DNA of 64,000 nucleotides. Origin: Branchiostoma floridae. Taxonomy: Eukaryota; Chordata; Leptocardii; Amphioxiformes; Branchiostomatidae. The DNA lies in NCBI RefSeq assembly GCF_000003815.2, contig NC_049984.1, forward strand, positions 25,965,338 through 26,029,337, given 5' to 3'. The notes under the pieces are model-generated. The model was not told where the DNA came from. It ran no database searches and was given only the letters and a program-made list of their open reading frames with translations. Both the position numbers and the translations under genes were made by a program. Of this stretch, positions 1 to 64,000 are shown one piece after another. The first letter of the stretch is position 1. Each line of letters starts with the position of its first letter.

Positions 1-174
1 ATAATCTGCGACAAAAGATGAAGCTTTCTCCTACAAATTATACTTTGTACCTACCAGAGCACGGAAGACAAACAACACCAATGCGGCTTCCTACTATGAT
101 CAGGGAGAACCCAGAATCAGCCAACGTACTATGTCCGTACTATGTACTTAGCTTCATCTTTTGTCGCAGATTAT
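1..174. repeat. Short element bounded by a 25-bp perfect inverted repeat
   Basis: Bases 1-25 are the exact reverse complement of bases 150-174, with about 124 bp between. This fits a MITE or a hairpin-forming element. The left arm may continue outside the window, so its true end and any target duplication cannot be judged. Just right of the second arm is the palindrome GATTATATAATC. No coding potential is seen inside. Confidence 0.6.
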
Positions 175-1572
175 ATAATCCTAAGTCAGATATCTTCCTG
201 CTATTGTCTACGGTAGCCACAAGCTCTAGAAACTGACCGTATTGGTGTTTGATGTGCGGAGGCGTTCGTCGTCTACAGCGGCTGTATCTGGTGTCACGGT
301 GGGAAATGTTGTTTACGTCAGTTCGGGGATGTTCCATTAACACGGACGGGCGTGACGAGGGAATGGTTTGTTTTTGTTTCACGGCGAGATCGTGAAATCG
401 TTCGCAGAAAGTCCTCGGAGGTGTGAAGATGTAGTCAATTAGCTACTTGCCTTGATGGAGGAGTCGTAAGAGGTGATCAGACGAACTGAAGTGCGGTCGT
501 GATGATCGGCTCGGGGATCGTGGGTGGAGAAGAGAAATCCATCATGGCAACCGGCAAAGACGTCGTTGTGACGTAGTCACCATGTGCGCGGAAGGTTGAT
601 GTTTTCTAGTGGTTCGAAGAGCGGGTTGGTGCCGTTCCGGCGAAGTCGCGAGATGGTGCTGTCAATGTTTAAGCAGTTCAGGGGATGACGAGTCGGGGTA
701 GCACCGCAGATGGTGATTAATTTCCCGTAGAACGAGTTGAGAGGAGTTCACTTAACTTGAATGAAGAGAAAAAATGGCGGCCTGTCCCGCCCTCGTGGCG
801 CACGCGAGACAAAAAAGGCGCTAAGGACGAAGTTGAACACTTGCCGTTCTGCCTGTTGACATATGGGACAGATCTTCTTAGGTCCTCGTTTCCTCGGGTG
901 TGATCATGTTCATGTTTGGCCCGTCGGTGAAAAGTTGAGTAATTGTTAAGTTGTTGTGGAACACCATTCATAAGGTCCCGGATGTTGACTCTTGGCCATG
1001 TGCGAACTTGCTATTCTGCCCTTTTCCCGGTCGTCGTTGCACGTTATTTACCTGGTTGCGTGGCATCGAAGCTTCTTGGTGAGTGTGTGGGTTCTAGGAG
1101 ACCAACCGGTGCCACCACGCCAATAGGTAACACGTGCGGTGACGACTCATAGATGACAGTAGGCGCATAATCCAGGAACACAATGTATTGGCAACTATCT
1201 TATGGAACCCATGATGGTGGACAAGACGTAAGCGGTTGTATGACCTGGAGGTCAAGGGTCATGACCTAATCCTAACCAAATTAACATACCATGTTGGCGC
1301 TGTAACAAAATATTTCAGAATACTGTACATAATCCAGGGAGGCTCAAGCCATGTGTGTTTGTGAGACCTCTTTCAGCGCGTGTTGGAGTGAGTGAGAGAG
1401 TGAGTGTGTGTGCCGGAGAGAAAAACTCTGCCTGTGTGGGACCTTAATTTTTTTCTTCTTTGGCAGAGAATATAGTTGATCTTTATATATATGTGTAATT
1501 TTACAACATTTGGCCCCCATAGTTCAGTTCAGTTCATCCATCAGGTGAAACTATAAAGTTCCTCCTGACGAC
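175..1572. other. No supported gene
   Basis: I see no convincing exon here. Short open stretches exist on both strands but lack recognisable motifs. A GT/GA-rich simple tract lies near 1385-1415. The segment next to 1573 would be 3' UTR of the minus-strand gene described below; no clear AATAAA is visible there. Confidence 0.4.
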
Positions 1573-2084
1573 TTAGTATCGACTTCTTAGGAAACTGAAG
1601 TATATGAATGTGGACATCTTACCACCAGCTTCTTGCTGAGGACTGTTTGGAACATACTGCCCTTGCCTTGCTTTGCGAGTGGAACGCATGTTCCTGTCAT
1701 TCCTTGGTGAGCCAGAAGTCCCAGCATCATTCCCGGAAGTACCAGCATCATTCCCGGAAGTCCCAGCATCATTCCCGGAAGTGCCAGCATCACTCCCGGG
1801 AGTGACAGCATCATTCCCGGAAGTGACACCTTCACTCTCGGAAGAGGCAGCAGCTCTTCTTTCTACTGACAGGCCATTGTCATCATCAGCATCTTCGTCC
1901 TGATATCTGACGGCATATGGCTCCATGCTATCTGGTCGCAAGTCAGTATCAGGATCCGTGCCCTCACGGATTGTGGCCTCACCTGCAGAAAGAGAGTTCG
2001 AGAGCAACAACTTGTACATGTGCTCAAAGGCTGGGTTTGGATGAAGGGCACCACAGCTGCTTGCTCCACCCGGATACGTGCGAT
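1573..2084 (-). CDS. Last coding exon of a protein with a tyrosine-motif cytoplasmic tail
   Basis: Minus-strand exon with acceptor ...TTCTATCAG at 2085-2094 and stop TAG at 1573. It opens in phase 1, matching the phase of the four repeated exons upstream, so the reading frame runs on without change. The peptide contains HPNPAFEHMYK, then an acidic stretch with MEPYAVRYQDED, then a 7-residue repeat (GTSGNDA) and a basic-polar end. NPxY/NPxF-like and YxxL-like motifs are typical of receptor tails that bind PTB or SH2 adaptors or clathrin adaptors; that role is inference. The extracellular and membrane exons were not found and would lie further right or outside the window. Confidence is high that this is a true exon, low on the protein name. 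Confidence 0.7.
1718..1832 (-). repeat. 21-bp coding minisatellite
   Basis: About five to six tandem copies of a 21-bp unit containing CATCATTCCCGG (plus strand) lie inside the last exon of the tail gene. A 21-bp unit adds exactly seven residues (GTSGNDA on the minus strand), so copy-number change keeps the frame. Units differ by single bases, some of which change residues (GTSGNDA, VTPGSDA). Confidence 0.8.
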
Positions 2085-2885
2085 CTGATAGAACGCATTG
2101 GCTTTTAAAACCAGGAATGTTTTTAAAACGTTGAACAGTAAGTTTCAACACAAAGTTGGGCTCACCCTGTTTTTTTTTTTTACTGTCCAACTCCAGCCTC
2201 AGTTGTCAAGGCATGGCAAAGACTGACAAAGACTAGACTCGGACAGTCGAAAATCCAGAATAGATAAATCGGAAATAACACAAAGTGCACTAAATCACAA
2301 TATAGTAAAATATCAATCAAGTCATTGAGACTTAATTAGTAACACAGCCCTCTATATAATTTAGATATCGGATTGCTACGATCAACAGCACGTACGGTAG
2401 ATACAAGCAAATTTAGGCTACAAACATACAAATAGCTAATCGATCTTGTTGATATTAAAATTACGATTGATACAATTATTACCGGTTACATTAGACGCCT
2501 TGGTACTTGATATTTTTCTTGAAACGAAGCAGCCCGCAAAAGAGAAAGCTTTTATTATTAATTATGTGCTCTTTTAACTTTCCGACCCGATTGTTTACGT
2601 TTGATTATTTAAGATGGCGTCGGATGCCGGCGTTGCTCCAGAAGCTTGTCTGTATTGCAGTCCAGTTACTATTATAGCGAGAGTGACGACGCAGTTACAT
2701 ATGTCATAAGTTGTAGTCAGTGTGATTTTGATGTCTTATAATCTTCATGCAGTCTGTACGCCTGTTTCGGGAATGCAATCGGTTTGTGACCGTACGACAA
2801 TCGTGCAACTAATAATGGGACCACACCCAGCAACACAAGGGCAGGACAGTAACAGGACAAAAACCGCAGGATTACAAAGTTTTAC

Positions 2886-2978
2886 CTGTTCCGCTAATGT
2901 ACATAGGGTTTGGTATACGCGCAGCGGCGTCCGCAACGGACCGCCGATAAGTCTGGGGCTGCTGCACGGGTGTGGCAC
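2886..2978 (-). CDS. NPMY repeat exon, type A, copy 1
   Basis: A 93-bp symmetric phase-1 exon on the minus strand, with acceptor ...TTACAACAG and donor GAACAG|GTAAAAC. Its 31 residues begin ATPVQQPQ and end with IPNPMYISGT; the split Gly codon (G|GT) joins it to the neighbours. NPMY fits the NPxY signature bound by PTB domains or used for internalisation. An alternative acceptor nine bases upstream (CCCAG) would add three codons in frame. It differs from its copy at 3348-3440 by one silent change in the Pro codon of NPMY. Confidence 0.75.
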
Positions 2979-3085
2979 CTGTTGTAACTGGGAAAATTAA
3001 AAAAGATAGTCACATAGTTTATATAGTAAAGATATTGAAGCGAGACAAGAACAGGATGACGTAAGCGGACCTGAAGGCATTCTAC

Positions 3086-3178
3086 CTTCTCCGGAGGCGT
3101 ACATAGGGTTGGGAAAACTCCTCACGGCGTCGGCACGTGTCTGCCAATCAGTCTGCGGCTGCTGCACGGGGTTTGTAC
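3086..3178 (-). CDS. NPMY repeat exon, type B, copy 1
   Basis: A 93-bp phase-1 exon with a strong acceptor (TTTTCCTCTAG) and donor GAGAAG|GTAGAAT. It encodes TNPVQQPQ ... FPNPMYASGE and aligns residue for residue with type A (shared NPVQQPQ/TPVQQPQ, ADA, PNPMY, SG). Types A and B are therefore an older exon duplication. This copy is identical to the one at 3548-3640. Confidence 0.78.
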
Positions 3179-3347
3179 CTAGAGGAAAATTACAAAATTA
3201 AAATGGCGCCGACGGAATGTATTTAGCGGCACAACATTCGCTTAAAGAGTTTATGAAGACAATCGTGCAACTAATAATGGGACCACACCCAGCAACACAA
3301 GGGCAGGACAGTAACAGGACAAAAACCGCAGGATTACAAAGTTTTAC

Positions 3348-3440
3348 CTGTTCCGCTAATGTACATGGGGTTTGGTATACGCGCAGCGGCGTCCGCAACG
3401 GACCGCCGATAAGTCTGGGGCTGCTGCACGGGTGTGGCAC
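3348..3440 (-). CDS. NPMY repeat exon, type A, copy 2
   Basis: Duplicate of the exon at 2886-2978, offset by exactly 462 bp, with the same splice sites and the same 31 residues. Only CCT/CCC in the NPMY proline differs. Confidence 0.75.
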
Positions 3441-3547
3441 CTGTTGTAACTGGGAAAATTAAAAAAGATAGTCACATAGTTTATATAGTAAAGATATTGA
3501 AGCGAGACAAGAACAGGATGACGTAAGCGGACCTGAAGGCATTCTAC

Positions 3548-3640
3548 CTTCTCCGGAGGCGTACATAGGGTTGGGAAAACTCCTCACGGCGTCGGCACGT
3601 GTCTGCCAATCAGTCTGCGGCTGCTGCACGGGGTTTGTAC
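3548..3640 (-). CDS. NPMY repeat exon, type B, copy 2
   Basis: Identical to the exon at 3086-3178. It is the first repeat exon in transcript order and follows the 59-bp exon at 4073-4131 with a matching phase. Confidence 0.78.
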
Positions 3641-4072
3641 CTAGAGGAAAATTACAAAATTAAAATGGCACCGACGGAATGTATTTAGCGGCACAACATT
3701 CGCTTAAAGAGTTTATGAAGTCATAATATAACATTATTTTTCACCAAAATATTTCTATCAACTATACAAGTTTCATTTTATGTACAACACAAACACGTCT
3801 GCTGCAAATTGACACTCATAAAATTGCATGATATTAAGAAGCAATATTTTAGTTTATGACTTTTCAAAAGTACGTTTCACATTATTATCGTCATAATAAT
3901 GCATCTTCCAAGCTTCATGCCTTGAACGAATTATATTTGGAAAAGATATTGTAAACCAAGCAAGGTATTGGGTAATTTTAAATCTCAATATTTGTCATTA
4001 CATAGATTTTTGAAAACGAACCCCCCTTGACAGCTGACGTGCACAGGAACATATTTTCAAAAACAAATTTAC

Positions 4073-4131
4073 CTGTGTCACTAGTTTGGGACTGCTGTTG
4101 CCCTCCCGGCATGGTTCGTCTTGTCAGGTTT
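4073..4131 (-). CDS. Exon upstream of the NPMY repeats
   Basis: A 59-bp minus-strand exon with acceptor TTTTTGCTGTGCAG and donor GACACAG|GTAAATT. It reads NLTRRTMPGGQQQSQTSDT and ends in phase 1, which is required to join the type B exon through a G|GT glycine codon. The upstream partner exon was not identified; the next several kilobases on this strand hold no clear membrane segment. Confidence 0.65.
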
Positions 4132-4702
4132 CTGCACAGCAAAAATACACACCCTACCTCAGGCGTGGTCCGAATCACAATGAGAAATATAGTCTAAGCT
4201 GAAGAAATTAGAATCCAGAGATGAAAGAAAATCATATTGAGTGGGTGGCAAACAACGCACGTTTTCCAGTTGAGACCAATCATACAGACACGTCATCCTT
4301 TTCTTTGTTTGTTTGTTACATATTGAAAGAGAGGTTATATGCACGCATGGGAGAAAAACAATTTTCATTCTTTGATGTTCGCTGACATTTTTCCGTGTTC
4401 GTCACACAAGTAGTCAGTCAACACACGTACGATTTGCACGTTAACGCAATTTATAGATTTTCTGCCGTGAATACATTTTCAGGATCAACTTTTACTTCTG
4501 AATTTTGGGAAATATGTAGGGCATGAATGGGGAAGACGGGCACCCTAAAACAATGATATTAAATTAAAAGGAATTTTGAGATAGACCAATCCAAAATCTC
4601 ATTAAAGTTCGTTGTCGAGGCATTGCTAAATTTGAGTTGAGCGTCCCTGGGCCCGCAAACGTCACCCGAGCTGCTGAGATTGTCCGAAGCCCGCGGAAGG
4701 CT
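4132..4702. other. Probable intron of the minus-strand tail gene
   Basis: AT-rich sequence without recognisable exons on either strand. Confidence 0.4.
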
Positions 4703-4895
4703 TAGGTCACATTTCCAAACCGGGGCCCGATCGGGATGTTTTAAGAATCGGAAAATTCTAACGTATCCATAGAAATGTGCACAAATCATGCCTATGGATC
4801 TTATTTTGACAATTTGTGTATTTGTATATCTTTTACATCATTATTTTTGCTCCCGAAAGCTGTCCGACCGGGCCCCAGTTTGGAAATGTGACCTA
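4703..4895. mobile_element. MITE-like inverted-repeat element, copy 1
   Basis: The left end TAGGTCACATTTCCAAAC plus a GGGGCCCG block is mirrored at the right end (CGGGCCCCAGTTTGGAAATG then TGACCTA), giving terminal inverted repeats of about 30 bp around a 193-bp AT-rich, non-coding element. A second copy follows about 45 bp away in the same orientation. The superfamily is not assigned. Confidence 0.75.
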
Positions 4896-4939
4896 CGCCT
4901 AGGTCACAATTCCTAAGCCTAGGTCACATTTCCTAAGCC
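4896..4939. repeat. Short tandem units of the element end
   Basis: Between the two elements lie about two 21-bp units of CCTAGGTCACATTTCCTAAG type. These are copies of the element tip, suggesting slippage or repeated partial insertion at one site. Confidence 0.6.
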
Positions 4940-5129
4940 TAGGTCACATTTCCAAACAGAGGCCCCGGTCGGGATGTTTTAAGAAACGAAAAATACGAAA
5001 TGTACACCTAGAAATATACACAGATCATGCCTGAGAATCTTATTTTGACGTTTTGTGTATTTCGATGTCTTTTATATCAATTTTTGGTCCCGATAGGAGT
5101 CTGACCGGGCCCCGGTTTGGAAATGTGAG
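4940..5129. mobile_element. MITE-like inverted-repeat element, copy 2
   Basis: Same layout as 4703-4895: TIRs with AGGTCACATTTCCAAAC and GGGCCCCGG/GGCCCCGG cores, the shared interior block CGGGATGTTTTAAGAA, then AT-rich sequence. The interior has diverged from copy 1, so the pair is not a very recent duplication. Confidence 0.75.
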
Positions 5130-5621
5130 TAGACGTCTGTCGTTCTTCGGCCAAAAATGCCCATTTAGAGGTTGCCAACATATTGGTCTAGGTTAGGCCT
5201 GGGTACCGACTGGGTAAAGAACTGATTATGATCAGGCATTCACACGTTTTCGTGGTTACCGGTCTAGGCATGTACCAGCTGGTGTGTTACGCCGAACGGC
5301 GGTTATACCGGCTATATAGATACAGATACAGATACAGGCATATAACAAGAGTGAAGAAGAGTAGACTCAGTAGTCATTTTTTACCAACTTTTACAGTCAA
5401 TTGTACAGAGGTAGTTAGCCTTAATATGAATTTTCAATATGCAGTCCCAGTCCTGTAGGAGTAAAGCTATCTGAAGAAATGAACGTCCTCAAGTATAAAG
5501 TGTCTTATGTTGCCAAAGACACAACATGCTCTGTTTTTTTACTGACTCTGGAGAGATGCAGGGCTATGTTGACCTGGCCGTTGCATTTAATGTATTTTGA
5601 TCAGCACGATATCTTATTATT

Positions 5622-5864
5622 TTTCAATGGGACGGGGGAGAGCAACATCTCATTGGACTCGCACTTGGAACATTGCAATAATAGTCTGAAGTCCTTCTTA
5701 GAGTCCTTCACCTCACAGAAGCCAGTATAGACAGAGTGAGTAGATGTCTGGGGTCCCTGAAGAAGATTTTGGACAATGCAGACAGAGATTTAAGTGTTGC
5801 CAGACCCTCCGACTATCAGATTCTGACACTGGTGGAATTTATCAGGGAGGCATATGTGGAATAA
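5622..5864 (+). pseudogene. DUF6589-type protein fragment, broken
   Basis: Plus-strand reading NISLDSHLEHCNNSLKSFL, then after a frame change HLTEASIDRVSRCLG, KKILDNADRDLSVARPSD and VEFIREAYVE to a stop. The (L/D)xHLEHxN...LTE..xxRVxR.LG pattern is what I know from the C-terminal half of DUF6589 proteins, a family abundant in lancelet and cnidarian genomes and suspected to be transposon-related. One frameshift and missing flanks mark it as a relic. A second copy lies at 10939-11636. Confidence 0.6.
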
Positions 5865-7818
5865 TTGACATAACAGGTGACTATCATCTTTTCAAGAGAC
5901 CATACCAGACTTTTTTTCTCTCTCTCTCTTTATACATATAAATCTTGCAGCTTATAGCCCATGCAACTGGACTGAAGCTTCGTGCACCAACACCAAGCGA
6001 TGGGAACCTGATGGCAGGAAGGTGTCATCTTACATAAAAGGCCATCCCAACACGGTAAATTGTAGTTCTTTAAAATTCCTTTGGCTTCTACGATGCTGCT
6101 GTTTCTGCATTGTGACATTCCTTGTTAGTATCTTTGATATATTTTATATCACTGTAACTTGTTTTAGTTCTAAGAACAAGATGGTAAGAACAAGAACATT
6201 AAATGAATGAGCCTAGATGTAACATGTCGCAAAATTGTGTATGGGCAGACCATATCTAAGTTCAACCTACTGCCAACTACTTGAAACAGACGATCAACAT
6301 TGTGTCAACAAGTGGAGAGGAGGAAAACTTCATCTTTGTCGTGCCAACTGAGGGTGACAGTAGCGGCAACTTTGCTTCACACTGCAGAACATCACTACCA
6401 AAGACTTTGATTCAGAAGTGGATATAACGTTACATGTATCTATTTCCTTTCATGATTATAACTTTTCCAACAAATCATTTGTAGACATGATGGACTTACA
6501 TGCGAACTACACTCACAAAAGAAAAACAGATGCAGAAAGACGAGAAAACAAATGGGCAGTCCAGCAACAATGCTTGGAGGGAAATAAGTGATTCACAGTC
6601 CCTGACACACATGCCTTTGTCGTTCATCAGGCATCTGGCAGACAACATTCCCCTAGAAGAGGTACTCAGTACATGTGACTTTGACAAAACATAAGCCACA
6701 CGAATCCAATGCATGTCTCTATGTCTAGGAGTTAACAAGTAAAGCAAAGTGTTTCATATGCAAAGAAGGATAAGCTAAAAAAAACAAAGCAAAATGACAG
6801 CCTCATTGAGATATATTTTGTAGTTGGTGCTTTGTCGGACAGTGCAATTGTCTTTATGTTTTTATCAATGGGTTAGATTTTAATGTGTATCATAGTTTAA
6901 TGGATGAAGATTTTTAACATACATGTAAGTTATACGTAATTCAGTCACCCCGGCTGCGAGGTATCAACGAAATTCATTCATTCATTCATACTAGCAACAT
7001 CGCTAAAAGATAGATATATTCATAAATTAATATTACAAACCAATGCGCTTGTTTTCTAATCAAGATTTTCATATGAAAACAGTAAGATTTAAAACATTAC
7101 TTGGATTGGTGTTGACAAAAATAAAACACTCCTGTTATGGTTATAAAACACTCCTGTTATGGTCCAGTGTAGTTTGTGTTACACAGACTACGAGTGTATC
7201 AGCACTGAAACTTTTACCATATACAGCCCAGATCATTGAAAGAGTAAATGAATGAATCCATATTGATGTTATAAATTTACCACAAAATGTGCTCCAGGTA
7301 AGCAAGATCATTGTTTAAGTAAAACATCGGCATGTACCATCAACCAGAGACTACTTCACGACGCACAGCCTGACCATGTGCCAACCAAGACAGTATTTTC
7401 TAAAGGATGAAGGGCTAGACTGGGTAGCTGTGTTTCAGTGGACTCAGTACGGATTGCTGGGCGCACTCAACACTGCTTCGCCATACCCAGGGAAGCACTA
7501 CCAGAGATAACAGGGTGAGAACAAATTACATATTATGTCCTTTAACTGAAATCTTACAATTTGTTATAATGGTATAATAATGTAAACATTGAATTAGCAA
7601 GTTACTTATGGCATAAATGCAAACTTGTCTTGAGGCGTTGGAGGGAACAACACGAACACAGGATGAAGAGCCTGAGACTAAGGAAAACGCTGAAGCTGTT
7701 CCATGATGGCACGGAATCAACTCAGCAGGACATGGGCACGCTTCCCAAAAGTAAGCATGGATTAGCCTTCTCCACCCGCGTCTCTATGATGTTGGCGAAA
7801 ATGGTTATTTTTGTGGTT
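5865..7818. other. No supported gene; one 21-bp direct repeat
   Basis: Scattered short open stretches without recognisable domains. A tandem repeat of AAAACACTCCTGTTATGG is present at about 7123-7163. A segment ending before AACAGG|GTGAG near 7515 could be an exon of a relic, but I cannot name it. Confidence 0.35.
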
Positions 7819-7957
7819 GGGGACGTCGATTCGAGATTTTTATCCGGGAATACGACGGGAAAGGAAAATATGCCGGGAAAGGAAAAATGCCGGGAGAGGA
7901 ATATATACGGGGGGGGAGTGTACCCGCCCAGGATAAACATCGCGAATCGACGTCCCC
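7819..7957. mobile_element. MITE-like element with 22-bp TIRs
   Basis: The left end GGGGACGTCGATTCG is mirrored by CGAATCGACGTCCCC at the right end, and homology continues inward (TTTATCCGGG versus CCCAGGATAAA). The element is about 139 bp and has a G-rich middle with repeated GCCGGGAAAGGAAAA-like units. No ORF. Confidence 0.7.
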
Positions 7958-8307
7958 CTGCCTTGATGACGATTCCTATCTCAAATAATTGTTTAAAAAT
8001 ACATTAAGTTTTTCTTCAACTTAATCATTCCGCCCTTTGCTATGGAAAACGGTATGTGTCAGTTATGTTTACGACCAGCAGCTATCACACAGCAGTGGGC
8101 CCGGCACAGGGTGTCTTCACAATCATACAGATTGCACTCACTGCGACTGGAACTTATTTAAAAAGAAAACAAAAAGGATAAATGGGCATGCTAATAAACA
8201 CGTCCCGCGTGTTATTTCCCGCCACACTGCCACACTCGCAGCTTTGGAGTTCCAGCTGCATGGCGTCAAGTGATCGTGGTAAAAAAGGAAAAAAGTTTCT
8301 CTTGTAG

Positions 8308-8662
8308 AAAAGTATGATCTAGGAAAGCGCTGCTTCCAATTCAAGAAGCAGTATGATGAAGAAGCTGCTGCTATTGGCAAGAGGTGGGACCCAAAGCGCA
8401 AAGATTGGGTTCAGCAGAAGCCGAAAGTGGGCTATCTCGCTAGGACGGTAAGGGAGGCTTATCCGTCGCTTGCCAGAGCAGCGAATGATGACAAGGAGTT
8501 TCAGGCAGCAAAGCAAGTTGTTTGGCGAGCCCTACAAGAGTACGAGAAAAATATTGCAGACCCCAATGCCGTAGATGAAGTTCCGCGCAAGAAGCAGTAC
8601 CGGCAACCAGGGGGTGGGAGAAAGCAGGCCGTACCAGAAGTTCGTCAAGCAGTCTTCCAGTG
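8308..8662 (+). CDS. Exon of a transposase-like or CENP-B-like DNA-binding protein
   Basis: The exon has acceptor TTTCTCTTGTAG and donor CCAGTG|GTAAATA and is open throughout in one frame (about 118 residues). It is rich in Lys, Arg and Ala, with KKQYDEEAAAIGKRWDP, VGYLARTVREAYPSLARAA and, at the end, PGGGRKQAVPEVRQAVFQW. The GGGRK...E.R..VF.W signature resembles the linker before the second helix-turn-helix of CENP-B/Tigger-type transposases. Downstream exons were not found, so it may be a solitary relic. Confidence 0.5.
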
Positions 8663-10628
8663 GTAAATAAATAGTCAATATCTATTTTAGAAGTGCTTTT
8701 ATATACTCACCAAAAATGTACCATAACAGTTTGTTTTCTGTGCTATGTGCTGATCTGATTTTTGACGGACCGTCACCAAAGTAAAAAAAAAAATTCATAG
8801 TCAGTTCCATGTCACCGCGCGGGATTTAAAATATATGTTTGTAATACAGTAGTTTAAATAGCAATGGCAAAACTTGTGGTCTCTTGACCTTTGTCAAATT
8901 CACAAGTTAGTACCTATGTGACACGTCACCAGCTCTTGCTGCGCTGTCAAGGCGATACTATGGGAATGTAGTGCTGTAGACCCATATATATATATATATA
9001 TATGGCCGGCCCTCCCTACAGATGACCGGCGAGTGGGCGTGCCGCTACGTATAAAGTCAGATTTACAAGTAGGGGACACAACAAAATAGTGAATTAAAAG
9101 ATCGAGAAAACGTGATCTAGATACATTATTATAATCAACTTGTTTATAATTACGTATGTTAACACGTGTACGTAGATGATTGGATTAACTACACATTCCA
9201 AAACATAAGTTTCTTTCTTTCCTTGTTTACGTTCCCTGTGGCACCAAATGAAACGTTCCAGGTGCCAGTATCCAAACGTCGTCATTCCAGTCCACACGGC
9301 TGACTGTGAGAGGGCCTTCTCCACCCAGTAAAGGATGAAGACAAGGCTAAAATCCACCCTGACCACACCAACCTGAACCACTTGCTCAGGATAAGCATAG
9401 AGGGACTTGTCATCGACAATCGACGTAGAATCTGTACATTCAATTAGCTACAAGAGAGCACCGTCTGTACACCAGGTTCTACGTATACAATCAGATCTCC
9501 TAACTGAAGATGTGGGCAGGAACGGGAAACAAGGAAACAGAAACTGTCAAACACGAGTTTGATACTTAAGTCCTGAGGGGAATAAAGAGTTCAATTGGTA
9601 TTTTGGAACAGTGACATTTGACAATTGTGGACCAACAGGCAGAAGAGGTTTTTAACGATATTTACCATTTCCTCTACGTTTCACTTCGAGTCTCACTTCG
9701 AGCCAAATCACAAATCCACGATTCGAGGAAGCGCTGCTGAAGTTCCTGCACAGCGGTCTACAAGGATGCGGAGAATTAAGCTAAAGCTCCAAGCAACAGA
9801 AATGTGCTGTACCGCAGACGGATACATATCTAGTCTCAATTCGGACTAAAAAATGCAGTGTATATGTATTTTTGTTAATGCTAGATAAGATGTTTAACGT
9901 CTTATTTCTGACAAAATCCGTGGAACAAGGGGCAATACCATTTTCTGTCCACCGTCACTCCAACTCAATGTATACTCTTACAATGTTGCAAGTTCATGGT
10001 TTGGATATACTTTTTGTACTCCATTCCTAATCCACACTGTCTTAACAAGATGTTATGTGCTGTGTGTATGCTGCGCCACAAGTCAGACTTGCATGGGTCA
10101 GTTTTGGCATAATTAAATAAAGATTGAATAAGGCTTTTATTGACAGTTTCATATTTCTTTCTCTACAGCTTCCAAATATGGCAGGAGATACCTTAGAAGA
10201 ACTTAAGTGCCTGCGTACATATATGCCCAACGTGTGGAACACTGATTTTCACAGAACAAGGAGCGAAACAACATGCCCAGAGGCATCTTGCAGATATCAA
10301 TGTGATCTGCTCTAAGAAGTGTCTTATGAAATCAGACCTACACAAGGCATCTAATCAACATTCCACTGTGTTCCTCATTTACTGTGGTGGTTATATTGCC
10401 TTAGTAGATGAATGCTATCTTGTTGTCAATTGCATTGACTATTGTACACAAGTTTACAATCAAGAACTTCTAAGGAAGGAGTGACTTGAAGCAAAATTCC
10501 GGTAGTGCAACTCTTATATGCAGCTTTAAAAAGTGGTGATATTGTTGCCTTTTCTTTCAGTTTCTGTGACAGATAAATCATTGCACAATCACTCCCAAAT
10601 CCCAATCTTAGACAGCCCAGTTAATGCC
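8663..10628. other. No supported gene; AT microsatellite
   Basis: Contains an (AT)n tract at about 8984-9003. Other open stretches are short and lack recognisable motifs. Confidence 0.4.
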
Positions 10629-10746
10629 AAAATATTTCTTTTTCACTGGGTGTCCTGAAGCGGCATAAGTAAAATATTTCTTTTTCACTGGGTGTCCTGA
10701 AGCGGCATAAGTAAAATATTTCTTTTTCACTGGGTGTCCTGAAGCT
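10629..10746. repeat. 42-bp tandem repeat, about 2.8 copies
   Basis: Units starting AAAATATTTCTTTTTCACTG begin at 10629, 10671 and 10713, with very high identity. AT-rich, non-coding. Confidence 0.9.
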
Positions 10747-10938
10747 AACTAATCCGCATACTTGCAATCAATTCATATCTAGTGCACATGTAGTTTTGCG
10801 TGCACATGTAGTTTTTTTTACCCCAAGATAAGTAGACATGCATGGGACTTAAAATTTGTGTTGTTACAAAAATGTATTGTAACGTAACATGTTTAGGTAA
10901 TGCCTTATTAGAGTAATGTGTTTCATCAGTATACAGCT

Positions 10939-11636
10939 GCTCCTGCTACCATCCACCAGCACCGAGGCGTACCCAAAATGCATCAGGAAGTACCCCGGGA
11001 TCACAAGAAAGAGCACACTGAGGCAAGGCTTAGATTTGGGTTCTTCCTTGAGGTCATGCATGATGCCGTCAAAGACGGGGACGGTGAGAGGCTGATCAGA
11101 CTTTATAGAGTTGCTTTATGTTTTACAGAGCATATGGGCCATACGCAATATGCATATAGCACCTTGCTTCTGCTGGTACAGGTCAATGCCGTGCTGTCAC
11201 CAGCAGAAGCACACAGCTTAAAGTGGAACCTATTTTTCAATGCAAAGGGAGGGGGGAGGAAGAAACATCTCATTGGACTTGCACTTGGAGCATTGTAATA
11301 ACGATCTCAAGAAGTTCTTAAAGGGTATGGGTGCAAACCTTACAGAGGCCAGTGCCGACAGGGTGAGTCGATATCTGGGACCCCTGAGGAAGATTTTGGA
11401 TAATGCCGACTGAGAGTTGCCAGACCCTCTGGCTACCACCATAGTGCCTCAGAAACCCCAGATATTCTGACACAGGTGGAAGTCATCAGGGAGACAGATC
11501 TCTTTAACTTCTCTGCCGGCAGGGCATTTGGCGCTTTCCCAAACTACGACCGAAATCTTTTAGGCTGCATCAAGTGTGCCAACATGTGAGAGTGGATCAA
11601 AGCCAACTTGAAGCTTTGGAACAGAGAATACCCCTA
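10939..11636 (+). pseudogene. DUF6589-type protein, larger broken copy
   Basis: Open reading PKMHQEVPRDHKKEHTEARL, EVMHDAVKDGDGERLIRLYR, ALCFTEHMGHTQYAYSTLLL and LSPAEAHSLKWNLFFNAKGG matches the DUF6589 pattern (GDG.R..R..., GHT.YA, L.P.EAH..KWN...N). A frameshift in the G-run near 11247-11256 separates it from NISLDLHLEHCNNDLKKFL and GANLTEASADRVSRYLGPL. After a stop (TGA at 11410), homology continues with ILTQVEVIRETDLFNFSAGR to another stop. It is inactive. The suggested start is an intron acceptor near TATACAG. Confidence 0.65.
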
Positions 11637-12360
11637 AGTGTTGGCAAACAGTCCCTACACCCATGTGTGTTGAGAAAAGATGGCACTCAGTCAGAAAGGT
11701 GAAGAGACCTGCCTGTGTAAGTATATGTAATTTGTGTTAGATGGCTGAGAGGTATTCATGATAACATCATCATACTATATAAAGCATTTTACAATGTCTG
11801 TGATGCAAAATAGGTATGTTTTATTGTATGATTTAACTTCAAAATGTACACAGTATTGGTGGTTGGTTGTTCTTTTTCAGCTAAATTATTGAACGCTGAG
11901 GAAATAGAAAATAAGCCAGACTGACATTGACGTAAAATGACAACACTTTATTATATATGTAATTCCTTGTTTTTCTTTCTCTTTGTACATAGTATGGATA
12001 TGATCAACTTTCAACCTAGTATTGCTGTCATTTAGTGTCTACAACTTTGTTAAGTCCTGGCATTGCTTCGGCGTCGATGTTGCTGTCCATCTGTGGTAAA
12101 AAGTTCTTTTATCACACTTGTCCGCCAAGATGTTTAATTGTTGTCATTGTGCAAAAAATAACTGAAGAGACATGTCTACATTGTTAGTCAATACAATCTA
12201 TATATTTTCTTTCAAATTCCTTCATTTCTTTCCACAGTAAGGAGTGTGCCTATAGTGCCGTTCTTGCTTCGAGCGCTGGGTCAAAACAACCAAAAAATAA
12301 AGCAGTGCCAATAAAGTAAAATGAACTGACACTTAAGTCTCTCCTGTCATCTACTCTTAG
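11637..12360. other. No supported gene
   Basis: AT-rich, no recognisable domain; possibly intron or UTR between the DUF6589 relic and the next exon-like piece. Confidence 0.35.
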
Positions 12361-12484
12361 CACCAGGCATATAAGCACCCAAAATAAACTTGGTGTTGAG
12401 AAAGGAAAATACCGACTGGATGGGTTGCCTGATGGCTTCGAATTGAACGATGACATAGATATAGATGTTCTCATGCAAGCTTGA
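12361..12484 (+). CDS. Exon-like terminal piece of an unknown protein
   Basis: The acceptor CATCTACTCTTAG is followed by an open reading TRHISTQNKLGVEKGKYRLD, GLPDGFELNDDIDIDVLMQA and a stop TGA. The short acidic end and the clean splice site suggest a last exon. I do not recognise the family. It may belong to the DUF6589 relic upstream or to another element. Confidence 0.35.
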
Positions 12485-12641
12485 ACCACTCCATTTCCAC
12501 AGATATTGGTTGAATAATAAACTGAAAACACAACTCTTAGCCATTTCTTTGACCTAAACTTTTCAGTCTTTTTAACAACTTGTATTGATTCTACTACAAT
12601 AAATTAAGCAATACTATGGCACAATTCCTGGATGTCATCAG

Positions 12642-12805
12642 GTCAAGCTGAAGGAAGCTGTCAGGGTATTGCCGCGAGCATACCTGGCGGAAAACAATAC
12701 CCGTGTGGCATCCCATATTCTTCAGAAAGTGAGGATCGTCAGACCTGTTGGCGGACAGGGAGTAGCGCCCTTGCCTTTGAGCTAGTTCCCCACGCAAATG
12801 AGAGG
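12642..12805 (+). CDS. Exon-like segment, unknown, doubtful frame
   Basis: Between acceptor GATGTCATCAG and donor AATGAGAG|GTACG the sequence reads VKLKEAVRVLPRAYLAENNT and RVASHILQKVRIVRPVGGQG, but the frame meets a stop before the donor. Either it is a relic or the donor is wrong. Confidence 0.25.
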
Positions 12806-13199
12806 TACGTTACTAAAGTTGTGGGTACATAATGTACCATGAAAAGATTTTTTCTCAGTCAATGAATGTATTAAATACTGTCACATAACGATCACATAAA
12901 CGTCTGTCGCTTGTGCAAATGTATATAGATCTTGGTTGTGGATCGGTGGTATCGTATGGAATGGTACAGTAGGCTCGGTATGGTATAATCCACAACACAA
13001 CTGAGAGCCTCGTCTTTTCAATATTGTTAGTTTTAAACGTTTACCCTAATGATTTTAATCAAGAATGTCTATGTGCTATGATTGATTTTATTTAGTTTTT
13101 GGCCATTAGGTCCTGGCTTGCCTTGCAGAGCTGTAGAAACGCATGTAACTTCACATTCATTTATAACTTTCCACACCATCATTGCCTTTAAAATCTATA

Positions 13200-13415
13200 G
13201 GGGTATGAGCTCCCTTGGCAAGAGAGATGATGCAGAGGGCCCTGGACGAGAACCACACTGAAACGATGAAGCTCATTCGGAATCTACGGGAGATGAGGCA
13301 GCAGCCGACCACAGCAGCCACAAACTCGTCCAAGCTGTCACCCGGGCTTTCTGTGTCTTCTTTGCTTGAATACTTAGTTCATGTTAAAAGGACTAAAACA
13401 TCCTGTGCTATCTAA
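13200..13415 (+). CDS. Small charged open reading frame, doubtful
   Basis: Reads AREMMQRALDENHTETMKLI and RNLREMRQQPTTAATNSSKL, a helix-forming pattern, after an acceptor-like CTATAG near 13199. No family recognised; it could be a relic exon. Confidence 0.25.
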
Positions 13416-13561
13416 AAAGCTCGTACAAGTATTCAACTAGCTGCCGAAATTTAGCAATATTAGCAACGTTAACGTATACCACGTTGGCGTAAACAATTAT
13501 CAGTCCCTTTAACGCGATAAGTTACACACGGGCCCATTTTCCCCTCTCATTTCTGGACAGG

Positions 13562-15438
13562 CAAACCCAACATATGCCACGGATTGGACAGACCTCCCAA
13601 CTGCCCAGACCCAGCTTAAAAAGACTTACGATAGATGCGAAGGAGACAGAATCATCAAGACACTCCGGACTTTCGAAGCAAGCTCAGTCCCAGAGCATCT
13701 AAGAGCATGGAAGCTAGTCCGCGAGTTATCTGGCAAAAGACCCGGTGTGATCTTCATCCAGGGAGAAGACAGACTTAATGCCTGGAAAAATCACTTCTCC
13801 AATCTGCTTAACAACGACGTCCCTCAGTCCAGCTCCACTGGAGTTTCAATCATCCCAGTGTTTGACACTAACTACAACATTAGCTGCGATCCCTTCACCC
13901 AGGGTGAAGTTGACTTAGCTCTGAAACAAATGAAAGCCGGAAAAGCCCCGGGTCTGGATGGGCTACCGTTGGAATTGTGGCGACTTCCCAAGACTAGGCA
14001 GTTCCTTACCAAGTTTTGCAACCAAACTCTCTCTGGAAACAGACCTGATGAGTGGGGATTGTCTGGTATAGTCCCAGTCCCAAAGAAGGGTAACCTTACC
14101 CTGCCCGACAACTATAGGGGCATATCCCTCACCCAGATAGCTGCAAAAGTGTACAACCGACTTCTGCTCAACAGAATTAGGCCAGTCGTTGACAAGCTCC
14201 TACGCCCCAACCAGAACGGCTTTCGTCCGTCACGATCAACATCAGCCCAAATCCTGGCTCTACGCCGAATTGTTGAGGAGGTACATAACCATCAAAAAGA
14301 GGCAGTGCTCATTTTCATCGACTTCAAAAAGGCGTTTGATTCGATTAACCGTACCACAATGTTCAACATCCTTGCGGCTTATGGTGTGTCCGCGCCTATA
14401 GTCGACGCCATCAGGGTAATGTACGCCAACACCATCGCTACTGTTCTCACCCCTGAAGGTGAAACAGACACCTTCAACATCAATACTGGTGTCCTGCAGG
14501 GTGATCCCCTTGCCCCATTTCTCTTCATCGTTGCATTGGATTATGCACTGCGTAAGGCTGTCAATACCAACGACGGCCTTACTCTGAGGAGAAGACAGAG
14601 CTCCCGACACCCAGCAGTTGTTCTGCCAGACTTGGACTTTGCGGACGACATCTGCCTGCTTGAAGACACAATCCGTGCCGCGCAAGACTTTCTACACCGT
14701 GTAGAGTCTGCAACCCAGGAGATTGGTCTACTCCTAAATTCGTCTAAGACCATGGTCATGCACATAAACCCTCCTGTTGACCCCCAGGTCTTAAAAGCAA
14801 GAGATGGAACTGTCATAGAGCAAGTCAGCGACTTCAAGTATCTTGGCAGCTTCTCCAATACAGCCTATGATGTCAGTCACCGAATTGGGCTAGCGTGGGG
14901 AGCATCCCATTCCCTCAGAAAGGTGTGGAAGGCTCCAATTCAAAATGCCACCAAGATCAAAGTCTTCAGATCGAGTGTTGAGTCCATCCTGCTCTACGGG
15001 TCAGATTCATGGTCCCTAACAAAAACCCTTTACAAGAAACTTGACGGGAACTATACCCGGCTCCTTCGTGCCACCTTGAATGTTGACTGGAAGAGTCATA
15101 CCACCAACACAGAACTCTACAATGGCCTGCCACGGATAACCAGAGTCATCCGCGACCGACGCCTGGCCCTTGCTGGTCACGTGATGCGTCACGACGAGAT
15201 GGCCGGAAGGGTTCTGCTCTGGCGGCCTGACGACAAGAGAAGACGCGGCCGGCCATCCCTGACTCTTAAGAGGGTAATTGAGGAGGATGTTGGCCTCCAA
15301 GACGGTGACCTCCTGTCTGCCATGCGTGACAGAGCCGCCTGGAGGAACTTCAGTGTCACCGGACGGATGACGGAACTGAAACTGAACTTGGACAGACCTA
15401 GACCCTTGGAGGCTTGTCACACAGGAAATAGACTGTGA
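13562..15438 (+). mobile_element. 5'-truncated non-LTR retrotransposon, reverse transcriptase ORF
   Basis: An open frame of about 625 codons runs from about 13562 to stop TGA at 15436-15438. RT blocks are visible in order: AGKAPGLDGLPLELW, GIVPVPKKGN and NYRGISLTQIAAKVYNRLL, QNGFRPSRSTSAQI, LIFIDFKKAFDSINR, GVLQGDPLAPFLF and the catalytic box FADD (DLDFADDICLLED). Downstream is LLYGSDSWSLTKTL and a C-terminal GHVMRHDE ... RRGRPS region. The latter is common in RTE/Nimb/Ingi-type elements; I cannot fix the clade. No endonuclease precedes it, so the copy is 5'-truncated, and the frame is still uninterrupted, which suggests a fairly young insertion. The sequence just before 13562 mimics a splice acceptor (TTTCTGGACAG). 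Confidence 0.85.
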
Positions 15439-16076
15439 ATATCATCACAAATATCGAAAACGACTGAAGCATTTCTGGTGTACAAACATCCAAAATGTGG
15501 CACATTTCTCATTTAAAATCCAAGCAGATAATCTCCGAAACCAATACTATCTCGTACATATCCCTACTATGATGATTCTTTTCGGACCCTTAATTCGCAT
15601 ATGGTGTATGAGGTTTGAAGGAAAGCACTTATTTAAAAAAAGTGGCTCGAATACAGAATCACGTTAACATTCCAAACTTTTGGTGTAAAGATTCAAAGTA
15701 TAGCACCATACAGACTGATCTGGCTAGAAGACAGTCTATCAAGAGACCAGACTGACAAAACCACGGCACAACAGAAATCTTGGCTATCCAAACAAGACCT
15801 CAAAAACTCTCAAACCTACACAATTCGACAAAGATCTGCAAATCCTCCCAACAGGCATTCTTGTACTTCCGTTGTCAACAGAAAACGAAGCCACGCTAAC
15901 ATGTACGGCCTGCATAAACGAGGAATTTGGCAAGGAATTTTAACATTCCCGTCAAAAGGAGTGACAAGTACCTTCCGTTTGATGAGAACAATATACAGTT
16001 TGACATTTCGGTAGCTCGGAAGAGGTTCGAATTCAACAAAAGCATATAGCAACATAGGGTAGATCAAGCTGTCATT
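15439..16076. other. No supported gene
   Basis: Probably the 3' region of the retrotransposon and flank; I could not place its 3' end or a target duplication. Confidence 0.35.
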
Positions 16077-16325
16077 ATGAACAGTATTTCAACGGATCCC
16101 TTGGATGAAGAAGAAGAGATCCCTGTTGACTTTGAGGAACAACGGGAGAATGGGGATGATGCAACAGCAATTTCCAAACATCTGAGTTCCTTGAGAAGAA
16201 GATGGAAGGAGGAGGAAGAGAAGATGGGAAGAGTAGTGGCAGAAATGCAAGAAAAGCTGGCCAGTGCAAAAAGGGCAGGGAATGCAGAAGATATAGAAAA
16301 GTTCAGAAGATATGTATTACATTAA
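16077..16325 (+). CDS. Small acidic/coiled-coil ORF, unknown
   Basis: 82 codons: an acidic start (DPLDEEEEIPVDFEEQ), then a Lys/Glu-rich helix (RRRWKEEEEKMGRVVAEMQE, KLASAKRAGNAEDIEKFRRY), likely a coiled coil. It precedes the ankyrin-like relic on the same strand and may be an exon of the same broken gene. No family recognised. Confidence 0.35.
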   Translation: MNSISTDPLDEEEEIPVDFEEQRENGDDATAISKHLSSLRRRWKEEEEKMGRVVAEMQEKLASAKRAGNAEDIEKFRRYVLH

Positions 16326-16397
16326 AAAGATAGTCGGTGTAAGATAAGAGATCATGTAGGCCTGCACATTGTACATGTTGTGGCAGAGTTATGAGAT

Positions 16398-16846
16398 GTA
16401 AGCCTGTTGCACCACCTATTGGCTACAGGAGTAGATGTAGACTGTGAGGAAGGGTGTGGGGCTGCTCCCCTATGTCTTGCTGTATTAAGACATGTTTGTG
16501 ACATGAAAAAGTGTCTGTCTGAAACACAGGCAGTGTCTGTGGATGGACCCACCTTCCTACATTTTCTTTCTCCACTTGCCCTTGCCAGGAGAATGGGGCA
16601 CAATGACTAACTTCACAATGTGGAGAGGTCCCTACCACCACCTGGAGAAGATGTTAACCTGTACCGGTACATGCAGTTTGCCAACCAAGGTGAGGAAGTG
16701 ATGAGTAATGTGGACAGTCTGATCAGTCAGATGGAGCAAGTGCAGGTGGGAGAAGAAGAAATTTCATCGAAAGAATGCCCTAAATGTGACTGTGGGAGAT
16801 GGGCTAACGAACAATACGAACAAGAACCACCTGTAGTGTCGACTTA
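16398..16846 (+). pseudogene. Ankyrin-repeat-like relic
   Basis: One frame reads HLLATGVDVDCEEGCGAAPL, CLAVLRH and, further on, SVDGPTFLHFLSPLALARRM, resembling one to two ankyrin repeats (LL..G.DV....G..PL.LAV). After an in-frame TAA it continues PPPGEDVNLYRYMQFANQGE, SNVDSLISQMEQVQVGEEEI and a CPKCDCGRW cysteine motif. The internal stop suggests a relic. It lies upstream of the RecQ-type relic on the same strand. Confidence 0.4.
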
Positions 16847-17728
16847 GCGACGAAGTGGCCTTTAATTGGACATCAGAAATGCCGGGTGACATGCATGCAT
16901 TGGGATATGCTGAAGGGTGCTTTCCGAAATCGTAAGGTCCCGGAGGACTATATCATATAATCACAGAAGTATTCAAAAGGAAGAAGTAAAGCAAGAAACA
17001 TACGGCAAGGACAAATTCAAAGAAAATAATCTCCAGCTAATTAGAGAAGCCAACAGGGACGTTGCTTATTAATATGAGAGTTAGAGTTTGAGGGTTCAGA
17101 CCGTTTCCCATCTGAAGAAGAACTGTCAAGTGAGGAGACAGAAACATCGATGCAGCATCCAAAGAAAGGAGAAGTCACTCAATATCTGGAAATATCCAGG
17201 AACCTGTGTTATGTAAGCTTCATTAAGAAGTAAGAACACCATTGCCGCGTGGGAAACAATGCAATCTTCCACGGAAGGACAACAGGTGTAACAAACAATG
17301 AACTGCTGGACATTCTGCTTTCACCAGAAATGAAGATGCACAGTACAAAGTTGAAAGTGACAAAAATTTCTTATCTCTTTTTTGATAGACATGTCTGCAA
17401 ACTACCATGTAAAATCCGAAGATGCACATGTAGATGCCATGTGTGGCTGGGAATGGGTATGTGGCAAACGCAAATTCTCCAAAGGAAGGGGTAACATTAA
17501 GAAGGAAATCCTATTCCTGTCAATCTGATCCAACACTGAAAAAGGTAGTTGTAAGGGTCAAATATAGCTCAGGGGAAGAACTACAGTGGAGGAACTGAAG
17601 TAAACCCCAGATTGGAATGACAAACCAGCAGCAGAACGGCAAGAGTTGTCCGGAGTCATGAACCTCACATGCAGCATGCATAAATTGTATAATGTGACAA
17701 AAGTCACCTCCATGTATCTGCAGGGTGA
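16847..17728. other. No firmly supported exon
   Basis: Exon-like short readings occur near 17249-17500, but I cannot name them. They could belong to the ankyrin/RecQ relic. Confidence 0.3.
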
Positions 17729-17919
17729 AAGTCAGCCGACATCTATCGGGAGGAGACCAATGGTCGGACCAAAAAACATGTCTATGAAACGGACAAGCTT
17801 CTATGTACGGAATCAAAGAAAGAAATCGCAGAAGGGAAATACTTCAAGGCATACTGTCTTGCGACAGAAGTAGTTGATGTAGCTGGCTGTGAGCTCTTCC
17901 AGCCTATTGTTGGCCCAAG
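17729..17919 (+). pseudogene. Exon-like segment, unknown family
   Basis: Open from 17729 to the donor CCAAG|GTACTT: SADIYREETNGRTKKHVYET, DKLLCTESKKEIAEGKYFKA, YCLATEVVDVAGCELFQPIV. The composition and donor look like a real coding exon, but an acceptor that avoids the TGA at 17726 was not found. Lies between the ankyrin-like and RecQ-like pieces. Confidence 0.35.
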
Positions 17920-18080
17920 GTACTTTATATTTTTGTTAAATGCTATCCCAACATACTGTGGACAGGAGTTTATAAATCTCGTCAACCAGCGGGACAGGAG
18001 ATCCTAAAGGCTCAGCGGACAGGAAAAATATTCAGTATTGTGTAAGGTTAAAGGGGAAGGCGAGGGAGGTGTGCCATGGC

Positions 18081-18615
18081 CAGGTCTGTGACGCGGTTCC
18101 AAAACAAGGAACAGTGCGGCATCATTTATTGCCAGACAGTAGGCGATTATAAGGACATCCACTACCGCCTGCAGAAAACGGGGTAAGTCAAGTACCATGG
18201 CATAGGGACAGGACAGAATGAGAGGGAGGGAAGACAAGTTGGACTAGCAGAGAGGCCTAAAGGATGTGCTAGTAGCAACAAAGGCGGCAGGGGCAGGGAT
18301 TGAAAAACCCGACGTAAGGTTTGTCATTCACCTTGGTTGCAGGAATCAGGACGTGCCGGACGGGACGGAAGGCTGGCGAAAGCAGTCCTGTTCTACAGCC
18401 CAAAGGACAAGTCTTAACACGTGAAGAGGAAAGGAGAGATACAAGGCGAGATATACAGAGCTGGAGCTATCAGAAGACTTTCTGATACCATTAACTTTTG
18501 TGAAACAGAACTGTGCAGAAGAAAGATTTTGTTGGAGGCATTTACAGAAGATACGACCTCATTTGAATCCTACATGTTGATCGTAGTGTTCCTGACCTAT
18601 CCCATACTTGGTTGA
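18081..18615 (+). pseudogene. RecQ-type DNA helicase relic
   Basis: Three plus-strand pieces match the second RecA lobe and zinc region of RecQ helicases. NKEQCGIIYCQTVGDY lies at about 18100. VLVATKAAGAGIEKPDVRFV then IHLG follows (motif V, 18268-18334), directly succeeded, in another frame, by QESGRAGRDGRLAKAVLFYS (motif VI) to a TAA at about 18415. Finally RRLSDTINFCETELCRRKIL (Zn-binding subdomain, CxxxxCRR pattern) ends at 18615. The residues normally between motif V and VI are missing and the frame shifts, so it cannot encode an active helicase. The N-terminal ATPase lobe (Walker A, DEAH) was not found. Confidence 0.65.
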
Positions 18616-19979
18616 ACCTATTAAACCATAATGGTTTTTTGAAACCAATATTCTTCCCTGATCACCACTCCATGTTGTTTTTGTGTTTTGATATGTGTGC
18701 AGTATTTACCTGTAACAGATTCTTTTACATGTAACAGATAAAGAACATAATTGTCCTGCCGCACGACTTACCTGATATTTAAGATTTTTAATATTTTAAT
18801 GGCATATGTGACTTTTTATATAAATTGGAGCCCTAGTATTGTTTTTTTATTGTAATTACACTACGGAGATACCATTTGTGATGTTCAGAACGATTCAGGA
18901 TGTCTAGGATATCATGCAAGCCTGTGCATTTGAATAAAACTTGTCAAAGTTTGTTAGTGGGCCGCATTATTCAATGCATGGTCCTGCAGCAGAAATAATG
19001 CTTTTGTAGTAAAATGCAAACACATTTTCACTGAATTAATTTTTGCCAGACACTATTTTGAAAGATTGGACCATATTTATTCTTACAGTCCCCATTGGGC
19101 AGGGATTCTCAATCTTTGCCTCGACGAAGCGGGCACTCTCGGACAAAAAAACCCTTTTGGATAGGGTGAGAGCCATTGGGCGATGACGTCTTTTCACGAG
19201 AAGAAATTGTGCACAATAGCACCAAAGGGAAGGATCCTGGACTAGGGCTGCTGGATGAGATAAAGGTGGAGGCTATCATAGGTAAGTCAAGTTCCTTAAT
19301 ATGAAGTGAAAATGTTATTTCTTGCAGCCCCTTGATTGAAGCATAATGTAATACAGGTAAGAAGTTGACGAACAGGTATCTCTTTTATGCTTAATTGTAT
19401 CTCTTGTTTATTTTGCCTTTAAGCCTCTCAGCACCATAGTGTATTAATCTGACCTGTCAAATTGAGCGCTATATACAGTCATAGTCATGCTATATACATG
19501 TTTTACAATTATCATCCCAACTTCCGAAATAGAGCGCTACATACTAGTACATTATTTTCCCAACTTCCCAACGAGGAAAAGAGCGCGGACGACACTAAGT
19601 TCCGGAGTTAAGTAGAGGGAGCCATAAATACCAAGGCTAAGACCGTGCGTGGCCACTACAAGGATAAGCCAAAGAAGGGCAACTAAGACGCTAAGTCTTT
19701 TTTTTTCACACGCACAGTTGTAGTTTTATTGATTTAGTATATACCAAACTTACTCTAGTACAGAGTCTCTGGAGAGTTGGTCAACTTGGAGAAGAAACAG
19801 AAAGAGCAGGAGTGTATTAATTCAAGGGATCGGCTACAACCTACTCGGTAATGCCAGTTTCTCCATGTCGCTACATCGACGACAAGCGTGCTGCCCCAAG
19901 CTCGATAAGTATCTGAAATTCCTTCTCGCACCAGAGGTAGGTACGTACGTCAGATTCACTCTTTGGCCCGGACTTTGTT
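18616..19979. other. No firmly supported gene
   Basis: A possible exon ending ATCATAG|GTAAGT near 19281 reads DPGLGLLDEIKVEAIIG. A short reading KAKTVRGHYKDKPKKGN ends at about 19686. Neither is recognised. Confidence 0.3.
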
Positions 19980-20560
19980 AGCCAAGTGACCAAAACAAAA
20001 GCTTCGAAGAAGGCGTTGGACGACGTACCGGGTCCCAAGAAGCCGGCCAGTAGACCGCGACAGAAGCCACAGTATTCGCAGCGATACAAATCCTACTTGC
20101 ACTCGAGCCACTTCGATCGTTACAAGAAAAAAAAAGTACGATAAAAGCAGCTACAACAAGAAAAAAACAGGCTCAGTCGTCGTTCGGTCCCCGCTAAACA
20201 AGGAGTCAAGTTAGTAACACCACATTCTCCACCTCTACGGGCGCCCCCCCCCCCCCCACAGTACTTACAATTTCGTTCAACCTACTTCACCAATCTCCCC
20301 TACGGGCCGCACCAGTTTTTTTCCTACACAATTGGAAACACACCACACAAGATCCGTGGATCCTACGAACAGTACAGGGGTATCAACTGGAACTTCAAAG
20401 AGAGCCCTTCCAGTTCAGAATTCCTATAACCAAAATTCGTTCGGACACAGATTCAGCAGTTGTAGATCTGGAGGTGGAGAAAATGCTGAATGTCTGGGAT
20501 TCCTCCAGGTGTGAGATTTACATCCTAAGGGCAGGCATACAGGCCTATGCCCTCGACTGA
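19980..20560 (+). mobile_element. DIRS-like retrotransposon fragment
   Basis: One frame gives a basic gag-like end (KKPASRPRQKPQYSQRYKSY, HSSHFDRYKKKK). Another frame starting near 20318 gives FFLHNWKHTTQDPWILRTVQ, GYQLELQREPFQFRIPITKI and DSAVVDLEVEKMLN to a TGA at 20558. The F..NW..ITxDPWIL..V.GY..EF pattern, then a helix ending before the RT palm, is the start of DIRS/Ngaro-type reverse transcriptases. The RT palm, RNase H and tyrosine recombinase are absent. A C-homopolymer lies at about 20246-20261. Confidence 0.6.
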
Positions 20561-20835
20561 CAAGGAAGAAGCAAGTTTACGCTTCACCAAGGGTCAAGAT
20601 CAAAAGTCGGTTGCCCGTACAGTTACATACAATGTACCTCAGTCACACTTAAAAATCATGTAACAAATTATGTATAATAATTATGTATAAAAGCAATATG
20701 TACAAATCATGTCAGTGAACCCATAACAGTTTTGAAGGAGATCATTTTAAGATTCCATGAAAAGAATCCACGATAATGACTTCAACGTTGCACACGGAAA
20801 GCAAGCTACTTTAATATTGAATGATTTTGTTTCAG

Positions 20836-20970
20836 GACGCAAAGATCGTTGCTGCGTGTGTAAGTCATCAAGACAGAAGGACAAAGGACTATCTTTCTAT
20901 AGACTGCCAGAGAATCCAGAGAGAAGGAAGTTGTGGTTACGTGCCATAAGGCCGCAGAGTACAGTGACGT
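20836..20970 (+). CDS. THAP zinc-finger half-domain exon
   Basis: After acceptor TTTTGTTTCAG the frame reads GRKDRCCVCKSSRQKDKGLS, FYRLPENPERRKLWLRAIR, then a TAG. CxxC followed by S..D.G.SF...P..P..R..W..AI is the first half of a THAP (C2CH) DNA-binding domain, used by P-element-type and some Kolobok transposases and by host THAP proteins. The second Cys-His pair would be on a later exon, which I could not find. The donor is uncertain. Confidence 0.6.
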
Positions 20971-21733
20971 AGGGGTAAAAAAGTAGTGCGGCCGAAATCT
21001 GGAAGCGCCTGTAAACACTGCAACGTGAGAGACAGCGGGGGATGAGCTTTGCTATATGGTAGTATAAGGAGTCGACTTTCAGGTGGTATGTGTAAGTTTA
21101 TGATGTTTGTTCGTTTGGTGTATAAATGCGCGTGACCTTTACAGCTGCCTGCCTCAGTGAGTCGGCTGCAATTCCGGATGTCCCCGCATGACCCCATTTC
21201 AAAGATTGCGTGAAATTTTAAAAAAACGACAACTTTTTTTGCTTTTCAGTTATTTTGAAGGTTATATCCTCGACTTCAACGTATTAGCTTGTCGCGCTTT
21301 AGAAGTGCACCCTGGTATGGTTTTATCCGCGTCGATGTCAGTCACCTTGTGGTCCTTAACTATAGGAATCCTCATAGGCCGAAAACTGTACTCTGCTACC
21401 TTGAAGGCAAGTTACATGTAACTCCATAAATCATGTAACTAGTATCTATTGAGATCAATTTCACGGAATTGTTGATGAGACATAATCACATCAAAGACTC
21501 TGATCATATTGGGGGGTTCTTGATTAGATTAAATTGTAAAAAAAGGTTATTAATTGAATTGTTTGCTTCTCAATTTGCTTCACGTTTTCTACATTTCAAG
21601 TGGTAGAAAGACCGGATAGTCTAGAAAGAACAACCACAATCAGCTGATAATAAAATGTCATACCCAATATATGTAATAGAATTCGCTATTAGTATATATT
21701 GTCCAAGACTGCTAAAGTATAGTTTTCCCTCAG
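20971..21733. other. No supported gene
   Basis: Open stretches are short and unrecognised. Confidence 0.35.
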
Positions 21734-21863
21734 GTTGGAGACAACTACCGGCAACGAGGCCACACTGACACGGGCTTGACCGATTCCGGACGTGAGGTGC
21801 TGCAGGAGGCACGTCAGGTCACACAGCTGAAAACAAGACCAGCAGCGAGACTACAGTTAAGCG
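21734..21863 (+). CDS. Exon of an unknown gene
   Basis: 130-bp exon between acceptor AGTTTTCCCTCAG and donor TTAAGCG|GTGAGT, open in one frame: VGDNYRQRGHTDTGLTDSGR, EVLQEARQVTQLKTRPAARL. It ends in phase 1, which fits the next exon at 22161. No family recognised. Confidence 0.5.
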
Positions 21864-22160
21864 GTGAGTTTCCTTTAATGATCAATTCTCTTCATGACAC
21901 CACTCTTTTTGTTTTTAAATATCAAAGCGGAAAGCATTCAATCAGATGTTTTGTCACATTTAGGTTAGCCTGGATACCACACACCAGCCCGATCTCAAAA
22001 ATGTCTATTGTGCAGGTTGACATACAAATGTACCGGTAGTTCTTCTTCTCAAGTTTGCCCAAATAGTCACAGGGCAAAAATTCCCACCAAAAGATTATTA
22101 TTAACATCAGAGCTACATTTTTACACCAAAAATATGAACCATTTTGAGAAGCTGTGACAG

Positions 22161-22429
22161 GCGACAGAGGAGGATTTCCCTACCAATGGTATGGCAAGAA
22201 GGATGGAAGCATCACAGTGCATGGGCTGCCTGAGGACAATCGGGGCCTACCATCAGATCTTCCAGCATGTGAAGGCTTGAGTGAGGAAAGTGTCCCGCCA
22301 TCACCTTCGACCTTGGCGGGTGGTGATGGACTCATGACGGCCACTGAAACGGAGTTTCCGCACGAACCATTTCCGGATGCCACTTCCACTTTTGTCAAAG
22401 CCTCTGGCGCCGCAACCACGTTGGCCTGA
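22161..22429 (+). CDS. Exon of the same unknown gene
   Basis: The acceptor GCTGTGACAG|GC joins with phase 1 to the previous exon through a Gly codon. Reads DRGGFPYQWYGKKDGSITVH, GLPEDNRGLPSDLPACEGLS, then an acidic Ser/Pro-rich part to TGA at 22427. The following cysteine-rich ORF is in another frame and could be reached by splicing or after a frameshift. Confidence 0.4.
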
Positions 22430-22440
22430 CAAGAGCGTAC

Positions 22441-22722
22441 ATGGAGGATCGGCGCCTCAAAAGGTTCCTGCGGATGGTGATGGCTATTGTGTACCTGCCA
22501 GTGCGATTTCTATTCAACAAAATGAGGGACAAACGGGGGATACTTAGAGGTGCATGCCTCAAGTGTTCTCAATGTGATGAGTTTCAGCCTGACGAAGGTG
22601 AAAAATATGCTTGTGCATATTGCGGCTGCTCGCCTGTGAGCCACACCAGACCAGCTAGTGACAGCACAAGCGCGCCCACGCCAGACGCATCTTCGTCCGC
22701 TGAAAGCAATTCATTCCACAAG
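22441..22722 (+). CDS. Cysteine-rich zinc-motif exon
   Basis: Begins MEDRRLKRFLRMVMAIVYLP, then GACLKCSQCDEFQPDEGEKY and ACAYCGCSPVSH: the spacing CxxCxxC...CxxCxC...H suggests a small zinc-binding module. A Ser/Thr-rich stretch ends at donor CACAAG|GTACGG. Similar small CxxC modules are frequent in transposon-linked invertebrate proteins. Exact family unknown. Confidence 0.4.
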
Positions 22723-23109
22723 GTACGGAAGTTTATCTATATCAAAAGTCCTGTCCATTGAAGAGCCAGAAGACTGGTAGAATAAAATATTAACTTTAAA
22801 CTTGGAGTAGGATACAATTTCTCTTTTCAAACACACCACTTTCTATCCGAAGCTGTATTATATAAAACAATGCACATGTACACATGGTGCCCGATGGACC
22901 TCTTTACACCTATATGAAAACTAATGAAGAATGTTTTAAAGCAGTCCCAGGGAGGTCACATTCTATTGACTTTCAAAATTGTACTTTACATAGGGGAAAC
23001 AATGTCGGGGGCGCCCAGGTGTGTCATTATTGATGGAATGATGTATCCTGCCCACCTTCTACAAGGCGTATTTCCCAACCTGCCTGGACGATGGGATTTT
23101 CAAGCGTGC

Positions 23110-23390
23110 CTTCGGTTGTGAGAGGAACCGGCAGTTTGGGAGGAAGGAAAAGGTTGAGAAACTAACAGAAGCGATTGACTTTGTTCAGAGCAACAACCCA
23201 GCGGCTGCTGGAAGGTTCCTGAAGGATGGTTTCCAAGTGAAGGGGGAACAAGACAGGAACATCATCCTGTGGGGGATTGAAAAACTCAAACGTGTACAGG
23301 AGGGAAGCAGGCAAGCTTGAAGAGGAGCTGAAAGGCCACGACAAAAACCTGTCCTTCGACCGGACATTCAAGAACAGGTTGCTGTTATCT
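23110..23390 (+). pseudogene. Broken helical reading, unknown
   Basis: Frame pieces KLTEAIDFVQSNNPAAAGRF, LKDGFQVKGEQDRNIILWGI and then, in another frame, KLEEELKGHDKNLSFDRTFK look like one protein with a frameshift near 23310. Not recognised. Confidence 0.3.
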
Positions 23391-23507
23391 CACACGTAGT
23401 CCAGACGCTGCGCCTCCTCCATCTGCGTGATATTCCTACTAGGACTAGAATGCCCTTGGACAAGATTTAAACCAGTCTGTGGACCACAATTTTTGTTGCT
23501 ACACATG

Positions 23508-23842
23508 CACGCGTTCAACGTGGCACACCTTGAGAAGCTGGAGAAAGCAAAAGCCGCTGCTTCTGCTGCCCAGGCTAGACTAGAAGGGGCGCTGCAGAAA
23601 GTTCTGCGTCTGTACCCGTGTGTCAGGGCGGCCACATCACAGTCAAGGAAAGACAAAGTGCAGCAGCGGAAAAAGGTGAAGAGAGGAAAGGAAAGAAAAA
23701 GGAGTGTGTAGAGGAGATGTTAGCAGCAATTGCACCAGACAGGGGTGACGAGTCTGACGACCAAATTCTCCCAGATGCTGCTGACGAGGAGGCAGTGAAG
23801 GCGAAGTGCATGGTTGACGTTTTAGAGTATGAGGCAATGTGA
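23508..23842 (+). pseudogene. Lys/Glu-rich helical reading with a frame change, unknown
   Basis: Starts HAFNVAHLEKLEKAKAAASA, AQARLEGALQKVLRLYP, then a basic stretch. In a shifted frame it continues GKKKECVEEMLAAIAPDRGD, ESDDQILPDAADEEAVKAKC and MVDVLEYEAM to TGA. A coiled coil followed by an acidic end. It may be the C-terminal part of the piece at 23110. Confidence 0.3.
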
Positions 23843-25500
23843 TGGGCAAGTGAGGCCTGACCTCAGCATTCTGAGATGCTCAATGACCGTAAGTCATTTC
23901 ATGGCCCTCCTGCCTAATTAACTGACCCACCAACTTTGATGTGCCATATATTGCTCTTGGCTTGCTATATTCCAGAATTTTCAACAGGAAGTGGAGGACA
24001 ATACCCATAAGTTGGTGTCAGACCATAAAGATATCACCTAAAGCTCATTGATATCAAAATATGAATATGATAAGCACGGCTATATTTTATCACTTTTAGG
24101 CTCCGTGCGCTAGCCCCAGGAACATATTTGTGACACAAATATGGTATCTATGTATTCAGGAATGAGCATTCTACAATATTCAGCCTGTCCCACACTTACT
24201 GGTGTAATCTTAACCGAGATATTCTTTAATATGTTCAAAATATTATGAAAAATGGCATATTTGCAATATTCATGCAAGCCTGACAGGTAACTGGAAAAGG
24301 GAACAATACTGGGCCAGGTTGAACATTGAGGTGCAACATGTGTACTTTCCATACATGTCTTTTGTGACAAATGAAAATATTGCATAAGCTAGCGCTTTTA
24401 CGAAAGAAAAAAGATGACAAAATTTCAAGTTTGGGCTACTATAAGGATGAAATGTGACACGTTTGTTTTGATAAAGGAACAATATGGCCAATTAATTTGT
24501 TTACACAACCCCCTGACAGTAGCGCACCAGGCTCTCCTAGGCGAACAATGGGAATTGTTCACACCTTTACATGGCAAGGTATCTGTGCCAGACACAGCTT
24601 GGCTTGGCTTGGCTTGGTTTGACAAACAATAAACAAACAGCATTCGAGTATTTGAAGTTACTTTTAAACAAATGATGGGTTTCTAAATACAACATAGTAT
24701 ACATAATCATTGCAAATACCTAAAGTATAAAGTTGCTTTGGCAAATTGATCAAGACACAAAGAACTGCAAATTTAACAAGACAAATTTAGGATACTGTTA
24801 ACAAAGTACCAACTCAGTAACTTGCAAACAAGAAAATATCCGCAGTCTTTGTTTGGAGGAAACCTCATGGCTACATTCTTGTATGTGTTTTGGTGTCTAA
24901 CATTATTTTAATTAGTGGGTTTATACAGATTCCAAAGCTAAACCAATCAAATGCAAGTGGGTGCTTTCTCTGGAGAGCTATTTTAACAATACTCAAGCCT
25001 GGAGCATTGATGCTAATATGACCTCAAAAATAATTCCTTTTACTTCTATAAACAGCAGCAAATGGAGACTCAGCTATAGTAGGGCCGTGTGTGGGGGTAG
25101 GGGGTGGGGAGTAACGTTATATGAAAGTGGTTACGTAGCTACTTGTATTTGGGCTTAGTGGAAACCAGACTGTACTACTGGCAGAAAGAAACCTACGAAA
25201 GAGGTGGTAACACTTAAAATCTGCCCAATGCAGATGAAATAATGTAACTTACATATTCTAAGATATTTGCAGACGGTCAGAGTAAAAATCTAGCAGTGAC
25301 TTTATAATGTACTACATATGAAACAGTTAATGCTCAATACACATCATGTTGTCATTCCCAGACAGTACCGTCTGAAACAACCCTTCACAACCCGGGGGTT
25401 CCAGGTAACACCTCACCTGGCTTGGTGGAACCCCTCTTGGGATGTTTTCACACTGGGTGGGGAGGGGGCAATTAGTCAACAATGGGGTAACTTTGGGTCA
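23843..25500. other. No supported gene; TTGGC repeat
   Basis: AT-rich. A pentanucleotide tract (TTGGC)4-5 lies at about 24597-24621. Confidence 0.4.
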
Positions 25501-25939
25501 AAGGTCGTTGCTATGTGTTACTAGGGGAGCCAACACCCACTTCGCTGGGGGTCTCAAGAAATGACTTACGGTCATTGAGTGGAGGACACGGAGGACGTTG
25601 TCCCTGTCATTGTGCGGGTGCTAAGCAACTCGAGGCTAACGAGGCTGACTTACGTCTAGATACGTCAAATACAGCGTAGCAAAACCCCGCCAGGGTGAGG
25701 GAAAGAGGACGCTGAAAGTCGAACCAACAACTACCTGCAGACTCTTCTCCTCATAGGATAGGGTTCGGGCCCTGACCAAACTGCCTGCCCTTCCATGGAC
25801 AACCACAGCAGCAGCACGAAGATGGCTGTCGACTGTCTGACGGCGATAGTGACAGTGCATACTCTGATTTTGTTTCTGATTTCTGTTTCTGTCTGATTTC
25901 ATTGGGCCCAGGCGGTGTTTAGAAAGATCCAAAATCTAG

Positions 25940-26080
25940 AGCTTCAGTCAGCCTATCAACAGCGGGAAGGCGCATTCAAGCACACGAGGACTCTGATGGC
26001 CTTACCGTTTCTCCCGCCAGATCAGAACACATCCCGCAGTCGTTCCAGACCTTGAGGCAAACTTTTTTCATCTGCATGTT
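25940..26080 (+). pseudogene. Possible MULE-type transposase remnant
   Basis: Reads AYQQREGAFKHTRTLMALPF then LPP and, one frame away, SEHIPQSFQTLRQ. MALPFLP..HI...F..L is reminiscent of the region after the DDE core of MULE transposases. Short and frameshifted; weak call. Confidence 0.3.
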
Positions 26081-26816
26081 TCTACGGCTGTGCTAAAAAA
26101 AAATTCTCCGCAGGCCGAAAGCTCATCGGCGGTGGAAGAATCCGTCAGGCGCCTGTTCACCTCACCCAAGGGCAGGGCCTAGATCAGACCGACTCAAACT
26201 TGCAACACTACCCTCGTCAAGCTCTTCTGAAGCGAGGTACATCGTACAAAACTATCACTTTTGTTGTTGACGATAATTACGAGCTCAAATCAAGGATAAT
26301 TCAACAGTTGTGAATGTAACAGCACAGCGTTTCCAGATGTGGATTACCAATACTGCTGACAGTTTACTTCAACTGCGAGCTTGTAAGACTATGAATGAAA
26401 GTTCACTGTCAGAATAAAACCATCGCAAAAGTGCAGCTGCATGCAAAATGTACGAGACGTCCATCATTGGAGCTTACACGACGGTAAAGACAGTCTGGAT
26501 AATGTGGCAAATACACTTGCTAAAACTTAGAAGACTGTATGGGGGAGATTCTGAAAAGGGATACAGGCACAAACGATAAACCAATCGTCCGTGCTTTCAA
26601 TAAATCTAAGAAAAAGTCCTGTAGTATGAACAAAAGTGCAGACAATGAAAACTGGAACTTAACTTTGACAGAAAAAAGTATCATTAGTTGCCATGAAAGA
26701 GCATGAAGACATACAGAGATACAGCAGTTGTGACAAGACGCAAAACACAAAATATACCCTCTGTGAGTCCGAAGCCATGGCTGGCTAGTAATGCTGAATG
26801 GGAATTGGTCTGACGC

Positions 26817-27092
26817 ATGGATTTTAGAGCCAAAATCTGTGCAGGCTGTAGAAAGGAGTTTGATAGTATACAACCACCAATGGTTATCCTCATACGTCAT
26901 TGGGAGTGTGATTTTAGAAGAGGTACAAAACAGATTGCTGGACCTGGTAACAGGTACTATCGCAGTGACCTCTATTGTCTTAGGCGGAGGCATCCATTAT
27001 TCCCTGACAACAGACCTTTTATTGTTGACGAACGTGTTACCGATGAACAACTTGAACATGTGCGCCAAGTCTTGGGGCATCCCATAACTTAG
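26817..27092 (+). CDS. Zinc-ribbon-like small protein or last exon, unknown
   Basis: Frame with AKICAGCRKEFDSIQPPMVI, HWECDFRRGTKQIAGPGNRY, YRSDLYCLRRRHPLFPDNRP, then a helical end and stop at 27090-27092. CxxC ... GNRYYxxDLYCLRRRxP resembles a conserved C-terminal module I associate with invertebrate transposon-like proteins, but I cannot name it. An acceptor-like GGATTTTAG precedes AGCCAAAA, so it may be a terminal exon. Confidence 0.45.
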   Translation: MDFRAKICAGCRKEFDSIQPPMVILIRHWECDFRRGTKQIAGPGNRYYRSDLYCLRRRHPLFPDNRPFIVDERVTDEQLEHVRQVLGHPIT

Positions 27093-27877
27093 CTATCCAT
27101 GAATTAATGAGTACAGTACTGTAGTCAAATTGTCAGAGATAAACAAAGAAAGTGGTGACGATTTGTCTGTATGGTGTATTATGAGCATTATCAGAAATAT
27201 ATAGAAGAAGTAAATGTGTTATTGTTGAGTAATGTACTTGCAACAATAATTTTTCATACAAGTCAAATAATGAATACAACTATACAACAACAACAATTAA
27301 CATTATATATTGTATACATCATAATGAAATACATGGATTTTTGTGTTTCAGTTTTCTACTGTCATTTTGTGTATTTTCTAATATCTTGTGTATTTTCTAG
27401 TGTTGACGAAAGACATTAAAAGAGACAATAAAATAGACTGATGTTGTCAATTAATTTCAAGTGAATATCCAGGGCAGGTGAATATAATTCGCTAATATGT
27501 TAAGATGCAATATCTACATTTCAGCAAGAAAAAAGTTTAAAGGAGTTTATATATTAGAAATAACTTATAAATTGAGTGTGCATACCATGTGAATCTGACT
27601 CCGAGTATTACCGTGGTCCTGAAACTTCATCATGGCAGAGACAGAGTTCATATCCCCCCGGAGCTGTGTCTCTAGTATTACGCAATTTATACTTTGGTTT
27701 GAATTTCTGGGAGGGGATCACACAAGAATGGCCATCCAGGAAATTCTGAGGGAGGACCCCTGACGCCCTACATGTTACGGAGGTTCACATGAACCTCTTC
27801 TGTGGTTTGCCCGATGACATAGCGAAAAAAAAGGGGAACGACTTATTTCGGCTACATGTCGCATTTACAGATGCAAC
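27093..27877. other. No supported gene
   Basis: Very AT-rich first half; nothing recognised. Confidence 0.4.
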
Positions 27878-28854
27878 ATGAACACGTTGGTCCGTGGGTG
27901 CTACATAGCCCAAACAAGCATTCAAACTGCATTCCGTCTAATCCCGGTACATGGTGGGTTAGGTGCCCAGGGAGTCGAGGGTGTACCTATTGCTGAAGTT
28001 GGTGGGTTAGTTGATCGGGGAGCCGAGGGTGTATCTATAGCTGAAGATAGTGGGTTAGGTGCCCGGGGAGCCGAGGGTGTACCTGTGGCTGAAGATAGTG
28101 GGTTAGGTGCCTGGGGAGCCGAGGGTGTACCTATGGCTGAAGTTGGTGGGTTAGGTGCCTGGGAAGCCGAGGGTGTACCTGTGGCTGAAGATAGTGGGTT
28201 AGGTGCCTGGGGAGCCGAGGGTTGTACCTATGGTTGAAGGTAGTGGGTTAGGTGCCTGGGAAGCCGAGGGTGTACCTATGGCTGAAGATAGTGGGTTAGG
28301 TGCCTGGGAAGCCGAGGGTGTACCTATGGCTGAAGTTGGTGGGTTAGGTGCCTGGGAAGCCGAGGGTGTACCTGTGGCTGAAGATAGTGGGTTAGGTGCC
28401 TGGGGAGCCGAGAGTGTACCTATGGTTGAAGGTAGTGGGTTAGGTGCCTGGGAAGCCGAGGGTGTACCTATGGCTGAAGGTAGTGGGTTAGGTGCCTGGG
28501 GAGCCGAGGGTGTACCTATTGCTGAAGTTGGTGGGTTAGGTGCCTGGGAAGCCGAGGGTGTACCTATGGCTGAAGGTAGTGGGTTAGGTGCCTGGGAAGC
28601 CGAGGGTGTACCTATGGCTGAAGGTAGTGGGTTAGGTGCCTGGGGAGCGGAGGGTGTACCTATGGCCGAAGTTGGTGGGAGCAATGCCTTTCTCGAGACT
28701 AGGGCTCGCTGTTCACAGCGAATCATGTGGTGGGGCGATGGATGAGGGAGGCAGGAGTAATGAAGAAGCGATGACTGTTGAAGATGGAAGTGACGAGGAG
28801 GCGATGGTTGTCGATGAAGACACGGATGATGATTACGAGGTATTGTCTCAATAA
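27878..28854 (+). pseudogene. Repetitive ORF built from a 48-bp minisatellite
   Basis: The plus-strand frame encodes 16-residue repeats of the form GLGAWEAEGVPMAEDS. One inserted T at about 28222 (GAGGGTTGTACC instead of GAGGGTGTACC) breaks the frame; the remainder is open again from 28203. After the array, a different frame gives an acidic tail (NEEAMTVEDGSDEEAMVVDE, DTDDDYEVLSQ) to a TAA. The minus strand is also open across 28873-28199, with repeats PNPLPSAIGTPSASQA. Which strand, if any, is expressed is unknown. Confidence 0.4.
27957..28677. repeat. 48-bp minisatellite, about 15 copies
   Basis: Units of GGGTTAGGTGCCTGGGAAGC... with period 48. Variants alternate at fixed positions (GAAGATAGT / GAAGTTGGT / GAAGGTAGT and GGAGCC / GAAGCC), producing a mosaic order. 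Length variation by whole units keeps the frame on both strands. Confidence 0.92.
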
Positions 28855-29117
28855 AGTACACAATGGAGATCATTGGAGGCTAAGCAATGATTAATGTGTA
28901 CCAAAGTGGAGCAGTGCAGAGTTATGCATCATTTCTCTAAATTTGATAGAATCTGCCATTTCGTAGTATAATTTCTGGATGATAACAGAAAGCCTGACTG
29001 AGCGACAAGGTGTCAGTGAGGATTTGAAGAGATTACAGGAGGCGATCACTTCTACCTTCAAGTGTATGATTTGATAAGGGAGAGAGTTTTGTTTATGTAA
29101 CAGTTAGAACACAGGAC

Positions 29118-29230
29118 AAGGCCCGGCTTATTTGGGGATAAGGGTAGCTCCGCACACAAGGGGTTTCTTTAACCCCCGTGTGGGGGAGCTATTCCGGTAT
29201 TTTTATAGGAGCGACTCCTATCCCGAAGCC
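29118..29230. repeat. Imperfect hairpin or cruciform element
   Basis: AGCTCCGCACACAAGGGGTT pairs with AACCCCCGTGTGGGGGAGCT around a 6-base loop. Outside it, CCGGCTTATTTGGGGATA faces TATCCCGAAGCCCG. A small perfect hairpin (ATAGGAG-CGA-CTCCTAT) lies within the right arm. It looks like a folded non-coding element or MITE; no promoter or RNA family was recognised. Confidence 0.55.
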
Positions 29231-30109
29231 CGAGTCCGTTTTCTGTTTTAGAACATGGCCACTACCTCGAAAATTTTTCCAACCTCCCTAATTTTTCTCA
29301 AGATGAATCAAGTACATTTTATATTTAGAATATCACATTATAAATTGTGTCAGAGTACCTCTCTTGGTTTAAAATAAAGTGAAAGAGAATTTATTGATCA
29401 ATGGAATTTGTTCATGGTGCTTTATGGCATCAGTGAAACCACGAAGTGCTACACATGTTGGTAGAGAGAATCAAGCTGTTTTGTTTCTGTGGCACCATCC
29501 GTGTTATTTTCTGTAGTCGATGTGATTCACTGTTTTCCAGTAGAGATAATCACTACTGTTCTGTTACGTTTGTCGGCGCGGCCACTGTTACTGTTAGAGT
29601 TTATGTAAAATATTGCCCTTGTTATTTTCTGAACATCTAGTTCTGTTTTCGAGTTAAAGAAATTTGGTTACTATTATGACATTGGGTTTTTGTGTCTTAA
29701 TCCTTCCTAATCCCCCAGGTAATTAGCACAGTGTGTACGAGTGCCCACAAATGTTCCAGAAAAAGTATTTTTTAACAATTTGGGCGTTTCTTCAACACCG
29801 GTATTTCAACCAGACTTATCAGGGGGTTAACAATCGCGAGCGTACTCTTTGAGAAATAAAATGTTTTTTAGAAATGTGATACGCTACATAAGAAAGATCT
29901 GTTTGACCCATTGAACCCTTTGAAGACATCGCAATTCAGGGAGCCCCTTAACTTTAAAAATAATACACTGAGATATCTAGATATATATGGCCATAATTTT
30001 CTGTCGTGTTAATGAATAAATGAATGAAGACCTTTATTGTACGTTTTTGCTTTCTAACAAGCAAAGTACAGGTCAAGGTAATAATGTATCATCACCTTTT
30101 CCTATACAG

Positions 30110-30321
30110 CTATGGTGTTTTAAATGACGGCGTTGCGTGTCACGACTGTCACCCCTTCTGCAGAGCCTGTCTGGATACGTGGCTGCAACAACAGGTGCAG
30201 CTTAGAGCTGGCCACACCACGTGCCCAGCATGCCGCACAAGGATCGACAACAGTAGGGTGAGGGAGCTCCGACTAGTGAACAAGTTCCTTGGAGAAACGG
30301 AGCTGCGGTGCACGAATGGAG
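30110..30321 (+). CDS. RING-finger exon (RING/TRAF-type protein)
   Basis: Between acceptor TTTTCCTATACAG and donor AATGGAG|GTAGGT the frame reads YGVLNDGVACHDCHPFCRAC, LDTWLQQQVQLRAGHTTCPA, CRTRIDNSRVRELRLVNKFL. The HPFCRAC ... CPAC part is the H-x2-C-x2-C and C-x2-C core of a C3HC4 RING; the first Cys pair should be in an upstream exon. RING fingers act as E3 ubiquitin ligases; here that is family knowledge. Ends in phase 1, compatible with the next zinc-finger exon. Confidence 0.7.
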
Positions 30322-30645
30322 GTAGGTGCATAAGAAGAAATTTGTCATGCAGAAGCATGACTAATACAGTATTTCTTTTCTTGGATCGGAGTGACGTATG
30401 CTGGAATGTTCTTCATAATTACTACATGAAAGGATATTAAAGAAGTTTCATGATTACCGTCTGATATTTTTAGTATCATGAACAAGTTTACATTAGAGTT
30501 ATTTACTCCGTGTAAGGTCCCTTTATAGCCCTAACCTGCTCTGTTAGAGAATGCACTACTCGTGCCTTTCTCTAACTTGTAAATCAATTCTGCTATTCTG
30601 TGTTCATAGATATGATATACCAATGTATATGGTTTAAATTCTTAG

Positions 30646-30722
30646 CGGAACAGCCATGCAAATGGAAGGGTCCGTGCATTCTCCTTGCTGATCACGAAAA
30701 CGTCTGCCCCTGCAGGAAGGCA
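30646..30722 (+). CDS. TRAF-type zinc-finger exon
   Basis: The acceptor AATTCTTAG joins in phase to the RING exon: AEQPCKWKGPCILLADHENV then CPC. C-x-W.G....L..H...CP is a TRAF-type zinc finger as in RING-TRAF proteins. The 3' border is unclear because no strong GT donor follows the last Cys; the frame stops at a TAG near 30756. Confidence 0.5.
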
Positions 30723-30995
30723 ATATCCATTGCAACACTACATGTTAAACATGTTTAGGTTTGCTAATTGCCTTCTTGTTGCTTATGTCTTCAGTTATGC
30801 CATGGTACATATTTCAAACTCAAGATGATATATGCCTTTACCTTTGTGCCAAATGTCAACTCATTCGATGAAAAATAGCCTGTTATAGGACCAGTTACAT
30901 AATTTTTGTCTTTCGCCGCGCTTCCGCGGCGAAAGGCAATCAGACCGATATTAGATTTCTGTCCGTCTGTCTGTCCGTCCGTCCGTCCGGGTCGA

Positions 30996-31203
30996 CCATG
31001 CCATACCGTGCTAGCGAGATATTCTACCCTGCAGATTCGACGGTATGTAACGTTATGACATACGTATCGGCCTACCATGAATGTGCTGCTTGGTTTGCGG
31101 TCCATGCCATATCGTGCTAGCGAGATATTCTACCCTGCAGATTCGACGGTATGTAACGTTATGACATACGTATCGGCCTACCATGAATGTGCTGCTTGGT
31201 TTC
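30996..31203. repeat. 106-bp tandem duplication
   Basis: Two near-identical units start CCATGCCATACCGTGCTAGC (30996) and CCATGCCATATCGTGCTAGC (31102). They are preceded by a (GTCC)n tract at 30961-30990. No coding function seen. Confidence 0.85.
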
Positions 31204-32202
31204 TGCATGGCTTATAAGCAGGAATTTGCAGAGACGGATGTGAACGGTGAGGATTTCTTCGTAAGATTGTATACAATTTATAAACTAACATGTTCGCTGT
31301 TTGGTTATAATAAAACAGACATTGTAGAGAACAGTTTGACATGTGATTTACTTTGTTTTATGGAAAATCACCGCTGCAAAATCTAGAATTGTGTAAGATG
31401 CGTGCGCCGCATCTGACATGGTGTGGGAGGGGGGCGTATTCGGAAATTTCTTACTCTAAGAAATTTCAGGCTATTTTCGTGTAACAAACTTCTTTCAGCA
31501 AAATAGTAGCCCTCGGATGCGTTGAAAATAGAATTACCCACATTTAATTTATAATTTCGAAAGGGAAGATTCTGACCGAGCTCGACGTCTGACGCGTGAC
31601 GTCACGACTCCGTCAAGTAAAAGCATAATTGCGTTACTAAAAGAAACGAAACGTTCCAGTAAACATACCACGGACCTGTTTTAGTTTAAAATATCTACCT
31701 TTCACATGATCTTGCCATTAAAAAAAAATATTTCCATTACTGTATATGCCATGTTAATATTTTATGTTGTTTATGGTGACAATACTTTGTTTGTTCTTGC
31801 AGAAATTCAGGACACATCTACTGATAAATTTGATTACTACAGTGCACTTTCATAAAACCCTGTTGTACTGTAACAGAGCCGTTCTTAACAGCGAAACAAT
31901 CCGAATAAAGTTAACATCATTCATGCAGTTGTGTTATTATACAGTTCAAGTAAAATATACTCTGTGAGAACCACTACCTTACTAAACAGTTATATAACCT
32001 AGCACTTGACCAAACTGTGCCAGAGCTGCCAACGTTGCAGACTTGGCACCCACGCTTGACCAAACTATGCCAAACATTTTTACCTACACAATATAAGTAA
32101 GCGAAAGACTAGCTTTTTTCAGAAGCTCTTGTTTTAACCACCTCGTAAAAAACAGATATGGCATGCCAAACCATATTTTGTGTTTCTAACTGTCCCTACT
32201 AG
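31204..32202. other. No supported exon
   Basis: Probable intron of the RING/zinc-finger run; AT-rich. Confidence 0.35.
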
Positions 32203-32359
32203 ATGAGGTGTGGCAGTTGCTACAAAGAGATGGAAGAGCAGGAACTCCATGAGCACTTCGCAAACTGTGAGAAAGTTCAAGAGCCTTGTGTACGCTGCAC
32301 AGATGATGTGCCCAGAGAGAGAATGGTTCAACACCTGTGGCACTGCTGTCCAGAGGGCG
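32203..32359 (+). CDS. Zinc-finger exon, TRAF-like
   Basis: After acceptor TGTCCCTACTAG the frame reads MRCGSCYKEMEEQELHEHFA, NCEKVQEPCVRCTDDVPRER, MVQHLWHCCPEGE. Two CxxC...HxxxC repeats of TRAF-type spacing. The donor is weak (GGCGAAG|TTTT), so the right end is approximate. Probably part of the same gene as the RING exon. Confidence 0.55.
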
Positions 32360-32648
32360 AAGTTTTATTAACCTGTGTGCGGTTAATGTCAATGTTTATG
32401 CCATTTTTTCTGATCTATACATAGATATTCATTCTTTTCTGTTGTAACCATCAGCCTAGAATTCAATGGTAACAAAGAAAAAGTGTCGAATTTGCTAAAA
32501 TAGTATGTTTGATAGGTCTCACTAAATACCGAAAACAACCAAAAACAACCGAAAACAACTTTCACAAATGCATAAGTCGGTAGCAAAGACGACCCGATGA
32601 GTGCTAAATCTGCATGACTGTCAGGCATGACATGAATCTCTGCCACAG

Positions 32649-32738
32649 GAAGAGAAGATCCTTTCGATCAAGCAGACAAGCAGATCAAGGAACAGCTTTG
32701 AAAACTCTGTTGCCCACAGCAAAACCAGACATTTACGG
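32649..32738 (+). CDS. Short exon in the zinc-finger/transposase run
   Basis: Acceptor CTCTGCCACAG and donor TTTACGG|GTATGT bracket a 90-bp open segment (EEKILSIKQTSRSRNSFENS in one frame, REDPFDQADKQIKEQL in another). The frame is not settled. It links the zinc-finger exons to the following transposase-like exons by position only. Confidence 0.4.
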
Positions 32739-32867
32739 GTATGTTTTGTTAACTAGATTTTCTCTGCATTGATTGATGCATATGATATATTTGCTTTTTT
32801 ACTTTTTTTTTAATGTTGCTTGTATGACTAGCTTTGTCTGAATAGCATTTTTCCAATGCTGCATTAG

Positions 32868-33009
32868 CTGGCAGCACATCATAAAGCCGTATGAGTGGGA
32901 CTTGGGGCTCGACAGAGAAACGGTGGGGTTGAGGATGTTACCAAATCTCACACATGACCATGTGTTCCTCACGCAATTCTTAAGGATGAGAGTGAATCTT
33001 GCTGTACAG
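32868..33009 (+). CDS. P-type transposase-like exon
   Basis: Between acceptor AATGCTGCATTAG and donor GCTGTACAG|GTGTGA the frame reads WQHIIKPYEWDLGLDRETVG, LRMLPNLTHDHVFLTQFLRM, RVNLAVQ. H(V/I).LT...(K/R)MRV.LA.QV followed by LS.TV is a conserved block of P-element/THAP9-type transposases. It ends in phase 0, and the next exon starts VLS, continuing the block. Confidence 0.5.
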
Positions 33010-33390
33010 GTGTGAATGATATTAATACGGGGACAGTAGATAATTATCACAAATTTCATGTACGACATAAGTGGGTCTTCGATGCAATTAAGCTATTGTG
33101 GTGGGAAGCTATAAGGTTTTGTCTAAGTGTTATCCAGTTATATTGATTTATTCTCTTCTTAACATTGTTTAATGTCAAACATTTGGGAATTCACATTGCT
33201 GTTTCTTCTAAGTCAATATTATAATGGCAACCAACACTGACAATTGGCAAACTTGAGGGTGAGGCAGTTTTTCCCTGGATGTTACAAGTTCCCTAAATAT
33301 TCATAGTGTAGAAGAGTACTATAGAAGTAAAGTGTAATTTAGAAAATATTTTTCCATGCTCTTCTTGTATTTTCTTATATGTTGTAACAG

Positions 33391-33566
33391 GTCCTTAGTT
33401 AGACAGTATACCATGGCCTCACCATGCAGGATCGCCAAACACAATGTCTACAAGAAAATTTGTCCTGATGAAGGACAGGTTTTTCGACTGTCTGAATGTG
33501 AAGAACACTGAATCCAAGATACCTGTCATCTATGCATATAGGGACGTTCTGGATGACAGATTTATG
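33391..33566 (+). pseudogene. P-type transposase-like exon with a stop and frame change
   Basis: Starts VLS, then TAG where the family usually has a residue before TV. In another frame it gives STRKFVLMKDRFFDCLNVKN and VIYAYRDVLDDRF up to donor TTTATG|GTAAGC. DxxFDCLN is the family block that follows LAxQVLS. The stop plus frame change mean that this copy is disabled. Confidence 0.5.
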
Positions 33567-33595
33567 GTAAGCAAAAACCAAAATATTGATTTGAC

Positions 33596-33712
33596 TGCTG
33601 CTGGTGTCCGCGCTGATCAGCGACAACATCAGCCCCGATCAGCTAGATGCTGCGGAAAAACGGCTCGATGTCTTTTGCAAGGCCTTCGAAGCACTGTATG
33701 GTTAGTCGCCTG
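33596..33712 (+). pseudogene. Transposase fragment, second type
   Basis: Reads LLLVSALISDNISPDQLDAA then EKRLDVFCKAFEALYG and a stop. LLV.AL..L....IS..DL..A...L..F...FE.LYG is a block seen in large plant/animal transposases with DUF4218-like parts. A complementary piece of what may be the same family lies at 61127-61311. Confidence 0.45.
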
Positions 33713-33968
33713 ATTACGCATCGATTTATTTGGATCAATTTCATGGGGGGTTAAAAATCATCTTTATTACACACAAGATGAATACATACATGTAAATATT
33801 ACAAGCTAAAAACCTAGGACAGCCCTTTGTCTAGATCTGTTCTCCAGGAGGGCGCAAGGTATTAAAAAGAAGTACAGTGACAAATTAAAATCGTTTAAAA
33901 ACATTAACGTCGCATTTCATAACATTTTTTGGCCCAGATACATCATAAAATTTAGACCCAGATACAAA

Positions 33969-34518
33969 CTAGTTTCTGTAGATAAACAGTCCTGACGTAC
34001 AGTCCCAAGTAGGTGTGTTTCGGGCAAAGTAGATAGCATAGGATGCACAGAGTGCGCACTTTCCCAGTCTACTTTTAAGATGTCTCACTTCACGGTCTTT
34101 GTAGCTGACCGGACAGAGTGACTTCAGCTTTGCAGTGTTCTCGCCGTTAATCCAACCTCTGCTCCCTACTTCAACTGTAACAAGGCTAGCCCTGTAACTA
34201 CTGTGCGAGTTTATTTCATTGATCAGACATTCGTATTTGGCCATTTTTCTGTCCTCGGCATGCTGTGCATTCTGATCAAATGGGACGGTAAGTTCAACCA
34301 AGTTCAGTGTTTGTTTTACAGGATCCTGAATGGTGATGTCTGGTACCAGTGAAGTCGGCAGGATGTCTGGAGGGACTGTTGTGTGCGTTCCCCCATCGAT
34401 GAAGTCCTGGCTCAGATCGCACCTGATTATGGTCTGTGGGTTTGCTTTGGCGTGCCACACTTTGAGGGTGGTGACCAGTTCCCTAAGGACACTGTTATGT
34501 CGCCAGGTGTACCTGTCT
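33969..34518 (-). mobile_element. R2-like retrotransposon, C-terminal part (3' half of split copy)
   Basis: Minus-strand frame from the Kolobok insertion point to a stop at 33969: DRYTWRHNSVLRELVTTLKV then about 165 more residues, including SLVPDITIQDPVKQTLNLVE, LTVPFDQN and VTVEVGSRGW. PD(I/L)...VELTVPF...E..K...Y..L followed by VEVG.RG is the endonuclease-like C-terminus typical of R2-type and related elements. An AATAAA-like tail signal lies further down at about 33757. The frame continues exactly in the piece at 47823-48153. Confidence 0.75.
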
Positions 34519-34522
34519 TTAA
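34519..34522. repeat. Target site duplication TTAA (left)
   Basis: TTAA immediately left of the terminal inverted repeat; the right copy is at 47819-47822. TTAA targets are characteristic of Kolobok and piggyBac; the transposase inside is Kolobok-type. Confidence 0.85.
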
Positions 34523-34974
34523 AGGAGTCCTAAAGTGGGGATGGGAGTGCTATTTTCCGACAAATATTGATTTTAGAAAGTGAAAAATGTATATAACTTG
34601 ACAATATACTATAATAGACCCATTATGCGCCAACTCTGAAATTGATCGGATCCAGGAAAAAATCCCCTTAGTGCCCTCTAAACAATCCCAGAATGCATAG
34701 CGCTACCTGAATGGCGCGCTTCAAGACGCTGCCTTGACGAGGGAAGAGGACTTCAACTTTTGTGCCCTTTTCAAGAACAACGAAAAGGCTTACCAAGGTA
34801 TGCATCTTACAGTGAATTTTATATACGTTTTGAAGGATGTTGAGATCTAACAGGGGGCTGCAATGCTATTTTTATCGGCATGAATACAATTATCTCGGGC
34901 CGTGCATGTTTGTTTATGTCTACGATGTTGCTTCTCTGGCCCACAAAAAGTTACGTTAAAAAAATAATTCCAGG

Positions 34975-36545
34975 GGTGATGTTAAAAAATCATCCCGTTT
35001 TGTATTCTTTGATATCTAACAAACGTTCCACCTTTTTGTTTTGAACATCTCCCCTCATTTATACCGAAAATTTTTACGATGAAGTGAAGTGGCCGTACGC
35101 AAGAAAATGCCCCGTGAATGGGACTCCCGCCATTTTTGTTGTTTATGTTTTGATCGCCTCTTGTCTTACTGCATGCCGAAGTCGCCACAAAAAACGGGAT
35201 AATCCTTGTAAATTTCGGGGAATCGCACTTGAAGTGAGTTACCTTGTATTATTCTTAGATAATTGGACATGTTGGTGTGCTTTTCGATCCTCATTTATGC
35301 CGCCAAATAATTCACGGAAACTTTTGAGAGGTCGGGCATGTTTATTCATGCCGCCTCCGTGCCATGTGCGTGCCACTGTTTTGATCGACAAAATCTACGT
35401 TACAGAAATAATTCCAAAGGTGATGCTAAAAAATCATCCCGTTTTGTATTCTTTGATATCTTACCAACATTCCACCTTTTTGTTTTGAACATTGTCTGTC
35501 ATTTATACCGAAAATTTTCGCGATAAAGTGAACTGGCTTGGGCTGACGTAAGTAATGTCCCGTGGAAGGGACTCCCGCCATTTTTTGTTGTTGTTTTGAT
35601 CGCCTCTTGTCGCATGCCGAAGTCGCCACAAAAAAACGGGATAATCCTTGTAAATTTCGGGGAATCGCACTTGAAGTGAGTTACCTTGTATTATTCTTAG
35701 ATAATCGGACATGTTGGTGTGCTTTTCGATCCTCGTTTATGCCGCCAAATAATTCACGGAAACTTTGGAGAGGTCGGGCATGTTTATATATGCCGCCTCC
35801 GTGCCATGTGCGTGCCTCTGTTTTGATCGACAAAATCTACGTTACAGAAATAATTCCAAAGCTGATGCTAAAAAATCATCCCGTTTTGTATTCTTTGTTA
35901 TCTTACCAACATTCCACCTTTTTGTTTTGAACATTGTCTGTCATTTATACCGAAAAATTTCGCGATAAAGTGAACTGGCTTGGGCTGACGTAAGTAATGT
36001 CCCGTGGAAGGGACTCCCGCCATTTTTTGTTGTTGTTTTGATCGCCTCTTGTGGCATGCCTAAGTCGCCACAAAAAACGGGATAATCCTTGTAAATTTCG
36101 GGGAATCGCACTTGAAGTGAGTTACCTTGTATTATTCTTAGATAATCGGACATGTTGGTGTGCTTTTCGATCCTCGTTTATGCCGCCAAATAATTCACGG
36201 AAACTTTGGAGAGGTCGGGCATGTTTATTCATGCCGCCTCCGTGTCATGTGCGTGCCTCTGTTTTGATCGACAAAATCTACGTTACAGAAATAATTCCAA
36301 CGGTGATGCTAAAAAATCATCCCGTTTTGTATTCGTTGATATCTAACCAACATTCCATCTTTTTGTTTTGAACATTGTCTGTCATTTATACCGAAAAATT
36401 TCACGATAAAGTGAACTGGCTGATGACGTAAGAAAATGCCCCGTGAAAGGGGCTCCCGCCATTTTTGTTGTTTTTGTTTTGATCGCCTCTTACCGCATGC
36501 CGAAACCGCCACATAATTTCACGGGATAATTTCAGTTACTTTCGG
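34975..36545. repeat. ~441-bp satellite units, left block
   Basis: Units beginning GGTGATG(C/T)TAAAAAATC start at 34975, 35419, 35861 and 36302 (spacing 444, 442, 441), highly alike, with a partial last unit. They lie within the Kolobok element near its left end. Each holds the motifs TTTTGATCGCCTCTTG and GACATGTTGGTGTGCTTTTC. No coding function evident. Confidence 0.9.
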
Positions 36546-36715
36546 GAAATCATCATTTTTTGTTCTCTCAACATTAGGCCACATGTCGTTTTAACCTAAA
36601 ATACTTACGCTGATTTGAAGTGTATCTAGCGTTTACATGCATTGGTACACTGAGATGTCAATCATCATTCTTACATTTCATTTTTTTTTAAATCCTTTTA
36701 CAGACATGGAGCGAT

Positions 36716-36760
36716 TGTTGCGGTCATCTGGAAAGAGTCCTGACAAGACGGTACATAGTC
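36716..36760 (+). CDS. Kolobok transposase, exon 1 (start)
   Basis: After acceptor TCCTTTTACAG the first ATG opens MERLLRSSGKSPDKT and ends at ACG|GTACAT in phase 0, which fits exon 2. The donor is not strong, so the start exon is a moderate call. A further 5' untranslated exon near 34700-34795 is possible (donor CCAAG|GTATGC). Confidence 0.5.
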
Positions 36761-37066
36761 CGTTTTTCCTCATTAAAACAATCATCACGTACAAATATGA
36801 GAAACAATGATTGACTGAGATGTTGAAATAAAGACTAGTAACAAACTACAGTAATGCAAATAAGTTGTAGATGTAACGTAATGTTGCTGTTTCCTGTACT
36901 ATATTTTATTTTAGTTAGAAAAGTTAATAATTTCTGAGCATCAAGTCAGGTAAAACATTTTGTTGTTGACCCATATATTGTAATTTACCATACAATTCAC
37001 TACAAATGTATTATGTCAGTGTATGGTCACAAAAAGACTTACAGTAAAATGTATTTTCAACTTCAG

Positions 37067-37277
37067 AAAATTGTCAAAAGCCAGAAGAAACGGCGTATTG
37101 ACGCATGGACAAACAAAGAGACCAGAGCCCTTATCCAGTTCTGCTCCCTGACCTGTGAGGGATGTTGGGATCCCAGAGCATCCCAGGCCTGGCCTATGAT
37201 GAAATGTGCGTCTCCCTTCTGGAGAAAGGCAGTAGAGTATGTAGAGCAGCACGGAGGAACTTCAACTCCACGAACGG
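37067..37277 (+). CDS. Kolobok transposase, exon 2
   Basis: Acceptor TTTTCAACTTCAG, donor ACGAACGG|GTTAGT. Encodes KIVKSQKKRRIDAWTNKETR, ALIQFCSLTCEGCWDPRASQ, AWPMMKCASPFWRKAVEYVE. The W-spaced pattern resembles a Myb/MADF-like DNA-binding trihelix (W.....R..I.F......W.....W......FW..A). Ends in phase 1. Confidence 0.65.
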
Positions 37278-37593
37278 GTTAGTAACAACAGTCTGTTTGA
37301 CTGTTGACTGACTTGCTTATACTGTTATAGAAAACCAGTACTGATTCTTGATATTCCCCTAACCCAGTTGACTTGTGTAGAAGGCGGTTGGAAGTCTGCT
37401 GGCAGTAGCCTCACGGTTGCAAAATATCTGTTATTTCCCTACTGTAATTTCATTGACTACACTCTATTGCATTTACTTGAGCAAGTTTTGCCAGTTTTCT
37501 CTCCATGTATCAACTTAGATTGCAGTTCAGAGACTGTTTATTACAGCATTCCACTCACACTAACATTCCATATTTTACTTTGGTCACTTTCAG

Positions 37594-37667
37594 AATCAGC
37601 CGTCCGAAGTCATGTCGGCAAGCACCTGCGCAAAAGGTTCCCTGGGGGAAGATTGGCAGCAGAGAAA
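37594..37667 (+). CDS. Kolobok transposase, exon 3
   Basis: Acceptor GGTCACTTTCAG, donor GAGAAA|GTATGT. Encodes ESAVRSHVGKHLRKRFPGGR then LAAEK; phase 1 in, phase 0 out, matching both neighbours. Completes the predicted N-terminal DNA-binding region. Confidence 0.65.
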
Positions 37668-37910
37668 GTATGTACTGATAATGTACTATTGTTACGTTAT
37701 GTCATTGTTGTTATTATGGCTACAAATTGGTCATGTTGTGGTTGTGTTGCATTCCATATCCTTATCATCATGGTATAATTATAAGTAAATTCACGAGATT
37801 GGAAATCATGTCCCTGTTCCTGAAAGTGATTTTTCATATAAAATACTGTCAAAGAATTGAATACTCTACTTCTATTTGTAATTTACATATATCCGTCTTA
37901 TTGTTTTCAG

Positions 37911-39281
37911 GAATTTTGTGACCCCGTGCCTAGCTGCAGTGCTGTGCCCAGCCCAGCCCCTGACCCTGCTCTGTCAACCAGCCCCAGTAGGAGTAGTAGA
38001 ACTCTGCCACGCACTGCCCTTTTCAGCCCTAATCCATCAACAAGCCCATCTACACCATACAGCCAGCTTTCAGACAACCTTCTATTCGCCAGTCCAATCA
38101 GCAACGACAGCGGCATTCCACCAAGCAGTTCTTCTATCAACCCTGATCTGTGGATGGATATTTCCGATCCTGTGCCAGGAAAAAAGGATGTGGCGACACA
38201 GACAGGCGAAGACAACAGCATAGGTGGACAGTCAAACCCAGTCAAGGCACACAAATCCCAGACAGTTCAACAGTCAAACCCGAATCAACCACTTCTCCAC
38301 TCAACCCCAGTAAAGGCAAGCCATCTCATGGACCTGGACATGTCATTCACACCATCTTCCACGTGCTCAACCCCAGTAAAGAAAAGAGACCTGTCCTACC
38401 GTCCCGGCTCTGAATCGGAATCTGAATCTGAATGTGAGCTTGTAGATGAAGAATGCCTCCTAGAAGGAAGAAGGTTTATCGTTTTTGGTGAGCAGCTGAA
38501 AGAACTTTTCCAGAAATGTCCTTCATGCGGTGGTCAAACACTACTGGATACAAAAACCAGAGGTTGTGCCGTTTCTATCACGTACACGTGCGAAAACAAC
38601 CACACTGGGACATGGCAGTCACAACCCTATGATAAGGGAAGAGCTCGTGGGAACCTGCTCATTCCATCTGCCATCCTCTTCACTGGCGGGTCCGTATCGA
38701 AATTCATTGACTTTGCGGACTGTCTACAGCTCCAGTTTTTCAGCGAACAACACTTCCACAGCATCCAGCGAACATTCGCCATTCCAGTAGTGAATGAACA
38801 TTACCTTAGCCAGCAAAACATGGCACTCGACTTGTGCAGGGGTGCGCCTATAGATATAATCGGGGATGGAAGATGCGATAGCCCGGGCCACAACGCCAAG
38901 TATATGTCTTACACTCTTATGGAGGAAACCACCGGTCTCATCTTAGCCATGGAACTCATCCAGGTGACTGAAACGGGAACCTCCCAGGCCATGGAGAAGG
39001 AAGGCCTGGATCGATGTCTCGCGTTCTTGACAGACCCGGAAGGAGAGGATATGGAGGTTCAGTGTCTCACAACAGACAGGCACAGGGGAGCTGGTGCCCT
39101 TATGAGGAAGGTGTACAAAGAGATCGAACATCAATTTGACATCTTCCACGTCTGTAAAAATGTGAAAAAGAAGATTTTCGATAAGGCCAAAGGAAGAAAC
39201 TGCGCAGAACTGCTACAGTGGCTCAAATCAATCTGCAACCATCTTTGGTGGGCAGTACAGACCTGTGAGGGGAATGCAGAG
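37911..39281 (+). CDS. Kolobok transposase, exon 4 (catalytic core)
   Basis: 457 codons, phase 0 at both borders (acceptor TTATTGTTTTCAG, donor GCAGAG|GTTTGT). A Ser/Pro-rich linker is followed by CPSCGGQ ... CENNH (zinc-binding pair), the linker TWQSQPYDKGRARGN, then IIGDGRCDSPGHNAKYMSYT with a catalytic Asp candidate, MEKEGLDRCL, CLTTDRHRGAGALMRKVY with the second Asp, HQFDIFHVCKNVKKKI and NHLWWAVQTCEGNA. This order is that of Kolobok transposases (GDGRCDSPG...TTDRH...NHLWW). The third acidic residue should be in the following exon, probably within the assembly gap. Confidence 0.88.
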
Positions 39282-39724
39282 GTTTGTTTATATTTCCTGA
39301 GTTTTAGCTTATCAGATTGTGCACAAACTTGTATTTCTTCATAGTATCTCACATAGGCTGCTTTTCAGATTCCCAGATTCATGGGGTAGTCAAAATGACT
39401 CTTGATATGTGCACTGTAGGCGGAGAGGCACATGTACATGTACTTAGCATGGAAGGTAATCTCATTCTGTGTTTGTAGTCATCTTAGTACAATGCTAAAC
39501 TTTCTCGCAACACAAAGGTACTCACGGATAAAATTTTCCACAAATACTGTCACTTTCTTCAGGATCAAACCTTATTGATTTTGAACTACATGGATGTGGT
39601 CAGTGAATTTTTGTTGAAATCCACTCTCTGCAATATGTGTCATAAACAGACATAAGCATGTTCCAACCAGAGTTTTTGTGTTTTAGCTACTGCCTCTCCC
39701 CGTCTCTTAGTTCACTTCTTTTTT

Positions 39725-39928
39725 NNNNNNNNNNNNNNNNNNNNNNNNNNNNNNNNNNNNNNNNNNNNNNNNNNNNNNNNNNNNNNNNNNNNNNNNNNNN
39801 NNNNNNNNNNNNNNNNNNNNNNNNNNNNNNNNNNNNNNNNNNNNNNNNNNNNNNNNNNNNNNNNNNNNNNNNNNNNNNNNNNNNNNNNNNNNNNNNNNNN
39901 NNNNNNNNNNNNNNNNNNNNNNNNNNNN
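39725..39928. other. Assembly gap (N run)
   Basis: 204 undetermined bases in the Kolobok transposase gene, between exon 4 and the next recognised exon. A conserved exon of the catalytic region is likely hidden here or in the adjoining sequence. Confidence 0.99.
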
Positions 39929-40121
39929 GCGCAGAATGACAAGTACAAGCACACCGGTGGGCATATCCTGTTTTGTTTTGTGTGATATCTGTATCCATAT
40001 TGGTATATTATTACTATTCTTAAATATATAGTTAATTATGCAAATGCTTATAAATGTTATACAATTAACACTTCTCATAATGGGTTTTGATATTGTTTTG
40101 TATCACTTTGTCTTTCTGCAG

Positions 40122-40268
40122 GTGAAGTGGAGGTATACCACAATGTGGTCACCAAGTACGCACCAAAGAGGATCCACTACTCATACAACGGTATGAAGGC
40201 CCGTGTACAGCTCTCCATCATTGACCACAATGAGAACATCGGAAGGAAACAGGCAAAGACCCTGAAAG
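40122..40268 (+). CDS. Kolobok transposase, exon after the gap
   Basis: Acceptor TTGTCTTTCTGCAG, donor CTGAAAG|GTCAGT. Reads EVEVYHNVVTKYAPKRIHYS, YNGMKARVQLSIIDHNENIG, RKQAKTLK. (L/V)E.(F/Y)H..(M/V)..Y.PKR.H..Y..M.AR..L...DHN is the conserved C-terminal block of the family. Ends in phase 1. Confidence 0.8.
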
Positions 40269-40408
40269 GTCAGTGTACTTTACTTTTAGATTTAGTGAAA
40301 AGGTAATTACTATACATGTGTATATTATGTTTGTAAGTAAGTGTATAACGTTACATGCACCAAGTCCTTGCATGTACATAATTTGAATAAAACTGATTTG
40401 TTTCATAG

Positions 40409-40649
40409 GAGACACAATGACCCGACTGGACTGGAGCAAAAAGCAGAAGCGCTATGCTGTAAAGAATGTGTACGAACAGAAGGACTACAGCTTCCGGCAA
40501 AAGCTGATGGCAGACGTCTTGGAAAGGGCACAGAATGGAGAGAAGACTCCAATCCCTCGGAGGCCAGATCTGCCAAAAAACATTGCTCCTGAACCACGAC
40601 CAGACAAGGCTCAAGCCCTGGCAGCTCACAGGTCGAGGTTTCCTGACAG
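40409..40649 (+). CDS. Kolobok transposase, penultimate exon
   Basis: Acceptor TTTGTTTCATAG, donor CCTGACAG|GTGAGT. Reads GDTMTRLDWSKKQKRYAVKN, VYEQKDYSFRQKLMADVLER and a basic Pro-rich stretch to HRSRFPD. It follows the previous exon in phase. W.K....Y.VK...E.K.Y.....LM fits the Kolobok C-terminus. Confidence 0.8.
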
Positions 40650-40833
40650 GTGAGTATTTGTTTCTGTAACATGTGATATTAGCTGCTGTATGATTATCAT
40701 AATTCCCCTCTTTACACTGTCTTCATGCTTCTACACATTACACATGCTTCAATTATTGATAACAATGAATGAGATACAAATTCCTGAATGAATTTGCTTA
40801 TTATAGTAATGAAACACTTATTTCGTTATATAG

Positions 40834-40849
40834 GGGAGGACGTACTTAG
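40834..40849 (+). CDS. Kolobok transposase, possible last exon
   Basis: After acceptor TTATATAG the frame gives only GGRT and a TAG. A neighbouring frame is open longer (GEDVLSRLTQDLESCC), so either the protein ends here or the splice site differs. Confidence 0.3.
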
Positions 40850-41213
40850 CAGACTCACACAGGACCTGGAGAGCTGCTGTGTTATTCTGGGAAAGGTTTG
40901 CTTGTTGAGCCAGTCCTTGACTTCTTTTATTTATTTATTAAACTTTACAGAAAAAGTTCTGCAAGGTGTGGGTAACAGGATATACCTTTACATGACCCAC
41001 ACCTACAGCAACAGTTAAAATCATAACAATGAACAATAGAGAAAGGGCAAATAAAAACAAAGAACTTTACATAGAGGTATTCTAACAAAAAACGGCAAGA
41101 TACGAAACAATACCCAAACGAAACAACAATAAAAGGATCAGATAAACTAAGGTTAACAAACAAATGAGAATGATGTAACTATAGGTTGACCACACATTTA
41201 GATGTGCATCCAA

Positions 41214-44120
41214 TCAGCACTTGGAACAATGGGTCCAAGTGCTTATTAGATAGACATCAAAATGTGTGGCCAAAAGAGAGAAGTAATGATCAATAACGTA
41301 CTGCTTAAAACGATTTGTTGAGAATGTTGGATTTAGCCGAAGTTTTCTAATTTCAGGTGGTAAGGAGTTCCATATGTAGACGATTCTGTTAAAATAGGAG
41401 TACTGAAAGTTTGTAGTGTGACACTTACCAGGGATAAGTTTAGCTTGTGAATGTGCTCTTAAAAGGGGGTGTGGGAGATTTAAAAAGTTGTCAATATTAA
41501 TATCATAAAGTCCTAGTAAGCACTTATATAAAAAACATAGATCAAGTATTTCTCGTCGGTAGGAAAGAGGTAATAGTGAACAATGTATTAATCTCGTCTT
41601 GTAGTCTGCTGTGTAATCATTAAGAATATACTTGGAGGCACGTCTTTGAACTTTTTCGACTGAGGAAATGAGGTTGTGTGTATAGGGTGACCAAACGACA
41701 GAGCAGTACTCAAGTCTGCTTCTGACTAATGTGAGATATAGCATTTTTTTTACATTTACAGGGGCATTGAAACCTACAGATCTTTTTAAAAAGCCGAGAG
41801 CTGAATTTGCTCTCGAAGTGATATTATGTACATGAGAATCGAAAGTTAAATTCCACGTAGCTAATACCCCTAAGTCGGTAAATTCAGGAACAGACTCGAG
41901 GACCGTGTCATTCATTTTGTACGTAAAGTTAATAGGATTTCTAGATCTGCTTATTGTAAGGATTTTACATTTGTTGGGATTAAAATTCATTTGCCAAGTA
42001 TTACTCCAATCGTACATACAATCAATATCTCTCTGGAGTGATACACAATCTAAGACAGTAGAAATTCGTTTGAAACATTTAGAGTCGTCAGCGTAAAGGC
42101 CCATTTTGTTGCTAACTACGGATGGAAGATCGTTGATATATAATAAGAAAAGGAGGGGACCAAGAATTGACCCCTGGGGGACTCCCGATACTACTGGGAG
42201 CCAATCCGAACACGTACCCTCGACCATTACACGTTGCCTCCTACATGAAAGATAACTATGGAACCAGGTAAGTAAATTTGAATGAATACCATACATTTTG
42301 AGCTTATGGACTAACAGCTGGTGAGAAACGCAGTCAAATGCCTTGGAAAAATCCAAATATATGATGTCTACTTGGCCACCTCGATCTAAAATCCCGCCAA
42401 TTTCATGGTAAATTTCAAGGAGCTGTGTCGATGACGATCTGCCCTTGATGAAACCGTGTTGTAACGGATATATCAAGTGCTTTAAATGAGGAAATATACG
42501 ATTAAACAAACACCTTTCCATTATCTTTCCGACAATGCTAAGAAGAGAAATTGGGCGGTAATTTTCTACTAAATCTTTCCGGCCTTTTTTAAAGACAGGA
42601 CAAATATTTGCATCCTTCCACTGCGCAGGAACCCAGCCCTGTCTCAAACTTCTGTTAAACAATGCAGTCAGGTGAGGAGCGATCACATGTGCGCACTCTC
42701 GAAATACAGTAGGTGAAAGTCCATCTGGACCAATTGCCTTGGTGCAATCGAGTATCGACAGTACATTTTGGACTTCTTCAATTGAAAATACAATATTTCC
42801 TAGACATGGATGTTCGAAAGCCACGATTTCAGGCAGACAAAGGGTATCATTAGATAAAGTGAAGACTGAATGAAAGTAATCGTTAAACATGACAGCCTTC
42901 TCTATGGCGGAGCTTGCTTTGGCGCTAGCTGAATTCAAGACGGCCGGAAGGCATTTGGATTTGGTTTTAGATCTAAAAAAAGACCAAAACCTTTTCGGGT
43001 TCGTTTGCACTAGAGGTCCAAGATTGTTCAGAAACGAGTTGTACTTTGTCTTAATGAGTCTTTGAAGATCGTTTCTGAGTTTTCTAAACTTGCTCCAATG
43101 TGAAGGACTGTTAGTTCGTTTGGCTAATCGCCATGCCGTCTTCTTTTTGTTGCGTGCATGTCTGACTTCGCCGTCGAACCAAGGTAATGAAGATGATCGT
43201 TTTACACACATTTTTGGAACACAAAGCTCAACAGATTCGGTAACTTCGAACATCCACCTCTCCCAGACATTGTCAAGATTAACATCATCGTTGATATTGT
43301 GAAGTTTTGATTCTAGATCTAACCTTAGCCTATTAAAGTTACCTCTTTTATAATTATAAACATATCGTTTATCTTCATGCCTTTTGATCTTCCTATTGAT
43401 GATCAAACCAAACTGTAATATAGCATGGTCAGTAGGATACTCTGATGTGACCTGTTCGATTTCTAAACATTTGTCAGGTATGTTAGTCAACACTACATCT
43501 AGCAAATGACCATGACTGTTGGAGATGACATTATTTATCTGAGTAAGAGCGTAGTCATTTAGTAAATCACATAGGCGACTCTCATGTTCGGAGTGGCTTC
43601 CTCCTTTAGACCAATCTATGTTTGGGCAGTTAAGATCACCCATCAGTACTACCTGTCTGTACTCCTTGGAGACACAGCTTAGAATAGAACTCAGATTAGC
43701 ATTAAAGACAGACAAGTCACCACTCGGTGGCCTGTAATACACAATGAGTACAATTTTTTGATGATTTGTGGGATGAATGTCACAAATAAGAACCTCGTCC
43801 ATGGGCTCAAGGTCCTCTCTTCTCTGTGAGAGAATATTAGATTTAACAGCCAACATTACACCACCACCTGTCATTCCAGGCTTGGTGACACTTCTGTCTT
43901 TCCGATGAACGGTGTAGTCCTGGGGCAGAAGCTCCTGGTCGGCTACACACGGAGTTAGCCAGGTTTCAGTCACAGATATGATGTCAGGCTGTACAGTAGC
44001 AACAAGATTTTGAAAGCAAACGAGTTTGTTATATTTCTTGCTAACTGACTTGACACTGCGAGCGTTTAAGTATAGAACATTGAGACATGAAATGTCAGTT
44101 GGGAGAGTCTTTACTCGTTG
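41214..44120 (-). CDS. CR1-like endonuclease and reverse transcriptase
   Basis: Frame open for about 968 codons from just after a TAG at 44121. Endonuclease blocks: LNVLYLNARSVKS, SVTETWLTP, GGGVMLAVKS, VLMGDLNCPNIDW, LLDVVLTN, TDHAILQF, that is the APE-type nuclease with its TETW, GDLN and (S)DH motifs. RT blocks: AIGPDGLSPTVFRE, VFKKGRK and NYRPISLLSIVGKIMER, QHGFIKGRSSSTQL, YLDFSKAFDCVSHQ, SGVPQGSILGPLLFLLYIND and the catalytic LYADD. The thumb region ends with VWSPY ... VQRRA. No disruption was seen, so the enzyme may be active. Clade CR1/L2-like by motif style, not proven. Confidence 0.88.
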   Translation of the reverse strand, partial: QRVKTLPTDISCLNVLYLNARSVKSVSKKYNKLVCFQNLVATVQPDIISVTETWLTPCVADQELLPQDYTVHRKDRSVTKPGMTGGGVMLAVKSNILSQRREDLEPMDEVLICDIHPTNHQKIVLIVYYRPPSGDLSVFNANLSSILSCVSKEYRQVVLMGDLNCPNIDWSKGGSHSEHESRLCDLLNDYALTQINNVISNSHGHLLDVVLTNIPDKCLEIEQVTSEYPTDHAILQFGLIINRKIKRHEDKRYVYNYKRGNFNRLRLDLESKLHNINDDVNLDNVWERWMFEVTESVELCVPKMCVKRSSSLPWFDGEVRHARNKKKTAWRLAKRTNSPSHWSKFRKLRNDLQRLIKTKYNSFLNNLGPLVQTNPKRFWSFFRSKTKSKCLPAVLNSASAKASSAIEKAVMFNDYFHSVFTLSNDTLCLPEIVAFEHPCLGNIVFSIEEVQNVLSILDCTKAIGPDGLSPTVFRECAHVIAPHLTALFNRSLRQGWVPAQWKDANICPVFKKGRKDLVENYRPISLLSIVGKIMERCLFNRIFPHLKHLIYPLQHGFIKGRSSSTQLLEIYHEIGGILDRGGQVDIIYLDFSKAFDCVSHQLLVHKLKMYGIHSNLLTWFHSYLSCRRQRVMVEGTCSDWLPVVSGVPQGSILGPLLFLLYINDLPSVVSNKMGLYADDSKCFKRISTVLDCVSLQRDIDCMYDWSNTWQMNFNPNKCKILTISRSRNPINFTYKMNDTVLESVPEFTDLGVLATWNLTFDSHVHNITSRANSALGFLKRSVGFNAPVNVKKMLYLTLVRSRLEYCSVVWSPYTHNLISSVEKVQRRASKYILNDYTADYKTRLIHCSLLPLSYRREILDLCFLYKCLLGLYDINIDNFLNLPHPLLRAHSQAKLIPGKCHTTNFQYSYFNRIVYIWNSLPPEIRKLRLNPTFSTNRFKQYVIDHYFSLLATHFDVYLISTWTHCSKC

Positions 44121-44618
44121 CTATTCGCCCACCAACGGTCTGGAGTTTGAGTGAGTGGTCGTGGCGCAGTCGCGGACAGTATCACAGGAAACGGTTGAAA
44201 CAGGAGGACTCGTCGCGGGCATGGCCGACAGGGATTCCTCACACGTAGTCCGGAGGTCCAAAGGTGGAACATCGGTGGTGAGTGGAGGGGTGGTTATGTG
44301 GGAAACGGTTTTGGTGTGTAGGTCACGAGCAGGTTTCGGGACTCCTTGACTGACCTGAAATCGTTCTGCGTTCTGTTTTTTAGTTGCCGGATGCGTGCGT
44401 TGTTCGGGTGAGGGGAGCGACCGTTTCCTGTTCCTCAGGTTGTAGCGATCGTTTGAAGGGCGGTAGCTTGGTGCTGTGACGTCGCTGTTGGGATGTGGTT
44501 CCTCAGCCGACATGAGTCTGGAGGCCCTAGACCGCCGCTTATTCCTGTGATTAGAGAGGTGGCGCCTGTCAGCATCAGCAACCGCTGACGGACGCTGATC
44601 TGTGTGTTGAACACGAAT
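44121..44618 (-). CDS. CR1-like ORF1 fragment
   Basis: Basic, Ser/Pro-rich reading ending at TAG 44121-44123: RRHLSNHRNKRRSRASRLMS, then YNLRNRKRSLPSPEQRTHPA. No zinc knuckle, esterase or coiled coil is visible. It lies in the same frame as the RT ORF and is separated from it by this single TAG. The frame continues upstream into host sequence, so the natural start is missing or is the Met of MSAEEPHPNS. Confidence 0.55.
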   Translation of the reverse strand: MRVQHTDQRPSAVADADRRHLSNHRNKRRSRASRLMSAEEPHPNSDVTAPSYRPSNDRYNLRNRKRSLPSPEQRTHPATKKQNAERFQVSQGVPKPARDLHTKTVSHITTPPLTTDVPPLDLRTTCEESLSAMPATSPPVSTVSCDTVRDCATTTHSNSRPLVGE

Positions 44619-44620
44619 GT

Positions 44621-44885
44621 ACTTCTGTACCATGTTGTATTTCCTCATGAGAATAGTTGGAAATGTATACACATTGTACTCAGCTACATGTTATGCTGTG
44701 TTATTCTGACAAAGGTTTGCTTGTTGAGCCAGTCCTTGACTTCTGTACCATGTTGTATTTCCTCATGAGAAAAGTTGGAAATGTATACACATTGTACTCA
44801 GCTACATGTTATGCTGTGTTATTCTGACAAAGGTTTGCTTGATGAGCCAGTCCTTGATTTCATTATCATGTTGTATTTCCTCTGT
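44621..44885. repeat. 118-bp tandem repeat split by the CR1-like insertion
   Basis: Units containing GCTGTGTTATTCTG and GGTTTGCTTG(T/A)TGAGCCAG start at 44695 and 44813 (period 118). The first unit's beginning is at about 40878-40925 on the other side of the insertion. About three units in the original Kolobok sequence, the last diverged. Confidence 0.85.
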
Positions 44886-45732
44886 GAGATTGTTGTTCAC
44901 AGTATCTCCGATAGTAGATGAGGAAAAGTTAACAAAGGAGCATATTTTCTTTTATCACATACTGTTTTTATAAGTCATAATTGGTTCTTACTACATGGGT
45001 GTATGATTTATATATGAAGTCACATTCGTATCGATGTAGAAAACTAAGTTTCTAACACTGTAAAATATATTTCTATGACATGGAGAATGTAAACAACTAT
45101 TAGTGAACAATTCTGGTGGTCAGTATCGCAGTATGAAATGTTGTTCACAGTACCTCTTATATGACATGAGGAAAAGTTGGAGCATATTCACTTATTGTTT
45201 TTTCTACAATATTCATAGTTGGTTTCTTACTACATAGTTGTATAATCTATCTACGAATTCACATTCTTATTGATGTTGAAAACCATGTTTCTTTTATTTC
45301 AAAGAAATGGCAAACCAGTTACAGTACATGTAAGGACAGTGATTGTGCTTATCATTGGCATCATACATAAAGTTGTAGATGACTGTACAAATCAAATTGC
45401 ACTCAAAATATCCTTTACCAAGATGTATTTACTGATAATTTAGTTGTACAGACCTATTGTATTGTCTCTATTGTTGTTGCACCAAGTTTGCACGAAAAGT
45501 CAGCAATTGTGGTACATGCACTGCAACATTTCGACAACTGAACTAAAAGACTAACGAGAACAGTTACAAGTAAGTGTATTATATATGTCTAGAACAACAG
45601 CCGGCCGTACATTGTTCGTATACTAGTAGTAATGTACCGTTATAATGCGTGCACAGAGAAAAATAAGAACAAAGGCATTTTTTAGAGTACGGGTAACAGA
45701 GGTAAAACAAAAACGTCAGAAGTCCTTCTATC
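44886..45732. other. Kolobok internal non-coding sequence
   Basis: AT-rich, with two diverged copies of a block containing TTGTTCACAGTA(T/C)CTC (near 44892 and 45142), suggesting an old duplication of about 250 bp. No exon supported. Confidence 0.4.
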
Positions 45733-45898
45733 CTAGTCGTCAGCCTCCAGGAAACCGACGTAGTTCCCATCTGGACTAGGGTATTCCTGCCGGATCCTGA
45801 GAACAGCACATGATGGAGCAACCCGCCGGACACCTTTCCCCAGCCGCCGTTTGTGTACCCAGCAGGTAAACTGTCTGTATGCAGACAGCCTCAGGATT
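45733..45898 (-). CDS. P2X7-like zinc protein of the Kolobok element, exon 2
   Basis: Minus-strand acceptor TCCCTTTTCCAG then [49 protein letters not shown] and a TAG at 45733. (Y)RQF..W....LG...R..IPSC....IR..(F/Y)P is the second half of the domain that resembles the cytoplasmic ballast of P2X7 receptors, a known companion ORF in Kolobok elements. The exon joins exon 1 in phase. Confidence 0.78.
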
Positions 45899-46039
45899 CT
45901 GGAAAAGGGAGTAAAAGATATTGCAAATCGCATCCATTGCACAAATTCGATGCATAACAGTAACGAAAAGAAACTGCAAATCACAGGACGAGCATATCTG
46001 TTTACGGTGTTTAGTTGTTATTTATATTGTAGGATTTTG

Positions 46040-46930
46040 TCAAACAAAAGCTTTTTGGAGCAAAAAGAAAAACCGCCGTGTTTTGTGTTCTTTGATATCT
46101 CATCAAGAACTTCCTTCCTTGTTGGGCACATTGCCCCTCATTTATACCGAGAATAATCACCATGAATCAAAAACGGCCGTGGGCCGTGGCCGCCGTGTTT
46201 GTCTTGTTGTTTTGATCGCCTGTTACTGCATGCCGAAGCGGCCACATAAAACGGGATAATCCTTGTAACTTTCGGGAAATCGTCCCTATAGTGAGTTACC
46301 TGGTATAATTCTTAGATAATTGGACATGTTGGTGTGCTTTTCGATCCTCATTTATGTCGCCAAATAATTCACGGAAACTTTTGAGAGGTCGGGCATGTTT
46401 ATTCATGCCATGTGCGTGCCACTGTTTTGATCGACAAAATCTACGTTACAGAAATAATTCCAAAGGTGATGCTAAAAAATCATCCCGTTTTGTATTCTTT
46501 GATATCTTACCAACAATTCAACTTTTTGTTTTGAACATCGTCTGTCATTTATAACGAAAATTTTCACGATGAAGTGAAGTGGCTGACGTAATAAAATGCC
46601 CCGTGAAAGGGGCTCCCGCCATTTTTGTTGTTTTTGTTTTGATCGCCTCTTATCGCATACCGAACCCGCCACATAAAACGGGATAATTTCTGTTACTTTC
46701 GAGAGTTCGTCCTTGTAGTGAGTTTGTAATTTTTCATTAATTGGCCATATTTGTGGCCTTATCTGCCCTCACTTATACCAAAAATATTCACGATGAAATG
46801 TAGTTTTTGTAAGAAAGGATTATGGCCGTGGCGTCCATGTTTGTTTGGTTTGTTGTTTTGATCGCGGCCACATAACACGGCGTAATCTTTGTAACTCAAA
46901 ATCGCACGGTTGAAATGAGTTCCCTAGTAT
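46040..46930. repeat. ~441-bp satellite units, right block
   Basis: About two units in the same orientation as the left block (shared GGACATGTTGGTGTGCTTTT and GGTGATGCTAAAAAATC, here at 46465), more diverged, with the last part degraded. Direct, not inverted, relative to the left block. Confidence 0.85.
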
Positions 46931-47058
46931 GCATTCAAAAAACAGTCTAGTTGGTGTGCTCATGTGCAAGTTTTACGTTATAGTCGGGAAATTTCTACGA
47001 TGCATAACGAGTTTTATCATCAAAGAAACATCAAGGAAGAAAGGTAGGTGACAATTAC

Positions 47059-47629
47059 CTGTAACTAAGCGGTTCTCGGACGTTCTCAAGTCCGAGATTC
47101 TGCCGCTGTAACAGCGCAGTCTTCAGTGCTGCTCTCAGGATGCAGATGGGATGAAACTCACTGTCCAGAGTTATACACTTGAGTTGGTCGGGACCGACGC
47201 CCACCCCTCTACCGCCATTATCAAAGTCTTCCACGACAACAGGCGGAGGGTCGGTAAGTTCGACGAGATCGTGGCAGCATACGCATTCTCTGACAGTATC
47301 CATATAGTCACAGTTGCCGCATCGACACCAAATTTCAAGTTGGCCCTTCTCCAGGCTTCTGTCTCAACATCGATGCCGTCCCAAGCGGCTATCGGGACTG
47401 CTTGAAGATTCCCCGGTCCAACAGCACCGGGCACGGCCGCTTCTCCTTCATTCTGAGGTTCTTCCCGCTCTTGCTGCGGCTCGTGCATGTAAGGCTGGAT
47501 GTTGTCGAGATCCAGTGAAACATCGCTGTCGCTAGAGTCATACAAAGTGCTATTTTGGCTATCCACGCCGTCGTCTGACGAGTCTGACATGTACGCTTCC
47601 GCCATGACAGTTTCGAGAATATCGAGCAT
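47059..47629 (-). CDS. P2X7-like zinc protein of the Kolobok element, exon 1
   Basis: From a Met at 47629 (MLDILETVMAEAYMSDSSDD) through an acidic Ser-rich region to EAWRRANLK; then, in another frame, WCRCGNCDYMDTVRECVCCH, DLVEL ... EFHPICILRAALKTALLQRQ up to donor CTTAGTTACAG|GTAATT. WCxCGxC..M.T..E..CC is the hallmark of the P2X7-like module. The frame change at about 47330-47340 (AAATTTGG) is a small indel or a sequencing error, so this copy may not make the full protein. Confidence 0.72.
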
Positions 47630-47818
47630 TGCGTAATTCAAAGTTCCCGGATGTACCAATTGAGGGTCAGCAAGGGGGAAATGATATTCACAGCGCTTTA
47701 CAAACAGACGTCGCGAAAATCGCGCAAGGGAAATTTTTGTAAAAAAAAGCCTGTTTATGTATTCATTGAAGTATAATCTATTGGAAAATAACACTCCCGG
47801 CCCTAGTTAAGGACTCCT

Positions 47819-47822
47819 TTAA
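47819..47822. repeat. Target site duplication TTAA (right)
   Basis: Right copy of the Kolobok TTAA duplication, adjacent to GGGCTACTGG of the R2-like element. Confidence 0.85.
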
Positions 47823-48153
47823 GGGCTACTGGGCACATGTTGAGGACATGACACAGAGTCTGTCGTCCTTGGCAGAGTGGACACTTGGGTGACAACATTT
47901 TCCCCCATCGAACTAGATTGTCACGTGTTGGGAGCCAGTTTAACATTCCGTTTAGGGCGAATTCAAACACTCCGCGGGGAGTGTTGCACAAAGTGCTCCT
48001 CCACCTTACGTCAGTCTGTTCTTGTTCTACGAGTTCAGCCCAGCTTCCCTGAACTTGGAGAGATCTGCATTTTTCTTCTATTTTCGTATCCTCTTCCTTT
48101 CGCAGGCGGAATATATCTAGAATCTCAGATACAAGTATTGACCTGTTCTCCTT
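47823..48153 (-). mobile_element. R2-like retrotransposon, zinc-knuckle part (5' half of split copy)
   Basis: Minus-strand frame open from 48153: ENRSILVSEILDIFRLRKEE, VQGSWAELVEQEQTDVRWRS, FALNGMLNWLPTRDNLVRWG, then CPLCQGRQTLCHVLNMCPVA. CxxC-x7-H-x4-C is the zinc knuckle preceding the restriction-like endonuclease in R2-type elements. The frame runs up to the Kolobok insertion and continues at 34518. The RT core is absent upstream (TGA at 48154-48156), so the element was a 3' fragment already. Confidence 0.75.
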
Positions 48154-48156
48154 TCA

Positions 48157-49681
48157 ATGCTTAACCCGCTAGAAAGTATATCTCACTCAGCTTATTTCTC
48201 ACTCGGGTTTATTTGGACTATGTATCATGGAACAAAATAGCTCTGCGTTTTATTACAATGACCGAGACTATCTAAGATAAACGTGTTCCGTACAGACTTT
48301 TTGAACAGCTCACGAATGTCTTGTTTAACGTTGAATGATTCTTCAGGTGAAGCTGCACAAACCATGAACGTTCATCTGCTACGGCACCTGACCCACCAGA
48401 CCAGACTGTATGGGTCATTATGGGCTTCTCATGCTTTGGTTTCGAGTCAATGAATGGGCAGATCAAGAGATTGCAATTGTTCACGGAACGAGCTTCGTTG
48501 TGCAATAGGTATAGTAACCATACATATATCAACATGCACTGTTAAAACGGGATGCTGCTCACACAATATTCATCCATTTTTCATCCATTTTGATGGAAAT
48601 GAATGAATCATCAATGTTTCTTTTTTATGTGTCCAGTACATGTTGGCTTATAAGACATGGAAATGATATGTTTGATGAAAGTGATTAATTATGAAAACAT
48701 ACATTTAGGGCTGATTTTCAACACTTCCTATTGTTCTTATTGTGAAACATTAACAATGGGAGATGTTCTCTACAAGCATCTGCTGATTTATCTCTGCTCC
48801 TTCTGATGGACGAAAGCACTGTAGAAACAGTTTGGGAAATGGCAAGGTACAGAAGACTGTACTATTTTCCTAACGTTGAACTGCCTATTCACTCTCTTAG
48901 CTGCCAATCACCTAGTACTGTGTATTATAGCTTTCGTTTGGGTCATCTTTTTTTTTTAAGAGACCAAAAGTAATAAGTCATTCCTTGTGCATCAAATAAG
49001 CCGGGTATTGCGCGTGTACAATTGGCACCAAACATTTTTCTTAGTTAGGTCGGTGCTGATGACGTTGACTCCATCATGGAATTATTCGATTGCAGCATGA
49101 CTTCGTTTTTTTTTGCTATGTCGAGATTTTTACTGATATTTTTTGCTGAAAAAGTGACCAAGGTATCAATATGCCCCAAAGGAAACATACAGTACAATGG
49201 CATCCGACTGTCATCAGAGGACATCTCCGCGATCCTAAGAGACCAACTGCAGCAGGCCAAACCAACCCAACCCAACCCAGACAAGGGGGTCTCCGAGAGA
49301 CTACTGCGAAACGTCGTGCATCTGACAGTAATAGGATTCACACAAAAAACGTCACAAAGCACATGACACCTCAGACATTACTGCAAAAGTCCGCGCTTCC
49401 AAAAGGGCTGGCTAAAAACTACATCGAGTGAGAAACGACAACGGATGCGGAGTTACTAAAGCATAGCGGACTGGTTTAAAACTTTTAGTGAAAAGAAGAT
49501 TTTGGGTCGAAACCGCTCGGAGGTATGGATTGGAGATGGTCTAAATGTTTTGGAATGTACAAATTCAGTTCTGAGCACCGTTAATGTTGGTTCGGGTCCA
49601 TTGGTAGGGGAGGATAGCAAAGAAGATGACAAGGGGTGAGTTATAAATTACTAGGAATTTATTACTAGTCAACTCTTTCAG
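48157..49681. other. No firmly supported gene
   Basis: A reading at 49076-49366 (VSICPKGNIQYNGIRLSSED and on) and an overlapping one at 49171-49431 are open but unrecognised. Otherwise AT-rich. Confidence 0.3.
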
Positions 49682-50182
49682 ATGACAATAACAAAATCAG
49701 GGAAGAAGAAACACACCTTCACCAGCGAAGAAAAGATCCTCCACCTGAAAGAAGTCGTGATGAAGAATGTGTCGGAAATAACAGATGTTGAGCTTGACTC
49801 TGAAGATGAAGACCAAGAGTATGTCACATTGAAAGAACCCGACGCCAGAACTGTACCAGAAATGTGAGCAAAGTTAGAGGAGAAGCGGGAAATTGCACGA
49901 GAGAAAAGGGAAATATATCAGCAAAAGCTATCCTTGCAAGTGTACCTAAAAAAACCATCCAAACTGGTTGGCTGTCGAGTGAAACATCAGTGTGACTCTA
50001 CAGATGAGCAGGGGAACAAGGAAGCGAGGTGGTTTGCAGGAGTCGTCACTGGAATTGTCAACAGGACTGAAGACGCGCCAAAGGACACTGTGTACAAAAT
50101 GGAGTAAGATGATGAAAATGAAAGTGATAAAGAGTTTAACCTCCTTTCAGACTAGAAAATGGGGATCTGATTATGGGGGGTG
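49682..50182 (+). pseudogene. Tudor-like ORF with nonsense codons
   Basis: One frame reads SEEKILHLKEVVMKNVSEIT, ELDSEDEDQEY, a TGA at about 49865, then AKLEEKREIAREKREIYQQK, SKLVGCRVKHQCDSTDEQGN, RWFAGVVTGIVNRTEDAP and, after TAA and TAG, an acidic LL.DLE-like end. LVG..V.H........W..G.V.........Y...Y is a Tudor/SAWADEE-like barrel seen in invertebrate repeat-associated proteins. At least three stops mark it as dead. Confidence 0.4.
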
Positions 50183-51240
50183 AGATGTAGTTTTGACCTC
50201 GAAAGTTTTAGATACAGAAGGGTTTGTAGAGTCATTACAATTACAAGGTTATGAAGTTTCAGAGCCTGAGTGACATGCCTACAGGACTGGAAATTGTTGG
50301 TATTACTAATCTCTTAGATCATAAAGTGTACTACAGATATAGGATCCATGACAAATTAACTGTGCCATTAAAGTATGATCTCTTATAGAGCCGTTACCGT
50401 CCCCGCAAGTGTATTGGGATTATTGCTTATCCACCGGGCGAATCTCACCCCTGATGAAAAGAAACTAGTTCTCACCGGTCTAGATTATACCAAGGAGGAT
50501 ATCACGCTTTTGGTACAAGCGAAGGAAAGTTTGCGTAAGTTTTCTGATAGTCAATTGATAACACTATTTAACGAAAAGTCACTTATTACCGAAAAGTCAC
50601 TAATTACCGAAAACAACCGAGAACAACTTTCATTATTTACCGAAAACAATTTGACACAACCATAATCAACAATAATTTCAATGGGCTATTATTTAACAAT
50701 TTTGACTTTATTTTGGACAGGACTTAGGCTAGGATGGATTCCTTTGTTTGACGATCCACGATCTTCTTCCTATTAACCTCACAAATGAGAGTAGAAAAAG
50801 AGCCGTGCTTCTGCGCTTTGTTTGGTAGGAAACTCATACAATATATTGCAGCCTCGGCACTACTGATGACGATGAACAAGAATCAGCTCACAAAATACTT
50901 CGAGCCACAGAAAAACACTGTGCATCGGATGCGGATGCAGCTCCGATCCTTACCTTGGCTAGCCGGCATGATCAGACCAAGACACCTTTCAAAATGACGC
51001 TCGACCAGTGGACCGACGCGCTCCTGGTCTTTCACTACATTTATATTTAACGCCACCCTACTGCGACTTCTGTGTTATGATCACCTCAGTAGAATCATGT
51101 CTTCCAGGGGGGCTAACTGGCTCCGCTGCGACCAGTCATTCCGCACACACCGTCAGGCATCCACACACACGCTGGTGGTAAGCATTAGAGAGGGGTGTAC
51201 GGCAAAAAAAAAAAAAAAAGACCATCAGTTCACTAAAGGA
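50183..51240. other. No firmly supported gene
   Basis: A reading at 50375-50665 ends in a repeated NNREQLSLFTENN-like stretch caused by local repeats (ACCGAAAA units at about 50589-50645). A poly-A run is at 51207-51222. Confidence 0.35.
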
Positions 51241-51780
51241 ACAGAACATTGTCCGAACAATACGAATAAGAGGGAAGAGCTATGCCTGTATGGAAATGGA
51301 GTCACCTTGGTGACAGTCGTGGGAGCCGCCATTGAGCTGGATGACAACTACGTACGTCACAAGCTCAAGGAGTATGGTGAGATATATACGGGACGGGAGG
51401 TTCCTGACCTACGCAAGTCGGGGATACCCCCCCCCCCCCCCCAAAAAAAAAGACGGGGACGAGACAGTATCAGATGGCCCTGAGGAAACACATTCCCAGT
51501 TCTATCAGAGTGGAAGGCGATAATGTGGCAGTGAGGTTCAATGAGCAACCTAGAATGTACCATCGCTGTGGAGGTCAGGATCACTTTGTGGCAGCCTGCA
51601 CCATTGATAAGTGCTCGCGGTGCCACGAGGTTGGCCACATGGCTGGAGACTGAAAGGTACAGGTCAGGTGCAACAACTGCAAGGGGCAGGGACACACATT
51701 TAGGTCCAGTCCCCTGACACTGGGCTGCAGAATACGGCAACGGTGTTTCTCAAAGAACGTTACGACCAGAAACAATTATG
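51241..51780 (+). pseudogene. Zinc-knuckle (gag-like) ORF1 relic of a LINE
   Basis: Pieces in shifting frames: GVTLVTVVGAAIELDDNYVR, KLKEYGEIYTGREVPDLRKS; after the C/A homopolymer at 51429-51450, LRKHIPSSIRVEGDNVAVRF, then RCGGQDHFVAAC, CSRCHEVGHMAGD and a stop, then CNNCKGQGHTFRS. The CxxCxxxHxxxC knuckles after an RRM-like part are typical of ORF1 proteins of L1/Tx1-like elements. Broken by at least one frameshift and one stop. Confidence 0.55.
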
Positions 51781-52209
51781 TATAAAGCTGGCACGTTTCC
51801 ATTGAATTTGTAAAGACAGCAACAAATGCCGGTAGCAGAGCCTGAAATCCTACTTCTTTATTAATTCTTAAAATTCGTAATTCGTAAATATTATACCAAA
51901 TCAGAAAATAATGCAAGTGATTTAAAATCGAGCTCTGATTCGATGGATGTTCCGTTCCCTTCTTGTTATGAACTATTTTCTGGCGGCACTTGTGTACATC
52001 TGGTCTGAGGAGGGTATTCGGTGTCTCGGTGTTGGAGGCTCACACAGGGTTTGTCAAACCGGCGTGGTTTTGGACAATGCAGGAAATGCAAACCGTTTTT
52101 TTTCGTGACTTTCATAGGTGTCTCATACAACCTATTCATAACACAGCGTGTTACGATGTGTGATCACTTTCAACTGTAAATTTCCATCAAACACTTCCCC
52201 TTTTATTAT

Positions 52210-52500
52210 ATGTATGATGCAGTAATCTGGAGTGAACTGGCCATAAAGTACAATGTAAAAGGAAAAGGTGGAGAATTTCTGACAGATGCAGGGCAACTCA
52301 TAAAGCTGTGGCTGCAGCAGGAAGGACTTGATATTGAGCGATTAAACTCAGGAACAGGGGACGAAAGAATCCGCCGTGCCAGAGTAAGACCTGGCATTGA
52401 CCCCCAAATTACAGTACCAAACAAACGTACTGAGGCTTACATTAGGGATGAGCTGAAGATTCTCAGCAGTGAAGGAGAGGTGGGAGGAACTAAGGTCTAA
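52210..52500 (+). CDS. Small ORF, unknown
   Basis: VIWSELAIKYNVKGKGGEFL, TDAGQLIKLWLQQEGLDIER, LNSGTGDERIRRARVRPGID, then a charged end at TAA. The codon pattern looks coding, but I do not recognise the family. A duplicated GGAACTAAGGTCTAAGGTAA unit sits at its end (52486-52526). Confidence 0.35.
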   Translation: MYDAVIWSELAIKYNVKGKGGEFLTDAGQLIKLWLQQEGLDIERLNSGTGDERIRRARVRPGIDPQITVPNKRTEAYIRDELKILSSEGEVGGTKV

Positions 52501-52689
52501 GGTAAGGAACTAAGGTCTAAGGTAAGGAAGGAGAGGTGTCAATTGGAGAATTTTCACACCGAAAATATACAAGACCTACTTCATGGATAAAACATTAAAA
52601 CGATTTTAAACAAAGACCACTGTGATAGAGGGCAGGAAGCAGCCACTTCGCAAAGACACCAACACTGTTATTAACTCTTTTGAGCAAGT

Positions 52690-53320
52690 ATACGTCCGCA
52701 TTGATAATTTGGAGAAACAAAGCTACAGTGGAGATGAAGGTCGACACCCAGAGTGAGACCATCGAGTTTCTGTGGGATAAATGCAATGCTTTGGAAAGGT
52801 TTTCTCGGAGAAACACAGACTACATCTGGGCCAAGATTGTCAATCGTACATCCGAACAGCATGATGAAAGTAATCATAGACATTGAAAGTTTACTTGTAA
52901 GTTGTCGTTTCTAATCTTGCTTTGCTATCTTGTTTGGCAGTTTGCAGGATTTCTTTTTGGAGAGCCATTTCAGGCAGCGTAGTACCTTGGACATAAACGC
53001 GGTAAGGTTGAGACAACTAAAAGCAGAACCTGCAAAAGGAAAATACAGAGCTGCAGCAGATACAAGCGCTGATGGAGAAGGATAAAGTGAAATACTTTGA
53101 AGATGGGAAGTATTGCGATGAAATCAGGAAAGTTGTCATGGATCCGTTAACAAAAGGTGTGTCCATGAACAAGTTGCCCGGTGTAATCACCACAGTCCTA
53201 TCAAAACTTACCGGGACAACTGTCGATCGGCTTCCAAGCAATGCACTGATGTCGATACTCTTTGTGGAGGCAAACTGCCTTGCGACACTGCAGGCGGGAG
53301 AGGCGATCGTTTCCGGGTAA
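52690..53320 (+). pseudogene. Relic related to the WQDGDSSS family N-terminus (tentative)
   Basis: Reads EMKVDTQSETIEFLWDKCNA then, further on, ALMEKDKVKYFEDGKYCDEI, RKVVMDPLTKGVSMNKLPGV, ITTVLSKLTGTTVDRLPSNA and EANCLATLQAGEAI. D..Y.(D/E).(V/I)R..VM.LL...V.......VI..VL..L.G...DRLPS is an all-helical block that often precedes a transposase core in invertebrate repeat proteins. The piece at 54003 with WQDGDSSS could be the following core. Confidence 0.35.
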
Positions 53321-53350
53321 CTAAGTATGTAGGTATGTATGTATGTATTT
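53321..53350. repeat. GTAT microsatellite
   Basis: (GTAT)n tract, short and imperfect. Confidence 0.8.
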
Positions 53351-53444
53351 ATTTCTCCTAACTGGTCCAAGACTATCTTGCTGACAATCGTCAACAATCA
53401 ACACAGCAAAGCCAGATCCAATCAGCAAAACAATGACGCATAGC

Positions 53445-53945
53445 TTGACCTCTTAATCCTGGGTGATTCCAACACAAGGCCACTAAAACCTGACATTCTG
53501 TACCCCAACAAAAGAGTTACTAAGGAGCTAACCTTCAACCTAAGAGAATCCATCGACTGCATTCAAACCTCGAACCTCCCGGACCCCAAGGGCATACTCT
53601 TCCATGATCCATGTGGGGACGAATGATGTCCGAGACGCCCGAGACCCAACAAATGTATCTGAAGGGTTCCGTGAACTTGTCCAGATCTCGCATGACAAGT
53701 ATCCACAGTCTCACATTGTTCTGTATCCCATTCTCCCTAGGGACGACCTCTACCTCCAAGCCATGTGGTCGCAGATGAGACAAGCTATGTACACATCACT
53801 GACAACTCGAACTTCTCCTATTCAGGAACTAATAGTATCAAGAAACCTCTGTGCAGTTCTGACGGGTACCACTTGAACAGAAATGGAACTCCTGTTCTGG
53901 CGGCTAATATAAAGAGAACAGTCAATTCCCTGGGCCAGTACTCGA
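53445..53945 (+). pseudogene. SGNH-type esterase domain, frameshifted (LINE ORF1-like)
   Basis: Pieces in three frames: LLILGDSNTRPLKPDILYPN (block I GDSN), DPKGILFH then MIHVGTNDVRDARDPTNVSE (block III GTND) and DKYPQSHIVLYPILPR, then KPLCSSDGYHLNRNGTPVLA (block V DxxH). GDS, GTND and DxxH give the Ser, Asn, Asp and His positions of SGNH hydrolases. Such a domain occurs in ORF1 of CR1-like and related LINEs. At least two frameshifts make it a relic. Confidence 0.6.
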
Positions 53946-54002
53946 GTATAGGAAGCCAACCTGTAGGCAGTGATCAACTTGCAACGAGCGCAAAGCGAAC
54001 TA

Positions 54003-54900
54003 CGCAGAATCGTATTCACAGCAAGAATATGACAGTTCTTGTTGTGCACTACAAGAAGAATGCCCTTATAGCTGCTGTCCACCTCTGCATGCGCGGCGAG
54101 GATTCAACCACATCGGACATCTCGATGTTCGAAGGCACAGCTAAGGCAACTGAAGGCTATGGGTTTGAACTAATCTAGCATGAACTGAGGGGAGAATTCG
54201 AAGGTTTCGAGGCCCACGTGCATTGGCAAGATGGGGACAGCTCCAGTAAATGGTCCTTCGACAGGTACTTTCCAAATGGAACGGTAATCTTCTGTGGCGG
54301 CCATGTTGTACTACTGGCAGAGCTCATGGAAAGCAGCTGGAAACACTGTCTAAGAGGTTTAGTACAGACTTTATAACGAAACACTCAACAAATGCATCAG
54401 AGAAAAAGGAACTGGAAAAGCTGAGGTGCAAATGTGAGACACGACACGGATCCAGCTGTGGGTGTCTGACATCAAAAGCCATCAAGCAGATGAAGATTAA
54501 TCACTTTGCAGCACTCGTACAAAGTGGCACTGACCACACCTTGTATGCACGGAGGATGCGGGACCTTGGCAAGTACCACGCCAGGAACATCCATCAGTGG
54601 GATGGGGGAAAGTGTGATTTCCACGGGGAGAAGAGGTGTACCTGCAAGAAGTGCAGCCCAACAGATGTCAAGTGCGAAGGGGAGCCCTACTCAACGTCTA
54701 CCCCGCTGATGTGCCCTTACACAGCAAGGCATATGAGATCGAATGCTTCCAAAGAGCGAAGAAAAGTGCTGAAGTGATCCACCCTGAGATGGGGAGAGGT
54801 CACTTTAACTTTCCAGAGGCCCGAAACAACGTGCTCATCAGGTTTGTTTCAAAAGTTTTATATTTGACTACAGACATTTCATGTATATTGTATTTCATGT
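54003..54900 (+). pseudogene. WQDGDSSS-family protein, copy 1
   Basis: NMTVLVVHYKKNALIAAVHL, ELRGEFEGFEAHVHWQDGDS followed by SS and, after it, VIFCGGHV; in a second frame CKCETRHGSSCGCLTSKAIK, SGTDHTLYARRMRDLGKYHA, RNIHQWDGGKCDFHGEKRCT and CKKC; in a third HSKAYEIECFQRAKKSAEVI ... FNFPEARNNVLI up to CATCAG|GTTTGT. I recognise the layout (HWQDGDSSS...CGGH...C.C...C.C...LG.YH.R..H.W....C.FH) from many lancelet and mollusc hypothetical proteins but know no official name. A transposase-like DDE role for the first Asp is inference. Several frameshifts. Confidence 0.5.
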
Positions 54901-54975
54901 AGATGTATTTTCTAGCTCTTTTGTAGGTGCACATGCAGCTTTTTTCTTGGTGCTAAATATGCCTCATTTCCTTTA

Positions 54976-55400
54976 CAACCTGCAGATCCAACGGAGGCTG
55001 TTCTACTCCGACCTGGCGGAAGCACACTCTGCATGGTGGGTAACGTAGGATTTGAGAGGTGTATTCTGTGGTCTCACGGTGAATGTTTTTGGGTTTCTGC
55101 AGTAATGTCGTCGCAAACACCAAGGCTACCCGCTCCAGGATTATAAGAGGTTCGCCCAAGTGGTGGACAACAAGGCCAGCAGCAGGCGCAAGCTCAGCCG
55201 CCACAGGCTGCAAGGTGTCCGTCTACCCGGTCAGCAACAAGCACCACAGCAAGCATTCAGCAAGCAGCCAGGGGTTCAGCAGGCACCGCATCCAGGTCTA
55301 CTGCTGGCACAACAGCTAGGTTTACCACAAGCATCGCAGCAGTTAGGACCACGGTAGGCACAGCAGCCAGGCATTCAACTAACAGTCCTATAACATGTTT
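54976..55400 (+). pseudogene. Downstream exons of the WQDGDSSS copy (tentative)
   Basis: After acceptor TTACAACCTGCAG: IQRRLFYSDLAEAHSAWW then a stop. Further right, after TTTCTGCAG, YKRFAQVVDNKASSRRKLSR and a Gln-rich reading with repeated QQAP-like steps. Weak evidence. Confidence 0.25.
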
Positions 55401-55754
55401 GATTTCTTCTTTGGTTTCTTCAAAAGTTAGGCAAAACATGTATCATATACCATGCTTGCCTGTCATCCTGATTGTGGTACCAGATTCAACTCGCCTCACA
55501 ACGAGGCTGTCACTGGGATAGTGATGTAGTCCGTCAGGGACTCAGGGGTGGAGTTGGCAGACAACACTGTCAGAAGTAAGAATTCTATTTTTCTCGAGCT
55601 TGTTTAACCTACACACATCTTGTCAATGCTTTCTTTGTGTGTGTTAACAGTACAGAAATTATCTTGAACTGGTCTAAAACTATTGTTTACAGGCCTTTTA
55701 TTCTACATCAGCTCAATGTCGCTCTTCTCACATTTGTCTCATTTACCATGACAG

Positions 55755-55863
55755 AAGCTTGTAACCGGTTCTTCGAGAACTTGAAGACCCAGGCAAAGTA
55801 CCTACTACAGGGAGGACGAAATAGGTCGGTGAGACGAAGAAACGTACCAGCAGGCGAGACAGG
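55755..55863 (+). CDS. Exon-like segment, unknown
   Basis: Acceptor CATTTACCATGACAG and donor GAGACAGG|GTATGT bracket EACNRFFENLKTQAKYLLQG, GRNRSVRRRNVPAGE. Basic; not recognised. Confidence 0.35.
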
Positions 55864-57805
55864 GTATGTAGTCATTCTAGTAATATATTTACTAAATAAT
55901 TCATCAAACAAAGGGTTTGTCTTACATTATTCTACTACTAGTATGATGCAGCTGTGTTGAGCTAATGTATTGACTACAAATATAGTCCTTGATGATTTCC
56001 AAGCAGATCTACTCAATAAACTCAAGCAGATACGATAACTGGAAAACCAGTGCTGACGAATATTCAGCACTTGATAATGTCTTATTTAAAAAATGATTAA
56101 TGTAAAAAAATGGATCATTGTTTAGATTGTACAGTTAAACCATTAATGGGAAAAAAGAAAAGGCCTTCATCATCATTTTTATGTGATGAATTTTAAATTT
56201 GTGTACTAAGCCACATAATGTTCTCCTTGTAATTTAAGCAGAGGTATTAATGGTTGTATTACATGTATGGCAAAATTGAAACTTGAAAAGTAGAAGGCAT
56301 TAACATAGGCATACATTTTTGTAATCTAAGGGACATGAGATTTATCTGGCAAAGTTTTAGGTACGGATGCAAGACAAATTAATACTGTAGCTAGTTGTGT
56401 CTGGTGGAGTTGCTTGATGGTGATGACGCCAGGCGAGAAACGGTTTATGTAGGAAGCCATTTCAGACAAAATGTTTCTTCCACAAACAAGCGAAGACTGA
56501 ACTAGATACTGCAAAATCCACGGGTAATATGGGATGCCGTAAAATGTGTCTTGCAGGGACACTGTATTAAGCTGTCGAGTTGTAAAAAGAAACACTACCT
56601 CATTAAAGACAACTTATTAATGAAATCAATACCTTGCAATCCCGGATCCACTATACTACTCGCCCCTCAACTGTACCAAGGGGACGAATTAGCATGTTAA
56701 TAAAAATTTCTTGAATCTTTATACAATGAAGTTGAATGAACGCTTAAATGGTATTTTCATCAGATCAAAAGCGCGCTGGATGGAATTGGGGGACAAGGCT
56801 GACATGCTAGAAGACCATCTATTTGATGAGAGCAGGTTTGAGCCAATCTGTAACCTGCATGCGTACCAATGTGACACATGTCAGTCATTCCTTTACCTGC
56901 CTGTCGAAACCCATGATATCATATTTTCTGTTCTTAGTGTATCCGACAGTTATTTCAGCTTACCCATGCAAACACAGTTGATTGTTCTTCATATTTAAAC
57001 ATAGCTTAAATCTACAGATCTGAAACCTGTGTACAGAACCTGGGTGTCATGCTGCACCCAGCTAAAATGAAAATGTAGGAATTGCTCAAGTCAGCCCAGG
57101 TTGTAGCAACTGAAAAACCACACTGAGTGTACTGATGTAACAGAAATCGAAAGGGCCCCTCTGTTACTAGTACGAGTACAGCGGGGGCAGGATACCTGAG
57201 ATTCTGATGGTATGGGAGAGAAAGCAAGAGGAGCTTAAGAAGCAATGACTCAAGGAGAGAAAGATTGCAAACGTTGCTGTTGGTCGAAGAACAAAAGACG
57301 TACAAACACTGAAAACCGTGGGCGGACCATTTACATCAGCAGATTAAGTATATGTATGTTGTAACAACCGATGATAATGACACCACAGAGCGTGGCCGAC
57401 TCTACCTACAAGTTCGCAATACACCGAACTTAAAAACATGAATTTCGGTGTGAGTCAGCCAGCATGGGTCGACTCCTAAAATTCGCGGGACGTATTACTG
57501 TCATAAATGTCATTTCGAGCCCGCTAACTGATCGCTTCGAGACGCGTTTCTTAAAGATTCTCGGATACTTAAAGATTGTGATTAGTAACTCAACGTTTAA
57601 GATATTGTTTACTTTGCTATACCAGCAAACAAAATTTAGCACAGCATGAGCTCTCATAGACTTTGCCGCCTGCACGTTGGCTAGGAAGTAAAACAAAAAA
57701 GTAGCCACTGATAAATGATTATTCATTATTCACCACAAAGGCCAGTTTTAAATCAGATTAGTGCCTTTTCTTCTTCTCAAAATTTTTGTTGTCTTTTCCT
57801 CTAGG
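55864..57805. other. No supported gene
   Basis: AT-rich; several open stretches, none with recognisable motifs. One at 56767-56850 (WMELGDKADMLEDHLFDESR) could be an exon but lacks clear borders. Confidence 0.35.
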
Positions 57806-58092
57806 ACTGACCAATCGGCCCCAGGGTGAGGCAGGGCGGGGGCGGAAGAGGACGTTCTCGCAGTAGCCGTTCTCGCAGGCATGGTGGGCGTGGTCGGCAG
57901 GGGCGTGGTCGTGCTGGCCGCCGAAGTGCCACCACCTGGCATGTTCGCGATCGGCGGGGTGGAGGCCGAGGAGGAAGGGGCCGAGGCTGGGGACGTGTTG
58001 GCCGCCGTGACTGGACCCAAACCGACAGGGGCACCGGGAGGGGGCGTGGTCGGGGGCGTGGAATGGACCTGAAGTGGACCTTTTTCCTTTAA
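57806..58092 (+). CDS. Gly/Arg-rich exon or ORF
   Basis: Preceded by a good acceptor (TTGTCTTTTCCTCTAG). The frame RQGGGGRGRSRSSRSRRHGG, RGRQGRGRAGRRSA, GGGRGGRGRGWGRVGRR gives an RGG/RG-rich, RNA-binding-like composition ending at TAA 58090. The other strand is open too (Pro/Ala/Thr-rich), as expected for GC-rich repeats. It is a GC island in an AT-rich area. Function not assignable. Confidence 0.4.
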
Positions 58093-58639
58093 ATTTGTAG
58101 TATTTTCCCCTTTATTGTCAGAGATAGATAAGTAGATACCGAGTAATGGGTACAGGTGACGTAATATTCAGGTTCTATCGAGGTTGGACATTTTGATTTT
58201 GCTACCCACTCAGCCGTTCTCTATGATAAGCTATGTTTTAGGCAGGTTGTAAAAACATTTAGATGTCCCTAAAAGTAAAAACCAAGAATAAAAAAACTGA
58301 TATGCCAACACACAGTGCCTCAATCTTCCTTATTTGATATACAGTATGTTCAGAGAGTGAGTATACAATGATAAACCTTATATATCCACTTCTATGTTTC
58401 AGAATGGCTATCTTTGACTTTTTATGGTACTAGGCCTGTAAGGTGTGGTTACAAGCAGTTCTGTGGGCAAGCGATATCCCATGCGATTTAATGTTTGACA
58501 ATCTCATAATTCAAAGCGCATGCATACTTCACACCACATAATGAGTTAAGACTTGTCATATCTCAGCCACGGTCGTCAGACTTGGTTTTGGCCTTCTCTT
58601 GATCGTAATGTATGTGGAAAAATAGATTGCAACATGAAA

Positions 58640-58826
58640 AAACATGCCACCCTTTCCTCATCCTGACCACCTATCAGCAGAAACGCAGGACCAACTGAAA
58701 AAAGACCTATTCTTCCACTATGTCAACTTTGAAACTATTGCAAACATCATGTGCAGACACGGCGTTACCATCTGGCAACTCAGAAAGGTGGAGGCAGAAA
58801 CCCAAGCAAGTGGGCAAAGCATTTAA
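58640..58826 (+). CDS. Exon-like segment with HTH-like reading
   Basis: MPPFPHPDHLSAETQDQLKK, DLFFHYVNFETIANIMCRHG, VTIWQLRKVEAETQASG: L..DLF..Y....ETIA..M...G.TI..LR resembles a recombinase/transposase-type helix-turn-helix. No clear splice borders. Confidence 0.35.
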
Positions 58827-59109
58827 TTTCATACTTATCTAAATTATTTAAATCTTTTGAGGGTTTTCCGCCATCGCTTATAGGTCGGAGCTGGAGTCGA
58901 GCGCTGCAGGCGGGGACTGACAGGCACGTTTCGGTCTCCTTGTCAACTCTTTGATAAAATCTGTTCATGTTAAAAAGTGGTCGTCATTCCAGCATGGTCC
59001 AGATGAAGTCATGTGGACAGGAGGCGACAATAAAAGGGAAAGTAAATACCTTCAAACCCAGCAGAGGACGCTATCGAGCAGCAGAGCCCGATGCGGAGTA
59101 GTTATTGGG

Positions 59110-59270
59110 CAGCAGAGCCAGCTAACTTGCAAGGGAATAGGAAAGGGACCAATTCAATGAAGAAATGGCCTACCTCGCCCAATTGGAGCGGAAGTTTGAT
59201 GACCCAGAAGATGGTCCCGAAGCAATGCGACTGTATGATGAGTTCGTTAGAAAAATGACTCAGCTTTTAT
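59110..59270 (+). CDS. Exon-like segment, unknown
   Basis: EMAYLAQLERKFDDPEDGPE then AMRLYDEFVRKMTQLLS; helical, coding-like, may end in an intron near 59265. Not recognised. Confidence 0.3.
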
Positions 59271-59779
59271 CTGTCCTATGGAGTATAGTGCAACAGCTGT
59301 CCTCATCATGTGTTTCACCGCTATGTAGTGTTATTATATGTTTGTATCAGTTTCAATTTAAAGTTTCAATGTAAAGCTACATTCCTTTTCACAAACGTTT
59401 AAGAGTAGGTGGCTATTGTCTTGAAGTGAAGTAGCAGACAAGCCACGGAGGGTTTCCCTTTTAATTCTATAACATTTTGGCCAAAGTGATCCAGTAGAAT
59501 AATTATAAAGTAGGAGCACAAGTTAAAATTATTAATTTAATACCTTGGCTTCATAGGTAGTATATCATACAAAATAGCAGTTATCGGTCTCCATGAATAT
59601 AGTAATTAAGCTATTATTTATTTCCCATGGCTCAAACTACCGCTGTGATGGCGATTTGATGTACCATGACCGCCACTTCCATAGCGCTGACGATCTTCTA
59701 GTAACCAAACGTTCGCAGTTCAGCCGTTACAATTGGCTGCTATGTACTTGGTACAATGAAGTGAATAAACCTTTCATTC

Positions 59780-59970
59780 AGGACGAAAATACAAATCTAC
59801 GAAGGCAGGCCTCTCCCTCGCGGAGATCGCCAAACGTCAACGAGAAACAACACAAGGACGAGGGGAAGCGGGCTACATTCAGGGAGTAATGACGTCTCCT
59901 TCGACCATCAAGATTTACCACGACAGAGCAAAGAAAGGCATCGTGTACCTGACGCCTCGGGTTATGTAAT
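59780..59970 (+). pseudogene. HTH-like reading, unknown
   Basis: KAGLSLAEIAKRQRETTQGR then MTSPSTIKIYHDRAKKGIVY and a stop: AGLSLAEIAKR...S.STI resembles a helix-turn-helix. It lies just upstream of the second WQDGDSSS copy on the same strand. Confidence 0.3.
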
Positions 59971-60264
59971 AGAACAGAAGGTTGGACGAAAACCCTACTA
60001 GGCTTACAAGCCTGTTGTCAACCATTCAAAGAAAGGACAAATGCCAATGCCCTGTGCGACCCTTGTAACAATCGACCACAGTGTACCTCACCTAACATTC
60101 TTCTTACAAACATTCCGTTATTCAGAATCAAATGTTTACCATCGCAATAGCAAAGCTAATCTCCGATTGACTACGGCTGACAACAGCATGGTGCTCATTT
60201 TATCTTTGTTGAATGTCTTTTGAACTGAACCACTTCAGCGTTTCCTGGACAGATGATTCAGGAT

Positions 60265-60590
60265 TGTGACAGGGATGGGCGGATGGTCAAAGAAGGAAAT
60301 ATTGTGGGGAGAAGCCGTCAACGACGAAGTAGACTGGCAAGACGGAGACAGTTCTTCGGCCAAATCTTTCATAGCACACTAACCCGACAAAGAAAAACAC
60401 AAGATCATACTGTGCTCATTGATTATTGTAACAATCTTGTAACTGTCTTTGTTTCTCTCAGGATGATCCCGATCCAGACATCGGACACGTGCCGCGTAAC
60501 AGCAGTCATGGACACGTTGAACAGGAGGTCCAAACAGAGTCTGGTGACAGTGGATGACAGTTCCCAAGGTACATGAATTACCCTTTGTGA
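60265..60590 (+). pseudogene. WQDGDSSS-family protein, copy 2 fragment
   Basis: GWSKKEILWGEAVNDEVDWQ followed by DGDSSSAKSFIAH and a stop. WQDGDSSS and the acidic residue before it match copy 1 at about 54222. The rest of the family pattern is absent or scrambled. Confidence 0.45.
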
Positions 60591-61126
60591 AAGAGCAATG
60601 CTTTATTTGGGCAAGTCAGTGAAACTGGGAAAGGTGGCAGATGGCTTGAAGCACATCCACGTTTACAAGCACACAAAATTGTACAATTCACGTGACAATG
60701 TTACAACTATGATCCTGTGTAGGCAAGCAATCCTTATTTAACCTCAACCAGGTGTTAAAATCTCCCTTCGAAGTTGCTATTACTACACCCAAACCAAAAG
60801 ACTAATAGCAAAACACACCATCATGGAATAGGGATAAATGCCAGCAGATTTACGGTTGATTTAAAATATGAAAAATGGAATGTGTACGGGAAAAGCGTCA
60901 CAGACCTGCCTAAGTGGAACATCAAGACAGGCTAAACAAAAAAAGAAATCAGAAAATCTATGTCCAAAGAGACAGTGTGTCCGGAAGGAAAGGACCAGAA
61001 CTGCAAAGCTGCAGGTTTGGTTCATTGGAGAGGAAAAATTATGGTCAAAAATGGGGGACCTGCAAATAAAATTTTTCGACTGGCAGTTCAAGAAATCTGA
61101 CTAGTACCCCCATTGCTATCTGTGGA

Positions 61127-61311
61127 AGAGAAGTGTAGACATTGCCTTTTCCATGGCGATTGTGAACTTTGCCTCTATCCCAAAATACCTGCACCCCTCT
61201 GTAGTGGAGTACAGGGCCTGGTTACTATTCTATAGCCTCCCCACCATGCAATATTTTCTTCCACCTGACTTCTTAGAGAACTACACCTTGTCACCATTTC
61301 TATATCGCAGG
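61127..61311 (+). pseudogene. Transposase fragment (YRAWLL type)
   Basis: SVDIAFSMAIVNFASIPKYL, HPSVVEYRAWLLFYSLPTMQ, YFLPPDFLENYTLSPFLYR ending at TATCGCAG|GTTAAG. EYR.(W/F)LL.Y......LP...(L/Y)......L is a block of large transposases that precedes the LLV.AL..(D/N).IS block; the latter is what is seen at 33596-33712. Confidence 0.4.
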
Positions 61312-62144
61312 TTAAGGCCATAGAAGCCCTCACTTCAATTGCATCGAACCTTGTGGATGATTATGACGGGCTCACTCTCTGAGTCATCTATCACAAGGTA
61401 AAGGAACATCAAGGACAAATATGAAGAGGATGTACGTAGCATGACTCCTTTTACACAGTTAAACTACCTACTGAAGGCGAGATATTAGCACTGGGTATGT
61501 TACATACATTTTTGTCCAACCCACCACAGCACACACTTCAGGAATTCTTGCTTACAGCACCTTTATAAAATCTATTATGCATTATTCGTGTTTTCATACA
61601 CACATATGAAGAAAAGTTCCTGGTATTTTTCATACAGCACATCCCCATTGGCACCATCCCCATCGAGCTGCATCTCCTGGAAGACCATGTTGTACCCTGG
61701 GTAATGAGGTTTGGACTGGGCTGAGGTCCCAGGGAGAACCATTCCGGAAACACATGCAGCATGTAACAAAATCAAACGTACCACATTTGGCATAGCAGGT
61801 AAGACAAAGTTCCATGCTACGTTACAATCCCATATCTTATCAATTTAGCTGGACTAGATTTGTGTAGAAAAACTCTCAATCGCAATTATATTGTCTTTCC
61901 TATCAGCAACCAGTTTTCTGCAGACTGGGGGAATTCGTGGCTGCATGTTAAAGGCAAACATGTGCCCGCTGTTACATTTCAACAATATTATTATTATGTT
62001 AAGCAATATTATGATGGATATATGTAATTTCAGGGGATTTTATTTATTGCCATCGGTGCCTTTGCCTTTTAAAGCTGTATAGATTTTGGAAAGACAACAT
62101 GTATGTATGAAATGTGATAGCAAGACTTAAATTTCTTTTATTGG
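61312..62144. other. No supported gene
   Basis: A short reading after the previous fragment (KAIEALTSIASNLVDDYDGL) may continue it. The rest is AT-rich. Confidence 0.3.
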
Positions 62145-62217
62145 ATCTTTGGAGCGTGAGGCTAAGCGAATCTACAAGGCACTGGGGGAGGAAATGGCCT
62201 ATAGGGGGGGATGGAAA
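62145..62217 (+). CDS. Exon of an unknown gene (right-edge gene)
   Basis: Reads LEREAKRIYKALGEEMAYRG then GWK, ending at GGAAA|GTAAGT. Looks like a charged helix ending before a strong donor. The start border is uncertain. Confidence 0.45.
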
Positions 62218-62539
62218 GTAAGTAAAATATGATAATACACTTCATTGCATTGCAAACGTCATGGTTGTTTACGGAGAATCTTTGTTATACTATCCAGGAA
62301 AGGTTATAAATTACAAATTATTCCTGTGATCTTCCAAATAGACGTGTTGAAAAAGTGTATCAGACATAACACTGTAATTAAAATAAGCTTACATGTATAT
62401 AGATTTCTGCAAAATGTCAAAAATGAAAAGTTTTGGGTGTTCACTGTATGGACAGGCATTGACTGATCCATTACTGGCCATACCTTATGCCAAAGACTTC
62501 TATAATGCTTTTAGGATTAACGTACACTATATTTTAAAG

Positions 62540-62634
62540 GTTCATGGAAGGCCAACACAACCAGGAGGTGACCAGGCGCATCACTCAGGCCATCAAGGAC
62601 GGTGATGTCACATACTCCGACAGAGCCATAAGAA
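62540..62634 (+). CDS. Exon of an unknown gene (right-edge gene)
   Basis: Acceptor ACTATATTTTAAAG, donor ATAAGAA|GTAAGT. Reads FMEGQHNQEVTRRITQAIKD then GDVTYSDRAIR. Ends in phase 1, which matches the next exon. The phase to the exon at 62217 does not match directly, so a small exon may lie between. Confidence 0.5.
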
Positions 62635-62957
62635 GTAAGTCACAGGTGTTGTCTGACAAAAGTTAGTTTCCTATAAGTAAGTTTGGTGCAGTCTGTCAAA
62701 ACCAGTTTCTTAGAATCTTCACAGATAAAAAGAAAGAATGCCCTATGTTCAGCACTTGATTTAGGAATTCCTCTTCCTTCGAACATGCTTCCTTGGTTGT
62801 CTTACAAGTATATTGGACAAGCTGCTGAAGAAGTATAATGCAGTGTAAGACTAAATACATGTATATCAAGAGACAAATGGAAAATTGGTGAATGAAAATT
62901 GTGCATACTAGAATATTCCTATATGATCATGGATTATAATTCATACTCTCTCTTTAG

Positions 62958-63051
62958 AGGCATGCAGGAGCATACAATATAACATCCGGCGGGTAGAGAA
63001 GAGGGAGAGGGAAGGGAAGACTGCGGCGGACGCAGACAAGACCAAGCGAGG
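62958..63051 (+). CDS. Exon of an unknown gene (right-edge gene)
   Basis: Acceptor CTCTCTCTTTAG, donor AGCGAG|GGTAAGG or AGCGAGG|GTAAGG. Reads KACRSIQYNIRRVEKREREG then KTAADADKTKR; highly charged. Joins the exon at 62540 in phase. No family recognised. Confidence 0.5.
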
Positions 63052-64000
63052 GTAAGGATTTTCGTCTCTCTCCATCATTGAATAATGTAGTAGGATCTGT
63101 AATATTAACTACTGACTAGGGGTGGATACCCTTTTGCTTGATCAGGTTCGAGTCCGGTTCAGGTCCGAGGTTTCAGTTCAGGTCCGGACCTGAACCTGAT
63201 CCTGTCCGTCGATATACACAGAGGCTGAGGTTTGTACATACTGAGCTCGAGTGGAAAATTGCACAGAAAAATTAACCATGAGGTCAAGCAATATTTCTTT
63301 CCTTCTTGTGAGCATGTATTCAATCCATTTTTCGCAAAAAATGTGGCCCAAAGAAAGAAGGTTTTGTGCCATCTTGAATCGCCGGACAAGTCTCGTGGTT
63401 TCTCACCAAACCACACAAGAATAAAGCAATATTAGCCAATCACGTCGCACGAAAAACTCCAAACAACGCTATGTAGCAACCATGCTGACAATCCATCCAC
63501 TATGCATATAACGGCTTGTTGTTGTTTATGTCAGGCGATAAAGTTTCTTTTTTCAAGGCGACAGAGATATGCCTCAAACTCGGAAATATGGTTTGAATAC
63601 ACATGCACAAGAAAGAAATGCTGTTTGCCCCCATGATTATTTTTTCTGAGCACTGATTTTCGTTTAGAGTGAAAATTAACGAGGATTGTTGAGGAACTTT
63701 CCACTTGGTATGTACTAACCTTGTGTCGTGTAAATTTGATGTTTTTTTTTTTTTCGTAGCACATTTTTATTGTTTACTTAATTGGAACCGACAGTTACAC
63801 AATGGGATGAATATGAATGTATTGTAGGCTAATCTTGTTTGTTTCATAACTATTTTCCAATTCGATGGCCAAAGTAATAGTGGGATGTGACATTGTCTTA
63901 ATACAATAGATTTCTTGACCCCCCCCCCCCCCAAAAAAAAAGGGTTCACGGCTTTCTGTTTTTTGGACTCGGTTCTTTGATGTTGTACTAGTAAAAACTG
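63052..64000. other. No supported exon; short repeats
   Basis: A local repeat of GGTTCAGGTCCGAGG-like steps lies at 63140-63210. A run of about 15 C followed by 9 A is at 63919-63943. Nothing coding recognised. Confidence 0.4.

Follow-up and report, generated by a model that had tools for sequence, protein, structure and literature searches.

A Kolobok transposon nested within one LINE and containing another in the genome of Branchiostoma floridae

Transposons of the Kol0 lineage of the Kolobok superfamily, as described by Kojima and Bao (2022, PMC9587614), duplicate a TTAA target, have termini of the form RR...YY, and encode a D/D/DxxH transposase and a second protein, KolX, with a domain of the P2X7 ballast type. 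According to the same source, the ballast domain of the P2X7 receptor derives from KolX. The XKol elements of Xenopus are described (PMC6004289) as having full lengths of 6.8–13.9 kb, AG ends, and TTAA targets. Their transposases usually, if not universally, contain a THAP domain, and an amplified internal segment, Xstir, is carried by a related MITE. KolobokP elements contain direct repeats near both ends, which are terminal and have inverted ends of their own, and their second gene encodes a His-Me nuclease (PMC9587614). Among LINEs, a zinc knuckle with the spacing CX2-3CX7-8HX4C, together with the PD...E and KX2KY motifs, is reported for the RLE type, to which R2 belongs (PMC5678591).

Here we analyse a stretch of 64,000 nucleotides (the window) of Branchiostoma floridae, from assembly GCF_000003815.2, contig NC_049984.1, forward strand positions 25,965,338–26,029,337. 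A Kolobok transposon lies within an R2-like LINE fragment and itself contains an APE-type LINE; this three-level nest is confirmed, and unfilled sites for both insertions are present in other copies in the same assembly. The transposon shares the listed properties of the Kol0 lineage but adds arrays of 442-bp and 118-bp repeats, carries damage, and yielded no THAP match in the N-terminal pieces scanned. It resembles the XKol elements in length, AG ends, and TTAA target, in a different host, and KolobokP in the direct repeats, comparable in length, that it has close to each end, whereas its repeats are not terminal and its second gene is of another kind. The outer LINE shares its knuckle spacing and both motifs with R2 and other RLE-type LINEs but is only a 3' fragment.

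Borders and order of the insertions

The outer LINE is a 5'-truncated copy of approximately 1.06 kb on the minus strand. Its upstream half (positions 47823–48112 of the window) contains a linker and the CCHC knuckle, and its downstream half (33749–34518) contains the endonuclease and the 3' end. The 5' border is placed at about 48112, from where the related copies L021 and L022 match onward, so that the first fifteen or so residues of the upstream open frame belong to the flank. The 3' border lies at about 33749. The fragment has a knuckle of the RLE spacing and the motifs RKMAKY and PD-X14-E. Reverse transcriptase was absent from the ten frames scanned of this truncated copy; the relative L032 has an RVT_1 domain (6.9e-22), and its best matches among solved structures are R2 proteins (1.4e-30, with residues 8–733 aligned; PDB 9nl3 and 9dou). 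The upstream piece alone matched nothing useful among solved structures (best value 0.26), and a resemblance of the joined frame to kinesin (0.0084) was judged to be due to chance. The endonuclease part had no relatives among viral contigs, and its single-sequence structure model had a mean pLDDT of 32.2, unfit for a fold search. Inspection of the flanks by eye revealed no target duplication around the fragment.

The original prediction held that a Kolobok element splits the C-terminal frame of the R2-like LINE at a TTAA, and that the codons on the two sides join when the insert and one TTAA are removed. Both statements are correct to the base. The minus-strand frames joined with one TTAA form 294 codons, in which the only stop is the last, whereas joining with zero or two TTAAs gives 9 or 13 stops. 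Thirty LINE loci from the assembly, among 176 matches, were compared across the junction. Six of them (L021–L025 and L027) have the letters of the joined sequence throughout the 28-base junction, and L034 differs from it by one base. Fourteen more distant relatives cross the junction with different letters, and five loci start past it. The remaining loci are the window's own halves (L037 and L047) and two that yielded no row (L049 and L050). L021, L022, L023, and L034 contain stops elsewhere, though they are unbroken at the junction.

The transposon occupies positions 34523–47818 (13,296 bp including the inner LINE) between TTAA duplications at 34519–34522 and 47819–47822. Its 36-bp terminal inverted repeats (34523–34558 on the plus strand and 47783–47818 on the minus strand) agree at 30 of 36 positions in an ungapped alignment. 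When all pairs formed by the 302 TTAA sites of the window that lie more than 100 bases apart were compared, this pair was the best, and the runner-up matched at 22 of 36 positions. The inverted ends bounded by a TTAA pair were correctly recognized in the original prediction, and a search for the ends of other copies placed them at the same base: TTAA followed by a related end was found in 17 of 18 fetched loci, the exception being L011. Both refuting conditions set out with that prediction, an intact R2-like copy that fails to match the two halves and Kolobok ends at other places, thus came out in its favour. Among these 17 are the window copy's own ends and those of its sister copy, four loci in total, and L004 and L005 have a common flank. 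The sister, a second, near-identical Kolobok copy with the same borders, lies between TTAAs at C13:3649312-3658959, within unrelated flanks.

The inner LINE (40926–44620, minus strand) is 3,695 bp long and probably 5'-truncated. It is the copy called CR1-like in the original prediction, and it contains an APE endonuclease and a reverse transcriptase. Among solved chains it matches L1 ORF2 and a related polymerase best. It is flanked by a 6-bp target duplication, ACTTCT, at 40920–40925 and 44621–44626. The C13 copy lacks this LINE and has the unfilled site, which upholds the third level of the predicted nest.

The arrangement could have arisen in the assembly if unrelated LINE fragments and transposon ends had been scaffolded together. 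The element contains a run of 204 N (39725–39928), and its left and right parts are joined across it by scaffolding, with no continuous sequence between them. Nevertheless, the flanks join to the exact sequence found in six other LINE copies, and the C13 copy, whose sequence has no gap, includes both ends as well as both gene parts. These observations make an assembly artefact very improbable.

The locus was almost certainly formed by three successive insertions, of the R2-like LINE, then the Kol0-type Kolobok, and then the APE-type LINE. The R2-like LINE would have arrived as a 5'-truncated copy of approximately 1.06 kb, presumably by target-primed reverse transcription, as is known for such LINEs. 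The Kolobok element would then have entered a TTAA located between the knuckle and the endonuclease of the LINE and duplicated it; its transposase probably pairs the 36-bp ends and joins them to the TTAA. Finally, the APE-type LINE would have produced the 6-bp duplication as it entered the 118-bp array, which lies in the 3' region of the transposase gene of the Kolobok element. Nesting of this kind is ordinary, an everyday occurrence in repeat-rich genomes. The locus provides a clean example of it, in which the insertion order, the exact borders, and both unfilled sites are documented within a single assembly.

Transposase and KolX genes

The transposase, of the DDE type, is encoded on the plus strand. 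Putative N-terminal exons and an intron, with splice-like borders, lie at approximately 37067–37668, and none of their Pfam matches exceeded the cut-off. The main exon (37911–39281) contains a zinc ribbon, the first and second catalytic D (38865 and 39075), and the sequence DIFH (39138). Further exons are predicted within 40122–40650, at 40122–40268, with the likely third catalytic residue, an E at 40130, and at 40409–40650. At the place occupied here by the run of N, the C13 copy contains an exon whose H-H-C-H pattern, read by eye, fits the H2CH finger that precedes the last catalytic residue. Matches of the main exon to the MULE, ISL3, and Mutator families of Pfam were weak and all below the cut-off, and the transposase pieces scanned, which lie downstream of the first exon, had no match to the THAP domain. 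The main exon found no relative among solved structures (best E 1.7) and none among viral contigs; its single-sequence structure model had a mean pLDDT of 38.6, unfit for a fold search.

A second gene, which was not part of the original prediction, is located on the strand opposite to the transposase. KolX exon 1 (47059–47629, minus strand) has a putative start codon and is frame-shifted near 47,360 in the window copy, and exon 2 is at 45733–45874 on the same strand. The exon split is also present at other loci. When spliced, the exons match P2RX7_C (8.3e-14) and solved P2X7 chains (3.5e-6), while exon 1 alone had no match among solved structures. KolX retains the cysteines of the WCxCGNC motif. 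We can only guess that KolX is a helper whose zinc-binding fold lets it bind the transposase or DNA.

The 4-bp TTAA duplication, the AG...CT termini of the form RR...YY, and, as a motif only, C/DxxH after the second D are all present. The element fits the Kol0 lineage of the Kolobok superfamily, a name that is based on motifs and on the presence of KolX. PiggyBac transposons also duplicate TTAA, as the element does here. However, RR...YY ends are contrasted with those of piggyBac, and the cysteines kept in this KolX are mostly missing from piggyBac proteins, according to the description in PMC9587614; the transposase also contains DxxH. It is therefore extremely improbable that the insert is a piggyBac transposon.

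Repeat arrays and recent history of the element

The inner LINE is inserted in a 118-bp tandem array (44621–44882, plus strand), of which an extra partial unit lies at 40875–40925. An array of 442-bp units is located upstream of the transposase (34946–36551, plus strand), and diverged units in the same orientation are found in the KolX intron (46080–46792). The presence of 442-bp arrays at these two places is mildly unusual. Units in direct orientation near both ends recall the KolobokP repeats of about 450 or 660 bp, but there is hardly any chance that the element is KolobokP or a relative and the units its long terminal direct repeats, since they lie inside the element, form an array on its left side, and in part occupy the KolX intron; they lack inverted ends beyond chance (the best, 11 of 14, was equalled in 1 of 100 shuffles and belongs to an internal palindrome); nothing in the related element L059 matches the unit, and a different, 205-bp array is found there instead; and the second gene is KolX, with no match to a His-Me nuclease in the frames given a general Pfam scan.

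The Kol0-type copy in the window is damaged by the LINE in the 3' region of its transposase gene, the frameshift in KolX, and the gap of 204 N across an exon. Its main transposase exon is identical to that of the C13 copy at 1368 of 1373 positions, and its movement was therefore recent. We speculate, and regard it as unlikely when taken together, that the Kol0 element, having moved recently, may still be mobile in B. floridae, and that its satellite arrays, specific to the family and located upstream of the transposase and inside the intron of KolX, serve the transposase or KolX as modules for binding or regulation. A two-gene Kolobok, with transposase and KolX, that has a near-identical sister copy makes KolX testable in a transposition assay. 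If the speculation were true, the element would offer a natural system in which to learn what the P2X7 ballast domain's ancestor did.

Junction of the R2-like LINE and borders of the transposon

The Kolobok-type transposon (34523–47818) interrupts a minus-strand fragment of an R2-like, RLE-type LINE. Joining the two halves of the LINE with one TTAA results in a stretch of 294 codons, in which the sole stop is the last codon, as expected from the original prediction that the codons continue in frame once the insert and one TTAA are removed. The same stretch contains nine stops when joined with zero TTAAs and thirteen when joined with two. The joined frame contains a C-X2-C-X7-H-X4-C knuckle, the sequence RKMAKY, which corresponds to KX2KY, and PD-X14-E. 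The same knuckle spacing, a variant of the PD-(D/E)XK core, and KX2KY are among the features described for RLE-type LINEs (PMC5678591). The Pfam zf-RVT score of the upstream half is 27.0 bits, slightly below the cut-off of 27.5, and that of the joined frame is 24.7 bits. The frame also includes RHN, which we take to be a mark of RLE-type LINEs. The transposon insertion point is located between the knuckle and the endonuclease.

A search of the assembly (513,431,437 bases in 431 contigs) with the joined LINE protein yielded at least 176 matches. The prediction had called for an alignment of other R2-like copies across the junction, and six of the thirty fetched loci are identical to the joined flanks at all 28 bases around the junction; one differs by a single base. 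Fourteen more distant relatives are continuous across the junction with different letters; five loci start past it, two had no alignment row, and two are the window's own halves. Since the close copies place the limits of the fragment near 48112 and 33749, the window LINE is a 5′-truncated copy of about 1.06 kb. No match to reverse transcriptase was found in ten minus-strand frames within 48154–53000, chosen from the listed frames of at least 45 residues. A relative from the same assembly, L032, does contain a reverse transcriptase (RVT_1, 6.9e-22). Among solved structures, L032 matches R2 proteins best (E 1.4e-30, residues 8–733), with L1 behind at about 1e-13.

The transposon is bordered by TTAA at 34519–34522 and 47819–47822. 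Its 36-bp inverted ends, located inside the TTAA pair, are identical at 30 of 36 positions without gaps, and a repeat search of the window reported an inverted repeat of 47 nt at 81%, TTAA included. When the 302 TTAA sites of the window are paired in every combination that lies more than 100 bases apart, the runner-up reaches just 22/36, which excludes chance as the origin of the match and bears out the proposed TTAA-bounded insert. A second copy of the transposon is present on the opposite strand of another contig (C13:3649312–3658959). The two copies are similar from one TTAA to the other, and the flanks are unrelated on either side. A search for other copies with the same ends had been suggested, and TTAA with a related end occurs at the same base in 17 of 18 end loci, the exception being L011; four of the 17 belong to the window copy and its C13 counterpart, and two loci, L004 and L005, have one flank in common. 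Therefore, the border is set by the family, beyond the window copy alone.

Transposase and KolX genes

The plus-strand gene contains a zinc ribbon-like stretch, GDGRCDS with the first D, TTDRH with the second D, and DIFH (DxxH); EVYHN, beyond a gap of Ns, likely provides the third catalytic residue. Pfam gave nothing above cut-off, only sub-cut-off matches to MULE, ISL3, and Mutator, and no relative was found among solved structures. Therefore, the assignment of the gene as a probable transposase is based on the motifs, the ends, the TTAA, and the second gene. At the position of the N run, the C13 copy has an exon with an H-H-C-H pattern, recognized by eye. The main transposase exons of the two copies are identical at 1368 of 1373 positions, with one 6-base gap, and differ by two synonymous and three non-synonymous changes. 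This identity speaks for recent movement of the transposon and is uninformative on selection. The other blocks, arrays included, are 95–97% identical.

The right end of the transposon contains a gene overlooked in the original prediction, the minus-strand KolX (45733–47629), with a GT...AG intron (47058–45875). Exon 1 alone matches P2RX7_C at 0.0031, below cut-off; the spliced exons match it at 8.3e-14, and solved P2X7 receptors at best at 3.5e-6. The encoded domain is a relative of the ballast domain at the C-terminus of P2X7 receptors. Kojima and Bao (PMC9587614) present KolX as the Kol0 lineage's second protein and trace the P2X7 ballast domain back to it; theirs is the sole paper that we found on Kolobok with KolX. 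Exon 1 is a single open frame in the C13 copy and has a frame change near 47,360 in the window copy. Many of the 60 KolX matches in the assembly, such as those on C13 and C278, are in two pieces that part near residues 90–100. The splice model is backed by this split together with three loci that read residues 11–148 in one open piece (C10:15447629–15448024, C15:20686859–20687248, and C16:7635395–7635784; frames of 181–342 aa). These loci are candidates for intronless KolX, retrocopies, or host genes.

Inner LINE, repeat arrays, and other features of the window

The transposon itself contains an APE-type LINE on the minus strand (40926–44620), whose frame (41214–44120) includes an endonuclease and reverse transcriptase. 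The frame stays open up to the LINE border, and the element is therefore likely to be 5′-truncated. ACTTCT is present on both sides (40920–40925 and 44621–44626), and in the C13 copy the left flank passes directly into the right flank, which represents the site without insertion; the three-level nest is thereby substantiated. The LINE entered a tandem array of 118-bp units, 2.2 copies of which lie on its right side in the window; the C13 array has 6.6 copies.

Units of 442 bp in direct orientation are located upstream of the transposase (34946–36551), and the KolX intron (46080–46792) contains units that point the same way. Their number varies between the transposon copies, the upstream array having 3.5 copies in the window and 2.5 in C13. 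No inverted ends beyond chance were found in the unit: the best match, 11/14, was equalled in 1 of 100 shuffles and belongs to an internal palindrome. The unit has no match in L059 (C278:5500–15400), a diverged Kolobok that contains KolX as well as transposase stretches and has its own array of 4.4 copies of a 205-bp unit. An amplified internal segment (Xstir) has been described on a Kolobok-related MITE of Xenopus (PMC6004289). In our interpretation, the arrays are satellites specific to the family, and a regulatory role for them would be speculative.

Elsewhere in the window, a plus-strand open frame of 641 aa (13513–15438; RVT_1 2.8e-34, DUF6451 below cut-off) belongs to another LINE. A cysteine-rich plus-strand frame of 175 aa (54250–54777) has no Pfam match and may be part of a second Kolobok-type transposase. 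A RING-finger-like stretch (30024–30440, plus strand; zf-RING_2 0.00019, below cut-off) is perhaps a host-gene exon. A 48-bp array of 15 copies (27954–28679) is covered by long open frames of either strand. A 462-bp unit occurs in two 99% identical copies (2796–3720).

The observation of a Kolobok within a LINE is confirmed, and its reading is supported and strengthened, with a filled and an unfilled site for each insertion. The nest is of a kind already known, and this instance of it is ordinary.
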